From assembly GCA_022496205.1 (NCBI GenBank), contig WTXD01000095.1:1-64000 (forward strand): a DNA stretch of 64,000 bases. Reading direction: 5' to 3'. Both the position numbers and the translations under genes were made by a program. Shown here one piece after another: positions 1-64,000 of this stretch. A model generated the notes under the pieces. The model ran no database searches. It was not told where the DNA came from and saw nothing but the letters and a program-made list of their open reading frames with translations. Every line of letters begins with the position of its first letter. The stretch's first letter is position 1. Source of the stretch: Gloeopeniophorella convolvens. Its lineage: Eukaryota; Basidiomycota; Agaricomycetes; Russulales.

Positions 1-119
1 GAGTCGGTGCGGAACTCGTATCGTACAGGTGAGATAAGAAAAGAAAAAGAATCGTATCGTACAAGTCATGACATTGCATCCCTCTTACGTCTGAAGTCGC
101 CTCGACTTCAATCCTTGTT

Positions 120-1065
120 CTATGTGCCGAAATCTACGTCGTGATTGCTCGTACCTTCGCGTCTTTCCGCCGGTCCTTGCCTCGCAAGACGCCTCACCAG
201 CATTGTTTCTTCATTCGCCCAAATACGACTCGACCAATGATAAAGGAGTGGAGTGACGCGGTTCTGTGAGTGCTGCCGCGCATTATGAACCACCTGTACT
301 TGGGACTCGAGACAGGCTGCTTCGAGTCGTCGCCAAATTTGGAGGATGCGCATGTTCGCGTCTGCTCACTTCTTCTCCAGTGCGTCGATGTCGTACTGGA
401 CACGCTTCCTCTTACGCATCTCCTGTCCTAGGTGGTAAGTATCTGCGGTGAGCCTGTTGTCCCACAAGTTCCAGATGATGCCTAAGAGGTGGTTGTCCTA
501 TGACATGAGTCGGTCTTCGGTTTCGAGGGTGAGGTGGTCGGGCTGTTTGTGGTGGGCTGGGGTCGTGTACAGCTCGATGCAGGTGTCTGTCTTGTCATAC
601 TCGTCCTCCACCGCTACCATGAATGGGCAGGGGGCATCGCTAACCTTCTTCACCCATGGAGTGATGATGGGTCAGCCGTCGTACTTCGAGCAGATGGTCT
701 CAGAGGTGATCGTATGCTGGTCATTATGGAAAAAGCCTTCGGCAAGGAGGTCGCGTGGGAGTCGTGGATTCTTTAGTCGTAAGGCCCTGTAGACTCCATC
801 GGCCAAGCGGGTGAGGACAAGCATAAGTTCTTCGCTAAGCTCGGCTATCATGCCTTTGCGATACTCTGTTGTCAGGGCATACCAGCGCTCGGAGGAGCAG
901 TCGTCGATGCGTTCATAGAACCATTTGGACAACTGGGTCTTTATGTCAGTTAAACAAACTGACTTTAAGTCCCAGTTGAACCCCGTATTCTCAAACGTCA
1001 CGGTGATAAGATGGTTGAGATAATCCTGGTTGCGTCCTTTGGAGCCCTGGTGATCTTCTTTGTAA
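120..1065 (-). pseudogene. Unknown conserved protein, broken copy A
   Basis: This is a degenerate copy of a protein of about 300 residues that I cannot assign to a family. The best open pieces lie at 672-1001 (109 codons, with the segments FENTGFNWDLKS, IDDCSSERWY and AELSEELMLVLTRLADGVY) and 120-353 (77 codons, with SRIWANEETMLVRRLA and EGTSNHDVDF). The same protein is recognisable on the plus strand at 21619-22610, so the two copies form an inverted pair about 20 kb apart. Copy A keeps a Trp and a Gln codon where copy B has stops, but has its own frame breaks between 353 and 672. The shared stretch ends around 1065. No signal peptide, membrane segment or zinc motif is visible. It may be cargo or an accessory gene of a mobile element; that is inference. 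Confidence 0.5.
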
Positions 1066-1119
1066 AGTAAAACATGGTAATATTCATATTTTGGTCATCA
1101 TTTTCAGCATGAATTTTTG

Positions 1120-1660
1120 ATACTATAGTAATGCTGATAATACAGCTATTATAGTAAAAACTTCTATAAAGTGCATACTACACTGCTAACATGATAGTGC
1201 CTACTATAAACACTATTATAAATACAATAGTATACTATGTATTGTACTATCAGTATTAGTAAATACTATAGTATATATAGTCTTACTTAGAGTACTATAG
1301 TAAATATTATAGTGTACTATATACAGTTCTACTAGCACTATAGTAATTACTATAGTATATTATACATGGGCATATCAGCCCTATAGTAAATACTATAGTA
1401 TAATTTACATAGTTTTGTTAGCCCTACAGTAAAGATTATAGTATATTATACATAGTTCTATCAGCTTTATAGTAAATACTATAGTATAATATATATAGTT
1501 TCACCAGCACTATAGTGAATACTATACTATACTATACTATACATAGTATTCTTAGCCTTATAATGAATCTTACAGTATACTATATATGATTCTATCAGCC
1601 CTTTAGTGAATACTATAGTATAATATACATGATTCTATCAGCACTATAGTAGATACTATC
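1120..1660. repeat. AT-rich palindromic minisatellite
   Basis: Very AT-rich degenerate tandem repeat, period roughly 55-60 bp. Each unit carries a near-palindrome built on ACTATAGTAAATACTATAGT, followed by a spacer resembling ATACATAGTTCTATCAGC. About eight to nine units can be followed. No coding potential. Confidence 0.75.
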
Positions 1661-2029
1661 CTATTCCAGACTCTTCCAGATTCTTCCGGGCTCTTCTATA
1701 GCCCACCTTGAGTTCTAGTATCCACCTTAGTTCCACTTTCATGTAGATTACTAGTTATCACATGTTGCTGTGTTTATTACATGCAAACTACACTCTTTTT
1801 ATATATATAAAGGATGCTGTTTTTGCTCTTGTTGCCTCAGTCTGTTAACTTCACTGACTGAGGCAAGTACCTTACTTCTGGTACTTCTAGACTTGCACTT
1901 ACTTAGTTACTTTAGCTTTGCTCTTGCTTGCCTAAGTATTGTACTAATGATATAAAGTCTATTGACTTCACTGACTGAGCTTTACTCTTGCTTGCCTAAT
2001 TGGCACCCTGTTTCTACTATGCTTCAGCA
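1660..2029 (+). mobile_element. Old, 5'-truncated LTR related to the TGTTGAGACGG family
   Basis: The segment aligns in order with the younger solo LTRs of this window: a CCCACCTTG block, a TTTCATGT block, ATCACATG, a TATA box (TATATATAAAGG near 1800), then the stem GCCTCAGTC / GACTGAGGC (1834-1864), a second GACTGAG motif near 1970 and an end resembling GCTTCAGCA. Its 5' third is missing where the AT minisatellite begins. It is much more diverged than the other copies, so it is an old insertion. Confidence 0.6.
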
Positions 2030-2329
2030 ATATAAATAGACTCTTATATATATAAAGATAGTGCTAAGACAAGTAGTCCTTAGACTATCCACTTGTGATA
2101 TTTCTAATCTACTCAACTCATCATTCTTAGTATTCTACTAGTTGCCTTTGCTCTGCTATCTTTATTGGTCTACACTAGCTAGTAGATTCAAGGCCAACAC
2201 CTATGATATCAGTCCTTTATAAAGACTACTCTTTGTGCACCACCTCTGCTCCTCTATATACTAGTATTATAGAAGTAAGTTGTAACAAGAGGCAATCAGC
2301 CTCTAGTGCATTGATAGAGAGCTATGTTA
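2030..2329. other. AT-rich spacer, nothing recognised
   Basis: About 300 bp of AT-rich sequence between the old LTR and the Tc1-type element. A TATATATAAAG motif occurs near 2050. No gene or repeat boundary could be supported. Confidence 0.4.
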
Positions 2330-3700
2330 CAGCTAGAATCAGAACGTTAGGCCCCACGTCGACAACCAAACACAACAGGCGGTCCGGGCGGAGATTCTGG
2401 ATAAGTCCAGACTGTGAACTTTGAGTAACGTTACACATGCTTATCAGTAGTTGTCACCGACTTGTCCCGGGCTTGTCCCCTGTTATCCTGCTTGTACATT
2501 TCTACAACGTTTCATCTTGCTCTGCACTGTTCGCACCTCCCTCACGTGCTGCGGCCCATAGTATGGCGCCACATCCCCAACGAGCTCAAAAAAGTCGCGC
2601 TTTCGATGTCCCTGCAAGGCCTCCGTGATGCCGAGATTTGACAGCATACTGGGATCAGTGAAAGGTCACTGAAGTGTCTGCGGAGTACTTGGCGCAAAAC
2701 GGGTGGCCAAGTTGCGCACGTGCCATTCCCCCTCGACCGACCGCGTTCCCTTTCGCCAATTGAGACACGGGTACGTGCTACAGTGCATGTTCTTTCCACG
2801 AGCTCTCACCAACAAGTCTATGATAATTGCAGTACCTATGCGACTGCATTCTTCGCCAGCCAGATGTCACGCTCACGGAATTGCAAGTCATGCTCTGCAA
2901 TGCATGTGATACGGAGGTCTCAGTCAGCACGATCGTGCGTACGCTTGGCAGGGAAGGCTACACGATGAAGATGGTGCGCCCTCATACCTTGCTTTTATAC
3001 ATTCTTGAGCTCACAGAATAGGCACTGTAGGTGACGCGCACTGCACTTGAGCGGAACGAAGAGGACCGCGCCGCATACAAGGCCCTCATAGCTGAACATT
3101 TTCGCCCCGACCAACTTGTCTTCGCCGATGAAAGCCACTTCAACCGGCTCACATTGAGGCGACCATTTGCTTGGGCACTGCGTGAACAACGTGTGCATTG
3201 CCGCGAGTACTTCCTTCATGGGAAACTATACTCTATCCTTCTGGCACTCTCACTTGATGGAATGCTTTATATGCACGTCCAGGATCACCCCATCACGGGC
3301 GAAGATTTTCGGGATTTTGTTTGGGGTGTTCTACAGCACATGAGTGAATGGCCATTGCCCAATTCTGTCTTGATTGTTGACAATGCATCCATTCACAAAG
3401 TTGACGGAATCCGTGAGATGGTTGAGGCGCATGGTGCACGCCTTGTTTATCTTCCTGCATACTCTCCCGATTTCAACCCTATTGAGCTAGCCTTCTCTTC
3501 TATCAAGGCGTGGCTCAGAGCAAACCGTGATCGTGTCACTGAAGCGCTCGAAGGTGCAGACCCCAACCCATATCCAATCCTCTGGGAGGCAATCCACAGC
3601 GTCACAGAGGAGGATGCCGATGGCTGGTTCAAACATAGTGGATACCCTGTTGAATAGTCAGTTTTCTCTACAATAACATACACAGTAATGCGTGCAAGGA
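2330..3700 (+). mobile_element. Tc1/IS630-type DNA transposon, 3' end not found
   Basis: The left end starts with CAGCTAGAATCAG directly after a TA dinucleotide (2328-2329), as expected for TA-inserting Tc1/mariner elements. The first roughly 120 bp match, in reverse complement, the right end of the MITE at 12862-13642, which marks this as a terminal region. The transposase lies inside (2558-3657). I find no matching inverted end between 3657 and the LTR that begins at 3939, so the right terminus is lost or strongly diverged. Confidence 0.7.
2558..3657 (+). pseudogene. DDE transposase (Tc1/IS630 superfamily), nonsense-mutated
   Basis: Three exons fit: about 2558-2770, 2833-2973 and 3031-3657, with introns of 62 and 57 nt that keep the frame. 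The N-terminal exon encodes a helix-turn-helix region (LKKVALSMSLQGLRDAEI, then HTGISERSLK), exon 2 a second helical segment (TLTELQVML), and exon 3 the catalytic domain. The first Asp is in VFADESHFNR, the second in IVDNASIHK, and the last acidic residue is Glu in PDFNPIELAFSSIKAW, typical of the family. TGA at 2639-2641 interrupts exon 1; CGA to TGA is the likely origin. The expected start reads ATA-GTA, so the ATG also seems lost. Exon 3 is otherwise intact for 208 codons. The host enzyme would cut and paste the element at TA sites; this copy should be inactive. Confidence 0.85.
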
Positions 3701-3938
3701 TTGATTGACGATCTCTGACTTGAGCAACGAGAATGACCAGGGGTAACCCAAAACATGCACTGAAATAGAAGATCTATGAACTACATAGTATGGGTGCATC
3801 AAAACCACGAGGGAAAAAGCTACCAAGCTATGTCATACTATATAGTACGCAATCACTGGCTGTTGGGGTATCTGTAAAGCATCCCGCGCTGTACAAGCTG
3901 CCTGGCCAGTGCAACTCCGAGTCGGAATGCACTGGCGC

Positions 3939-4669
3939 TGATGCGGTTGTACCACCCCTAGGCACGGGGAACCCGGATGCGGGCCCCTTGGCCTGCAAAC
4001 GCGTCGGGTCGGGTCGGGTTGGATTAGGATCAGGTGCGAGCCTTCAGGTTGTGTTTGCGGTACTATAACTTTGCGTGCGGATAGTATGCGTTGACCTTCT
4101 CAAGGAAACCAGATAGATTACAGCCCGCGACGACCATGTACGCCCTTCCGATCCCTAGCCTTTACATTCCTTACTTTACATTCCTTTCTAACGCGGGTCC
4201 GAGCGATTTGGCGCGTCTTAGTGCTGTTTGTTTACTTGTTTTGTTTTATATTGCTACCCGGGGGAGGCGTTGCCTCGGGCACATCGCATAGGCTTCGCGT
4301 CTCAGCATCCGGGCCCCGGGTATGGCCGGGTTACTTATACTCTCATCCGAATACACATCGGGCAGCTTCGGCTTACCCCCAGCGTTTCCCTCTTGTTCTT
4401 GTGGTGCGGTCTGCGGTGCGGTCTTGCGGTTTGCGTGCGGTCTTGTGTCCTTGCGGTTTGCGTCTTGCGTCCCTTCGTTCCTTTCTAGTCACTCGTTTGT
4501 TTGCGGATTCCCGGATCAGCGCCGGATTGATATCGCAGGTCCCGCTGACGCGCCTGGGTGCTTCTCTAGTCCTTCCTTTATCATCCTACACGTTCCCTTG
4601 ACTTCCTAACGCTACCCCCGAACTCTCTCTTCTGCATCTCCGCCGCTTGGCTGCTCAAGCAGGCTATCA
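3939..4669 (+). mobile_element. Solo LTR, family B copy 1
   Basis: About 731 bp starting TGATGCGGTTGTACC and ending CAGGCTATCA (TG..CA). It is flanked by a possible 4-bp duplication GCGC (3935-3938 and 4670-4673). A second copy lies at 16816-17546 in the same orientation at high identity. GC-rich, with several short spurious open frames. No internal retrotransposon sequence is attached. Confidence 0.65.
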
Positions 4670-4718
4670 GCGCGACTGTGGGTCCGGGAGGAAGCGGTCC
4701 AGCAGCCGGACGGCTGAC

Positions 4719-6478
4719 TCAGATTTCCGTGGAAGGAGCACGGTGTGTGGGTGCCACCTCATCATCCGAGGCCAACTCGTCGCTGTCATCGATTTCATCA
4801 ATCTCCTCCTCCCCGTCACTGTTCACCTCCTCAATGCCATCGATCCAGTCTAGGACTACCTCATGGCTTTCTTGTTTCATCTCCCGGGCCTTCCCTTTGT
4901 CCAGAGTAGTGAGTGTGGGTTCTCCCATGACAAACTGACCAGATGGTTCTGCAGCACCCCCAGCACTCTCTGTGGCCACTTCAGTGCCCATAGCGGCCAC
5001 CGGAGTGTCGTCGAGAGCCCCTATATCGATATCAGCACCCCAGATCATGTGTGGTGCCTCTGTTTGCAGGAGACCGAGCGGGCCAAGCAACTTGGCCTGC
5101 GTGAACAGATGGAACTGGGATGCGCCTCTCATACTGAGATTCCCGAATGTCGCAAGGATTTCCAAGGGGAGTGAGTAGATGTCCACTGCGTCGTCGATCC
5201 CATGTTCCATTAATTCGAACATGAGCTCCAGTGAAGTTCCTTCTAGAAGGATGCCATCGCATTCCATCAGCCAGATAAGCTTGCGGATGTGTGGAAGTCG
5301 GCTGCGGTCCATGCAGTCCACCAGGATCAGCATGTATGAATGACCAACAGATGCAGAGTGGGCAGGTACATTCTGTGATAGGAGGCCCAGTGGTACTGGC
5401 GCTGGCAGGGCTGATGGTGCATGAGTTGGTATGTTGGCATCACCAGCCATAGATTTCGCATCTGGTGGTGTAGCAGTTGGTGCGTCTGAGACAACGTATG
5501 ATGCCTGCGCTAAGGTGCCTGCTGATGCGAGTGGGTTTCCAGGGGAAATATTGACAGCAATATGAACATCAGGGATGTTGGTGCGCCTTGCTTTCTTGGT
5601 AGATGGGTAGTCAAGCGATAGAATATTGGGTGGCATGTCCTTTGTTGCCTTCCCTTCAGACTAGCACTTGGTGGTAAGTCATCTGTGTTCTTATATATAA
5701 TTGAAACAATACTTACAATGAGTTTAGCCCATAGTGTCATCTCTTCATTCTTGAGTGTGTAATGCCCCATTGACAGAGGCTGGCCTGTTGGTCGCACAAG
5801 ACAGTATTTGCCGGTATGGATCTGACACCGCAAGTGTGCCTGCAGTAGCACAAGAGATGAAAACTGTCTTTTGGTAGCTTCTGATAGGGAGGGGGGGATG
5901 TCGTCCTTACGCAAACACTTTCCTTTCCGGCTTGTAGCACCATGTGCTCCTGACATTGGGGCACTATTGGCCTCTAACTACACCATGGAGTATTTGTAAG
6001 TTTACTATTCATCTCATATGTTGAAATACTCACCATATTTTTCACCTCTATGTTCACCTTTCATTGACGCGCTGCATTTGCCTTCTCACACATGCGTGAC
6101 ATTGCATCATTCCAATCTTCTTGGTTTGCTAAGTGCATAAATGTGTGCGGGCCTGGGTCAAAGCGGAACACAAGCTCGACTGCATTCCGAGGTTTGTCGA
6201 GACATTGGCACACTTCTGTGAAGAAAGCCTCCCAGTTCATGTCAGTCCGGGCCTTGAACGTGCGTATCACACCCTCAATTTTGATGCCGACATCAAAACC
6301 CCAATCTATAGTAAAGTTAGAGTCAAGATATCACTATAATGTGCTCTTACTCACCATTTGCCTTAATACGTGGGTTAGGATGCATTCTGGTATTGGTCTG
6401 ATGACCATTAGCGGTAGATGGGCCCACTATAGGCTCATGAGTGTGCTCTATGGCTGGCACCTCTGTGTGCTTGGGTGC
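4719..6478 (-). CDS. Uncharacterised multi-exon protein, 5' part disrupted
   Basis: I do not recognise a named family. The last exon runs from about 5653 to 4719 and spliced onto the exon at about 5957-5717 it reads in frame through KDMPPNILSLDYPS. The intron between them starts GTAAGT and ends GCTAG. That upstream exon contains IPPSLSEATKRQFSSLVLLQ and GHYTLKNEEMTLWAKLI. Further upstream are exons at about 6325-6061 (with NWEAFFTEVCQCLDK and FRFDPGPHTFMHLA) and 6478-6355, joined by a GTGAGT..TATAG intron. The C-terminal part has a short helical segment (GIDDAVDIYSLPLEILATFG) that resembles a SAM-like fold, then an acidic tail (SDGEEEIDEIDDSDE). The splice at about 6061 is uncertain because a stop follows closely. 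The LTR starting at 6479 cuts the 5' end, so the gene is probably incomplete. Confidence 0.5.
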
Positions 6479-7130
6479 TGTCAGGACTCACTCGCGGAGT
6501 GCGCGCAGAGAGTATAGCAGAGTTTGGAGAGCGTCGAGGGGGATAGACAGAAGATGAGCTGCGATATGCAGGAGCAGAGAGGGAACACACTAACAGTGCT
6601 ATTGCAGTGCTAGGTACAGATGAGAGTGCCACAGATGGACAGTCTGAGGACCACTGGGCGATACATGGGGGTTTTATATACTACTGGAGACCCCCCAGAC
6701 GAATCTGGTCTAATTACTGATGGGGATTCCAGAGGGGATTCCCCATAACCTCTCCTCTCTGATACACTTCTTAGATTTCATCGCAGAGTGGGGCTTGAGG
6801 CCCCATGGAGTTCTTGATGATCAGAGTCCCAAAGAGGACGCGTGAAGCGTTTCATCTTGATTAAGGTTCTGGTTACTTTGGGATGAGTAATATGGCCATT
6901 CTGAGAGATCCCTAGCCCAGGATCTTGGGGGTATTCCAGGGTTAATTGGCCATTAGGGAGTAGGGCGAGGAATGGGGGTAAAGGGTCACATGATGCATTT
7001 CGACTTGTAGTCGCAATGTGAGTGATACACGTCGCATTGTGAGCGACGCGTAGGGTGTTTACTGGTAGGGCTGGGTTTGCTCTAGTGTTCTGAGCAGCTC
7101 AACCTCCTTGAGGCCCTAGTGTTCGTGACA
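6479..7130 (-). mobile_element. LTR, family C copy 1
   Basis: 652 bp beginning TGTCAGGACTCACTC and ending TTCGTGACA on the plus strand. The TATA-like motif (plus strand TTTTATATACTACTGG near 6675) resembles the promoter region of the G1 LTRs at 51.4 and 58.1 kb, which points to minus-strand transcription. It has a diverged partner at 7589-8242. It abuts the uncharacterised gene at 6478 without a clear target duplication. Confidence 0.65.
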
Positions 7131-7588
7131 ACAAGTTAAGTAAAGTGGAGACAGGTTTGATATAGGGTAGTAATAACACCACCTAATTGTCACAGCTACA
7201 TTACTTAATTAGTTACATCATTACTATGTGTCAATGCAATCAACTTGCTTACTTCTGTAATTTCCCCTGTTCCAACAGTTCCCCAGCAATTCTCCAGCAC
7301 TCTGGTCCCTCAATAAGATAACACAAGGCCGAGAGATTAGAAACATAATAAAAAATGTCTAAGTCGCTTTCTGCTCTTCCTTGATACTTCCTAATACTCC
7401 TTATTACCCCCAAATTGTGTTCCTACCTCAGTAACCTCCACTGCACCTTTCCCATGCCTGCTCCCATGCCCACTACATGGCCCATGGCCTCTGCTGTGCT
7501 GCCAATGATGAGTAATACATATTGTCATTATTGTTGTTGATGATAATGACAATAGTAACAATATCTTCCTTGTTTCCCACACATTATA
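7131..7588. other. 458-bp segment between two family C LTRs
   Basis: Mostly AT-rich sequence between the two LTR copies. It could be the remnant of an internal region, but no gag, pol, primer-binding site or polypurine tract is recognisable. A 62-codon minus frame (7391-7582) has no support as a gene. Confidence 0.35.
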
Positions 7589-8242
7589 TGTCAGGACTCA
7601 CTCACGGAGTGCATGCAGAGAGGATAGCAGATATTGGGAGAGCGTCAAGGGGATAAAACAGAAGATGAGCTGCGATAGCAGGAGCGGAGGGGGAACACAC
7701 TAACAGTGCTAGATTGCAGTGCTAGATATAGATAAGAGTGCCACAGATGGACAGTCTGAGGACCACTAGGCGATATATGAGGGTCTTATATACTACTGAA
7801 GACCCCCCAGATAAATCTGGTCTAATTGCTGATAGGGATTCTAGAGGGGATTTTCCATAACCTCTCCTCTCTGATATGCTTCTCAGATTCCATCACAAAG
7901 TGGGGCTTGAGGCCCCATGGAGTTCTTGATGATTAGAGTCCCAAAGAGGACGTGTGAAGTGTTTCATCTTGATCAAGGTTCTGGTTACTTTGGGACAAGT
8001 AATATGGCCATTCTGAGAGATCCCTAGTCCAGGATCTTGGGGGTATTCCAGGGTTAATTGGCCATTAGAAAGTAGGGCAAGGAATGGGGGTAAAGGGTCA
8101 TGTGATACATTTCAGCTTGTAGTTGCAATGTGAGTGGTATGCATCACATTGTGAGTGACACGTAGAGTGTTTACTAGTAGGGCTGAGTTTGCTTGAGTGT
8201 TCTGAGCATCTCGACCTCCTTGAAGCCCTAGTGTTCATGACA
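7589..8242 (-). mobile_element. LTR, family C copy 2, CpG-depleted
   Basis: 654 bp, direct repeat of 6479-7130, starting TGTCAGGACTCACTC and ending TTCATGACA. Many CG dinucleotides of copy 1 appear here as TG or CA, for example CTCGCGGAG versus CTCACGGAG and GGACGCGTG versus GGACGTGTG. Confidence 0.65.
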
Positions 8243-8360
8243 CTGGATGGGAGCAGAGCATGGCCAGCCCCAAAGTTTAAGGCCATATTGCTCCACTACC
8301 TTTAGCTCATAATTAGCGTAGTTCATAGCTACCTTGTTTGCACCAGAAGACTGGGTGTTC
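8243..8360 (-). pseudogene. Fragment of an uncharacterised fungal protein (NYANYELKVVEQYG)
   Basis: Reading leftwards from about 8340, the minus strand gives VAMNYANYELKVVEQYG followed by LKLWGWPCSAPIQ up to the LTR boundary at 8242. This NY..YE.....YG...GWP pattern recalls conserved uncharacterised Agaricomycete proteins, from general familiarity only. It may be the upstream exon of the gene at 4719-6478, separated by the family C LTR pair, but I cannot show a continuous frame across the insertion. Confidence 0.4.
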
Positions 8361-8891
8361 TGACTTACATGGATAGCTACATCTATGGCTGCTATTAGTG
8401 TGAGCCATAGTTTTAGAGAGGCTTACCAACATACCAAGGCCCTCATTGATGAGATTTCAGCACGTGAAGATATCCTCCTTCATCCCCCTGCTGATGATAG
8501 GCCTATCCATCCCATCTGCAAGACCAGCTGTTGTTGGAGGTGCATGAGAGGCTTGTCTATAGGCAGGGTAGAGAGTCGTGCTAACCTTTCTTTAGCCCCC
8601 TAACCACAAAGCCTTCAAGCTAAAGCAATAGCTGGGAAACCATTCATTTTAGAACCTGTTCAATTTAGACCCCTGTCTCAGGCATTGTATGGGCCTAAGG
8701 TGGCAGTCATTGCTGTGAACAGCAACTAAGATAGGCTGGGAGGAGGTGTAGAGAGCTGCTGTCTGAACCTGTAGCAAGGAATGTGGGTGCTAGGAAAAGG
8801 GAGCAAGCCACAGCAGCTCACCTCTATAGCAATTGTCCTAAACAATGAGATAAAGTTATTCTAGATAGACTTTGGCTCATCTCGAACTGTG

Positions 8892-9015
8892 GTATTAGGG
8901 TCCAGCAATCTCTACACTCAAAAACCTTGGATCTAGGTAGTTTACCCTTAAGCGCAGATGCAGGCCTATACATTTGTATATTGCAGTTCCCTTTACTTCC
9001 TTTTCCTTCCTATAC
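8892..9015 (+). mobile_element. LTR fragment, family D, 5' part
   Basis: Matches the first part of the LTR at 40702-41260 (GGGTCCAGC..TCTCTAC, CGCAGATGC, TTGTATATTGCAGTTCCC) but lacks an internal segment of about 65 bp and stops near 9015. It is diverged by many C-to-T and G-to-A changes. The remaining 8360-9270 sequence shows no supportable gene. Confidence 0.55.
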
Positions 9016-9269
9016 CACCATAAAAGTGATGTAGCCTGAGGTTGACTCGGCTAACACCAGTTGAAGGCCATCCTAAATGTAGCCCGTAGTTTAAAATTGT
9101 CAGCCGGCCATAGGATTATTGTATAATCACCCCAGGATCTAGTGTCATTAGGCCTACATGCTGTGATGTGCTATCTGCTAGCCAACCTTTGGCAACCCAT
9201 GGCACAGGACTTAATAGGTCTTTGGCTAAGCTTGAATCCATCCTGGGGTTATCCTTAAGACCATCCTAA

Positions 9270-9425
9270 GGACGCATGTAGGTCAGATGGCCGGGCGAGG
9301 CATTTATGACTAATTTTAGACAGCTTCACATTGAATATTGTAAAGTTGGACTGTGAGCATGCTGTTTGAGGAGAGGGAAACACCTCAACATTTATTATAG
9401 AACTGTCTAGCAGCTTAGGTACTGA
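9270..9425 (+). pseudogene. Possible 3' remnant of a non-LTR (LINE) retrotransposon ORF
   Basis: In different frames the plus strand reads FRQLHIEYCKVGL and then ERETPQHLLL-stop-NCLAA. The pattern ..ETP.HLLL.C. after an (L)..QL...YC...G segment is typical of the zinc-like C-terminus after the RNase H domain of fungal LINE ORF2. It is riddled with stops and no upstream RT could be read, so this call is tentative. Confidence 0.3.
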
Positions 9426-9892
9426 TATACAAGTAACTAGTAACTATCCAGCCCATACATAGAGAGAATGTGAACACGGGGGCAGAGCACAACTCAACTG
9501 ACAGGGGAGCACAGCATTTTCTGTTCTTCTTGCTTCTGAGAGAGGGGGGTTTTGAAGAAACCCTATGTTTAGCAGAGGGATGCATGCAGTCATAAAGGAT
9601 CATGGGGTAGTGGCCATCGTGGAATGGAACTGTATAGGGGGACTTAGGATGATGATACCTATAGCTGATGAAGCTTGAAGCTCAAAGTCGAAGAATGCAG
9701 TCGACGTGGATGTGGAGAGACAATGCAAAGGTTGACTTGTAGATTTTTTCAGCAGTTGCGGTGCCGGCAAGCACCAAGATGATTATTTGTCATCTTTCAT
9801 GGCTACAGGACCCTACGGGGCTGCATAGCTGACGACTCAATGGCGACTAGGCCATTTGTCGCTTATCGTGGTGAACCATCCTGAGGCTGACC
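9426..9892. other. Unassigned sequence before a solo LTR
   Basis: About 470 bp without a supportable gene. A 62-codon minus frame (9415-9603) is not convincing. Confidence 0.3.
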
Positions 9893-9897
9893 TGAAG

Positions 9898-10381
9898 TGT
9901 TGAGACGGACAGTGTCCTGGTGGCTCTGATTAGATTAGATATGGACCTAATGATCAAGGACTATCTTATCTTATGTACATAATGTTCTAGACTTAAGGCT
10001 GTGTTCAGCCCCACATTCGTTTCCAAAGTTCCGGACTCTTCTAGGGCATTCCATGACCCACTCTGTACTCCGGTACCCACCTATTCTCCGTTTCATGTGG
10101 GTCTCCTAGGCTTTCTAAGCAGTGTTTATCACATGCTATCTGTCGCTCCTTACAGTATATAAGGACTCCTTTCTTCGCCTCTGTAGCCTCAGTCTTTTGA
10201 CCTTCTCTGACTGAGGCAAGTACACTTACGCTCTTTCTCTTCTACCTTATGCTTACTTTACCTACAGCGTCACCTTGTGTCCTTCAGGTATTGCACTAAT
10301 GTATAAGTCTTTTGACCTTCTCTGACTGAGCGTCACCTTGTGTCCTTCAGTTGTCACTCCACCCCTTGCTGCGCTTCAACA
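9898..10381 (+). mobile_element. Solo LTR, family A (TGTTGAGACGG), copy 1
   Basis: 484 bp, TGTTGAGACGGACAG to GCGCTTCAACA, flanked by the perfect 5-bp duplication TGAAG (9893-9897 and 10382-10386). It contains a TATA box (TATATAAGG), the 9-bp stem GCCTCAGTC / GACTGAGGC at about 10186-10217, and an internally repeated CTTTTGACCTTCTCTGACTG motif. No retrotransposon interior is present. Confidence 0.85.
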
Positions 10382-10605
10382 TGAAGAGCAAACCTAGGTC
10401 AGTGCTGATGCTGTCTGCGGCCTGAGGACTTTGGATCCTCAGCCACTTGCTTTATCTGTCCTGCATTTGCATTGCCTTGGGGGCACATTGTCACACAAAT
10501 ACCACCTCTGAGAATTTAAGGTCTGTTGTTGCAGCATATCCTACAGAGACAAGGTCAAAATTGTTGGGGTTAACCTCAGGATGGTTTGGCTTCTTGGTGG
10601 TGTAG

Positions 10606-10994
10606 TTCCTTTACACTTTTGTGTTGTAGGAAACTCTTATACCTTCTGAATTTGGCTTCAGGTTCCCATGTAGCCAGTAGTACTGCATCCTGTAGTGTTT
10701 TGGATTAAAAGCTTCCTTTCCCCAGTGCTCCCATCTCATTTTGGGTCTACATCATGTTCAAAGACTCTCTCTTACTCTCTAGAGGGCCTGAGGCCTTCCA
10801 GGACCTTTGGGTTAGCTTCAGGTTGTGTTCCTGTAAGTTTAGGTCCTTTCCTTGCATTTTTGAGCAGATCCTCGCAGTCACTAGCTTATCCTATTGCTCA
10901 TCTAACCACCCAATCCTCATCCTATCACCCCTGGCAACTATAGCAACTCCCCTTGGTTCATATCTCTAGCTGGAATTAGGATATTAGTAGTCTC
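10606..10994 (+). mobile_element. LTR fragment, family D, 3' part, decayed
   Basis: Matches about 40870-41260 from TTCCTTTACAC to the terminal TAGGATAT. Differences are mostly C-to-T or G-to-A (GGGTCTGCGTCGCG versus GGGTCTACATCATG). The short open frames here match those of the 41-kb copy only because the DNA is homologous. 10382-10605 to its left shows nothing recognisable. Confidence 0.65.
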
Positions 10995-11149
10995 CTTCTT
11001 GCCATGGGCCTGCATTACCTTGCTCTAAAGGTTCTGCTTATCGCCCTTGGAGAGCTTGTCAAAGCCTTCCTAAAGGCTATCATGCTGGTCTCTGAGAAAG
11101 GAGGGGGTGGTGAATTTTTCCCCTCAACTGTGGTCTATATAGACATAGG

Positions 11150-11970
11150 TGTTGAGACGGACATAACTCGAGAGAGTGAGAGCATCTCCAATTAGATTAG
11201 ATATGGACACTTGTGATCTCACATACTGCACCAAACAGTCTTATGTTAGTCACCAGCCCTAGGATGCCGGACTCTCTTGTCTCTCACCTCCACAGGACAT
11301 CTGGCAGACTGTGGGAATCTTCTGTCACTCACAGCCACAGTGTTGTGGCTTGCTTGACTAGGCCCTCTTTTCACGTTGAAGTCGAGATACAGGGCATATG
11401 GCCCACTGCATGTGAGGGCAACATGGCTATCCAGCTCTGTTCATATGGGCTGATAGGTCACATGACCTATGGACTCTTACATACGCCTCTAAGGCTGGCC
11501 TGGCTTGCTGACGCATATGGTGTGACTCCGCTATTCAGGCCTTGTGCTGATTGTCCAGCAGATCACTAATGCCTTTGTGCTGACACATGCTACTAAGGGT
11601 TTCCAGTAGGTTCTATGGCGCTAACTGATGTGCTGAGTGAGCATGAGCAATCACACTTTGTAAGGCTCCTCTAAGTAGTATAAGTAGACTCTCCTGTACG
11701 CTCCTGTCCCTCATCTCGACCTTTTGGTCTCTAGGACAGGTAAGCCCCATATCCTTATATCTTACAATTCCCGCATCATAATACTAACTTGGTCTTTGGG
11801 ACAGTATACCATGTGCCTTGTGTGCCCTCTATAGTCCCTTTGCATTGTGCCCAGTGCCTGCATCTTGAGCCTCGACAATAGAGACATCGTCTTCACCTTT
11901 CTTTACTTGTCTTTAGATAGACTCCTTCGCAACCTTCTCACATGTTGCATACGGCACACCGTGACACACA
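11150..11970 (+). mobile_element. Possible LTR of a family related to A
   Basis: Begins TGTTGAGACGGACATAAC, then shares the ATTAGATTAGATATGGAC block with family A before diverging. A TAGTATAAGTAGACTC motif near 11677 could be a promoter. It may end near the CACCGTGACACA at about 11960. No second copy with clear ends exists here, so the right boundary is a guess. Confidence 0.4.
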
Positions 11971-12469
11971 GAACATCTGCTAAGTTAATCAAAGTACTGT
12001 GGTAGTATATAACAGTATCTAAAACAACTATAAGCCCTTTTTGTACACTTTACCGTAGTACTACAGTAATTGATAGCTTCAGAAAATATAGCTATTGCTA
12101 AGCACTAAGCAAACATTCCCAAGATTATATAGTAATAGAGTAACATAATAGTAAGAGGGAGAGTGAGGTTTATTCAATGCTGAGCAAACAAAGTTTACTT
12201 AGAGTGGACCAAAAAGAGTTAGTAAGAGCGGAGCAAACACTATCACTTAGTATAGGAACCATAGATGATTGGTAAAAGCAGAGCAAAGCTAATTAGAGTA
12301 AAGCAAACTTGCTTGCATGTAGCAAACCTGCTTAGAGGGGAGCAAACACATATAATAAGAGCAGAACAAAAGCTGACTTAGAGAAGAGCAAATAGGAGTT
12401 ATACATATAGAGTGGTTTAATCTAAGATTGCTCAAAGTAGACTATATTGCTGAGCAAACATACTGTTTA

Positions 12470-12716
12470 CAGCGGATTGCAAAACGATGGGCCCCTTTTT
12501 GACTTTTTACACACACAGCCGGAGTCTAGCAGGGATCGGAACTATCACCAAGCAGCAGGACCCATCCAAGCACATTTGCCCACGCGCCCATCAGCCAAGC
12601 ATGACTAATCAAAATGAGTGCGCTTACAGGCAGACCTTCCATCTTAGGCTTAGCGGGAATTAAGTGCCTGTGTGTGTAAACGGTCGAGAAAGGGCCTAAG
12701 ATTATGCGATCCGCTG
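12470..12716. mobile_element. MITE 1, TA-flanked, 247 bp
   Basis: Flanked by TA (12468-12469 and 12717-12718). The ends read CAGCGGATTGCAAAACG and, in reverse complement, CAGCGGATCGCATAATC; the inverted repeats extend about 50 bp up to a TTTACACACACAG block. A size of 247 bp, TA duplication and no coding capacity fit a non-autonomous Tc1/mariner-like element. Confidence 0.75.
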
Positions 12717-12861
12717 TAGTTCTTTTGCTCAGCATTAAGCAAACAGCTTATCCAGTACAAGCCATCTTATTTGCTCAGTGCTAAGCAAACATACTGTCTG
12801 GTATAAGCTGTCCTGTTTGCTCAGTGCTGAGCAAACATATCAGTGCTTTTGCTCAGCACTA

Positions 12862-13642
12862 CAGCTAGAATCATAGCATTAGGCCCTTTATCGATGACAA
12901 AACACAACAGGTGGAACTTCAAACATTTATTTTGGCCAAGTGGTGCCAGTGTTCCTCTCACAAAACCTCTAGATGAAAATAGATATCAAATTATTGAAAA
13001 TCAACAACCTCTAAACAAGTTAGAGACAACTGCCAATAAGTATACATGTAACATTACTCAAAGTCCACGGTCTAAACTTATCCAGAATCTCCACCTGGAC
13101 TGCCTGTTGTGTTTAGTCATTGATGTGGGATCTAATGTTCTAATTCTTGTTGAAGCACAGTAGAGGGTGAAGTGACAACTGAAGGACACAGAGTGACGCT
13201 CAGTCAGAGAAGGTCAAAAGACTAATACATTAGTGCAATACCTGAAGGACACAGAGTGACACTATAAGGTAGAGTAAGCATAAGGTAGAAGTGAAAGGAG
13301 TGGTAGTGTACTTGCCTCAGTCAGAGAAGGTCAAAAGACTGAGGCTACAAAGGCAAAGAAAGGAGCCCTTATATACTGTAAGGAGCAACAGATAGCATGT
13401 GATAAACACTGCTGATAAAGCCTAGGAGACCCACATGAAACGGAGTAAGAGTGGGTACCGGAGTACAAGGTGGGTTATGGAATGCCCTAGAATAGTCCAG
13501 AACATAGAAACAAATGTGGGGCTGAATATAGCCTTAAGTCTAGAACATTATGTATACAAGATAAGATAGTCCTTGATCATTAGGTCCATATCTAATCTAA
13601 TCAGAGCTGCCAGGACACTGTCCATCTCAACAATTCTAGCTA
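12862..13642. mobile_element. MITE 2, related to the 2330 transposon, split by a solo LTR
   Basis: The left end CAGCTAGAATCATAGC follows TA at 12860-12861; the right end ATTCTAGCTA is followed by TA at 13643-13644. The inverted repeats are about 50 bp and include AAACACAACAGG. The right terminal part (about 13030-13147) matches, in reverse complement, the first 120 bp of the Tc1-type element at 2330. Without the inserted LTR the element is about 290 bp. It is most likely an internally deleted relative of that transposon. Confidence 0.75.
13148..13632 (-). mobile_element. Solo LTR, family A, copy 2, inside MITE 2
   Basis: 485 bp in minus orientation, flanked by the 5-bp duplication ATTCT (13143-13147 and 13633-13637). 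The duplication lies within the last bases of the MITE 2 terminal repeat, so the LTR inserted after the MITE. TATA box and hairpin are retained. Confidence 0.85.
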
Positions 13643-14106
13643 TAAGCAGACAACTTGTCCAGTACAAGCTATCTTCTTTGCTTAGCACTAAACAAATAGA
13701 ACCTCCTCAAACAACCTATAAGATAGCTCAGACTAAACTTTATATTAGCTTAGTGCTGAGCAAACTTGCTTGACTAAAGTGGAACAAATGTATTTTATAT
13801 AGAGTGGAGCAAACAAATGTTGCATAGAGTAGAGCAAATAAAGTGTTTAATAAAGCTAAGGGGACAACCTTAAAAGACTGTAAAGTGTTTACTTTATGCG
13901 AAGCAAACACCATACACTTAGAGTGAAGCAAACCTGCTTACTTAGTGTAGAGCAAACAAAGACCGCTTAAAGTAGAGCAAACACAAATAATAAGAGTGAA
14001 ACAAAAAGTTAGCTTAGAGCAGAGCAAACATGTATGATGAGAGCAGAACAAAAATTGACTTAAAGTGGAGAAAACAGAGGCTATATAGAGTGGTCTATCC
14101 TGAGAT

Positions 14107-15711
14107 TGTTTAAACTAAACTATATGCTAAGCAAACATATAGTTTGATCTAAGCATCAGACAAGAAATCATGACACCCTGCTCTCAAACTGATGGCTGGG
14201 TAGGAGCCTGGGTTTAACCCCTCCAAAATATTGGATTACAACTATAGGCACTCATGTGCCTATGGTCACCATCTAGGACTATCAACCCCCTTTAAAATAT
14301 TAAAATATAATCATGGGCACATAGGTGCCTATGATCACTATCTAGGTTAACCATCTCTAAAATATCAAATTATAACTATAGACACCCATATGCTTATGGT
14401 CACCATCTAGAGCTATCAACCCTCTTTGAAACATCAAATTACAACTATAGGCACATGGGTGTCTATAGTTATCATTTAGGGCTATAAACCCCCTTTAAAA
14501 CATTAAATTACAACCATAGGCATCACCTAAGGCTATGAACCCTCTCTAAAATATCAGATCTCAACCACAGGCACCCATGTGCCTATGGTCACTATCTAGG
14601 GATATTAACCCTCTTTAAAACATTAGATCTCAACCATAGGCACCCATGTGCCTATGGTCATCATCTAAGGATATTAACCCTCTCTAAAATGTCAGATTGC
14701 AACCATAGGCACCCATGTGCCTATAGTCACTATCTAGGGATATTAACCCTCTTTAAAACATCAGATCTCAACCATAGGCACCCATGTGCCTATGGTCATC
14801 ACCTAGGGCTATTACCCCCTCTAAAATATTAGATCTCAACCACAGGCACCCATGTGCCTATGGTCATCATCTAGGGATATTAACCCTCTTTAAAACATTA
14901 GATCTCAACCATAGGCACCCATGTGCCTATGGTCATCATCTAAGGATATTAACCCTCTCTAAAATGTCAGATTGCAACCATAGGCACCCATATGCCTATG
15001 GTCACTATCTAGGGATATTTACCCTCTCTAAAATGTCAGATTGCAACCATAGGCACCCATGTGCCTATGGTCACCACCTAGAGATATTAACCCTCTCTAA
15101 AATGTCAGATCTCAACCACAGGCACCCATATGCCTATGGTCATCATCTAGGGATATTAACCCTCTCTAAAATGTCAGATTGCAACCATAGGCACCCATGT
15201 GCCTATAGTCACTATCTAGGGATATTAACCTTCTTTAAAACATTAGATCTCAACCACAGGCACCCATGTGCCTATGGTCACTATCTAGGGATATTAACCG
15301 TCTTTAAAATGTTAGATTGCAACCATAGGCACCCATGTGCCTATGGTCACCACCTAGGGCTATTACCCTCTCTAAAATATCAGATCTCAACCATAGGCAC
15401 CCTTGTGCCTATGGTCATCACCTAGGGATATTAACCCTCTCTAAAATGTCAGATTGTAACCATAGGCACCCATGTGCCTATGGTCACCACCTAGGGCTAT
15501 TACTCCCTCTAAAATATCAGATCTCAACCATAGGCACCCATGTGCCTATGGTCATCACCTAGGGATATTAACCCTCTCTAAAATGTCAGATTGCAACCAT
15601 AGGCACCCATGTGTCTATGGTTCTTACCTAGGTTATTAAATGATAAAATCTAATTTGTTAGCTACTAACCCACCTACTAACCCTGACCCATAGCCAAAAG
15701 CAAGGTATAAT
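14107..15711. repeat. 69-bp hairpin minisatellite, module 1
   Basis: From about 14220 to 15640 there are about 20 units with a 69-bp period. Each contains the near-perfect hairpin CCATAGGCAC / GTGCCTATGG with a 4-nt loop, then TCACCTAGGGATATTAACCC and a CTCTCTAAAATGTCAGATTG linker. Because 69 is a multiple of 3, an open frame of 213 codons (14784-15425) crosses the units with a 23-residue period. I regard this as a by-product of the repeat length. The module starts with a non-repeated leader containing AAACTAAACTATATGC and ends with a tail ending in GCAAGGTATAAT. Confidence 0.85.
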
Positions 15712-16422
15712 TGTTCAAACTAAACTATATGCTAAGCAAACTTATAGTTTGATCTAAGCATCAGACAAGAAATCATGACACCCTGCTCTCAAACTGATGG
15801 CTGGGTAGGAGCCTGGGTTTAACCCCTCCAAAATATTGGATTACAACTATAGGCACTCATGTGCCTATGGTCACCATCTAGGACTATCAACCCCCTTTAA
15901 AATATTAAAATATAATCATGGGCACATAGGTGCCTATGATCACTATCTAGGTTAATCATCTCTAAAATATCAAATTATAACTATAGACACCCATATGCTT
16001 ATGGTCACCATCTAGAGCTATCAACCCTCTTTGAAACATCAAATTACAACTATAGGCACATGGGTGTCTATAGTTATCATTTAGGGCTATAAACCCCCTT
16101 TAAAACATTAAATTACAACCATAGGCATCACCTAAGGCTATGAACCCTCTCTAAAATATCAGATCTCAACCACAGGCACCCATGTGCCTATGGTCACTAT
16201 CTAGGGATATTAACCCCCTCTAAAATGTCAGATTGCAACCATAGGCACCCATGTGCCTATGGTCATCACCTAGGGATATCAACACTCTCTAAAATGTTAG
16301 ATCGCAACCATAGGCACCTATGTGTCTATGGTTCTTACCTAGGTTATTAAATGATAAAATCTAATTTGTTAGCTACTAACCCACCTACTAACCCTGACCC
16401 ATAGCTAAAAGCAAGGTATAAT
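15712..16422. repeat. 69-bp hairpin minisatellite, module 2 (shorter)
   Basis: A near-identical copy of the leader and first units of module 1 (14107-14570 matches 15712-16190), but with only about eight units before the same tail (ending GCAAGGTATAAT). It lies directly head to tail with module 1. Confidence 0.8.
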
Positions 16423-16815
16423 CGGGCAGGTCAACAAAACGGGCCCAAGGCGCAGGCGCGCACGCATGAGCACCGGATTCACATCCGAGGACGCTGCAGC
16501 AGGCGTGGATGGCGCGGGCGGCGCAGCGGGCGGTTGGGACGACATTGCGAGAGGAAAAAGTCGGGTCGAGGGCAGGATGTGGGTTAGGGTGCGAGGCGCA
16601 AGGACGACTTATCAGTGAGCACCCGGATTCGGATTCACACGCACGCGTCACCTGCGTCTTCCGTTCTCACACCGGCTCCACGCGGCGTGGCCCCGGGCCG
16701 GATTCTCTTTCACATCACCTGACGCGGTCGCGGCGGGTCGCGCAACTCACCCGACAGACCTAGCATCGGCGCGCGACTGAACTGGGGACAGTTCAGAGCT
16801 CAGTAGGGAGGAGGA
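16423..16815. other. GC-rich segment, no gene recognised
   Basis: Base composition switches sharply from AT-rich minisatellite to GC-rich sequence. Overlapping short frames on both strands look like high-GC noise. The segment ends at the family B LTR. Confidence 0.4.
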
Positions 16816-17546
16816 TGATGCGGTTGTACCACCCCTAGGCGCGAGGAACCCGGATGCGGGCCCCTTGGCCCGCGAACACGTCGGGTTGGGTTGGGTTGGA
16901 TCAGGATCAGGTGCGAGCCTTCGGGTTGTGTTTGCGGTACTATAACTTTGCGTGTGGATAGTATGCGTTGACCTTCTCAAGGAAACCAGATAGATTACAG
17001 CCCACAACGACCATGTACACCCTTCCGATCCCTAGCCTTTACATTCCTTACTTTACATTCCTTTCTGATGCAGGTCCGAGCGATTCGGCGTGTCTTAGTG
17101 CAGTTTGTTTACTTGTTTTGTTTTTTATTGCTACCCGAGGGAGGCGTTGCCTCGGGCGCATCGCATAGGCTTCACGTCTCAGCGTCCGGGCCCCGGGTAC
17201 GCCCGGGTTACTTATACTCTCATCCGAATACACATCGGGCAGCTTCGGCTTACCCCCAGTGTTTCCCTCTCGTTCTTGCGGTGCGGTCTGCGGTGCGGTC
17301 TTGCGGTTTGCGTGCAGTCTTGTGTCCTTGCGGCTTGCGTCTTGCATCCCTTCGTTCCTTTCTAGTCACTCGTTTGTTTGCGGATTCCCGGATCAGTGCT
17401 GGATTGATATCGCAGGTCCCGCCGACGCGCCTGGGTGCTTCTCTAGTCCTTCCCTTATCATCCTACACGTTCCCTTGACTTCCTAACGCTACCCCCGAAC
17501 TCTCTCTTCTGCATCTCCGCTGCTTGGCTGCTCAAGCAGGCTATCA
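16816..17546 (+). mobile_element. Solo LTR, family B copy 2
   Basis: 731 bp, from TGATGCGGTTGTACC to CAGGCTATCA, highly similar to 3939-4669. The flanks GAGGA and ACGCA do not match, so the target duplication is not preserved or the copy arose by rearrangement. Confidence 0.65.
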
Positions 17547-18334
17547 ACGCAATAAAATCTGTGTGAGCAGAGACGGTATGGGGTGGCGTAGGGGCACGGG
17601 CATGGCAAAGAGCATGGGCAAGGGTATGGTGCATAGCTAGTCTGATGATAGCGACGGGTGAGGCTTGTGGAGGGTGGGGGCAAGCTCAGCAAGCATGCTG
17701 TGCAACAGATCTAAGTTGTGGGCGAAATGCGGAGGGTGGCACGAGCGGCACGGGAGCGTGGCATGGGACTTTTTCCTTGGGTGTGGGACTTTTTGGCAGG
17801 GTGTGTGACTCTGTGGCCATGAGAACTTTTCATCGGCTACAACGCGCAATTCCCACACCCTTCGCTCCTTTCTTTGTAGATATAACGCAAAACATGTGCG
17901 ACCCTAGTAGGGAGAGAGAAAAGTGAGAAAGAATTGATGCAGCTGCAATAATAAGAGACATACCTAGCAGGGAGAGAGAAAAGCTGAGATTCAGGGGACC
18001 AGCTGGTCACCCTTTATCCCCTCCCCTGCCAGGGGCATAGGGGTCCCACACAAGCAACACCCCTCGATGGCTCACAGCTGCAGATGAGCTGTGACCTGTA
18101 CCAAAAGTCCCTGAGCAGAGCGAATGGTCAGCTGACTGAACCCTGAGGGTGTACCGCTCATATACTGACAAGGTTTAGGCTTTGCAGGCAGCTGCACGAT
18201 ACCTGCAAACCGGTGCGCAACACAACACGACCTTGGACCAATGTGGCTATTGGACTTTTGTAAACCACTGTTTAAATTCGATCAAAGAGCCCTTGCTTAG
18301 ACTTACAATATTAGTGGTAATACTACGTATAATT
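17547..18334. other. Unassigned 0.8-kb segment
   Basis: No supportable gene. A short direct repeat (AGGGAGAGAGAAAAG) occurs at about 17908 and 17970. Frames of 60-90 codons overlap on both strands without recognisable motifs. Confidence 0.3.
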
Positions 18335-18787
18335 GCTACAACAAGCGCAAATGTGCTTGTGGCATGTATCTTCATATTTCATACATAGGGCTGCTAGGTT
18401 GCAACAAGTGTGAGGGGCCTTATGGTCGCTCTATACAGGTATTATACAATAATATGATCATAACTTGCTCAATATTTGACATATGGTAATGTAATGTATA
18501 TCGTTAGAAAGCTTATGCAGACAGGGTCATGATTGCCACAAGCACCATTGCGCCTGTTGTTGCTATCCAAACATATGAGGCCTTTTCCGAAACATAGTTG
18601 ATGGGTCTCATTAAATCTTATGGTTGGTTAACAACAAGCGCAAGTGCGCTTGTGGTTGGTTAGCAACAGGCGCAAGTGCGCTTGTTGTTAATCAACAACC
18701 CATGCAAGTACGCTTATTGACCGGTCAATTGACAACAAGCGCAAGTGCGCTTATGGCTTGACAACAGGCACAAGTGCGCTTGTGGAT
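18335..18787. repeat. Interspersed ACAAGCGCAAGTGCGCTTGT hairpins
   Basis: At least six imperfect copies of the palindrome ACAAGCGCA-AG-TGCGCTTGT occur near 18340, 18538 (degenerate), 18633, 18666, 18700 (degenerate), 18736 and 18763. From 18630 they are spaced about 30-35 bp apart. Arms often vary together, for example AGGCGC and GCGCTT. Confidence 0.7.
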
Positions 18788-18872
18788 AAAGTATACCTAT
18801 CTTCAAGTACATTACTTTTATAAATATTAAGAGCAAACCCAACCCTCAACCCTAATGCTTAGGCAAAATAGG

Positions 18873-19117
18873 GGTATAATGTGCCTATGGTCACCACCTA
18901 GGGCTATTACTCCCTCTAAAATATCAGATCTCAACCATAGGCACCCTTGTGCCTATGGTCATCACCTAGGGATATTAACCCTCTCTAAAATGTCAGATTG
19001 CAACCATAGGCACCCATGTGTCTATGGTTCTTACCTAGGTTATTAAATGATAAAATCTAATTTGTTAGCTACTAACCCACCTACTAACCCTGACCCATAG
19101 CCAAAAGCAAGGTATAA
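18873..19117. repeat. 69-bp minisatellite, truncated module 3
   Basis: About two and a half 69-bp units plus the same tail ending GCAAGGTATAAT as modules 1 and 2. Preceded by TAGGGGTATAAT, so both edges carry GGTATAAT. It abuts a family A LTR scrap at 19118. Confidence 0.75.
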
Positions 19118-19149
19118 TCAGAGCCGCCAGGACACTGTCCGTCTCAACA
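19118..19149 (-). mobile_element. Terminal scrap of a family A LTR
   Basis: 32 bp matching the first bases of family A in reverse complement (CAGAGCCGCCAGGACACTG then TCCGTCTCAACA). The rest of the LTR is missing at the minisatellite edge. Confidence 0.7.
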
Positions 19150-19210
19150 ATACTAAAGTGAGCATCTTTTGTGTTGTGTGTTGCATACCTGTACTCACCC
19201 GGCCCAGCTG

Positions 19211-19294
19211 GCGTCGTCTTGTGTACAGGTGAATATATATAGTTCTCGTTGGCACAGCGCGCGAGATACTGAGCCGGCGTCGTCTTGTGTACAG
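19211..19294. repeat. Short direct repeat GCGTCGTCTTGTGTACAG
   Basis: An 18-bp motif occurs at 19211-19228 and again at 19277-19294. Function unknown; no gene is recognised in 19150-19371. Confidence 0.6.
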
Positions 19295-19376
19295 ACTGCC
19301 TTCGCGCGCTTTCGAAAGAACCCAATTATCCTCCTTTAATTGCTACACACTCTGTGATCGAGTTGTGGGGGACATT

Positions 19377-19861
19377 TGTTGAGACGGACAGTGTCCTGGC
19401 GGCTCTGATTAGATTAGATATGGACCTAATGATCAAGGACTATCTTATCTAGTGTACATAATGTTCTAGACTTAAGGCTGTGTTCAGCCCCACATTCGTT
19501 TCCATGTTCTGGACTATTCTAGGGCATTCCATGACCCACCTTGTACTCCGGTACCCACTCTTACTCCGTTTCATGTGGGTCTCCTAGGCTTTCTAAGCAG
19601 TGTTTATCACATGCTATCTGTCGCTCCTTACTGTATATAAGGACCTCTTTCTTTGCCTTTGTAGCCTCAGTCTTTTGACCTTCTCTGACTGAGGCAAGTA
19701 CACTACTGCTCCTTTCACTTCTACCTTATGCTTACCTTACCTTGTAGCGTCACTCTGTGTCCTTCAGGTATTGCACTAATGTATTAGTCTTTTGACCTTC
19801 TCTGACTGAGCGTCACTCTGTGTCCTTCAGTTGTCACTCCACCATCTGCTGCGCTTCAACA
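19377..19861 (+). mobile_element. Solo LTR, family A, copy 3
   Basis: 485 bp with perfect 5-bp duplication ACATT (19372-19376 and 19862-19866). TATA box and GCCTCAGTC / GACTGAGGC stem are present; nearly identical to copies 4 and 5. Confidence 0.9.
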
Positions 19862-20025
19862 ACATTGAGAATATGAAGCCTAAAGTCACTCAAACCAGAC
19901 CTTATTTTATTCTTATCACACTTTTGCAATTACGTCTAATAGACCTGACCCCCAAAGCTTATCCTGCACCACTCAATCGATAAGTTACCCAACACACCAC
20001 CCCATGTTTATCGAGTTGATCAATC

Positions 20026-20290
20026 ATATACGGGCGTCCCAGACGCCTGCTAGTACAGCTAGTCCACACGTGGCATGTGTAGGAAATGGGCGTCCCGGAC
20101 TCCCACTAGTGCAGCTAGCCCCCACGTGTCACGTGTACGCAATCATGGGCGTCCTGGACTCCCATACACATCACATGCCGCACATGTGGGCTCTGTGGGC
20201 GTCTGAGTCGGCATACTATGTGTAAGCCGTGGGCATCCTGAACTCCTGCCTATACTACATGACAATGTCTTGGACTCCCTTCATGCTGGG
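20026..20290. repeat. Degenerate GGGCGTCC..GACTCCCA repeats
   Basis: Four to five imperfect units of about 60-70 bp with the core GGGCGTCCYGGACTCCCAC followed by a CACGTG-containing stretch. No coding support. Confidence 0.55.
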
Positions 20291-20488
20291 GGTGAGACGG
20301 GGCAGGTTGACGGTGGTAGGGGCCCATAGGGTAGGGCCCCTAGGGAGGTAGGGATCTGGACCCTAGGGTCATTGTTTTGGGTGCTTTATAGGTTGGTAAA
20401 GGGAGGTTATCCTTGTCGTCAAGGAAGTGCGAACGGCTTTCGCACGGGGTTTAAAGGTGCGTGACCTGCATGATGTCACATGATCTTA

Positions 20489-20786
20489 CCACTGGGCCGA
20501 TGCCAACCTCTTTGTTGGGAAAGAGCGTGGAAATAGTCAGAAAAAGAGGATAACTATATCCACACTCTTGTATTTCAAATATGTGTGAAAATAATTCAAC
20601 TCTACTCAGAGTTTTCTCGGTGTTCGGCTCAAAAGTTAAACTATTCACGCAAATTACCCTGAAATTCAGGGAAGAAGTTAAACTTTATTTAGGTTACTTT
20701 ATGCTGTAAGAGCCTGGATATAGTTATCCTCTTTTCTCACCATTTCCACGCTCTTTCCCGACAAAGAGTTTGGCATCGGCCCAGTG
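20489..20786. mobile_element. MITE 3 with long terminal inverted repeats
   Basis: About 298 bp between TA dinucleotides (20487-20488 and 20787-20788). The inverted repeats are about 75 bp at high identity, starting (C)CACTGGGCCGATGCC and including GGGAAAGAGCGTGGAAAT and GAGGATAACTATATCC. The AT-rich centre has no coding capacity. Fits a TA-inserting non-autonomous transposon unrelated in sequence to MITEs 1 and 2. Confidence 0.8.
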
Positions 20787-20807
20787 TACGGAGAGTCCGG
20801 TCCGCGT

Positions 20808-20855
20808 CACGTGACCTTCGGGTTGCGTGACAGGTCACGTGCTTCGCACGTGACC
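20808..20855. promoter_or_regulatory. Cluster of three CACGTG boxes with a hairpin
   Basis: CACGTG occurs at 20808-20813, 20836-20841 and 20847-20852. The last two form a perfect inverted repeat GGTCACGTGC / GCACGTGACC with a TTC loop. CACGTG is the E-box bound by bHLH factors such as Pho4- or Cbf1-type proteins; a role here is inference, as no intact gene lies nearby. Confidence 0.35.
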
Positions 20856-21240
20856 GGGCCGGCCGGCTCGTTGTTTGTCAGGCTCCAGCACATGGTAAGT
20901 TGTGTCTTATCATTGCGAGAGTCTATGCCAGTGAGTGCAGGGCGCCAACCCTACGGGGAAGGAAGGGCGAAGGTCGGGGGTAGTTCCCGATAAGCTGCAC
21001 CGTCACGGTCGACCGAATGATCCATTGTTGCATAGTGCCTGCAAAGGGCATGATGATTTGCATTTTGGTGATGTCTTCTGGGAAGCCCCTCACAGGGCTT
21101 GACAGAGCGTGGATACCTTTTCGATAGGAGTTTAGACTCATGTGTGTTCCACCTTTCAGACTTCAGGAATACCCGCTCTGGTCCCTCGATGTACCGGTAC
21201 GTCATCATCACCTACGTCATACTGACGTCATTCCATTCCA

Positions 21241-21601
21241 GGCTCGTCTCGGCCTGCGTGGCACAAGGTGGGTCTCGTTCTAGATTGTTCTTTCTGATGT
21301 CATTCAGGCCTCCACACTGGAAGGATGTGGGTCTTGTCGTCAACCTGGCTTATGGCCATCACTCCGGTGAGTCAGGATCGCTTACTGTTGCATTGCCCGT
21401 GCCCCCTTCGGGGGCATGGGAAACGCTAATGTAACCTTAGCAGCCGGTGTTGAAAAGCACTCGCGAAACTGGGGGGGTATCCCTCATCCTTCTCTGAGGG
21501 ATACCCAGTTCACCTGGTACGCACTCCGCTCAACACGTTCGTCATCGCTGCTCGTCGCTCCACTCCTCGCAGCTCCTCCTCCACGTCTCACGTCGTCCTA
21601 A
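21241..21601 (+). repeat. Repeat with two stem-loops upstream of broken gene copy B
   Basis: Shares long stretches with 23408-23781 (GGTGGGTCTCGTTCTAG, AGCAGCCGGTGTTGAAAAGC, ATCCCTCATCCTTC). Contains the stem CCCGTGCCCCC / GGGGGCATGGG (21396-21420) and the stem GGTATCCCTCA / TGAGGGATACC (21476-21505). It ends 17 bp before the ATG at 21619, so it could be the promoter or leader region of that unit. Confidence 0.5.
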
Positions 21602-21618
21602 ACCCTACTCATGTTGTC

Positions 21619-22610
21619 ATGGGTAATAATACAATCATTGACCTAGATGAAGAGGAGAGCGAGAGGAAGCACGTTAAAGGATGCAACCAGGATTACCTTG
21701 ACCATCTTATCACCACGACATTCGAGAACACAGGGTTCAATTGGGACCTAAAGTCAGTTCGCTTAACTGACATAAAGGCCCAATTGTCCAAACGGTTCTA
21801 TGAACAGATCGACGACTGCTCTTCTAAGCACTAGTACACCCTGACAACAAAGTACTACAAAGGCATGATAGCTGAGCTCAGTGAGGAGCTCATGCTGGTT
21901 CTCACTCGGCTGGCCAACGGAGTATATCAAGCCTTACGACTAAAGAACCCCCGACTCCCACGCAACCTCATTGCCGAAGGATTCTTCCGCAATAGCTAGC
22001 ATACGATCACCTTTGAAACCATCCGCTTAAAGTATGATGGTCGACTCATCATTGCCCCCTAGGTGAGGAAGGTCAGTGATGCACCCTGTCCCTTCATGGT
22101 AGCGGTCAAAGACGAGTACGACGAGATGGACACTTACATTGAGTTGTACATGACCCCAGTTTGCCACAAACGACCTGACCACCTCGCCCTTGAAACTGAG
22201 GATCGTCTCATGTTGCAGGACAACCACCTCATGGGCATCATACAAGACCTGTGAGACAATGGACTCACGGCAGACGCTTACCGTTTAGGTCAGGAGATGT
22301 GCAAGAGGAAGCGTGTCCAATACAACATCGACGAACTGGAGAGGAAGTGCACAGATGCAAACATGCATATCCTGCAGGTACGCTGACGACTCAAAGCAGC
22401 TTGCCTCAAGTCGCACGTACAGGCAGTCTATAACGCACAGATGCACTCGCCGAACCGCATCACACCTTTTCTCTCACATCCGACGAGTCGCATCTGGGCG
22501 AATGAGGAGACAATGTTAGCAAGACGACTTGCGAGGGAAGGACCAGCAGAGAGACCAGAAGGTACGAGCAATCACGACGTGGACTTCAGCTTGCAGAACA
22601 AGGATTGAAG
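21619..22610 (+). pseudogene. Unknown conserved protein, broken copy B
   Basis: Starts at ATG 21619 with an acidic stretch (IDLDEEESERKH), then FENTGFNWDLKSVRLTDIK and on to AREGPAERPEGTSNHDVDF near 22590. The frame is kept along its length but is cut by several in-frame stops, at about 21832, 21996, 22060, 22252 and 22384. Compared with copy A or by codon logic, these are explained by TGG to TAG, CAG to TAG or CGA to TGA. The middle contains CPFMVAVKDEYDEMDTYIE and a basic segment (YRLGQEMCKRKRVQYN). Function unknown; length about 330 codons. Confidence 0.55.
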
Positions 22611-22883
22611 TTGAGGCGACTTCAGATGTAAGAGGGACACAATGTCACGACTTGTACGATACGAGTTCCAACCGTTGTCTGACTTGGGGACGCTTATCGC
22701 TCATTCGTTATATGATTCCCTCACCTTCTTGACGTGCCCCTTTTGCTATTGGACTATTGTTGTACTTCTACCTAGGAGATCCACCTTGAGTCCATTCTGA
22801 CTCAATGCGACTCGATACTAGGACATTATGTAAACCATCGTTCTTGTAGTACTTAAGGCATAGCAGTTGTACTCTAAGGCCTT

Positions 22884-23407
22884 AAGCCTGTTCTCCTTTG
22901 TTAATCGACAAGGTTACCAGGGAATCCGTGTGAGGGACTTGTTCACCCAGGCATTGCGAGGTCTTCAGCTCTTTGAACTCAACGTACCGGAGGCTGATTG
23001 CCTCCACCTGTAGACATCACATCTTACCCAGGATCTCGTGCACATTCCTGTGCACCTTCGAGGACCGGCTCACACCGAGACCGACTTATCGAACCTCGCT
23101 CGTCTCAGCCCTCACCCACTCAGCGCGCGCTGGCTCAGGCTGTGACATTAAGCCTATTCTCCTTTGTCAATCGATGAGGTTACCAGAGAATCCACATGAG
23201 GGACTTGTTTGCCTAAGCATCGCAAGGTCTTCAGCTCTTTGAACTTGATGTACCGGAGGCCAATTGCCTCCACTTATAGATATCACATCTTACCCAGGAT
23301 CTCGTGCACCGTCCTATGCACAATCTAGGACTGGCTCACATTGAGACCAACCTATCGAACCTTGCCTGTCTCAGCCCTCGCCCGCCCTGTGAGTGCTGGC
23401 TCAGGCT
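22884..23407. repeat. Tandem duplication of a 260-bp unit
   Basis: Two units, about 22884-23146 and 23147-23407, both starting TTAAGCCT(G/A)TTCTCCTTTG and ending GGCTCAGGCTGTGACA. The second differs mainly by C-to-T and G-to-A changes. Nothing recognisable was seen in 22611-22883. Confidence 0.65.
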
Positions 23408-23781
23408 GTGACACTCGTCTCGGCCTACGGATTACAGGGTGGGTCTCGTTCTAGATTGTTCTTTCTGATATCATTTAGGCCTCCGCTCAGAAGGGAGTGG
23501 GTCTTGTTGTCAGCCTAGCTTACAGCCATCACTTCAGTGAGTCAGGATTGCTTACTGTCACATTGCCCACATCCCATTCTGGGATGTGGTATAAACTGAT
23601 ATCATCTTAGCAGCCGGTGTTGAAAAGCACTTGCGAAACTGGGGGGGTATCCCTCATCCTTCAATCAAGGGATACCCACAAGATACCCAGTTCACCTGGT
23701 CTGCCTCTGCTCGACACATCGTCATTGCTGCTCATCACTCTGCTCCTTACAGCTCCTCCTCTGCATCTCACTCTGCCCTAA
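23408..23781 (+). repeat. Second copy of the stem-loop repeat
   Basis: Diverged copy of 21241-21601. The first stem is replaced by CCACATCCCA / TGGGATGTGG (23567-23589) with the same TTC loop, and the second keeps GGTATCCCT / AGGGATACC. No ORF follows. Confidence 0.55.
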
Positions 23782-23784
23782 GGA

Positions 23785-24054
23785 TGTAAGGTACACAAGG
23801 TTTGGCAATCCCTAGCCACTCCTTAAACTTAGAGATTTGATGATATCAGAACTGAAGTAGGTCATAAAATGCCCTAGAAATATCTAGGACAAAGTAACAT
23901 CATAATGACATTATTGAAACAAATGTGGATACAGCCTTAGAAGCTAGAACAATGAGGTCATGCTATATAAGATCAGACAGGCACAGATCAAAAGTGACCA
24001 TATCTAATCTAATTAGAGATGCTCTCACTCTTCCAAGTTATATATGTCTCAACA
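23785..24054 (-). mobile_element. Truncated LTR related to family A
   Basis: In reverse complement it starts TGTTGAGACATATATAAC and shares ATTAGATTAGATATGG, the GTTCTAGCTTCTAAGGCTG block and TCTAGGGCATTTTATGACC with family A. The 3' half is missing. 24055-24287 to its right holds nothing recognised beyond the 3' flank of the CEX1-like gene. Confidence 0.6.
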
Positions 24055-24287
24055 ACATGTAGGAACTGCAAATACTTAGTGTCTCTTTCAGAGAAACTAC
24101 CCACAAGTTGCCCCACAAAGTGTCTCTATAGGTAAGCTAGTAGCACTATAGATAGCATAATAAAGTGTTGCATCATGCCTGTTTCAACACCTTATAATAG
24201 TATGTTAAATACTATATGTGATTACAATCTAGGATAGTAAAGTTAAGGCTTAGAGATGTTTGATACAGTAGGTTGCATATAGCTTGC

Positions 24288-27200
24288 TTAGCCCTTTTCT
24301 ACCACTGCATTTTTCTTCTGCTCTTTCAACTGAGCAATCCTCTGGTTTTATTACAAGCTAGAGTCAGCCTTTCTCGAAGTGATGCAGCAGAGCCACCCGA
24401 CATACCTGCTTCCGTTCCTCCTTCCTGCGGGCTATCTCTGCAGCCTTTTCTTCCTTCGTCATTCCAGCTGTGCTCGGTGTTGGTGTGGTAGACGGTGGCG
24501 ACACCGAAGCCGCAGATGACATTGCACGCTGGCTCACAACAGGGGAGGCAAGGGGCGACGCGCGCGGGCTTGGGCTCGGAGAAGGTGAAAGAGCTGCGAC
24601 GCGCGCTGGCCGCGACGATTGAGTAGTAACTGGACGTCCTGGGGCTAGAACAGGTATGGGTGCTGCCGTGAGTTCGGTCACGGGAATCGGGATTGGTGCT
24701 GGCGTCGGGTCCTCGAACGCGCCCCACGGGTCCTCGTCATCGCCCGCACCGTCAAAACCGAGCCCGACGATACTGGTTCCCAGATTGGCTGCGCCTGCCG
24801 GCGCACTCTCAAAGTCGTCTATATAGATTGGGTTATTAGCGAAGGGAGGTAAGAGTGTAGAGGGGGCACATACTCCAATCGTCCGCATCAGCACTGACGT
24901 CCATCAAGTCACCGCCCCAACGCACCCCACCCCCGAGCTCTGCAGGGAGCGCTCCGGGGACGCTCGCTTTGTGCGAACTCAACTGCATGCCCTTTGGCTT
25001 ACTACCAGTCGGCACCGCCGGTGCGGCCTGCAAATTGCTGGAAACAGGCTTGGTCCCACCCGGTACGGGCGGCGGATGCATGGCGGGGGCCGCGATGTCC
25101 GCTTGTAGGTCTCCAGGCGCGAACTAGGTTCAACGTATGGGGGAGTTATCGTTCTCGAGGAGTTCGGACTCACCTTCTTCCCTATAGAGGAGATTGCCCA
25201 ACCTGCGAGTGCACCGGCGGCGCCAGCCGCTGAGCTCGCGAGCGTTGCTTGGGCACTGCCGTTGGGAGTGCTGATTCCTACAGTACCCGGGCCGTCCCCC
25301 GTGAACGTGGTCTCAGGCTATATGGGATTCAGATGCCGTCGAAGGCACATCGCGAGACGACGCACCATCGTGGCCGCGTTCTCCTCAAGTATCTTGACGA
25401 ACATCGCCACAGCCTTGAACGCTTGGTCCCGGACGGTCCTGTACACACCAGTCAGCAGTCACTGAACGACTAGCGGCGCCCACACACTTTTCCTTATCGA
25501 CCAACGCTCCCGCGACGAGCCCTATGACCTTCCCAGCAAGCTCCTCCATGTCGAACAGGCTCGCGCACGCCATGCATGCCATGAGAGCAGCTACACGCGC
25601 TGGAGGGAAATTATCCTTCAACGCCTTGGCGCACGCCGCACCGAGAACTTTACGCCGCGTATTCTGGCCCAGAGAAGGACCGAGGCGGCCGATCAAAATA
25701 TCGAATTGGTGCGAATGGGAGGCTCAGGATCCGACTGGAGGCGTGCCAAGTGGCGGAGAAGATCGTTGTTGAGGATGCGCTCAGTAAACTACCATAATGA
25801 GTCAGCTTGACCTCAGATTGAAGGAGTTTGCCAAAAGACCTTATCGGTAAGAAGGCCTATGGCCTTGACTGTAGACTCTCGGAGGAGCGGGACCGTGTCA
25901 GCGAACCCCGTTTGCTATATGAATGCATATGGATCAAACACTACACATATCGACGCATATGAGGTAAAGCACTTACTAGATTCGGCCATATTTTCTCTGA
26001 TACTGTCTGTTTGTCCAGTTTTTCGGCGAATTCCGGCAGCGCGTCAAGAAGTGCCATGCGCGTTCCACGATCCGGATTTGCGAAGAGCTTCACAATAGGC
26101 TCAAGAACAAGCTTCCTGTACTCGTCCGGGGGTACGTAGGTACCAAGCTGGATGACTAGGGGTATAATAGACGATGCAGAGGTAGCCATTGTCGAATGCG
26201 AGAGCGAAGTGAGTAAGGTGGGGAGGACAAGGTACGTTGCGAATGTTGCCGGGAGTGTAGGGCTTGCTTCTTTGATCGTCCTTGAAGACAGCTGAGTCAC
26301 TGGAAATGCGTTACTGAACGAAGGACCACGCACCGAAGTAAGGTGCTCCTTTCTCCGTCAGCCATCAGGCCGAAACCCTCAAGCCCTTCGCATATTTTGA
26401 ACAACCTGTTCTCCTTGAAGAATCCACCGCCCTCTCCGAGACTCTCTGCCATGCCAACGTCGAGGAACGCTTTAGGTGTCATGCGGCCCTTCGGATTCGG
26501 GTTGAGCATCTTCTTAAAGGAGGGCCATACCGAAGGTGGAATAGCGCCCCGAGCGGAGGGTTGCGGCGGGTTGTACGGAGGATTGAGGAAAGTGGGATGA
26601 GAATCAGATGGATTGAACAACGTGGAGATGAGCAATGCCAAGGCATACGAATCGGTTGCCGCGATTGGACCGCTGTTTCTCTATCAATCCATCGTCGCCA
26701 GGTGGGAGCAAAAAACGGACTTACTCCTTGAGAGCTGCCCAGCCACCTCTCTCGCTTTCCGGCATTCGATGGACATTCATATCCCCGGCGTACGTCTGAA
26801 CACGATGTTGTGAGAAAGATGGTGAGGCAAGGACGGAGGACACACGCACGGCAAGGACAGCAGTAGGCTCCGAGGGGTTGCTGAATAACTCGAATCCACC
26901 CAATTTCCACTCGCCGCTGACCGAGAGGAAGATTGAACTACTGCGGACGGTACCGTGGGCAGCGTTACATGAACTGTTGATGAAGGAAAGCGCGTTCTTC
27001 AGATGGTCAATACAACAGTTCAGTGACACAGGAATGGTGCGTGAGCCTCCGAACATAACGCGACCCGGGACGCGTCGTCCTGCGCCAAGGTCCGGTCCTT
27101 ACGAAGCGCTACACGCCTTCGAACGATGAAAATACGCACCGTTATGCGGTGCAACCCCCACAATAGCCAATCCTGCCTGTCTTTCATGGGTTTTCCCTCC

Positions 27201-27596
27201 CACGACAGGAGCTCTGCCGACAGCGGTCTAACGCGTTCCGTCACGATATAGACAGTGCCATCAGCTTCGACGGCGTCCATGAACTTGACTACATCTGGGT
27301 GCCGGGTAACGCGTAACTTGCGAAGAGCGTTTTGCGCGACGGGAAGCAAACTCCGCCTCTGTTGGCTGTTGAATTCGAAAACCGAAACGGGGGAGCCATC
27401 GTCCTATGTTGCTTCAGTATCGACAGTAAGCAGTTCATTTGATAGGCTTTACCCGCTTGGTCGCATCGTACAACGTCCAAAGCGCAAGGCCATCAAGCGG
27501 CGGTAGCCTTCTTCCGAGAGAAAAAGGTAGGTTGAGACCAGATTTCTGCACGATGGACGAGACGGCGGCACTGCCCAGAGTCCGTAGATAATCCAT
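24288..27596 (-). CDS. CEX1: SCY1-like pseudokinase with HEAT repeats (Cex1/SCYL1 type)
   Basis: Start ATG at 27596 gives MDYLRTLGSAAVSSIVQKSG and the typical NLPFSLG..LDG...WTLYDATKR opening; an intron after KR joins DDGSPVSVFEF. The kinase-like domain follows (RVTRHPDVVKFMDAVEADG, then YIVTERVRPL, and WKLGGFELFS where a normal kinase has DFG), so catalytic motifs are degenerate, as known for this family. HEAT-type helices follow (YLVLPTLLTSLSH, LVLEPIVKLF, GFADTVPLLRESTVKAIG, RVAALMACMA). The C-terminus is Pro/Ser/Ala-rich and ends in a basic helix (EEKAAEIARRKEERKQ, then LKEQKK after a last intron), stop at 24288-24290. At least eight short introns are needed. Family members act in cytoplasmic tRNA export/aminoacylation channelling and COPI transport. 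No break was seen. The symbol is by family resemblance. Confidence 0.88.
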
Positions 27597-28055
27597 TGCT
27601 GCGACGGCAGTCAAGTGACGAGAGCCTCCACGCTGCACGCAATCTGCAAGTGAAACAGAGCCTTCGTGCGTCTCCGGCGGGTATCGATGTTTCGCAATAC
27701 CTTCAGTTGAGATCGATTCGGCGCGTCCGAGACCCGTTGCGATACGTAGGGAATAGATGCAGTGCTTGTCAACTGGTGAGCGGCGTGGCGGCGGCTCGGT
27801 ATGACTCACGTGATATCCACGTGCGGTGCGCGTCCGCCGTGCTTGCAATTGTTCCGCGCCGTGTCTCAGGCCACCATTCCTCCGCCTCGTCCTTCAATCG
27901 TCTCTCCCAACTCGACATTCTCGCTGAAGGCGCTGCGGCTGAACTAGGCTCTCTCTTCCTCTCGTCTCGTCTTAGCGAGTCTTATGCGACAGTTTTGACC
28001 AACCAACACTCCCAGCCGCCTACGACCCCGTCCTCCCCAACGCTCGTCCGCCAAA
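27597..28055. promoter_or_regulatory. Shared divergent promoter of the CEX1-like gene and MED14
   Basis: 459 bp separate the two start codons, so both promoters must lie here or overlap the leaders. It contains ATCCACGTGCGG near 27816 (a CACGTG box) and pyrimidine-rich stretches (CTCTCTTCCTCTCGTCTCG) before the MED14 ATG. No clear TATA box. Confidence 0.5.
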
Positions 28056-31000
28056 ATGACTCTGAACGGAACCAACCTTGCCGCGTCTACCTCATATCCT
28101 TCCCCTATCCTTGATATTCTCGACTCCGGTCCCAACGGTCTGGATGAACCGCCCATTGAACTGCTCGAGGCTGAGCTACCTGTCGTGGATGATGGTCAAG
28201 TCTCGTTGAGCGAGATCGTGTCCCGCCTTGTCCAGGCTTGTTATGCAGAAATGACGGAAATGGCCGAAACGTGAGTACCACCTTGTGGCTTCCAAGCTGG
28301 GTGCGACCCATGCATTTCCTCTGACATATCTTCTTTGATAGACTTCCCAGTATGTCTGATAGCGCTCGGAAGAGAAAGCTGGCGGACTTTGTTGTCGCGT
28401 GGAAGAAGCAAGTGGTCAAATTGTACGCCGTCACGAAGTGGTCGCGAGATGCAGATATTGTCCAGAAATGCATGGTACACTCCGTTCCTATCCCCTTTTC
28501 TCCGCAGCATTAATATTTCAACCCTATCTGCTCCTATGTAGAACATCACCGCGTTTCTCATGAACCAGAACCGGCAGTTCGAAGACGTCATTCAGGGCCT
28601 CACATATGCTAGGGACAGTTTGGATAGTGCAAGGTACGCCCCTCGGATCCGCCAGATAGACACAGAGGCTCATGAACACTAGACTGAGGAACCACGACCT
28701 TCTTACGTCCTTGGATGTCCTTACCACCGGTTCATACCGCCGCCTGCCCACCACAATAAAGGTAAGAACGAAGACTCGGAGCTTCCGAGTATTGAAGCGT
28801 CGCGTAGAAGTCCATCATCCCACCTCCTCGCCTGACCGACGATAAAGTGTCGAAAATCCTTTCCGACCTTGAGACCCTCACCCGCTATCGACTACGCATG
28901 ACGGAGATTGTCCCTGTTGAGATGTCAAAATGCCGCATTTGTACGTTGTACTACTATCCCTTGTTGTCAATGACCTGACGGCAGTGGAGCTGACGGACGC
29001 GCCTGGTTCACCGTGCCGAACCTTTTTGAAACTTCAATATGTCTGCGAGGCAGCGCCAAAGATGATGGATGGTTCTTTGTCCATGTGGAGTTCTTGTTTA
29101 CGGTTGGTGGAGATCGAACGGGCATGCAGGGTCGGGAGCACTACCAAGTCCCATAAACCCCACTGAACCCTCCACCTAGAATTTCCGCGGAAACCGATAG
29201 GCGTATTGAAAGAACACCTGACAACCGAAGCGGACAACCGCCTAGCGTACTACTTACCAATACCTGAACCTGAACAACCTCCAGACTTGAACCTTGCGCC
29301 ACCTCCAGATAGACCGAAGCTCCCCGAGGATGTTGTAGATGCACCAATAGTGCGACTGTACAATTTCCTTCGTGCGTACATTTTATGCAGTTTTCCTCGA
29401 CTCAAGCGACTCAACGAGACCACAGAGATGATGTCAATGTCGTACCAGCTTGAGATCCTTTGGTACCAAGTATGCTCTTCCTTTATCTAACCTACGCAGG
29501 CTCGCATGACGTTCTTGCCCAGGCTGAGCGACTTCGATCGCTCGGATGGGCTGACTTTCTCAGGGTGGAGATGTCACGCGACCGGAAGACGCTGTCTGTC
29601 TCGTATTGGATGTACGCCCACATTCATTTGCAGCGTTGAAACGTACTCATTGCCCCTGTGCTCTTGTTAGTCGTCAACCTCCCGCACGGCCTCCACCTCC
29701 TGCTGCTCGTTTTCAACTACCTCTTCTTGGTGGTATCTTCAAAATCGAGCTACGAAGCACACCTAACCCGATCCGCAAACCACGCTCCCGCGTCCTTGCG
29801 GAACTACAGGACAGCGCGAAACTTGGCAGGCGACGATCGTCAGACACAGTAGAGGGTGCAAGGTGGGAAGTTACTTGGGAACCTGCGCCCCGCGCGCTAG
29901 GTGTTGCTCTCACGGCGGAGGATATTATTCTCGCACCTGGCGAGCTCTCTGTGGTGCGCCTCGTCTCGTCCGTTGATTTCCGTCAATTGAATTCGATCCA
30001 GAATGCGCAAGACCTTGACCTCGAACGTCTACTCCGGAAGGTCATCGAAGCCCACACGCGCGCAATTTTCCGCGACTTTGCCCTGAGATTACAGAATAAC
30101 CCCGTATTCTCACTGCCCGGCGCAGTGGACGCTGTTGAAGAGGGTACGTGTTTCTTGACCCGTCTCACCGCAAAACCTCAAACCGTGCTTGCCTATTAGA
30201 CGGCTCATTAACACTCCGGGCTCACTTGTGTGCCGATGAGATTGTCATAGTCAGCATTGAACCACGCACGGGCAAGATCAGCCTTCGCGACACTGGTGAT
30301 CTCGGCGCCGCAGGACGTGGCCCGCGCTTCCTGGCGATTTCGGAAAAGTTGAACGAGAACCCAGCGATATTGCTAGAAGCGCTAACAAGGCTACGTATGA
30401 ATGTGGGTATCTCCGACCATCTTGTCGTTCGCCTCTCACACTGCCGTACGCAGACAATTGTGGAGTTGGCAGAGCAGAAGGCCAATTATCTCGGTCTGCA
30501 GACATTCAGGCAACGCAATTTCCCGCGTGAAGGTGCGTCACCTCGCTACCCCTAAGACTGGGCTGACTTTATGGTTATCCTTCTTCGGTTCAGAGGCACT
30601 CAAATTCGGCTTGACAACCCGCAACCTACTCTATATACAACTCACCCCCTTCCCAACTCATTATCTTGTTCTCGTTGTTACCGACACCGACTTCCGATAC
30701 GCACTGATCAGCGTGAAGATTGTTCCAGACAGCATGCACCAGAGCCTCGTTATGGAGGATATTGGTTGGCTCGACGTTGAACGAATATGCGGACGCGGAC
30801 GAGAAGCCAGAGCTTCCAGGACAGCGCGAGAACCAAGGTTTGGCGGTCCCGGTGCAGAACTGTCGAGGTAAGCCCTAGCCTCTGTCATCTATGTTATGTC
30901 AACGAACTGCACTTCCAGGTTCAGACTAGAGACGCAGGTCCTGCGCGACCTTTACGCATACTGTTGGTACGGGCTTTTCATCATTATTGTTATGGACTGC

Positions 31001-32421
31001 TCGAACCGTTGTCGGCAGCGCACGCGTCGCTCATACTAGGGTTGAGAAACAGCTCAAAGCCCTCAATATTCCTTATTCACACGTGTACCCTCCCCAACCT
31101 ACTGGCACGGTTGCTCCTACCAGCAGCCATAGCTCAACTTCTGCGAACTTACCAGGGGTTCTCGTGTCCCTTCAAAGCACAGTCTCCCACGTCATTCCGG
31201 CTCTCTGCATCCAGTCATCAGACGTCTTGCACGACTCGGCGGCACGCGATGCGGCAATGCCAAACATCCGCGTGATGCCACTCGCATGGTGGTCGTCGGG
31301 CGGCAAGGGTCCGAAGGTCGTGACATGCGTCAAGCTCAGGCATGTGCAGCAACTCGTCGGTCGGCGCGCTGCGCGAGCGTCGAGTGGCATCATGCGGCCC
31401 TCGAAGCGTATTGTGTATGATGCACATGAGGCAGTTGTATGCTTCCTTGCTGACGAGGTCGACCGTTGCATGGACGAGTTCAAGGAGGAATGGGAGAGCG
31501 TATCCAAGATCGTGGTGATCGCACGCGAGGGTGAGGCTACCCAGTCGTCTTTTACCCCCAATACTCAAGCAGTTTTTCACTAGTCGCTAACATGGCAAAA
31601 GAGAAAAGATGGGCAGACGTACGACTGCTCTCCTTCGACCTCCAAACTGTTGAGTTTACCTACGCCTCCGTACGCTTGATGCTCCTCCCATCTTTGCCAC
31701 GACTAATTCGACTCAATATTCATCGCAGGATTATACTCTCTCTATATCTTGCAAGGATCAGCTCTTGACAGGGGGTTCCTACAACCTTCACTTTTCTCGC
31801 CTTCCTCCTGTAAATTCGACGCCTTCCCAAGCTGGCGTACGCGACCACCGGCCGAATCCCCATGAAGATGCGGAGCCCTTTCTGTACGCACTCTTGCGTC
31901 AGGGCCGGCTTGCCATGGCACTACCGGCGCTCGTCTCCGTGCTGCGCGATACCGTGCCTGTGCTCGACGTACTCGCACATATTCCGGCGCCCGCCATGCC
32001 CAAGGCCGCAGGATGGTGGCGCGTAATGTTCAAGGCAGGCGGAAGCTCGAGTATCCAATATGCGCTCGACTTTCGCGTGCTCACAGGCTCACGTGTTGCA
32101 CTTCTGGACGCATCTGCCTCGCTTTTCCGCGGCACGTCGTCCACGCAGCAGCGGCCGGAGGCGCAACATGCCGCCGCGATGGGCTTCCGCCCGATCCCTG
32201 GCTTCGCACGCGCGATCGCGGACGCTATCGCGGCAGGACGCGGCCGTGGTACTGTTGCGGGGGTCGATGTTGGCGTGGTGTGTGCTGCTCAAGATGTGGC
32301 GGTTGTAGGAAGGACGCTGTGGGAGAGCATCGCTCGCGAAAATGGTCTGGGTGACGTTGGGGGCGGGGACTCGGGTGCAAGAAATGACAGGGTGGTCGTG
32401 AAGATGGAGGAGGGCAGTTGA
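28056..32421 (+). CDS. MED14: Mediator complex subunit 14 (Rgr1)
   Basis: ATG at 28056. The first four exons (28056-28270, 28342-28474, 28542-28633, 28683-28761, with introns of 71, 67 and 49 nt) encode the signature Med14 N-terminal region: VSLSEIVSRLVQACYAEM, then ARKRKLADFVVAWKKQ, VVKLYAVTKWSRDADIVQKC and RNHDLLTSLDVLTTGSYRRL. Next come LSDLETLTRYRLRMTEI and a long body with many further introns (PVSREA-type positions were not resolved individually). The last exon, from about 31730, ends KMEEGS at 32421. Med14 is the backbone subunit linking the head, middle and tail modules of Mediator in the nucleus, needed for RNA polymerase II transcription. Expected length is above 1000 residues, which the 4.4-kb span allows. 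It is convergent with DAD2, whose stop is 161 bp away. Confidence 0.9.
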
Positions 32422-32582
32422 GAGGCAGTGTCTGCTATTTTCGCGCTCGTAACCAGCTTGGAAATTATAACTTACAACTGTTGTGTACTGGCTTCGGGAG
32501 ACGTACTCGACCTTCCTGGAAATCGTATAAGGTGATACAAGGTGCAATACATGGGCTGGGAAGGGTATATGCGTCCGTATGA

Positions 32583-33092
32583 CTATTTCTGCTCGGCTTG
32601 TTGGAGCTCGTCGAGAGGTACGCGGACAAGACGGCCTCCTGGGGGAAGATAAGATGTGTTGGCATCACGCTCGGCACCCTCTGCAGCCATCGCTGCAGCC
32701 TCGCGCGCAGCCACTACGAGGGATCAGTAACAGTTCGCGCAGCTTTAGAGGAGGATGAGGACGTACAGAACATGTCAAGTGTGCGGAACATCTGCGGCCA
32801 TTGTGCAAGCACCTGGCCGTGTACTACATCACGCAAGCCCGCGCACCCTATCAGCGTCGACAGAACAAGGGGCATACAGTGGAGAGCACTCACCGACGCC
32901 GGCGTCGGCCATGACCTCGCAGTCATCGGCAAGACCCTCCAATCGCTTGAGGAAGAGAGCGCTTGCATGCTGCAAGGCGTCCACTGCCTCGAATTCCTTT
33001 TTCTTCTCGGCGAGACGAGTTAAGAGCGCCGCGCTCGCGGGTTGAGATGGTGCCTGCGACGAGCGAGACGAGGCAGCGACGGAAGACCGCAT
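32583..33092 (-). CDS. DAD2: DASH complex subunit Dad2
   Basis: Three exons: 33092-32894, 32823-32767 and 32713-32583, with introns of 70 and 53 nt having GT..AG borders. Together they give 128 residues plus stop. Exon 1 has a Ser/Ala-rich start and the family core RLAEKKKEFEAVDALQHASA, then FLKRLEGLADDCEVMADAG; exon 2 continues HGQVLAQWPQMFRTLDMF; exon 3 ends with YLPPGGRLVRVPLDELQ. This matches Dad2, a coiled-coil subunit of the fungal DASH/Dam1 ring that couples kinetochores to spindle microtubules. The normal length is about 100-130 residues, so this gene appears complete. It is convergent with MED14. Confidence 0.9.
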
Positions 33093-34172
33093 GACACAAT
33101 GGTTGTCGGCGGTGGGGGTGACAGCTACGGGCAAGCTGCGGGTTAGAGGTCTCCTCGGATGCGATGGGCCACGTGAGGACGCAATGCTATGCACCCTTGA
33201 TTCGCACTGGCACTTCACCTTTCTTCCTCCCCCACCCATCTCCCTCCCTATTCTATTACCTTTAAAAATTATTCCCTCAACAATGCCTCGCTGTGAGTGT
33301 GATTTCGAAGAGCCGCAACCATGGGCCCTAAGGCGCTCCGAGGGTCTCTCAAGAGTTGAGCAGCAGGCTCGACGACCGCCAAGGTATGCGGCAGTTATTG
33401 AATGCACTAAATACACCCAATTAGCTATGAAAAGACCTCTCTAGGTAGCTATCACTGCACCGCAAGGTGGATATAATCACTCGGCGACGGATACAAATAA
33501 CATCACAGATAATGTTCATTTCAAAGACGTAGCAACGTTACAAGTATTGGAGAGGGATGTGCGAGTCAGGGGTGGGGAGGGGAGGGGTGAATAGTAACAA
33601 ACGAGACGAGAAAAACAGTCATACAGTGCGGGCGGACGAGGCTGCGAGTTTACGTAGCGAAAGGCTTAAAAGGAAGAGCTCTGAGCCGCACGTATCAAGA
33701 AACGGGAGAGAGAGAGAGGACCAGACATACCTGGGAGAGAAGTCGACGATCCAGTGCCTAGACGTCAAGGTTGCTCTCAGTCGGTAGGAAGATACGAAGT
33801 AGAGAATGGAGAACGAACCAGGGCAACGATTCACCAGTCAAGACATCCACCAGCTCCGTCGATAACCAGACGACAAACAAAAATCGGAGAGAATGAAAGA
33901 GAGAGGGAGCCGAGACGACGTCGAAGGAACAGACGAAGCGTGCAATCCGCCAAAGAGCTAAACGACAAAGATTGTCAGTTACTAGCATAAAGGATAAAAA
34001 GGAAAGGGGACGAACGATGGGCAGCGAATCAAGAATCAAGACACGCGTCTGAACCAACGAGACAAGAAGCAGATAGAAAAGGCCGGTCGAAAAAGAAGAA
34101 AAAAACAGAAGACGAGGAGAAAGGACAGTGGGGGGGGGGGACGTTAGGGACGAAGCTTAGATGTGCTTGCGC
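33093..34172. other. Intergenic region between DAD2 and the protease-fold gene
   Basis: About 1.1 kb. The DAD2-proximal part includes CCACGTGAGG near 33170 and a pyrimidine-rich stretch (33220-33260). From about 33470 to 34170 the sequence is purine-rich (AGAGAGAGAGG near 33706, a run of ten G at about 34131), probably the 3' UTR side of the gene to the right. A 54-codon frame starting at 33283 has a GTGAGT motif right after its third codon; it could be the start of a lost or tiny gene, but I cannot support it. Confidence 0.4.
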
Positions 34173-36315
34173 TCAGTCGAAGATGTAGGTGATGCCGTAG
34201 AACTCGGCAGAGGGATACTTGCCGAGGATCTGCTTCATGACCCACCAGAGGGGCGTACCATAGGTGACGTGATTCATGCCTCGAGGCATTCCTGAGTGCA
34301 GGATGGCGAGCCCGTCGCCAGAACCCGTGAAGATGAGAGATCCCGAATCGCCGCGGTCCGAAAAGTTGCCAGATTTCTTGCTATGGTTATAGACGACCAT
34401 GTCCCTGGACTCGAGTCCGAGGTCGGTGCAGGTATAGGCCTCCATGCCGGAATAGCGGCCCAATGTGAGCTTAGTCGTGTTGCCGTACTTGGCGACGATA
34501 TAAAGAGGCTTGCCATTCTTGTCCTCCGTGTCGGGATTGTTGATGAGGCGGCGAGGCAGAGCGCGATGGATGGGAGGCTGGAGGTCGGCTGGGATGATCC
34601 TGCCCTCGCGAACGGCAGCGATGGGCCAGAAGAGATCCTCGAGCTCACCGGCGCCGTATTGGTTTCCTGAAGAGTTAAATGTTAGTACGCGAGATTGGAA
34701 TGAAGGGGACGGAACGCACCCAGGTCGACGATGTTACACTCAAAATTCTCGAGCTTCGCCCCATCGACGGTGAATGTGGCAATGTCGCGAGTGTAGTGGC
34801 GGTCGTCAACCCTGACGGAGATCTCGGGAACCCAGTCGACATCACCGAACCTGCGGCCGTTGGTATCCTGCCACTGGGCTTGGACTTCGGCGAAGAGCGT
34901 CTGGAGAGTGGCGTTGTCTTTGTTCTTGGCGTCCGAGGCGATCTGCTTGTGTCCCAGGGCCGTGCTGTTCTTCCTGCCCAACTTCAACCCCAAGTCCGCC
35001 AATTCTCCAGCAAGTCTAACGGCATTGCGAAATCCTGTGTTGACGGCGTCTTCGATCTCGACGACGGCACGAGCGAGACGGCGTTCACCACAGACAAGGA
35101 TGTGCCGAAGGTTGGCCCCATCGAACTCGTAATGGGTGGTCGTGTCGACGGAGGCGACGTGTTTGTTGGTGAGAGCGAGGATCCCATCGCTGGGGGTCGC
35201 CGTTGCTGGTCTTCACCTCCCGGAACAGGAACGTGAGGGTGCCCTGCGCATCGTTGGACTCCCTGACGATGGGGATGCCTGGGCCAGTGTTGAGGGGGTG
35301 ATTGAGGACGAACTGGGACTGGTGTTGTCCTCGACGCTCATCAGAGGTGGGCCGACCAGCCTTTCGACCGACCCTTTGTACCACTCGACGACGACATCGG
35401 TGATCTGGAAGTCAGCGAGGATTTGAAGGATGTCGGGCATGGCATCGCGAACAGCCTCGGCGTTGGTGGTGTTGGGACGAACAGCGATCCACACCACGAC
35501 TGGGCCAAAAGTTTCCTCCTTGCCGTCCTCGACGGTCGAGAAGCGCACTGTCTTCAGCGCAGAGTACGTAAGGCCATGGGCCTTCATCGATGCTAAGATC
35601 TGAGGAGCGACAGAACCCCATACAGCGTTGAGCGGCGTATTGAAGACACCGTGGGCAGTCTTTTTGGGGATTTTGAAGAAGCGAGCTCCAAGCACGGGGA
35701 TGGGGAAGGGGTTGACCTCAAGATCGGAACGCCACATGAGTTCGAGAGGGTTGCCGGAGATGCCGTGATACCAGTACTTCATCTCGAACTTGGAGATCAG
35801 TGCGGGGGCGACGACGGTGAGGGCGTCTGAGTCGTTACTGAGCTGCGAGTAGAGGTTATCGACCTCGCTGATGGTTGGAGACGTGGGAAGGTGGGAGACG
35901 TGGGAGACGTAGGAGAGCCCACAGCGTCTTGTGGGGGAGCCTGGGCTGAGTACCTGCGATTGAGACAGTCGACCATGAAGCAGGTCACGGCTGGAAACGC
36001 AAAAAGATGTGAGTACGTGGGTACTGAAACGCGCAAGAAAGAAGATGAAGAGACTTACTGCCAAGGTTCACGGGGTCAGCCCTCACTTTTTCGACTATGG
36101 CTCTGACACCCGGAGCAACGTCTACAAGGTGGACGGACAATCATGAGTGGGAGATGGACGTGTGTAATGACGAAGCAGCTCACTTTGGCCCAAGAAGTCG
36201 AGGGTTCTGAGCTCTTTGTCGGTCAGGTCGACGATTTCTGCGGGAAACGCTCAGCACTGGTAACGAAGAGGAACGACGGGTGTCACTTACTCTTGTTCCG
36301 ATAAGCAGGATCCAT
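34173..36315 (-). pseudogene. Trypsin-fold (chymotrypsin-like) uncharacterised protein with two apparent frameshifts
   Basis: The C-terminal block reads KSGNFSDRGDSGSLIF, the Ser motif (GDSGS) of chymotrypsin-fold proteases, and a His-motif-like LALTNKHVASVD lies upstream near 35165. An Asp candidate is in VDDRHYTRDIATF. The N-terminus probably starts at ATG 36315 (MDPAYRNK), with short introns, then IVDLTDKELRTLDFLGQ and TCFMVDCLN. The middle part (35213-35860, with NLYSQLSNDSDAL and MKYWYHGISGNPLELMWR) is open. Continuity fails twice: around 35325, where the frame must change within ACAACACCAGTCCCAG, and at about 35192, at a run of five C. Large families of such proteins of unknown role are, as far as I recall, common in Agaricomycetes. 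Either a recent pseudogene or two sequencing indels. Stop at 34173-34175. Confidence 0.6.
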
Positions 36316-36942
36316 GGCGGCAAAAAACAGTTCACGAGAGGTGGTAGTAAGAAAGCGTAAGCAAGTAACTTGTCGATGGGGACGAGTTGGGGAGCGATGG
36401 AAAAACGCGAAGAGGGGATCCTTTTAAGGGCTTCGAGTGAGCCAGTCAAGTCCGTGAATCTCCGTGAATGGTTGACTTCCCGTAGCCATCTAGCACGGGT
36501 TTGCTAGTAGCTATTCTAAACCCTTTTCGCCGAGATGCCGCTGCTTATTCAGCGCTCATGTAAGCCAGTTGGAACTCCGAGGGGTGTCGCTAGATGCTCG
36601 GTCTGAAAGGGGGGGGTACCCACACTGGACATTGATCAAAAATTCGGGGTGGGAAGTACGACGGAAGTGTTGGAATTCAAGCATGTTTTAGGCTAGGAAT
36701 TCTACAAATACACTTCTGGTACCTTTCGGTTGTACTTTTGCAGCACATACAGACGACGTGTGGAGGGTGCATCACGTAAGCTCCAGAACCCAAGGCCCGA
36801 AGGGGCCGTAGTCCACGAAATTCACTAAGTCACGCACGCACAGGTTTGCAACTTTGCTCTAGCCCCTGAGTCACGTCCGCTTCGCATCCTCACCATGCTG
36901 CCCAGGTATGACCTCATCCTCATTCTCTGTAACCGCCAGGAG
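36316..36942. other. Intergenic, nothing recognised
   Basis: About 630 bp between the protease-fold gene start and a solo LTR. It includes the presumed promoter of that gene and a G-run (GGGGGGGTACCC near 36610). No supportable gene. Confidence 0.4.
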
Positions 36943-36947
36943 CGAAG

Positions 36948-37433
36948 TGTTGAGACGGACAGTGTCCTGGCAGCTCTGATTAGATTAGATATGGACCTAA
37001 TGATCAAGGACTATCTTATCTTGTGTACATAATGTTCTAGACTTAAGGCTGTGCTCAGCCCCACATTCGTTTCCATGATTCTGGACTATTCTAGGGCATT
37101 CTATGACCCACCTTGTACTCCGGTACCCACTCTTACTCCGTTTCATGTGGGTCTCCTAGGCTTTCTAAGCAGTGTTTATCACATGCTATCTGTCGCTCCT
37201 TACTGTATATAAGGACCTCTTTCTTCGCCTCTGTAGCCTCAGTCTTTTGACCTTCTCTGACTGAGGCAAGTACACTACCGCTCTTTTCACTTCTACCTTA
37301 TGCTTACCTTACCTTGTAGCGTCACTCTGTGTCCTTCAGGTATTGCACTAATGTATTAGTCTTTTGACCTTCTCTGACTGAGCGTCACTCTGTGTCCTTC
37401 AGTTGTCACTCCACCCTCTGCTGCGCTTCAACA
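36948..37433 (+). mobile_element. Solo LTR, family A, copy 4
   Basis: 486 bp with 5-bp duplication CGAAG (36943-36947 and 37434-37438). Nearly identical to copy 3; TATA box and 9-bp hairpin present. Confidence 0.9.
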
Positions 37434-37438
37434 CGAAG

Positions 37439-37842
37439 GTCCTTCAATCCACCTCTATTGCAGTTCCCGAGGACCACGCGGTTGCATCTAGAAGTTAGAA
37501 CAAGAACATCAGCAAAACCGACCGAGATTGATAAGAGTTGATGAAACTCACTCCCGACGATAACCACAAGACACCCCAAGATGTCGAGTGGTAACGCAAT
37601 GACATAGCAAGATACCGGTTTATCTACATTGCGCGAGCGCTGTCTTGTAGTTATCGACCCCCATCAATGCACGCGTCGTGTCATCTAGTCATATCAATTT
37701 GTTAGTACCTATGACAATGTCTGGTAGATGCAATACATGGACGGTTCATTCGGACTGTGGACTACAACACTGAACTACCAACAAATATCTGTCGTAATTG
37801 GATCCCGTGTGCAGCGCGCGTGCTCGTCGCTCGAGCACTCCC
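37439..37842. other. Spacer between two solo LTRs
   Basis: About 400 bp of unique sequence, no gene seen. Bases 37838-37842 are the left target duplication (CTCCC) of the next LTR. Confidence 0.4.
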
Positions 37843-38210
37843 TGTTGAGACGGACAGTGTCCTGGCGGCTCTGATTAGATTAGATATGGACCTAATGATC
37901 AAGGACTATCTTATCTTGTGTACATAATGTTCTAGACTTAAGGCTGTGCTCAGCCCCACATTCGTTTCCATGTTCTGGACTATTCTAGGGCATTCCATGA
38001 CCCACCTTGTACTCCGGTACCCACTCTTACTCCGTTTCATGTGGGTCTCCTAGGCTTTCTAAGCAGTGTTTATCACATGCTATCTGTCGCTCCTTACTGT
38101 ATATAAGGACCTCTTTCTTCGCCTTTGTAGCCTCAGTCTTTTGACCTTCTCTGACTGAGCGTCACTCTGTGTCCTTCAGTTGTCACTCCACCCTTTGCTG
38201 CGCTTCAACA
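37843..38210 (+). mobile_element. Solo LTR, family A, copy 5, internally deleted
   Basis: 368 bp with 5-bp duplication CTCCC (37838-37842 and 38211-38215). It lacks about 118 bp between the two CTTTTGACCTTCTCTGACTG motifs found in the full LTR, as expected from slippage or recombination between them. One such motif remains. Confidence 0.9.
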
Positions 38211-38283
38211 CTCCCCAAATCGTGTGCGCAGCACCCAATAAGGCTGTTTTCACTATGGACTCGTACTTTGTAAAAAGTCGTGT

Positions 38284-38900
38284 CTACGTCGAGCCAACGT
38301 GCAGTATACGAGCCGGGTCCCAGGGCATCGTCACGCGCAGGGGATAATGAGCCCATGGGGATGTGCGCGAAGCGCAGCTGGCATGCGCGCCCGTCTGCGG
38401 GCGCGTGCTCTTCCTGCTTGCATGTGCGGCGGCCTCTGTATACGCGACGGCATGCATCGAGTCGTCAATGACGTCCAGCCCGTTGTCCGAGTTGTCGTCT
38501 GCACTGTGCTGCACCTGCTGCTGCAGCGTCGCGTGCTTCACACACTGGAGCTGCTCTGCGTGCGCCTTGTTGCGTGCATGTGCGTCATGCACGGCGAGGA
38601 ATGTGCCGATGCTGGGTATCTCCGCGTCTGAGCCTGAGTCGGTGGGCTGTAGCATGTGGGCTCGCGGGCGCGTGGAACGGGCTGTCGTCGGGGGTTGGTC
38701 CGGGCTTCTTGTACGTGGCAGTGAGCGCGAGCACGGGGCCGAGCAGCCTGGTTGGGCTTGGGGGCCTCATCGTCCTCTTCATGGGCATCTCGAATCGACT
38801 CACCTCCACGCGGTGAATGATGCACGGGTGCAGAACGGGGGACGCATGTACCTGGAAGAGGGGGTGTGGGACGCCGCCACCGATGTGCACACTTAGCACG
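38284..38900 (-). CDS. Uncharacterised protein fragment, low confidence
   Basis: A minus frame at 38284-38655 (123 codons) has protein-like composition: IPSIGTFLAVHDAHARNKAH, an acidic stretch (DDNSDNGLDVIDDS), then WAHYPLRVTMPWDPARIL. A second minus frame at 38585-38899 (SVHIGGGVPHPLFQVHA, VEVSRFEMPMKRTMR) may be an upstream exon. I do not recognise a family. The region is GC-rich with overlapping frames, including a longer 317-codon minus frame (38538-39491) that looks like noise. Could be part of a decayed mobile element. Confidence 0.3.
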
Positions 38901-39394
38901 CGCGCACGTAGTTGTGCTCAGGACCCAGTACCCGTGCACAGAGATGAAGAGTGTCCAGGGAAAAGGCCCAACAGCCGTCGTGCCTGTGTGCGCTGTAGTG
39001 ACACAGTGCACCTGAGTCACTGCACGTGGCGTTACATGGCTTGAGTCGCTGCATATGTGTGATCTTGGGTTGATCTGGCAGTGTGCAGCGGGCGTGAGTG
39101 CGGTGGGGCATTGGCAGGGTAGGGTGCGCGCGGTTGACGTGCGGGACAGTGCAGTGCAGGCACAGTGCAGTGGGTGGCATAGGGCATGGGGTGGGCGTGC
39201 ATAGCATCGGTATAGTACGGCGGCGACGGGGAATAGTGTTGGCGGGGGTGTTAAGTCAGGCACAGGTAAGGGAGCATGGAAGTAGTGCATGTGTCCGCAT
39301 CCATGCTGGTGCCCTGCGCTATGCCGACACCCACCGAACTGTATCCCAGCCTCATACAGCGCAACGAGCACTGTTGAAGACGGTGGGAACGATT

Positions 39395-39424
39395 GCATGG
39401 GCATGGGCATGGGCATGGGCATGG
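39395..39424. repeat. Hexanucleotide microsatellite (GCATGG)5
   Basis: Five perfect tandem copies of GCATGG. Confidence 0.9.
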
Positions 39425-39499
39425 TGAGGAGTCCAATGGATGACGGGATGGCGGTGGTGGTAGCGTTGGAAAGTAGAGGGAGAGACAACAATGCAAATA

Positions 39500-40556
39500 T
39501 GGCATCGGCGAGGGCGGGGGGAGATAAGGAGGGGCCGTGTGCATGCAGTCACTTAGAGCTTTTCACGCTAAGTTGAATTATTGGCGCAGTGAGTGACAGT
39601 GACCGGCGTTACCGGCAGAACCCGGCGTTGCACAACGCCTCGCCGACGCGTCATCGTGCTCTTTCCTCAGACTACTATCTCTGTGCGCCTCCTTGTCTTC
39701 AATCTCTGTGCTTGGTCTTTTCTGTGCTGTTTTTTTTCTGTGCTTGGTTCTTTCTGTGCCACTCTGTCTTTGCCTGGCTAGTCTTAGGCTCCTTACTGCC
39801 ACTCTCTGAGTCTTTGCCTGGTGCTATCCTTCTCTGCTAGAGCGAGTTTGGTGCATCCTACCCTTTATATATGCGCATGGATTCATCACAGATCCCACCC
39901 ACTGATCCCATCCACGCACAGAACTAGGTCTTTCCCCTGGCACACATCAACTCGGTCGTGTCACGATCTCAGCCCGCGGCTTCCGGGCCGGGCGAACTGA
40001 CCCCGACGATCCTTCTGACGACTGCAGATGCCCGTGCCAACTTGGTGCGGTACGATCAGCAGCAGGAGGGACTGACGAGCATAGATGACCGGCTTCGACA
40101 CCTCGCCCTTGGACCGAGTTCTCCGCAGTCACGTGACCGAGCACGTGATGAGACTCGTGACCGGGCCTAGGCCATGACGCTGACGAAACACGGATGACTC
40201 ACTGCTGACTGATGGTGACGTCAGCTGAGTGAGCGTTCAGTCAGCATGTCTATTTATAGCATGCCCCACTTGTACTCCGCGCTTCCTGACCCACATGAAC
40301 CCGAACCAGTTGCTTAGTCAGTAGGTACCCTTGTAGTATATAAGGACCTGCCAGTAGCGTCTTAGCTCCTTAGCTTTGACCTCCTATAATATACTGGAGT
40401 TTCAGTGGCATCCTCTAGTGTGCTTGAACGCCACCCGACTTGCCCCATCGCTCTTCATCCTCTACTGCGACCGCGAGGCTTAGGTCTTGCAAGTCCTTCG
40501 GCAGAACCCCTGCACAGCACGTGACAGGTCGAGCCCGTCTTTCGTGAAAAGGCCGA
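39500..40556. other. Unassigned region with LTR-like promoter features
   Basis: No gene is supported. TGTCACGATCTCAG at about 39959, a CACGTG-containing stretch near 40131-40150, GACGTCAGCTGAGTGAGCG near 40217 and a TATA box (AGTATATAAGG near 40335) resemble the organisation of the G1 LTRs, so a decayed LTR (roughly 39959-40440) is possible. No partner copy is present to fix the ends. Confidence 0.3.
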
Positions 40557-40589
40557 GTGTGTACGCATCCCTGTCCTGCTGCACCCGTA

Positions 40590-41880
40590 CCTTGTGCTGA
40601 CACGGATGCACTGCAGCTGCGCAATGTTTTCCTGCAGCTTGCGGATGAGCAGGCCGCGCCGCACATGCCCCAGGCGGTCCCCGCACACACTGATGACGCG
40701 TTGTTAGGGTCCAGCGGTCTCTACGCTCGGAAACCTCGGATCTGGGTATTTTGCCCTGCAAAGCGATCGGGTTGAGCTGGGTAGCGAAGGATGTGACCCC
40801 AGACTGCCCTTGAGCGCAGATGCGAGCTTGTACGTTTGTATATTGCAGTTCCCTTTACTTCCTTTTCTTTCCTGGTTCCTTTACACTTTCAGGTTGCAGG
40901 AAACCCTTGTACCTACCGGATTTGGCTTCGGGTTCCCACGTAGTCAGTAGTACTGCATCCTGTAGTGTTTTGGATCAAAAAGCTTCCTTTCCCCGGTGCT
41001 CTCATCTCATTTCGGGTCTGCGTCGCGTTCAGAGACTCTCCCTCACTCTCTGGAGGGCCCGAGGCCTTCCAGGACCTTCGGGTCAGCTTCAGGTTGTGTT
41101 CCTGCGAGTTCGGGTCCTTTCCTCGCATTTCCGATCAGATCCTTGCAGTCACTAGCTCATCCTATTGCTCATCCGACCACCCAATCCTCACTGTCCCATC
41201 ACCCCTGGCGACTATAGCAACTCCCCTCAGTCCACATCTCTAGCTGGACTTAGGATATCAGCGTTTGCACTGGTGCACTCAACGCTCGAGCCCGCGTGCC
41301 ACCACGTGTCTCCAGCACCGGACCACCCCGAGTGCGTCATGCCCATGCCCACGCCCCGCGCCCCGTCGTTGATATGCTTGCGTGGCTAGCCCACGCAATG
41401 CTCGATATCATTGGCAAGGCCGGTGCGCACCCCCGTGTCCGCCTGCGCCTGTGACTGACACGCTGCTGCAGGTTTCGGCTACACCTTCTACGTGCTCCTG
41501 CCGCCTGGGAGCGGCCCACATGTGGCAGACGTGGCAGAGACGAGCTCGTGTGTGCGTTTTCAGCAATCTTTTCAACCGCACGCAATTCTGTGTAATGACC
41601 GTGCTTACCGTGTAGTTCCCTGTGCTCCGGCAATTCGTGTGTGCATGCCGTGTATGTGTGCGATTGGATGCTGACTGTGTGTGCATGCAGTGTCCGAATA
41701 CACGCGCGATGCAAGAGGCGCGGGACAAGATGCACCACATTGGCACGCAGCTCATCAGCGAGTGTAAGGCCAAGCATGCAGACGCCAAGCCCGCGCCAGC
41801 GACGCACAATATTCTCTCCATCCTCCGCCCGTGCCCGCATCCCGCCCTCCCGCAAGCCAATCAATCCCCCGCAGTCTGCG
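40590..41880 (+). pseudogene. Cytochrome P450 fragment, interrupted by an LTR
   Basis: Three P450-like pieces occur in order. Before the LTR, about 40600-40700 reads TDALQLRNVFLQLADEQ, like the helix C region. After the LTR, 41364-41424 reads VVDMLAWLAHAMLDIIGKA, then a 47-nt GTGCGC..CTGCAG intron and GFGYTF, matching the helix E region (LDVIG.AGFGY) of fungal P450s. Finally 41700-41815 reads MQEARDKMHHIGTQLISECK and NILSIL, like the helix F/G-H region. The I-helix AG.ET motif, the ExxR and the Cys haem loop are absent; the gene stops after about 41880. The intervening parts are out of frame. A membrane-bound monooxygenase in life, clearly non-functional here. Confidence 0.6.
40702..41260 (+). 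mobile_element. Solo LTR, family D, inside the P450 remnant
   Basis: 559 bp, TGTTAGGGTCCAGCGG to TAGGATATCA, flanked by GCGT (40698-40701 and 41261-41264). It is the CpG-rich, best-preserved member of the family also seen at 8892-9015 and 10606-10994. No internal region is attached. Confidence 0.75.
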
Positions 41881-42300
41881 CAAATGCAGCCACCTCCCCT
41901 GCACACGTGCTCTCACACACCGATTGGCTGACCCAGCGTGGGGGCACACCACGTGAGCAGAGTCTTAGCAGAGGCGTGCAGGAGAGTAGTATGTATGTGA
42001 GCTATAGTATAGTGCTTCAATACATGTGTTCGATTTTCATATATCTTTGTGTGATCACGGTTTGGGAGGTCCATCAAGGTTCATCTTTGGCATACCTAGC
42101 AAGATTGTAGTTGATAAGTATTTATAAACTACATCAAGGTTGATCAATACTATCAAGAGTGGTGGTTCTCGTCAACATTGTTGAGTTTCATAGACCCCAA
42201 GACTTGCATTGATAAACCTTAGGGGAATTAGATGTGAATTGATATTGATGATGATGATGATAGTGTTGATAATCGATTATATATACATATAAACTGTGGT
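41881..42300. other. Unassigned AT-richer spacer
   Basis: No gene recognised. A short GAT-rich microsatellite (TTGATATTGATGATGATGATGATAG) lies near 42239-42265. Confidence 0.35.
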
Positions 42301-42336
42301 ACATTTTGCTGATGAAACTGCACACAAGCAGGCAAA

Positions 42337-42660
42337 ATGTACCACGAGAATGAGCGCCGCCAATGGGGGCGTGCCCGCGCTACACGAAAACATGCAAGAG
42401 AAGATGTTCCTTCAGCACCCCCGAAGCAACGGCGCATACATTTGGATATTTTCGATGGAGGGGGCGAGGACGCGATGGGAGATGGCGAGGACCTAGCAGC
42501 GCCTTCGACAAAGGTGAGCTGGTCACACTTGGGATGCAACGTCCTAATATGTATGCATCTCCCGTGGAGACCCTGCGTGGTTCTCCTGACCAGGTGAAAA
42601 TGATTTTCCGCATCGCCTTAAAGAGCTTGATCTTTTTTTCAGTGACAACACGAAGGCAGG
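42337..42660 (+). CDS. Small uncharacterised reading frame, doubtful
   Basis: ATG at 42337 opens a basic N-terminus (ENERRQWGRARATRKHARED, then PPKQRRIHLDIFDG) followed by an acidic stretch (GEDAMGDGEDLAAP). A GTGAGC..GACCAG intron at about 42514-42594 would join it to VKMIFRIALKS. A CT-rich imperfect repeat (GCTCTCGCCTGTGCTCTC type, 42715-42830) follows. No family recognised; may be an exon of a lost gene. Confidence 0.25.
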
Positions 42661-43049
42661 AGCCCTGCAGCACCATCGCTTCTCTGACCACCATCATGGC
42701 ATTCTCCCTATGTATCTGCTCTCGCCTGTGCTCTCTCTCTCTCTTTCTCACTCTCGCTTGTGCTCTCGTTCTCGCCTGTGCTCTCGTTTGCTCTCATGTT
42801 TCTGCTCTCGCTCGTGGCTCCCTCTCTCTTGCTGCTGGTCTAGCTCTATTGTCTCTCTCCGGCTATGCATGAGGGGTAGATGGGGATCCCACCAGCTGTC
42901 CTACCAAAGTGATTGAGGTGCTGACCAGGTCTTGGGTAGACTTTAGTAAGTGGAAAGCCTACATACAGGCTAATGCTCATTGGAGACATTACCGACAGTA
43001 ATTTCCGTCCATGCGAACAATTTGAGGGACGAGACATGCGCATGCAACT

Positions 43050-43444
43050 CACGTCGCACTGACCCGCGCCGTGTCACGACAACACCAACGTGCCGGAGCA
43101 GCAGGTTTTGCTGCATAACGCAGCCGTAACGTGGCGCAGAGACACGCATCCTGCAAAACTGTCACCGCCGCCTCCTCCGCTGCATGGTTCCGCCAACAAA
43201 AACTACAACCGTGGGCCCGCCTCGTCCCTACCCCCACCCTGCATGCCGTTGCGCGGCGCCGTCACCACCGTCCCACGCAGGCGTAGATCCGAACTGGTGT
43301 GCAGTCACATGCGTCATCGGACAGCTGTTGTTGCGTTCGGTGAGCGGCGCCTCAAACCTGGGAGGGATGACGCGCGCAGCCCCCATGTCAACCATTCCCC
43401 GCCCTTTCTATTGTGTCTCGAATGTCTCGGGGACTTACAGAGGG
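43050..43444. other. Unassigned sequence left of the G2 element
   Basis: GC-rich with overlapping short frames on both strands. No supportable gene. It forms the presumed left flank of the G2 3' LTR. Confidence 0.3.
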
Positions 43445-43878
43445 TGTCTGCATGTATATACATGTTATGAAATCTAATTGCGATCTCTGTATTGATGTGC
43501 ATGCTATGAATGTGGTAGTGAAAGCAAGCGTGAGCGCACCAGGGCACGAAGGACCGGGCCAGGGCACACAATTGAAGAGAGGTCCCAGAAGTACATGGTT
43601 TATTCGGCATTACTGTGACGCTTTTGGGATACTTCCTGTGTAATGGCGGTAGTCCTTGATGCACTCCAAAAGTAACCAGGACCCACTATACTAGTGGGGT
43701 GAATTTGATGACTCGTGAAGTATGTACAAAAAGGCTAACGTCCTCGCGTCACGAGCGACGTCCTTATATACGCTTTTCGATAATCACGAGTGACCGGTTA
43801 TCACCCAACCGGTATGATCCTAAACCCATAACGATTCGTCTCCGGCCAGTGCACGTGTGGTACACGTGCGCCCTTACA
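43445..43878 (-). mobile_element. 3' LTR of G2 (left boundary tentative)
   Basis: The right boundary is clear: reading the minus strand, the polypurine tract ends and TGTAAGGGCGCACG begins at 43878. A TATA box (GTATATAAGGACG) lies near 43770. The left end is set at TGTCTGCATG (43445) because it gives TG..CA ends and a size of 434 bp, but no second copy is in the window to confirm it. Confidence 0.55.
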
Positions 43879-43892
43879 TCCTCCCCCTCTGG
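43879..43892 (-). promoter_or_regulatory. Polypurine tract of G2
   Basis: On the minus strand CCAGAGGGGGAGGA directly precedes the LTR start TGTAAGG. This is the expected primer site for plus-strand DNA synthesis and fixes the 3' LTR boundary. Confidence 0.8.
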
Positions 43893-44220
43893 ATTGGCCT
43901 GCAATCCAGAACGTATAAGTCCTCGCGCATCGCGTCAGTACCGTCGTCGGTCGAATCAACAGCGTGATCGGCGCCCGCGACGTAGTTCACGGCGACGGGC
44001 AGCGCACGGGCGACAGTGCTATCGTAGTTCACGGTAGACTGCGCCAAGTGGTTGTTCGCGTTCGACGAGGTACTGCCGTTAAGTCCAACAGTGTGATCGA
44101 CGCCTGCGACATAGTTCACGGCGACAGACGGCACACGGTCAACAGAGCCAACGTAGTTCACGGTGGTCTGCACCAGATGGTTGTTTGACTTCGACGAGGT
44201 GTCGGCGATGCGGGTAGAGG

Positions 44221-44705
44221 TGTTGAAGCGCAGCAGAGGGTGGAGTGACAACTGAAGGACACAAAGTGACGCTCAGTCAGAGAAGGTCAAAAGACTTATA
44301 TATTAGTGCAATACCTGAAGGACACAAAGTGACGCTATAAGGTAAAGTAAGCATAAGGTAGAAGTGAAAGGAGTGGTAGTGTACTTGCCTCAGTCAGAGA
44401 AGGTCAAAAGACTGAGGCTATAAAGGCGAAAGAGGAGGTCCTTTTATACAAGTAAGGAACGACAATAGCATGTGATAAACAATGCTTAGAAAGCCTAGGA
44501 GACCCACATGAAACGGAGTAAGAGTGAGTACCAGAGTATAGGGTGGATCATGGAATGCCCTAGAATAGTCCAGAACATGGAAACAAATGTGGGGCTAAGC
44601 ACAGCCTTAAGTCTAGAACATTATGTACACAAGATAAGATAGTCCTTGATCATTAGGTCCATATCTAATCTAATCAGAGCCGCCAGGACACTGTCCGTCT
44701 CAACA
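44221..44705 (-). mobile_element. Solo LTR, family A, copy 6, inside G2
   Basis: 485 bp in minus orientation with 5-bp duplication AGAGG (44216-44220 and 44706-44710). Removing it together with one duplication restores the G2 reading frame. Confidence 0.9.
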
Positions 44706-45552
44706 AGAGGACAAGGAGTTGGGACCAGACAGGTAGTTGCCAGTGCGTTGTACGATGAGAGCAGTAGGACAGATGGGGTACATGTTGGGTTGGAACACAG
44801 CGCCGCCCGGGAACGTAGCGTTAGCGGGCCAGGGGTAGCTCGCGTTGATCTCCGCGACCATGGGGAACTCAGGCCAGTCTGCCAAGCAGTCATGCAGACG
44901 CGGAATGGATAAGTTACGGCGACGTATGGCGTAGAGTTCTAAGTCGATGAGTTGAGTTGAACGAGGCTTGAATCCCATGCTCGCAAAGTGAAGAGCGACG
45001 TCCTTGGCGGTCGCGTTATGTCCGTCGCCAGGATAGTACCGAAGTTGGACACCGTCCGAGTGGCTGGTCGGAGCTACGTTGCAAGAGTATAGAACGCGCT
45101 CATAGTACCCACAGATCGAGAATAGGTCCCAGACCTGCGTCTCGAATGCTGCGCCTAAATTGCGTTGCGCAGTCTGATGCACGGGGTCTAAACCTCCCCG
45201 CAAGTAGTCCAGGTGAGCTTGAATTGCTCTGTTGTCCAGAATTGCGCCAGTGCGGTGCGACACCTCCGAAAGGATGCCACGCGGGGTCTACGTAGGGTGA
45301 TGTCGCAGGTACGTTTGCCATTCGAGCACCGAGACTGGCGGGTTGGTGCAATGGGTGTGGAGTCTGTAGTAGAGTGCGTGTTATTGACCGTGTTACGCAC
45401 TCCCCCTCCCCCTCTGTACGACGTACTAGCATGGTGCGCTTTGTACGCAGGTGGCGTATCGTAGCCCCGAGTACTAGCAGGGGCCGGGGCTGAGCCCACA
45501 AGTGCAGTACGAGCCTGGCGGTACTCGCGTATGAACATAGCCTGAGGCCCCG

Positions 45553-48500
45553 TCAGAGATCGACGCCCGACGAAATCGTCGCGAAGGTCACGGGCGCGAT
45601 TGAGTGCGTTTTCGTCCGTTGCAGTGCAATCGACCAGTCACCTAGCGTCATCCGCGGAGCATATTTGGAATTGCTCCCAGTACGCGGACCTTGCCTCGTT
45701 GGGGGAGCGGGCCTCCGAGTCACGTCGTTGCAAATGCCCGAACGTGCCTTCGTCGCGGTCCGAGACGCGCGCGCTTCCGTTCTTGGGCTTGGGACTCGAC
45801 GTAGTCCCTCGCTCGTGTGATATGAGCTGGCGAGCTCGTTCAACAGCTTGTCCTTCTTCTCGGTCAGAACCTCGACCTCGTAGCCAAGGGCCTTGCACTT
45901 GTCCTCAGCTGTGTTGACTTGGGTCTGGAGCTGCTGGGTCATAGCGTGCGCCTCGTCTCTGCTGCGTACCGCCTCGTTCTTGTCGGCTAGCGCATTCGCA
46001 ACAGTGAGCTCTGCGTCCGCGATGGCTGCCTTAGTGATGTCCTGGGCCTTGGACACTTCGATGGAACGCTTGACGACCTCGCACGCGTTCTGGGCTTGGG
46101 CTTTGGTAATGCCCACTTGCTCGATGGAGTTGAGCCAGTGTTCGCACCCCAGGCAAGCCGGCTGCCAGGACGGATCCGCATCATTGAGGTGAGTGAGGTA
46201 ACTGGCACAGGTAGGGCATGATTCGCTGTGGATGATCAACTTGGTGTCTACATCCCAGCGCCAGAAGTCGTAGGGTGCCGTAATGTCGCGAGCGTCGTGG
46301 GGAATAGAAGAGTCAAGTCCAGCCACGAAGTCAACTGTAGCGCTCGGAGCCCCACCTCTTCCGTTGGGGTCAATGAGAGTGTCGCCTGGGGCGATAGAGA
46401 AAAGTGAGTCGTCCATAGGGGAGTCTGTCATCGCTGACCGGGTAGTATTGCTAGATAGTAGTCTCCAGTGTCGCTTCACCCATCTTATACCATGCACGTT
46501 GCGCGCGCCAGCCTCTTTGACACCTACGCGCATTGTATTCAGTCGCAGGGCTGATGGGTCTTCGGTTGTTGAGTGGGTTTTGTCGCATTCTTCGACAGCG
46601 TGTGCAGAGTGAAAGCGAGGATTTGTTCCCTCGCTTCGCGGTAAATCCTCCCAGTCCGGCACTCCCTGCAGACCCAGATACTCATCCAGAGCTGCCAGGT
46701 CCTTGCAATTTTCGTAGGTTTCCCATGTCTTATCCCCGGCCGGCCATTCTACTTGAAATTCGATCGCGGCGCCCTGTCCATCATCGTCGGTCCATCGGTG
46801 GTTGACGATGGCCTCCACGCGCCATTCCTCTTCCTCAAGTGCGCCGAAATCGTACCAGCGACGCGCTTCGCGATTCGGGAACAGTGCGTCATCATTCGGT
46901 TCGTACTGGCGAAGCAGTGATGCGTGGAACACAGGATGTATCCGCCGTTGCGTCAATTCTGGTGGTAGTTCCAGACGATACGTCGACGTTTCCGGATGCG
47001 CCGACAAGATCTTGAACGGACCCACAAATTTTGGGTTCAGTTTACTGGCGCGTCCACTTGGGAGTTTCAGATTTGCAGTACTCAGGTAAACTTGGTCTCC
47101 AGTGTGGAATGGTTCAACAGTCGTACGTCGTGCGTTCGCATGGTGAGTCTGCCGAACTCGGCTTTCGCGAATTGCGTCCTTGGCGCACTGTACTGCCCAT
47201 TGCGCACGGTGTGCAAATTCTCGTACGCCAGGATATTCCGTCTCGTTTAGCGGCATGGGTAGGAAGCTTGGTGAGTACCCGTAATTGAGTTCAAATGGAG
47301 ACATCCCAGTGCTCGTACTGATGCTGGAGTTTATAGCAAATTCGGTCATGTCAAGTCGATCAATCCAGTCCATTTGATCTGAGGTGACCATGCTGCGCAG
47401 TATTTGCGTGACAGATCGAATCGCTCTTTCTGTGGCGCCATCTGTCTGTGGGTGGAATGAAGTTGACATCAACAGAGTGGTGCCCGCGAGCCTGTGGACC
47501 TCGCGCCAGAACGCCGAAGTGAATCGAACGTCCCGGTCCGAGACTATGGACTTAGGTACGCCATGCAGTCTCACCACTTCCCGGTGGTATATTACCGCAA
47601 GTTCGGCTGCTGAAACGGTAGTTTTTACAGGGACTAGGTGTACCATTGATGTCAAGCGATCAATGATCACCCATAGGAAGTCGTATCCGCGTGATTCAGG
47701 AAATAGACCAGTGAAGTCCATCCCGATGGATTCCCAAGGTCGCGCGGGATAGTGTTAAGACGGACAGTGTCCTGGCGGCTCTGATTAGATTAGATATGGA
47801 CCTAATGATCAAGGACTATCTTATCTTGTGTACATAATGTTCTAGACTTAAGGCTGTGCTCAGCCCCACATTTGTTTCCATGTTCTGGACTATTCTAGGC
47901 ATTCCATGACCCACCTTGTACTCCGGTACCCACTCTTACTCCGTTTCATGTGGGTCTCCTAGGCTTTCTAAGCAGTATTTATCACATGCTATCTGTCGCT
48001 CCTTACTGTATATAAGGACCTCTTTCTTCGCCTTTGTAGCCTCAGTCTTTTGACCTTCTCTGACTGAGGCAAGTACACTTACGCTCCTTTCTACTTTCTT
48101 ATACTTACACTACCTTACAGCGTCACTCTGTGTCCTTCAGGTATTGTTGTAATCAGTCTTTTGACCTTCTCTGACTGAGCGTTGCTCTGTGTCCTTCAGT
48201 TGTCACTTCACCTCTACTGCACTTCAACAGATAGGTAAGTTGTGAAGTGATCCCATAGGCGGTTTATTTGCCGGTTTAGATGTCTGACAGTTTCCGCAGG
48301 TCGTGCAGAATTTTTCAGTGTCCACTCCAAGCTTCGGCCACCAGTACCACCGGCGCAAGTAGTTCGCGGTCTTTCGTTCTCCAAAATGGCCAACCACCTT
48401 GTGCGCCGAGTCAATGATCAATTCGCGTATGCTCCGTTGTTCGTGAAGTCCAGCTGGTATGCATAATAGTCGGCGTCCGACATTCTGTTTCAGCCAAACG

Positions 48501-48720
48501 AATCCATCTTCCATTATGAAATTCGTGTGAGCCTCCGGTTGTTGCAGTATGATCGCAAACAGGGGGTCGGTAGTATATGCGTCACGGATGGTGCCCAGAA
48601 TGGCTGACTTGTTTTTGATAGGAACTTCGGCGGATCGAGGTTTACTCCGCGCACAATCAGGGGTTTCACTCGGGTCTGCATTGGTGAGGGGCATTGCTTT
48701 TTCCCCTGATTTGTTGTCTT
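45553..48720 (-). pseudogene. G2 integrase, chromodomain and coiled-coil tail
   Basis: The zinc-binding N-terminus is at about 48250-48450 (SAHKVVGHFGERKTANYL, then CTTCGNCQTSK, an HHCC module). The catalytic core continues left of the solo LTR: MDFTGLFPESRGYDF (first Asp), PKSIVSDRDVRF (second Asp) and GATERAIRSV (Glu). It is followed by the GPF/Y-like FVGPFKILSAHPETSTY, HPVFHASLL, and a chromodomain at about 46655-46840 (EWRVEAIVNHRW, EFQVEWPAGDKTWE). After it come an acidic linker, SCPTCASYLTH and a coiled coil of about 95 residues (KAQDITKAAIADAELTV, EDKCKALGYEVEVLTEKKDK). The left part is one open frame of 722 codons (45553-47721). Chromodomains guide Gypsy integration to heterochromatin. 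The solo LTR at 47753-48229 splits the integrase. Confidence 0.85.
47753..48229 (+). mobile_element. Solo LTR, family A, copy 7, inside the G2 integrase
   Basis: 477 bp with 5-bp duplication GATAG (47748-47752 and 48230-48234). Its first bases read TGTTAAGACGG, a one-base change from the consensus. Splits the integrase between PMGSLHNLPI and MDFTGLF. Confidence 0.9.
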
Positions 48721-50402
48721 ACGCTTGGGTTCCCTTTTTCTTTGGGTCCCTTGCGTTTGGTCGTACAGTCTGGGCAGCCTCAATGCGTTGCAGTGGATGG
48801 TACTTGTCCTTCTGCTTCCAGCGCAGTTGCATCGCACGAAGGTTCAATTCGGCGGTCCTAGTAAGTCATCGCCTTCCGGATCCAGTTTCGCGTCTACTGA
48901 CACGAACTCAGTATTAGAGCATCGTCTGTACTCGTGTCGTAGTATCGTGAGAAGCAATCGGCGACCTTGTTTCGCTTCCCTTCACATATACAATCTCCAA
49001 GTCGAACTTGGACAGGAATCTACCAGCTACTTGCCGTGGCACAGATCACGCTGCGTCTTGAAGAATTCGAGCGCTTTGTGATCAGTGACCACCGTGAAGT
49101 GTCGCCCAATTAACTTGTCTTCCCATTTTGCCAGTGCTTCCAGTATCGCGATCGTTTCATGCTCAAAGGTGCGGTAGTTCCATTGTGCGTTCGAAACTTC
49201 TTTGACATGAACCAGCAGGTCGACAAGTCTCCCACTCAGTCCTTGTCCATAGACAGCGCCTACGCCCCGTGTAGACGCGTCGCAAATTACCCAATTGGAT
49301 CAGGTTTACTTGCGTCTATCGGACGCAAGACTGGATATTTGCACGCTAACGCTTTGATAGTTTCGAAGCATTTGTTTGAAGCGGTCCCCAATGGAACATA
49401 CGGCCATTTGATGTCAGCATCGATAAGTGTCGTGTACGCTGATATGTCCGGCAAGAAATTCGCCAAGTATTGAACGAGTCCCAAAAATCGCTGTACATCG
49501 TTGTAGTTTTTGGGTTTGGGCCACTGTCTAATTTTCGACATTTTGTCGCTATCAGCGTGAAGTCCTTGTGTCGATCAGGTGTCCCAGACATTCCATCGAT
49601 TTTGAATACAGGTCGCACTTATCTTTACTCAAGAATAGGTGGTTCTCGCGAAGGCGATCAAATACGATCTTCAGGTGCGCTTCGTGTTCTTCTATCGTGA
49701 GTGAGAATATGAATATGTCGTCCAGATAGACGTGAACATAGATCCCGATCGCGTCTTGGAATATCAATGTCATCAGGCGTTGAAATGTATCAGGTGCGTT
49801 ACAGTCTCCTTGTTGCATTACCCAGCTAACAAACGTTCCGAACACTGTTGCAAATGCGGTTTTCCAAATGTCTGCAGGCTTGATCCGAATCTGTTCGTAG
49901 GCGTCGCTCATGTCAATCTTCGACCGATATGGCGCGCGAGCCACATCCATACGTATCTCGTCCTGATCTGGGAACGGCATAACTTCTTGTAAGTGTTATC
50001 GTTTCGTTTTCGCGCGTCTACTACCGTTCGTAATTTTCCAGACTTCTTGGGGATACACATCAATGGAGCCGCTTCAGTTACTGCCTTACGTTCCCACCAG
50101 CCAGCTTGGATGTATCGCTGGAGTTTTTCTAGCAATTGTGGCTTGAGGGCTTCAGCGCAGCATGGTAGATGATAACGGTGCGTCTTATTCTCGTCAATTA
50201 GTGGTATTTTATGATTAATGGCTCGCAGTGGCAGCAGTTCTAATGGTACCGGTTGTGTTAGATCTTGGATCCGATACATCCAATCGTCGCGGAGTCGTTC
50301 TGTGCTTTCGTTCGTGCGTTTTATTTTTCTCGGGTTGTCCTGACTTGCTTCGCCAGACTTGTTAGACCATGCAGGTTCCGCCCGAACGGAACTCGCGGTC
50401 AT
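48721..50402 (-). pseudogene. G2 reverse transcriptase and RNase H
   Basis: The RT starts near 50290 (WMYRIQDLTQPVPLELLPL), has the template-binding segment AAPLMCIPKKSGKLRTVVDAR and, after a 1-bp frameshift near 49985, PFPDQDEIRMD, KIDMSDAYEQIRI and the catalytic motif YVHVYLDDIFIFS. A second shift near 49550 leads to the connection region (KIRQWPKPKNYNDVQRFLGLVQYLANFLP). The RNase H part, 48900-49280, is scattered over frames (VICDASTRGVGAVYGQGLS, RQVAGRFLSKFDLEIVYVKG). It would copy element RNA into DNA; it is inactive here through at least three frameshifts. Confidence 0.8.
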
Positions 50403-50405
50403 GAG

Positions 50406-51409
50406 TCAATCTGACCCCATGCGGTTTGTGTGCAGACGTGGGTGAGTCTCCTTCCCGCGCTTTGCTCGCATTGCGCGCTCCTCCCCCACTGAAACGCACG
50501 GCAGGGTCATATTGCCGATTCGGATTTCGCGCCGTTCAAAGTCAAGTACCACGCCATTCTGAGCCATGAATGGTGTTCCCAGGATCACGTCGTAATGGTC
50601 AATGTTTATGATATCCAGGTACGTTGTAACGTCTCTACCTGCGGCATGGATCCTTGTATTGACACCGTGGTTGATTTTAGACTTGCTACCGACACATCCC
50701 AGTTGCAGTGTTAGTGGCTTCTCAAGTTCGAATGGTTCGAGTCATGCGACGTGCGCTGCATCCGGACTAATGCCATTCGTCGTACTTCCACTATCGAACA
50801 GAGTGTACATCGTTGTGCCCCCAATTGCAATGTTAGCGGCTAGTACGCGTTCTACTGCAACATTACGTTCTGGCTGGGCCTGTGCGTTATCGGCTTCCCT
50901 AGCGCCGCACGGTACGTCCATTGTCCATGGAATTTTCTTCCTTGGGTGGCTTATTTGGCGCACAGGCTTGTCTCCCATGGACATTGCACGGAACTCAACG
51001 TATGTTTCTGCTGCAGTGTCATAAGTGCATCTCAACAATAGGGCCCACTTCGGAGGGGATGCTGCTCAATATGTTCAGTGCGACCTCTGCTATATGCAGC
51101 CCAGCAATTGTTTCCTCGCGCAATAGTGGTGTCCGCATCCAGTGCATTCCCGCGGTACGCAGGGCATCCATCGCGGCTTCAAGAGCATCATTGTACCCGT
51201 GGTTGTATGCCATGAGTGGTTCCGCTCCTAATTGCGCGATGCTGTTGATAAGGCTGTGGTCTCCGTTTGTCCTAGCTTCCTGGTGGTGTCGTAGATACAC
51301 CGCGCAGTCCGCGCATGCTCCTTCGTCATAGGCTACTACAAAATCCTCCTGGACATGCCACGTGTGAGGCTTGGGACTGGAACTGGAGTCGTCCGCCGAT
51401 ACTGCTGTC
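50406..51409 (-). pseudogene. G2 gag/pro region with aspartic protease
   Basis: From the junction at 51409 the frame starts AVSADDSSSSPKPHTWHV and contains CADCAVYLRH, similar to CPTCASYLTH after the chromodomain. The retropepsin follows: TTMYTLFDSGSTTNGIS holds the catalytic DSG, and YDVILGTPFMAQNG the C-terminal ILG motif. A TGA near 50744 (HVA-stop-LEPFEL) probably arose from CGA. A frame overlap at about 51020-51040 separates the two open pieces. It is the direct continuation, in frame, of the gag at 58844-60796 once the G1 insertion is removed. Confidence 0.8.
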
Positions 51410-52113
51410 TGTGGCGGGAGCTCCAACTCCGCACAACACCAGTACGGTCAAAAGGAAGGTTGCTGAGACAACCGGCAAGGCGTTCGCGCAGAGCAGAGTC
51501 TTGCGCCAACCAGAAACACAGGAGCGATCGTCAACTTGACCACCTTTGTGCAAGGCAGCGACGACGGAGTCAAACTGTAGAAGAATCTGGTCCTCAAGAT
51601 TAGAACTGTAGTACTACTACAGAGAGGCTGTTGGCACTCTTACCTGGTCCTCAAGAGGAAAGTCTGAGGACCTAAGTGCGCAACTACATGGGTTTATATA
51701 CTACTAGAGGAGTGCTTACAAAGCTACTCCGCAGCTGCTGACTGAGCGACTTGGTGCTGACTGATGCACCTTACTCACGCTCACTAAGCCAGTTTCCCAC
51801 ACTACGTCATGCTCACTCAGCGATGACATCATGCGCAGCACAATCTAGACTACTGACGTCACCATGACGTCACAACCCAAAGTCCATGGCCTCTAGGCCC
51901 TTCCAGCCCATTCTAACCCTAGTATCCCACGGGACGAGTCACAAGACGAGTCACGTGCCGTCATGTGCAGCTTACGTAAGCCTGCACCTAACGCAAAGGA
52001 AATAATTCCCGTGGAATATGTACTTTTAGCACTTCTTCGATTACTCAGCTAGCAGTGAAGGCTTAAGCCTGCTAGATGGTCCAGGAATCCTTCGAAAAGA
52101 CGCGTCCGTGACA
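51410..52113 (-). mobile_element. 3' LTR of G1
   Basis: 704 bp, TGTGGCGGGAGC to CGTCCGTGACA on the plus strand. Promoter-like TTTATATACTACTAG near 51693 (TATA box on the minus strand). From the CTGGTCCTCAAG block to the end it is almost identical to the other two G1 LTRs; the first 190 bp carry small indels. Confidence 0.9.
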
Positions 52114-52128
52114 TTACCCCCGTCTTCA
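52114..52128 (-). promoter_or_regulatory. Polypurine tract of G1
   Basis: On the minus strand GAAGACGGGGGTAA lies directly before the 3' LTR start TGTCACGG, the expected plus-strand primer. Confidence 0.65.
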
Positions 52129-53896
52129 GGGTCGAGCGTCCACGTCTTCGACATTTGGATCCTGTGTGAACTTGTATGGCGATTGCCATGGCATGGACGC
52201 GTAGGAGATCGCAGCCAACTTGCGAGGCGCGCCCGGATTGCGGCTGTAGAACTCTTGTACAGCTTCCGAGGCATGCTCCAGGTTCTTGGCTGGCTCCCAC
52301 GTGTCTTCGCCTTCACCATACCCCTTCCACCGCACGAGGAATCGGAGTTGATTGCGGAACATCTTTGCGTTGAGAACGCGTTTCACTTCGTACTCTTCTT
52401 CCCTTCCACGACTACTGGTCGGGAGGCGGCGGAGTTAGGCCATTGACTTCATTGCCTTTGTAAGGCGAGAGGCGATCCACATGGAATACGTCGTGGATCT
52501 TGAGGGCAGGGGGGAGATCCAGGCGATAATCTAGATCCGACAGCTTTTCTTTCACAGTGAAAGGGCCGAGTTGCTTCGGGCCCAGCTTCCGTGAAGGCTG
52601 GTGGATCTTGATGTTCTTTGCCTGGAGCCAGACCTTATCTCCGACATTGAAGTCGTGAGGTTTGCGTGTCTGCTCCTTGCCCGTCATGCGCTGCTTACTT
52701 AAGCGAAGCGCAGCCTCTGCGTCCTTACGGACACGCGTCAGCTCTTGCAGACGGTGATCTAAGCGGGGAATGCCGCTTGCTCGTCCTACTGGGATCGTGA
52801 AGTCCGGAGTATACCCATACATGACTTCGAACGGGGTATGGTCGGATGCTGAACTCAATCTAGAGTTCATCACAAATTCCGCAGTAGGAAGATACCGGGT
52901 CCAATCATCCTGGCGTTCATCGACATAGAGCCGGAGGTATTGCTCTACCTCCTGATTCTTGCGCTCTGTCTGGCCATTGGCTTGTGGATGATAGGCGGTT
53001 GTGAAACCGGCATCTATGCCCAACCGTTTGTATACGGCCCGCATTGTCCGCGCTGCGAACTGGGGACCCCGATCTGAGACGATCTTCTTGGGGATCCCGT
53101 GCAACGGGAAGACGTGGTCGAAGTACACGTTTGCGACTCCTTCAGCCGTGATTTCCGTAGTGACGGGGTACAAGTGGACCTGCTTGCTATAGTGGTCCAC
53201 GACCGTCAGAATGGCGTCTTTGCCATCCGACACTGGCAGGGGTCCAATGAGGTCTACCCCAATGGTCTGCCAGGGCCCGTCCGGAATCGGCATAGGTTGA
53301 AGGGAGGCCGGAGGATGGTTATCGATCCGGTACCTCTGACACTTGTCGCATCCTTCGACGTACTTCGATATGAAGGTCGTCATGCGGGGCCACCAGAAGT
53401 GGCGTTGGACGAGCTCGATCGTCCCATTTTTACCGGGATGTCCGGCAGTGACTGAGTCGTGGCATAGTTGTACCACGTCGTGTCTCAGGTCTCTGTCTTT
53501 GGGGACATATAGTTTTCCCTGGTAATAAACTAGGCCGTCTACTTCTTCCCAGAGAAGGGTTCCGTCCGTGAGTGCACGTGGAGCGCTTCGGTCTATAGAC
53601 TTTAGACCGGCGACGATGTCCGCTTCGCGCGCACTTGATTCACGGATACGACCTTCAAGGGAACTGCCTAACGTAAGGCGGAAATGGTCCGCAGCAATAT
53701 TGTGGAAGTGCTTTTTACTTAGCACTTGGATTCCCCGATTATCGTCCTTGTCTTGGACTTCATCGGTAGGGAATCTACTCAGGGGTCTGCCTGCATGGAG
53801 CTTCCTTGTTTGTATTTTACTACAAAGTCGAACCGGCTCAAGAATAGAGCCCAACGTGCTTGTCGTCGGTTCAAGTCGTTTCGTTGTGCCCACCAC
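52126..53896 (-). pseudogene. G1 integrase and chromodomain
   Basis: An open frame of 494 codons (52412-53896) carries the zinc module (HDSVTAGHPGKNGTIELV, EGCDKCQRYR), the catalytic core with GVDLIGPLPVSDGKD, KKIVSDRGPQFAARTM and HPQANGQTERKNQEVEQY (D, D, E), the MNSRLSSASDHTPFEVMYGY segment and the KLGPKQLGPFTVKEK and HDVFHVDRLSPYKG motifs. A frameshift near 52410 separates the chromodomain (52126-52386: EVKRVLNAKMFR-type start, FLVRWKGYGEGEDTWEPAKN). The integrase inserts element DNA and the chromodomain binds histone marks. The core looks intact but the element lacks a continuous pol. Confidence 0.88.
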
Positions 53897-54300
53897 GTGA
53901 TGTTTTTGTGGTCGGTCACTAACTCGAACGGTTCAGGAAGTCCTTCCAGGAAGTGTCGCCAGTCTTCGAGGGCTCGGATGACTCCGAGCATCTCACGGTT
54001 GTAGATCTCGTAATTGCGCTCGGCTTCTGACATTGAGCCGGAGCGATACGCGATCGGATGCCATCGACCATCCTCTAACTTTTGACTGAGTATTCCACCA
54101 ACAGCGTATCCGAGGCGTCGGTTTCAAGGCGGGTAGGTCTGGTTTCATCATAGATGGCCAGGATTGGCTCTTCACAGAACCTAGCCTTGAGGTACTCGAA
54201 CGCGTCACGCTGTGCCGCTTCCCATGTCCAGGGGGTTTCTTCTTTGTGAGGTCGTGAAGAGGACGCGCTATCTTAGCGAAGTCTTTCACAACCGGCGATA
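53779..54300 (-). pseudogene. G1 RNase H domain, frameshifted
   Basis: The RT frame stops at FANFYRRL (54286) where one base must be skipped to continue VKDFAKIARPLHDLTKK. After two more frame changes (near 54220 and 54060) the RNase H end is open: AERNYEIYNREMLGVIRALE, WRHFLEG and ELVTDHKNITWWAQ, then ARWALFLSRFDFVVKYKQG. These are the usual Gypsy RNase H motifs. Confidence 0.8.
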
Positions 54301-56205
54301 GAAGTTTGCGAAGCCGACGAATGCCCGAACGTCTTTCAGGGTCATTGGTGTCGGCCACTCCTTCACCGCATGAACCTTGGCAGGGTCCATGCTCACCTTT
54401 CCGGGGGTGATTACCATCCCGAGGTACTCCATGCGTTCTGAATGGAATTCGCACTTCTCCGGGCGGAGGAAGAGATCATGGTCGCGAAGTCGCTTTAATA
54501 CCTCTCTAACAATGACACGGTGGCTTTCCATGTCTTGTGTATAGATGAGGATATCGTCTAGATAGACGGCGACTTTTCCTTGCGCGATTAGATCGGCGAA
54601 TACCGAGTTCATTAGGGCTTGGAAGGTGGCGGGGCTATTCGACATGCCGAAGAACATGACTTTCGGCTCGAATAGTCCTCGTGACGTAGAGAACGCCGCC
54701 TTCCATTCGTCTCCTTCTTTGATACGAATGTTGTTGTAGCCCCAACGTACATCGAACTTTGTGAAGTACTTTGCTCCTTTGAGCCGATTGATGATGTCCG
54801 AAGCGAGTGGAAGTGGATAGCGATTTTTGATCGTAATCGCATTGAGCTTCTTGTAATCTTGGACCAATCGGAGTTTACCGTCCTTCTTCTTGATAAAGAA
54901 GACAGGCGAGGCCATCGGTGACTTGGATGGCACGATATACCCCTTTTTACTTTGGTCCTCGATAAACTCATCGAGAAGTTTCGCTTCTGGAGGACTCATC
55001 GGATACACCCTCGTTTTCCAGTGCATCTTGGCACCGGGTTCGATATCGATGGTGTGATCCCATGGCTGATGCTCAGGGAGCCGGGAGGATTCTTCCTCGG
55101 AGAAAACTTTCGCGAAGTCGTGGTATTCTTTTGGTACGATCTCTGCGAATGTGCGCTTCTTCTTCTCGCTAGCGGATTTCTCCGCTATTGCTTGCGAGTA
55201 AGTGAAACCTGCGTCACACCACAGTTCGTCCGTAGAATGTTCCAGGACCTTGTTCGCCAGGAACGTCCGCCTTTGCATGCGATTTGCAGCGATGCGGAAG
55301 ACCTGTGGCTCTACTGGATCATTAACACCCTCAGCGGTAGATTCCGCGCTATTGGAGTGAATGTCCATAGTGCCGTTCTTCCAATCGATGCTAGGGTTCA
55401 CATCCCTTAGCCAAGGAAGTCCGAGAATGCATTTCTCAGGACCCAGATCCGTCACGAGGAACTCGACACGTTTGTCGTAGTCGCCAACTTTTAAGGTTAG
55501 GGTGACTTTATGCGTTATGTCACCCGCCTTATTGGCAGTTCCGTCGATGTTTCTGACTAGGATCGGCTTGGCTAGTGGAACTTCTAGCATCCGGCGTTTC
55601 TTCACGTAATGGCGGTCCAGGAACAACGCCGTAGCCCCGGAGTCCACCATAGCTGGTAACGTATCACTACGTCTTTTGCCCAATAACTTTATGTATATAT
55701 GGAAATGGGAAGGATCGGACTTCCCAATTTCCGGAATGGTACACGAATTCAAACTATCTACAGGAATGTTCATCTCTGAGGCCGATGTAGATGGTAGGGG
55801 AGCGGGGTCGAGAGCGGGAATACAATCTGCGCTAGTCGAACTACAAATGTTCACCGAACAGTCCGGTGTGTATGTACCGAGAATGGAAACACTTGGCGCC
55901 ATATGGGCAATGGACGCGGCAATACTCGGCGAGTCGTCCTCCAGCTTAGGGGACTCGCGCTCTAAAAAGACGCCTTCAGCGCCTCTATTTGCTTTAGCAT
56001 CTCCGCCTGCTGTTCCATCAATTTCTTGATGGAGTCCTTTTCGGCGGAGGACTGCTCTTTCTTGGGTGCTGGCGGCGGTGAGGCCGTCGAGCCAGCGGAT
56101 GTGTTTGCGGAGACGTCCGCAGTCTTTATGTCGGCCTTGGGTTTCCCCATGTGCCTGATCATGCAGACCGTGGACCTGTGCCCTGCCTTGCGGCACCAGT
56201 TGCAC
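54286..56205 (-). pseudogene. G1 protease and reverse transcriptase
   Basis: Open frame of 639 codons. After a Ser/Pro-rich linker the retropepsin has PAMVDSGATALFLDRHYV (DSG) and KCILGLPWLRDVNP. The RT follows: KSPMASPVFFIKKKDGKLRL, KYFTKFDVRWGYNNIRIK, AFSTSRGLFEPKVMFFGMSN, PATFQALMN and the catalytic VAVYLDDILIYTQ, ending in the connection segment VRAFVGFANFY. It overlaps the gag frame (55962-56471) in a different frame, so a programmed frameshift between gag and pol is possible. The frame ends early at 54286 by a 1-bp shift. Confidence 0.9.
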
Positions 56206-57600
56206 ACGTCCCGCTCGTGGTTGCCCTCTTTTTTAACGTGGTCGGTCGAACCACAACCGTAGCACTTCCCGCGCATGAACGCCTGGAACTCGGCGCGGGT
56301 TTTGATAGTGCCGCCAGTCTCTTGTTTCTTCCCAGAGGACTGGCGAGTCTGGGTGCGAGTGGCGTCTACGTCCATCGCATCGGGATCCTTGTAGCTCTGT
56401 TGGATCGACGGAACAGTGATCCCTTTCTGTTCCGCGTCGTATTCGCGCATGCGCTCGTCGATTCGGCGCATGGCGGATATGAAGTCCCCGAGGGTTTCGG
56501 GGTCTTTGATGTATTGGCGTATAGCCGGGACTTAAGAGCTTGTGAAAGCCCGGCTTTGAATCTCACTTTGAGGTCCGGTGGAGAGAGACCGGTGGTCCGC
56601 GCAAGAGTTCGAACTTGGCGACATATTGCTCCAGTGACATTACTGGAGGCTTCTTGGGGTGGGCTGCATGTGCAGCGCCTGGATTTCGCGGAGGGCGTCG
56701 AGCTGCGCGTCCGTCGTAATGAAGCGCTTGCTCCATTCGTCCGCGAAGTCGCGCCACGTGAGGTATCCAATACCTCCCGTCCGCATCCTTTCCAGGGCTG
56801 GCAAGGCCCACGACTTTGCTTCACCTTCTTGAAGGTTCAGCGCGTTGGAAACCCAACGAGCGTCCCAACGTTTGAACTGCTCGTCGTCCTCATCCCAACG
56901 ATTGAGGAGACCGCCGGAGTTTTCGGCGTAGTTATAAAATGCCGCCATCCAATGGCGAGCATCCATGGAGGAACCACCCTTCCATGGCTGTGGTGAGGAC
57001 ACCGATGGTTTTGTGTTGGGCATGCCACGCCCTCTTTGTGCGGCAGCAACACCCGCACCATCTGACGGAGGAGGAGGGGAGGGGGACCGCCACCACGGCC
57101 GCCGCGTCTCTCGGTCAGCGCCTGCATCGACGTGGCCAGTATGTGGATGCTTCCGACATATTGGCGATGCAGTGCCCCAGGTATTCGATGGTTATCTCCT
57201 GGGGCGGCGCTGGGGAGGACGGCGGAACGGTTGGATTGGGGGCAGATCCGGAGTGAGAAGCCGAAGGATCCATAGGAAATCTTCAAGGATAAGGCGAGCA
57301 GTAGCACCAGCAGCTTGAAGAATGTCCGTGGGAGTCGGCGTCCCAGAAGAGGAATCAGAAGGTATAGGGGAGGGAGAGCCTTCTTGAGCTATCCTTTTTC
57401 CACGACGTTCGGCTTGTCGTGCCCTTTTGTCGGCTGCCTTCTGAGCTTTGCGCCTAAGCTTCGATGTTTCCGGCGATACGATAGATGCCGGGATGGACGA
57501 AGGCGCAGGGGATGGTGGTCTCCTTGATCGCGACCGCGATGGGAGACGGGAGAGGGGTGGAACGGGTTGGCTGATGTGGGTCGACCTTGTCTACCACGAT
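55962..57600 (-). pseudogene. G1 gag with CCHC zinc knuckle
   Basis: Capsid-like segments are MDARHWMAAFYNYAENSGG, RWVSNALNLQEGEAKSWALP, DFADEWSKRFITTDAQLD and ARTTGLSPPDLKVRFKAGLS in different frames. The nucleocapsid (55962-56471) has CYGCGSTDHVKKEGNHERDV followed by the CCHC knuckle CNWCRKAGHRSTVC and a C-terminal coiled coil (EMLKQIEALKASF). The likely start is ATG 57273 (MDPSASHSGSAP) or further upstream near 57560, where a basic coding-like segment (KAQKAADKRARQAERRGKR) is read. Single-base deletions near 57147 and 56658 break the frame. Confidence 0.8.
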
Positions 57601-58148
57601 CTGCCAGGTGACGTGCGTAGGGTTTCAAAGTAACCCTCAACTAGGACTCTTCGCGTAGATTTATGCGATGATACTCGTGCCGCGTAACGCTAAGCAACGA
57701 GGCGAGAGGAGAGGAAGTGGGATGGGGTCGCAATGTAGGTGACCAAGGCTGTCTGACTCAGGCTTCTCGCCCTGTTGTCTGCCTCTTTGTCAAAGGGACA
57801 CGAGCCCAATGACGTCCTGCACAGTTTCCCGTCAACCGCTTTTCTGCACCGATCTACAGTCTTTTGCTTAGACTGGAGGATCACAGCTCAGAACCGGATT
57901 TTACACTCCCGTGGTGAGGAGGTTCCGCGCCCTGCCGAACTCGCAAGAGTCCAGAAGCCTAAGGCTCAACTGATAACCTGGGTGTAGCGCGTGGATCGGG
58001 GGCGACTGCACAAGGGTCCTACACTACTAGCTGCTACTACGACTGATCTAGCTCTACCCCGAAGGCAAGAGACTAGAGAAGAACTTGGAAAGATGGAACA
58101 CGAGGCCCTTTGTCAAGGGGCCGGGTGCTATGAGAGAGACTTTCCTAA
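57601..58148 (-). other. Leader of G1 after the 5' LTR
   Basis: Region between the 5' LTR and gag. Directly after the LTR the minus strand reads TTAGGAAAGTCTCTCTCATA; I cannot match this to a tRNA end with confidence, so the primer is unknown. It matches the right-hand copy at 61503-62030. Confidence 0.5.
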
Positions 58149-58843
58149 TGTGGCGGGAGCTCCAACTCCGCACAACACTAGTACGGTCAAAGGAAGGTTG
58201 TTTGAGACAACCGGCGAGGCGTTCGCGCAGAGCTGAAGTCTTGCGCCAACCAGCAACCAGGAGCGATGTCAACTTGGACCTTTTGCAAGGCGCACGACGA
58301 GTCAAACTGTAGAAAGCTGGTCCTCAAGATTAGAACTGTAGTACTACTACAGAGAGGCTGTTGGCACTCTTACCTGGTCCTCAAGAGGAAAGTCTGAGGA
58401 CCTAAGTGCGCAACTACATGGGTTTATATACTACTAGAGGAGCGCTTACTAAGCGACTCCGCAGCTGCTGACTGAGCGACTTGGTGCTGACTGATGCACC
58501 TTACTCACGCTCACTAAGCCAGTTTCCCACACTACGTCATGCTCACTCAGCGATGACATCATGCGCAGCACAATCTAGACTACTGACGTCACCATGACGT
58601 CACAACCCAAAGTCCATGGCCTCTAGGCCCTTCCAGCCCATTCTAACCCTAGTATCCCACGGGACGAGTCACAAGACGAGTCACGTGCCGTCATGTGCAG
58701 CTTACGTAAGCCTGCACCTAACGCAAAGGAAATAATTCCCGTGGAATATGTACTTTTAGCACTTCTTCGATTACTCAGCTAGCAGTGAAGGCTCAAGCCT
58801 GCTAGATGGTCCAGGAATCCTTCGAAAAGACGCGTCCGTGACA
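58149..58843 (-). mobile_element. 5' LTR of G1
   Basis: 695 bp, same ends as the LTR at 51410. Its right neighbour is GTGGC, immediately followed by G2 gag sequence, so this edge is an insertion or recombination junction. Confidence 0.9.
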
Positions 58844-60796
58844 GTGGCCCCACCGTGGTCTATGAGCATCGAGGACAAGCTCATGGAGATGATTGATGAC
58901 CGGATCGGACGATCCACACCTGTGGGGATAAGCCCTATCAAGGGATTGAAGATCCAATTCCCTGACCCCTATCGAGGGCAAAACTCACTTGAGGTCTTTG
59001 AAATCTGGCTCGGAGACTTGTTGAGATGGATGCATCTTAACCAGATGAATGGTCTGGATCGAGATGAAGACCGAGTTGTAGTTTTGGGAATGGCGCTTCG
59101 CGAAGAGGCGTCCAAGTGGTTCTTCCGGGAGGTGGAATCACCCACTCACGCGCGTCGGCAATGGAACTTCAAGGACGTTATAATTGCACTTTACACACAT
59201 TGCGTACACAAGACTACTGCACAGGACGTGATGGATGAGTTTAACAACACTCGCTACTCAAGGAAAGGAGGTGTCGCGACGTACTATAATGATCTGCAAC
59301 ACCGCGCTTTGAGATTGGTGGAGCCACCCAATGACTATACGTTCCGCAAGCTATTCATGAGCGGGCTCCCGGAAGACATCAGCAAGAACTTACTCAAAAC
59401 ACGGGCGATCTCTGCAGAGCATGCTACCATTGAAGAGATTCTTGGCACAGCACTTGAGGTCGAGCATGTTGAAGCGCAGCAGAGGGTGGAGTGACAACTG
59501 AAGGACACAGAGTGACGCTCAGTCAGAGAAGGTCAAAAGACTTATACATTTAGTGCAATACCTGAAGGACACAGAGTGACGCTATAAGGTAAGGTAAGCA
59601 TAAGGTAGAAGTGAAAGGAGCGGTAGTGTACTTGCCTCAGTCAGAGAAGGTTAAAAGACTGAGGCTACAAAGGCGAAGAAAGAGGTCCTTATATACAGTA
59701 AGGAGCGACAGATAGCATGTGATAAACACTGCTTAGAAAGCCTAGGAGGCCCACATGAAACGGAGTAAGAGTGGGTACCGGAGTACAAGGTGGGTCATGG
59801 AATGCCCTAGAATAGTCCAGAACATGGAAACGAATGTGGGGCTGAACACAGCCTTAAGTCTAGAACATTATGTACACTAGATAAGATAGTCCTTGATCAT
59901 TAGGTCCATATCTAATCTAATCAGAGCCACCAGGACACTGTCCGTCTCAACAGAGCAAGGGATTCGGCTGTTCAATAAATATAATCAGTCACAATCTCGA
60001 ATGAAGCAGTCTGATACTCCCATCTTGGACAAACGGCGCCCTGGGAATGACACCAGGACCAAGAACCGCGATCGCCGACCCGTAGAAAGGACGCGCGACA
60101 ACAGCGCGCCAGCTGCAAGTCGTACGGCACAGCCTGAAGCACGCGACCAAAAACCCTGGCAGCACACTATGCCAACCACAACTCAGCCGGCAAAAAATAA
60201 CTCGTTTACTCAAAACATGCACCCTGACAAAACGACTGACCGTGCGAAGGAAATAACTTGTTTTCGCTGTGGCAAGAAGGGCCACTACGCTGCGGACTGT
60301 TACTCTAAACTGCATCAATGTGTGTACGCACAACGTGTCGAGGAACCCGACGAGAACGATACTGATTCTGCACCTGATCGGGAGCCAAGCGAGGAAGATG
60401 GGAACGTCGCGGGAGAATGCACGGACGAGATCGAGCAGTCATCAGATGATGAGCCGTTGTTTGGGGAACAATATGAATCTGAGGACGAGCGCGGGTCAGT
60501 AACCGGCACATCTGAACAAAGCGACGAATACGGACCTCAAATAAACTTGGCTACAATGCGGTTTGCTGCTATGCACGTCGAGGACGAGACTACAGAAGAC
60601 ACGTCAGACTTGGAGTTCGACTCTGACGATATGCCACCTCTTACCTGCATGGATCATATGATCGCTGAGGAAGTGGACAAAGTCCAGCGCGCGAAAACAT
60701 TGGATGACGACTTCATACGCGTAACACCCTATAGTGAGGGTGAAGTGCTGGTCGAAGTAAACACGCACCGGGTGGCTGCAGCATACGCGTGGACAG
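58844..60796 (+). pseudogene. G2 gag with zinc knuckle, inverted relative to G2 pol
   Basis: Plus-strand gag truncated at its 5' end by the G1 LTR. The capsid region is open to 59466: SPIKGLKIQFPDPYRGQ, EIWLGDLLRWMHLNQMNG, MALREEASKWFFRE, VMDEFNNTRYSRKGG and FRKLFMSGLPEDIS. After the solo LTR (59467-59952) it continues EQGIRLFNKYNQSQS, a basic linker, the CCHC knuckle CFRCGKKGHYAADC and a long acidic stretch (SEDERGSVTG, TSDLEFDSDDMPP). It ends AAAYAWT at the GACAG junction with the G1 LTR. Joined to 51404 on the other strand it runs on in frame as AVSADDSSS. This identifies it as the missing half of G2. Confidence 0.85.
59467..59952 (-). mobile_element. Solo LTR, family A, copy 8, inside G2 gag
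   Basis: 486 bp in minus orientation with 5-bp duplication GAGCA (59462-59466 and 59953-59957). Gag continues on both sides. Nearly identical to copies 3-6. Confidence 0.9.
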
Positions 60797-61502
60797 TGTC
60801 ACGGACGCGTCTTTTCGAAGGATTCCTGGACCATCTAGCAGGCTTGAGCCTTCACTGCTAGCTGAGTAATCGAAGAAGTGCTAAAAGTACATATTCCACG
60901 GGAATTATTTCCTTTGCGTTAGGTGCAGGCTTACGTAAGCTGCACATGACGGCACGTGACTCGTCTTGTGACTCGTCCCGTGGGATACTAGGGTTAGAAT
61001 GGGCTGGAAGGGCCTAGAGGCCATGGACTTTGGGTTGTGACGTCATGGTGACGTCAGTAGTCTAGATTGTGCTGCGCATGATGTCATCGCTGAGTGAGCA
61101 TGACGTAGTGTGGGAAACTGGCTTAGTGAGCGTGAGTAAGGTGCATCAGTCAGCACCAAGTCGCTCAGTCAGCAGCTGCGGAGTAGCTTTGTAAGCACTC
61201 CTCTAGTAGTATATAAACCCATGTAGTTGCGCACTTAGGTCCTCAGACTTTCCTCTTGAGGACCAGGTAAGAGTGCCAACAGCCTCTCTGTAGTAGTACT
61301 ACAGTTCTAATCTTGAGGACCAGCTTCTTCTACAGTTTGACTCAGTCACTGCTGCCTTGTATAAAGGTAGCCAAGTTAGCGATCGCTCCTGTGTTGCTGG
61401 TTGGCGCAAGACTTCAGCTCTGCGCGAACGCCTCGCCGGTTGTCTCAAAACAACCTTCCTTTGACCGTACTAGTGTTGTGCGGAGTTGGAGCTCCCGCCA
61501 CA
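60797..61502 (+). mobile_element. 5' LTR of a second, inverted G1 copy
   Basis: 706 bp, TGTCACGGACGCG to GCTCCCGCCACA, plus orientation. Left flank GACAG (60792-60796) is the complement of the flank beside the other G1's 3' LTR at 51405-51409. Confidence 0.9.
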
Positions 61503-64000
61503 TTAGGAAAGTCTCTCTCATAGCACCCGGCCCCTTGACAAAGGGCCTCGTGTTCCATCTTTCCAAGTTCTTCTTAGGTCTCTTGCCTTCGGGGTAGAGC
61601 CTAATCAGTCGTAGTAGCAGCTAGTAGTGTAGGACCCTTGTGCAGTCGCCCCCGATCCACGCGCTACACCCAGGTTATCAGTTGAGCCTTAGGCTTCTGG
61701 ACTCTTGCGAGTTCGGCAGGGCGCGGAACCTCCTCACCACGGGAGTGTAAAATCCGGTTCTGAGCTGTGATCCTCCAGTCTAAGCAAAAGACTGTAGATC
61801 GGTGCAGAAAAGCGGTTGACGGGAAACTGTGCAGGATGTCATTGGGCTCGTGTCCCTTTGACAAAGAGGCAGACAACAGGGCGAGAAGCCTGAGTCAGAC
61901 AGCCTTGGTCACCTACATTGCGACCCCATCCCACTTCCTCTCCTCTCGCCTGTTGCTTAGCGTTACGCGGCACGAGTATCATCGCATAAATCTACGCGAA
62001 GAGTCCTAGTTGAGGGTTAACTTTGAAACCCTACGCACGTCATCCTGGCAGATCGTGGTAGACAAGGTCGACCCACATCAGCCAACCCTTCCTACCCCTC
62101 TCCCATCTCCCATCGCGGTCGCGATCAAGGAGACCACCATCCCCTGCGCCTTCGTCCATCCCGGCATCTATCGTATCGCCGGAAACATCGAAGTTAAGGC
62201 GCAAAGCTCAGAAGGCAGCCGACAAAAGGGCACGACAAGCCGAACGTCGTGGAAAAAGGACAGCTCAAGAAGGCTCTCCCTCCCCTATACCTTCTGATTC
62301 CTCTTCTGGGACGCCGACTCCCACGGACATTCTTCAAGCTGCTGGTTCTACTGCTGCCTTATCCTTCAGAGTGTTCCTATGGATCCTTCGGCTTCTCACT
62401 CCGGATCTGCCCCCAATCCAACCAATCCGCCGTCCTCCCCAGCGCCGCCCCAGGAGATAACCATCGAATACCTGGGGCACTGCATTGCCAACATGTCGGA
62501 AGCTATCCACATATTGGCCACGTCATGCAGACGCTGACCGAGAGACGCGGTGGCCGTGGTGGCGGTCCCCCTCCCCTCCTCCTCCGTCAGATGGTGCGAG
62601 TGTGCTGCCGCACAGCAAAGAGGGCGCGGCATGCCCAACACAAAACCATCGGTGTCCTCACCACAACCATGGAAGGGTGGTTCCTCCATGGATGCTCGCC
62701 ATTGGATGGCGGCATTCTATAACTACGCCGAAAACTCCGGCGGTCTCCTCAATCGTTGGGATGAGGACGACGAGCAGTTCAAACGTGGGACGCTCGTTGG
62801 TTTCCAACGCGCTGAACCTTCAAGAAGGTGAAGCAAAGTCGTGGGCCTTGCCAGCCCTGGAAAGGATGCGGACGGGAGGTATTGGATACCTCTCGTGGCG
62901 CACTTCGCAGACGAATGGAGCAAGCGCTTCATTATGACGGATGCGCAGCTCGACGCCCTCCGCGAAATCCAGGCGCTGCACATGCAGCCCAACCCCAAGA
63001 AGCCTCCAGTAATGTCACTGGAGCAACATGTCGCCAAGTTCGAACTCTTGCGCGGCACAACCGGTCTCTCTCCACCGGACCTAAAGTGAGATTCAAAGCC
63101 GGGCTTTCACAAGCTCTTAAGTCCCGGCTATAGCCCAATACATAAAGACCCCGAAACCCTCGGGGACTTCATATCCGCCATGCGCCGAATCGACGAGCGC
63201 ATGCGCGAATACGACGCGGAACAGAAAGGGATCACTGTTCCGTCGATCCAACAGAGCTACAAGGATCCCGATGCGATGGACGTAGACGCCACTCGCACCC
63301 AGACTCGCCAGTCCTCTGGGAAGAAACAAGAGACTGGCGGCACTATCAAAACCCGCGCCGAGTTCCAGGCGTTCATGCGCGGGAAGTGCTACGGTTGTGG
63401 TTCGACCGACCACATTAAAAAAGAGGGCAACCACGAGCGGGACGTGTGCAACTGGTGCCGCAAGGCAGGGCACGGTCCACGGTCTGTATGATCAGGCACA
63501 TGGGGAAACCCAAAGCCGACATTAAGACGCGGACGTCTCCGCAAACACATCCGCTGGCTCGACGGCCTCACCGCCGCCAGCACCCAAAAAGAGCAGTCCT
63601 CCGCCGACAAGGACTCCATCAAGAAATTGTGGAACAGCAGGCGGAGATGCTAAAGCAAATAGAGGCGCTGAAGGCGTCTTTTTAGAGCGCGAGTCCCCTA
63701 AGCTGGAGGACGACTCGCCGAGTATTGCCGCGTCCATTGCCCATTGGCGCCAAGTGTTTCCATTCTCGGTACATAACACCGGACTGTTCGGTGAACATTT
63801 GTAGTTCGACTAGCGCAGATTGTATTCCCGCTCTCGACCCCGCTCCTCTACCATCTACATCGGCCTCAGAGATGAACATTCCTGTAGATAGTCTGAATTC
63901 GTGTACCATTCCGGAAATTGGGAAGTCCGATCCTTCCCATTTCCACATATACATAAAGTTATTGGGCAAAAGACGTAGTGATACGTTACCAGCTATGGTG
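61503..64000 (+). pseudogene. Second G1 copy: leader, gag and start of pol, cut by the window end
   Basis: Inverted copy of 55640-58148. Gag pieces include DARHWMAAFYNYAENSGG, SLEQHVAKFELLRG, the nucleocapsid (63180-63491: CYGCGSTDHIKKEGNHERDV, then CNWCRKAGH) and the C-terminal coiled coil ending at 63685. Its frame breaks differ from those of the left copy: near 62524 one base is missing at a point where the left copy is intact, while the left copy's deletion near 56658 is absent here. The start of the protease linker follows, and the window ends inside it. Confidence 0.85.

What the first reader, a model, noticed from the sequence alone, without database searches (positions are those of the whole stretch)
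51405..60796. G1 inserted into G2, then an inversion between inverted G1 copies split G2
Seen: G2 pol (minus) ends at 51409 with CTGTC beside a G1 LTR; G2 gag (plus) ends at 60796 with GACAG beside another G1 LTR. CTGTC is the complement of GACAG, so both are one 5-bp target duplication. Joining gag at 60796 to the reverse complement of 51404 gives one uninterrupted frame (..AYAWT-AVSADD..). Inference: a second G1 in opposite orientation had inserted upstream in gag with target GTGGC (58844-58848), and recombination between the two inverted G1 copies flipped the segment between them.
Basis: partly seen in the sequence, partly recalled or inferred. Interest (0 to 1): 0.75.

Follow-up and report, generated by a model that had tools for sequence, protein, structure and literature searches.

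The report
Retrotransposon split by an inversion
In a fungal genome, two copies of one jumping gene landed in opposite directions inside another jumping gene, and recombination between them most likely flipped the piece in between; the missing end was found on another contig as predicted, and the event is of a well-known kind.

Summary
G2 pol (minus) stops at CTGTC (51405-51409) beside a G1 LTR; G2 gag (plus, 58844-60796) lies between GTGGC and GACAG, each beside a G1 LTR.

The missing end is on contig C30: a G1 3' LTR followed by GCCAC, the one exact hit in the genome, then reversed sequence open for 121 codons in the gag phase, then G2's other LTR (237 of 240 identical, my count) with the same TCCTG duplication. 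The joined outer G2 flanks match unbroken sites on C216 and C124. The four G1 flanks thus pair crosswise, a published mark of inversion between inverted copies (PMC2775673).

LTR heads pair left with right clearly, mid with C30 only in a tie; LTR tails do not follow, which calls for later gene conversion. An assembler flip cannot be excluded without reads. Verdict: well supported, a new member of a known kind.

The parts
43634..43638 (.). TCCTG, target duplication on the left side of the whole G2 insertion
   Evidence: The same 5 bp follow the other G2 LTR at C30:8105-8109; unbroken site on C216 and C124
43639..43878 (-). G2 3' LTR (TGTAAGGG..CATTACA read on the minus strand)
   Evidence: Best other match is C30:7865-8108, 99%; other long matches are 92% or less, short pieces of 28-55 bases reach 94-98%; alignment
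43879..51404 (-). G2 3' body (pol, minus strand), decayed, holding copies of a third, 486-bp element
   Evidence: Tf2-1 SH3 above its cut-off; rve and chromo below theirs; ORFs
51405..51409 (.). CTGTC, outer flank of the left G1; complement of GACAG at 60792-60796
51410..52113 (-). G1 LTR 'left' (3' LTR, assigned to insertion b)
52114..58148 (-). G1 internal region (RT, integrase; protease-like match below cut-off), full-length copy with mismatched flanks
   Evidence: Pfam RVT_1, Integrase_H2C2, rve, SH3_Tf2-1 above cut-off
58149..58843 (-). G1 LTR 'mid' (5' LTR, assigned to insertion a)
58844..58848 (.). GTGGC, inner flank of the left G1; complement of GCCAC at C30:1421-1425
58844..60796 (+). 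G2 gag segment, inverted relative to both outer parts of G2
   Evidence: Zinc knuckle above cut-off; its first 617 bases and its right end match only here in the genome; phases
59467..59952 (.). 486-bp insertion inside the gag segment, most likely a solo LTR, duplication GAGCA
   Evidence: Termini TGTTGA..TCAACA and both flanks; other copies
60792..60796 (.). GACAG, inner flank of the right G1
60797..61502 (+). G1 LTR 'right' (5' LTR, assigned to insertion b)
61503..64000 (+). Right-hand G1, 5' part; goes on to contig base 64456, where another large element begins

Best explanation
G2 inserted first (duplication TCCTG). Two G1 elements then inserted in it: one (b) at GACAG near the gag-pol junction in the orientation of G2, and one (a) at GTGGC further upstream in gag in the opposite orientation. 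A crossover between the two inverted G1 copies flipped the roughly 2 kb of G2 between them. That left two hybrid G1 copies with exchanged target duplications and G2 in three pieces of alternating orientation. Later another element of more than 10 kb landed in the right-hand G1 (C400:64456/64457), and the assembly broke there, leaving the 5' end of G2 on contig C30. Shown: the flanks and their crosswise pairing, the phases, the G2 LTR, duplication and pre-insertion site, and the left-right LTR-head pairing. Inferred: that the flip was a single homologous exchange in the cell, the order of events, later gene conversion in the LTR tails, and the physical link from C400 to C30.
For: The four G1 flanks pair crosswise: CTGTC/GACAG and GTGGC/GCCAC. 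The pattern GTGGC + LTR end has one exact hit in the genome, C30. C30 sequence beyond GCCAC is open for 121 codons in the gag phase, against 21 and 89 in the other phases. The pol side is open for 127 codons in the expected phase, against 22 and 25. The G2 LTR on C30 is the best match in the genome, in the predicted orientation, and is followed by TCCTG as on C400. The joined outer G2 flanks match C216 and C124 as one stretch at 98% over 178 of 182 bases. LTR heads (first 515 positions), over 378 pairs of 28 long LTRs: left-right differ at 1, the third closest of all pairs; mid-C30 at 3; within the present copies left-mid differ at 4 and right-C30 at 6. The two G2 segments tested match nowhere else, so no second G2 copy of that kind supplied the flanks. 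All 16 complete solo G1 LTRs among the 31 LTRs examined have perfect 5-bp duplications, and the other full-length G1 with both LTRs seen, C113, has AGGAG on both sides, so mismatched flanks are exceptional.
Against: mid is as near to right and to C383 (3 differences each) as to C30, so the second head pairing is only a tie. The LTR tails (position 516 onward) do not follow the pairing: right and C30 are identical (0 of 191), but left-right differ at 22 of 189 and mid-C30 at 14 of 180 plus 11 gap columns, whereas the C113 pair shows no tail mismatch (0 of 186; 4 gap columns, one copy's match being cut at 700). Gene conversion or mosaic assembly is needed to explain this. No letters are private to left and right, and their three-site type ATA is also in C5. 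C400 and C30 are not joined, and the G1 stretch between them (left-copy 52827-55187) is not placed. C165 ends inside G1 16 bases from the interruption point with another flank, so its link to the right-hand G1 is not fully excluded. No read data were available.
Confidence: 0.8

Rival explanations
1. Assembler flip: the two G1 insertions in G2 are real, but the middle segment was turned round by the assembly, because it lies between long inverted repeats that reads did not span.
For: Left and right G1 are 97.4% alike over 3.68 kb. Other contigs start or end inside G1: C165, C30, C246. Mosaic LTR tails could be mis-assembly. The same hybrid copies would result from a real or a false flip.
Against: The left G1 is assembled through without N. 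The other full-length G1 (C113) and all 16 complete solo LTRs of the 31 LTRs examined have matching duplications, so joins at G1 LTRs look reliable. The right-C30 tail identity would fit two LTRs of one element, as in the inverted order, though it could also be original.
Confidence: 0.15
2. A third G1 locus took part, for example the one on C165: a translocation or break-induced copying joined the right-hand G1 to another place, and C30 is the other product.
For: C165 ends in G1 at left-copy position 55171, 16 bases from the interruption at 55187/55188, with an unrelated flank.
Against: It needs an extra event. C30 and C400 share the G2 duplication and pre-insertion site, so both outer parts of G2 stand in their original order. 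The C165 LTR is less like the right LTR (92.8%) than is the C30 LTR (99.2%).
Confidence: 0.04
3. Unrelated insertions: the 5-bp matches are chance and no inversion took place.
For: With some 30-40 G1 LTR ends in the genome, one accidental GCCAC flank has a chance of about 3-4% (own arithmetic); C383 and C366 carry GACAG and CTGTC, apparently by coincidence.
Against: Two flank pairs match, both frames are in phase, and C30 holds the other end of the same G2 insertion.
Confidence: 0.01

Closest known systems
Galileo-generated inversion 2z3 of Drosophila buzzatii (PMC2775673; passages seen, parts of the abstract among them)
   Same: Two copies in opposite orientation flank the inverted segment and their target duplications are exchanged; copies reported chimeric there, partly so here
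   Different: There a DNA transposon and a chromosomal inversion checked against uninverted chromosomes; here an LTR retrotransposon, a segment of about 2 kb inside another retrotransposon, and no uninverted copy to compare
Ty1-mediated rearrangements in yeast (PMC3102749, search listing and start of abstract only; otherwise recalled)
   Same: Recombination between copies of an LTR retrotransposon
   Different: There an introduced element in a laboratory yeast; this is a decayed natural nest
Human-chimpanzee inversions caused by retrotransposons (PMC2603318, search listing and start of abstract only)
   Same: Retrotransposon copies linked to inversions
   Different: L1 and Alu, not LTR elements; different host

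Membership tests
Inversion by ectopic recombination between inverted transposon copies (criteria as in the passages of PMC2775673) | Two homologous copies in opposite orientation at the two ends of the inverted segment | tested here: met
   Left G1 minus, right G1 plus, 97.4% over 3.68 kb
Inversion by ectopic recombination between inverted transposon copies (criteria as in the passages of PMC2775673) | Exchanged target duplications | tested here: met
   CTGTC/GACAG on C400 and GTGGC/GCCAC on C400 and C30
Inversion by ectopic recombination between inverted transposon copies (criteria as in the passages of PMC2775673) | Both copies chimeric | tested here: inconclusive
   LTR heads: left-right pair clearly, mid-C30 only in a tie; tails do not follow
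Inversion by ectopic recombination between inverted transposon copies (criteria as in the passages of PMC2775673) | Uninverted arrangement with single target copies known | tested here: inconclusive
   No other match to the two G2 segments tested in this genome; frame continuity stands in for it; the outer G2 site has unbroken copies
Inversion by ectopic recombination between inverted transposon copies (criteria as in the passages of PMC2775673) | Physical proof by reads or PCR over the junctions | not testable with these tools
   No reads or DNA
LTR retrotransposon with Tf2-1-like integrase (G1) | LTRs TG..CA, 5-bp duplication, RT and integrase domains | tested here: met
   the protease matches are below their cut-offs (26.6 against 28.2; 22 against 24.3)
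Chromovirus-type Ty3 element (G2) | Integrase followed by a chromodomain | tested here: inconclusive
   Chromo 21.2 bits against a cut-off of 25.1; rve 23.5 against 32.6; SH3_Tf2-1 59.3 against 30

The most novel reading that the evidence does not exclude
The middle segment is not a one-time flip: the inverted G1 pair keeps recombining, so both orientations exist in the species (or in the two nuclei of one mycelium), and the mosaic LTR tails are the trace of repeated conversion between G1 copies.
Probability: 0.12. Interest if true: 0.45.

Novelty: new member of a known kind. Interest (0 to 1): 0.3.

Why it matters
It is a well-documented candidate for an inversion made by LTR retrotransposons in what is probably a mushroom-forming fungus. 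It shows that such flips can be recognised from exchanged 5-bp duplications even when the assembly is broken, and that nested insertions supply the inverted repeats. Its value is mainly as an example and a warning: left unexplained, the same layout would be annotated as unrelated G2 fragments.

Tried and rejected
C165 as the missing partner: it ends in G1 near the interruption, but its LTR flank is ATTATC and the DNA beyond differs from the GCCAC flank. An empty site for either G1 insertion inside G2: none found; the 136-base join of the two flanks and the first 617 bases of the gag segment match only C400, although diverged G2-like LTRs exist elsewhere. Letters shared by left and right LTRs alone: none; the three-site type ATA is also carried by C5, so the pairing rests on distances, not on private letters. 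C383's GACAG flank: the 80 bases beyond it look unrelated to the gag end apart from GTGGACAG, so coincidence (by eye). Relatives of the G2 gag piece in the protein collection: one hit, the window's own protein, among 232 candidates sharing short words. Aberrant transposition of a hybrid element, which PMC2775673 discusses for DNA transposons, was set aside because LTR elements move through RNA (recalled). Paper searches gave no evident fungal case with exchanged duplications in the listings, but one paper only (PMC2775673) was opened, and only as passages; so I do not claim that no such case is in print.

Full report
Setting. The window is bases 1-64000 of contig C400 (74,723 bases) of an unnamed 36.7 Mb genome in 404 contigs. 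A protein read from window 35213-36067 resembles proteins of basidiomycetes, most of the named ones mushroom-forming (120 of 221 hits listed, most without a name), so the host is probably an agaricomycete; the species was not identified.

Observation. The G1 LTRs are left 51410-52113, mid 58149-58843 and right 60797-61502. The left G1 (51410-58843, minus) is complete, but its two flanks differ: CTGTC on one side, GTGGC on the other. Each side of the gag-pol junction was read alone. The gag side ends in AYAWT with one base over. The pol side in the matching phase is open for 127 codons, against 22 and 25 in the other phases.

Past 64000 the right-hand G1 continues only to 64456. From 64457 the contig matches C235:177770-167502 at 99.6% (first 1770 bases) and 99.8% (next 8500) up to its end. 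The same terminus, CATCAGGAAAAAAATC, occurs six times in the genome as an exact match, counting C400; the 57 bases before it in C10, C168, C355 and C386 look unrelated to each other and to G1. So another element of more than 10 kb sits in the right-hand G1, and the contig ends inside its match to C235. The test had to be run elsewhere.

The missing end. The pattern GTGGC + G1 LTR end, with up to two mismatches allowed, gave three sites, of which one is exact: C30:1407-1425. There a G1 LTR (C30:715-1420) is followed by GCCAC. The reverse complement of the next 575 bases is open for 121 codons up to the junction in the phase of gag at 58844, against 21 and 89 codons in the other phases; that phase has two stops further upstream. 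C30:7865-8104 is a G2 LTR in the predicted orientation. It is the best match in the genome to the G2 LTR of C400; other long matches are 92% or less, and short pieces of 28-55 bases reach 94-98%. The two G2 LTRs differ at 3 of 240 positions by my count on the alignment, all three at CpG sites. Both G2 ends carry TCCTG. The joined outer flanks match C216 and C124 as one stretch at 98% over 178 of 182 bases, and five further places at 83-94%; these are copies of the repeat that G2 entered, without G2. C30 is therefore very probably the other end of the same G2 insertion.

LTR history. One search lists 39 LTR matches; I examined 31 (3 in the window, 28 elsewhere) and left out 8. By the flanks, 16 of the 31 are complete solo LTRs, and all 16 have perfect 5-bp duplications (C227 and C379 share their flanks, so 15 independent places). 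Three are cut short in the match, two are the pair of the full-length C113 element (AGGAG on both sides), and ten have internal sequence on one side. I split the LTR at position 515 of the left copy; the true U3, R and U5 limits were not mapped. Heads, over 378 pairs of 28 long LTRs: C113 pair 0, C379-C227 0, left-right 1, then mid-C30 3, tied with mid-C383 and mid-right; within the present copies, left-mid 4 and right-C30 6. Left-right is what exchanged insertions predict; mid-C30 agrees but does not stand out. Tails: right-C30 identical over 191; left-right 22 of 189; mid-C30 14 of 180 plus 11 gap columns; the left tail is nearest to C187. Since an intact copy (C113) has no tail mismatch, the simplest reading is that some tails, probably left and mid, were replaced by gene conversion from other G1 copies, or that the assembly is mosaic there. 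This is the main result against a simple story.

Order of events (inferred from few differences). The G2 LTRs differ at 3 of 240, the G1 LTR heads at 1 and 3 of 515, and the large element differs from its C235 copy by about 0.2-0.4%. This fits G2 first, G1 later and the large element last, but the counts are small and the rates may differ.

Judgement. The layout meets two of the three published marks of inversion by ectopic recombination (opposite orientation, exchanged duplications) and the third (chimeric copies) only in part (for the marks). It is well supported as an assembled structure. Whether the flip is in the organism or in the assembly needs reads. It is a known kind of event.

Noticed in passing
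C400:64457-74723 (L009 from 4457, L010): An element of more than 10.27 kb with terminus CATCAGGAAAAAAATC; six exact termini in the genome, one per contig, none as an inverted pair. It encodes a protein with an Spt5 NGN domain (39.9 bits, cut-off 22.4). Its class is unclear.
   Followed up: partly
window 44221-44705 and 59467-59952: A 486-bp high-copy element; the copy at 59467 has termini TGTTGA..TCAACA, and both copies have 5-bp duplications (AGAGG, GAGCA), so most likely solo LTRs of a third family. More than 40 near-full-length places were listed with only 40 of 332 candidates scored. A similar copy at 47753-48229 was not checked for its duplication.
   Followed up: partly
window 14235-15632, 15840-16343 and 18879-19046: Tandem arrays with a 69-bp unit (also a 275-bp higher-order unit at 14521-15632) in nearby blocks.
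   Followed up: no
C30:1919-2000 (L089 419-500): Inside the G2 5' part, two short stretches resemble the large element of C400 (66178-66245), so that part of G2, about 6.4 kb, may hold a further insertion.
   Followed up: no
C227:12132-12834 and C379:79828-80530: Identical G1 LTRs with identical 12-base flanks on two contigs, probably one locus assembled twice or a duplication.
   Followed up: no
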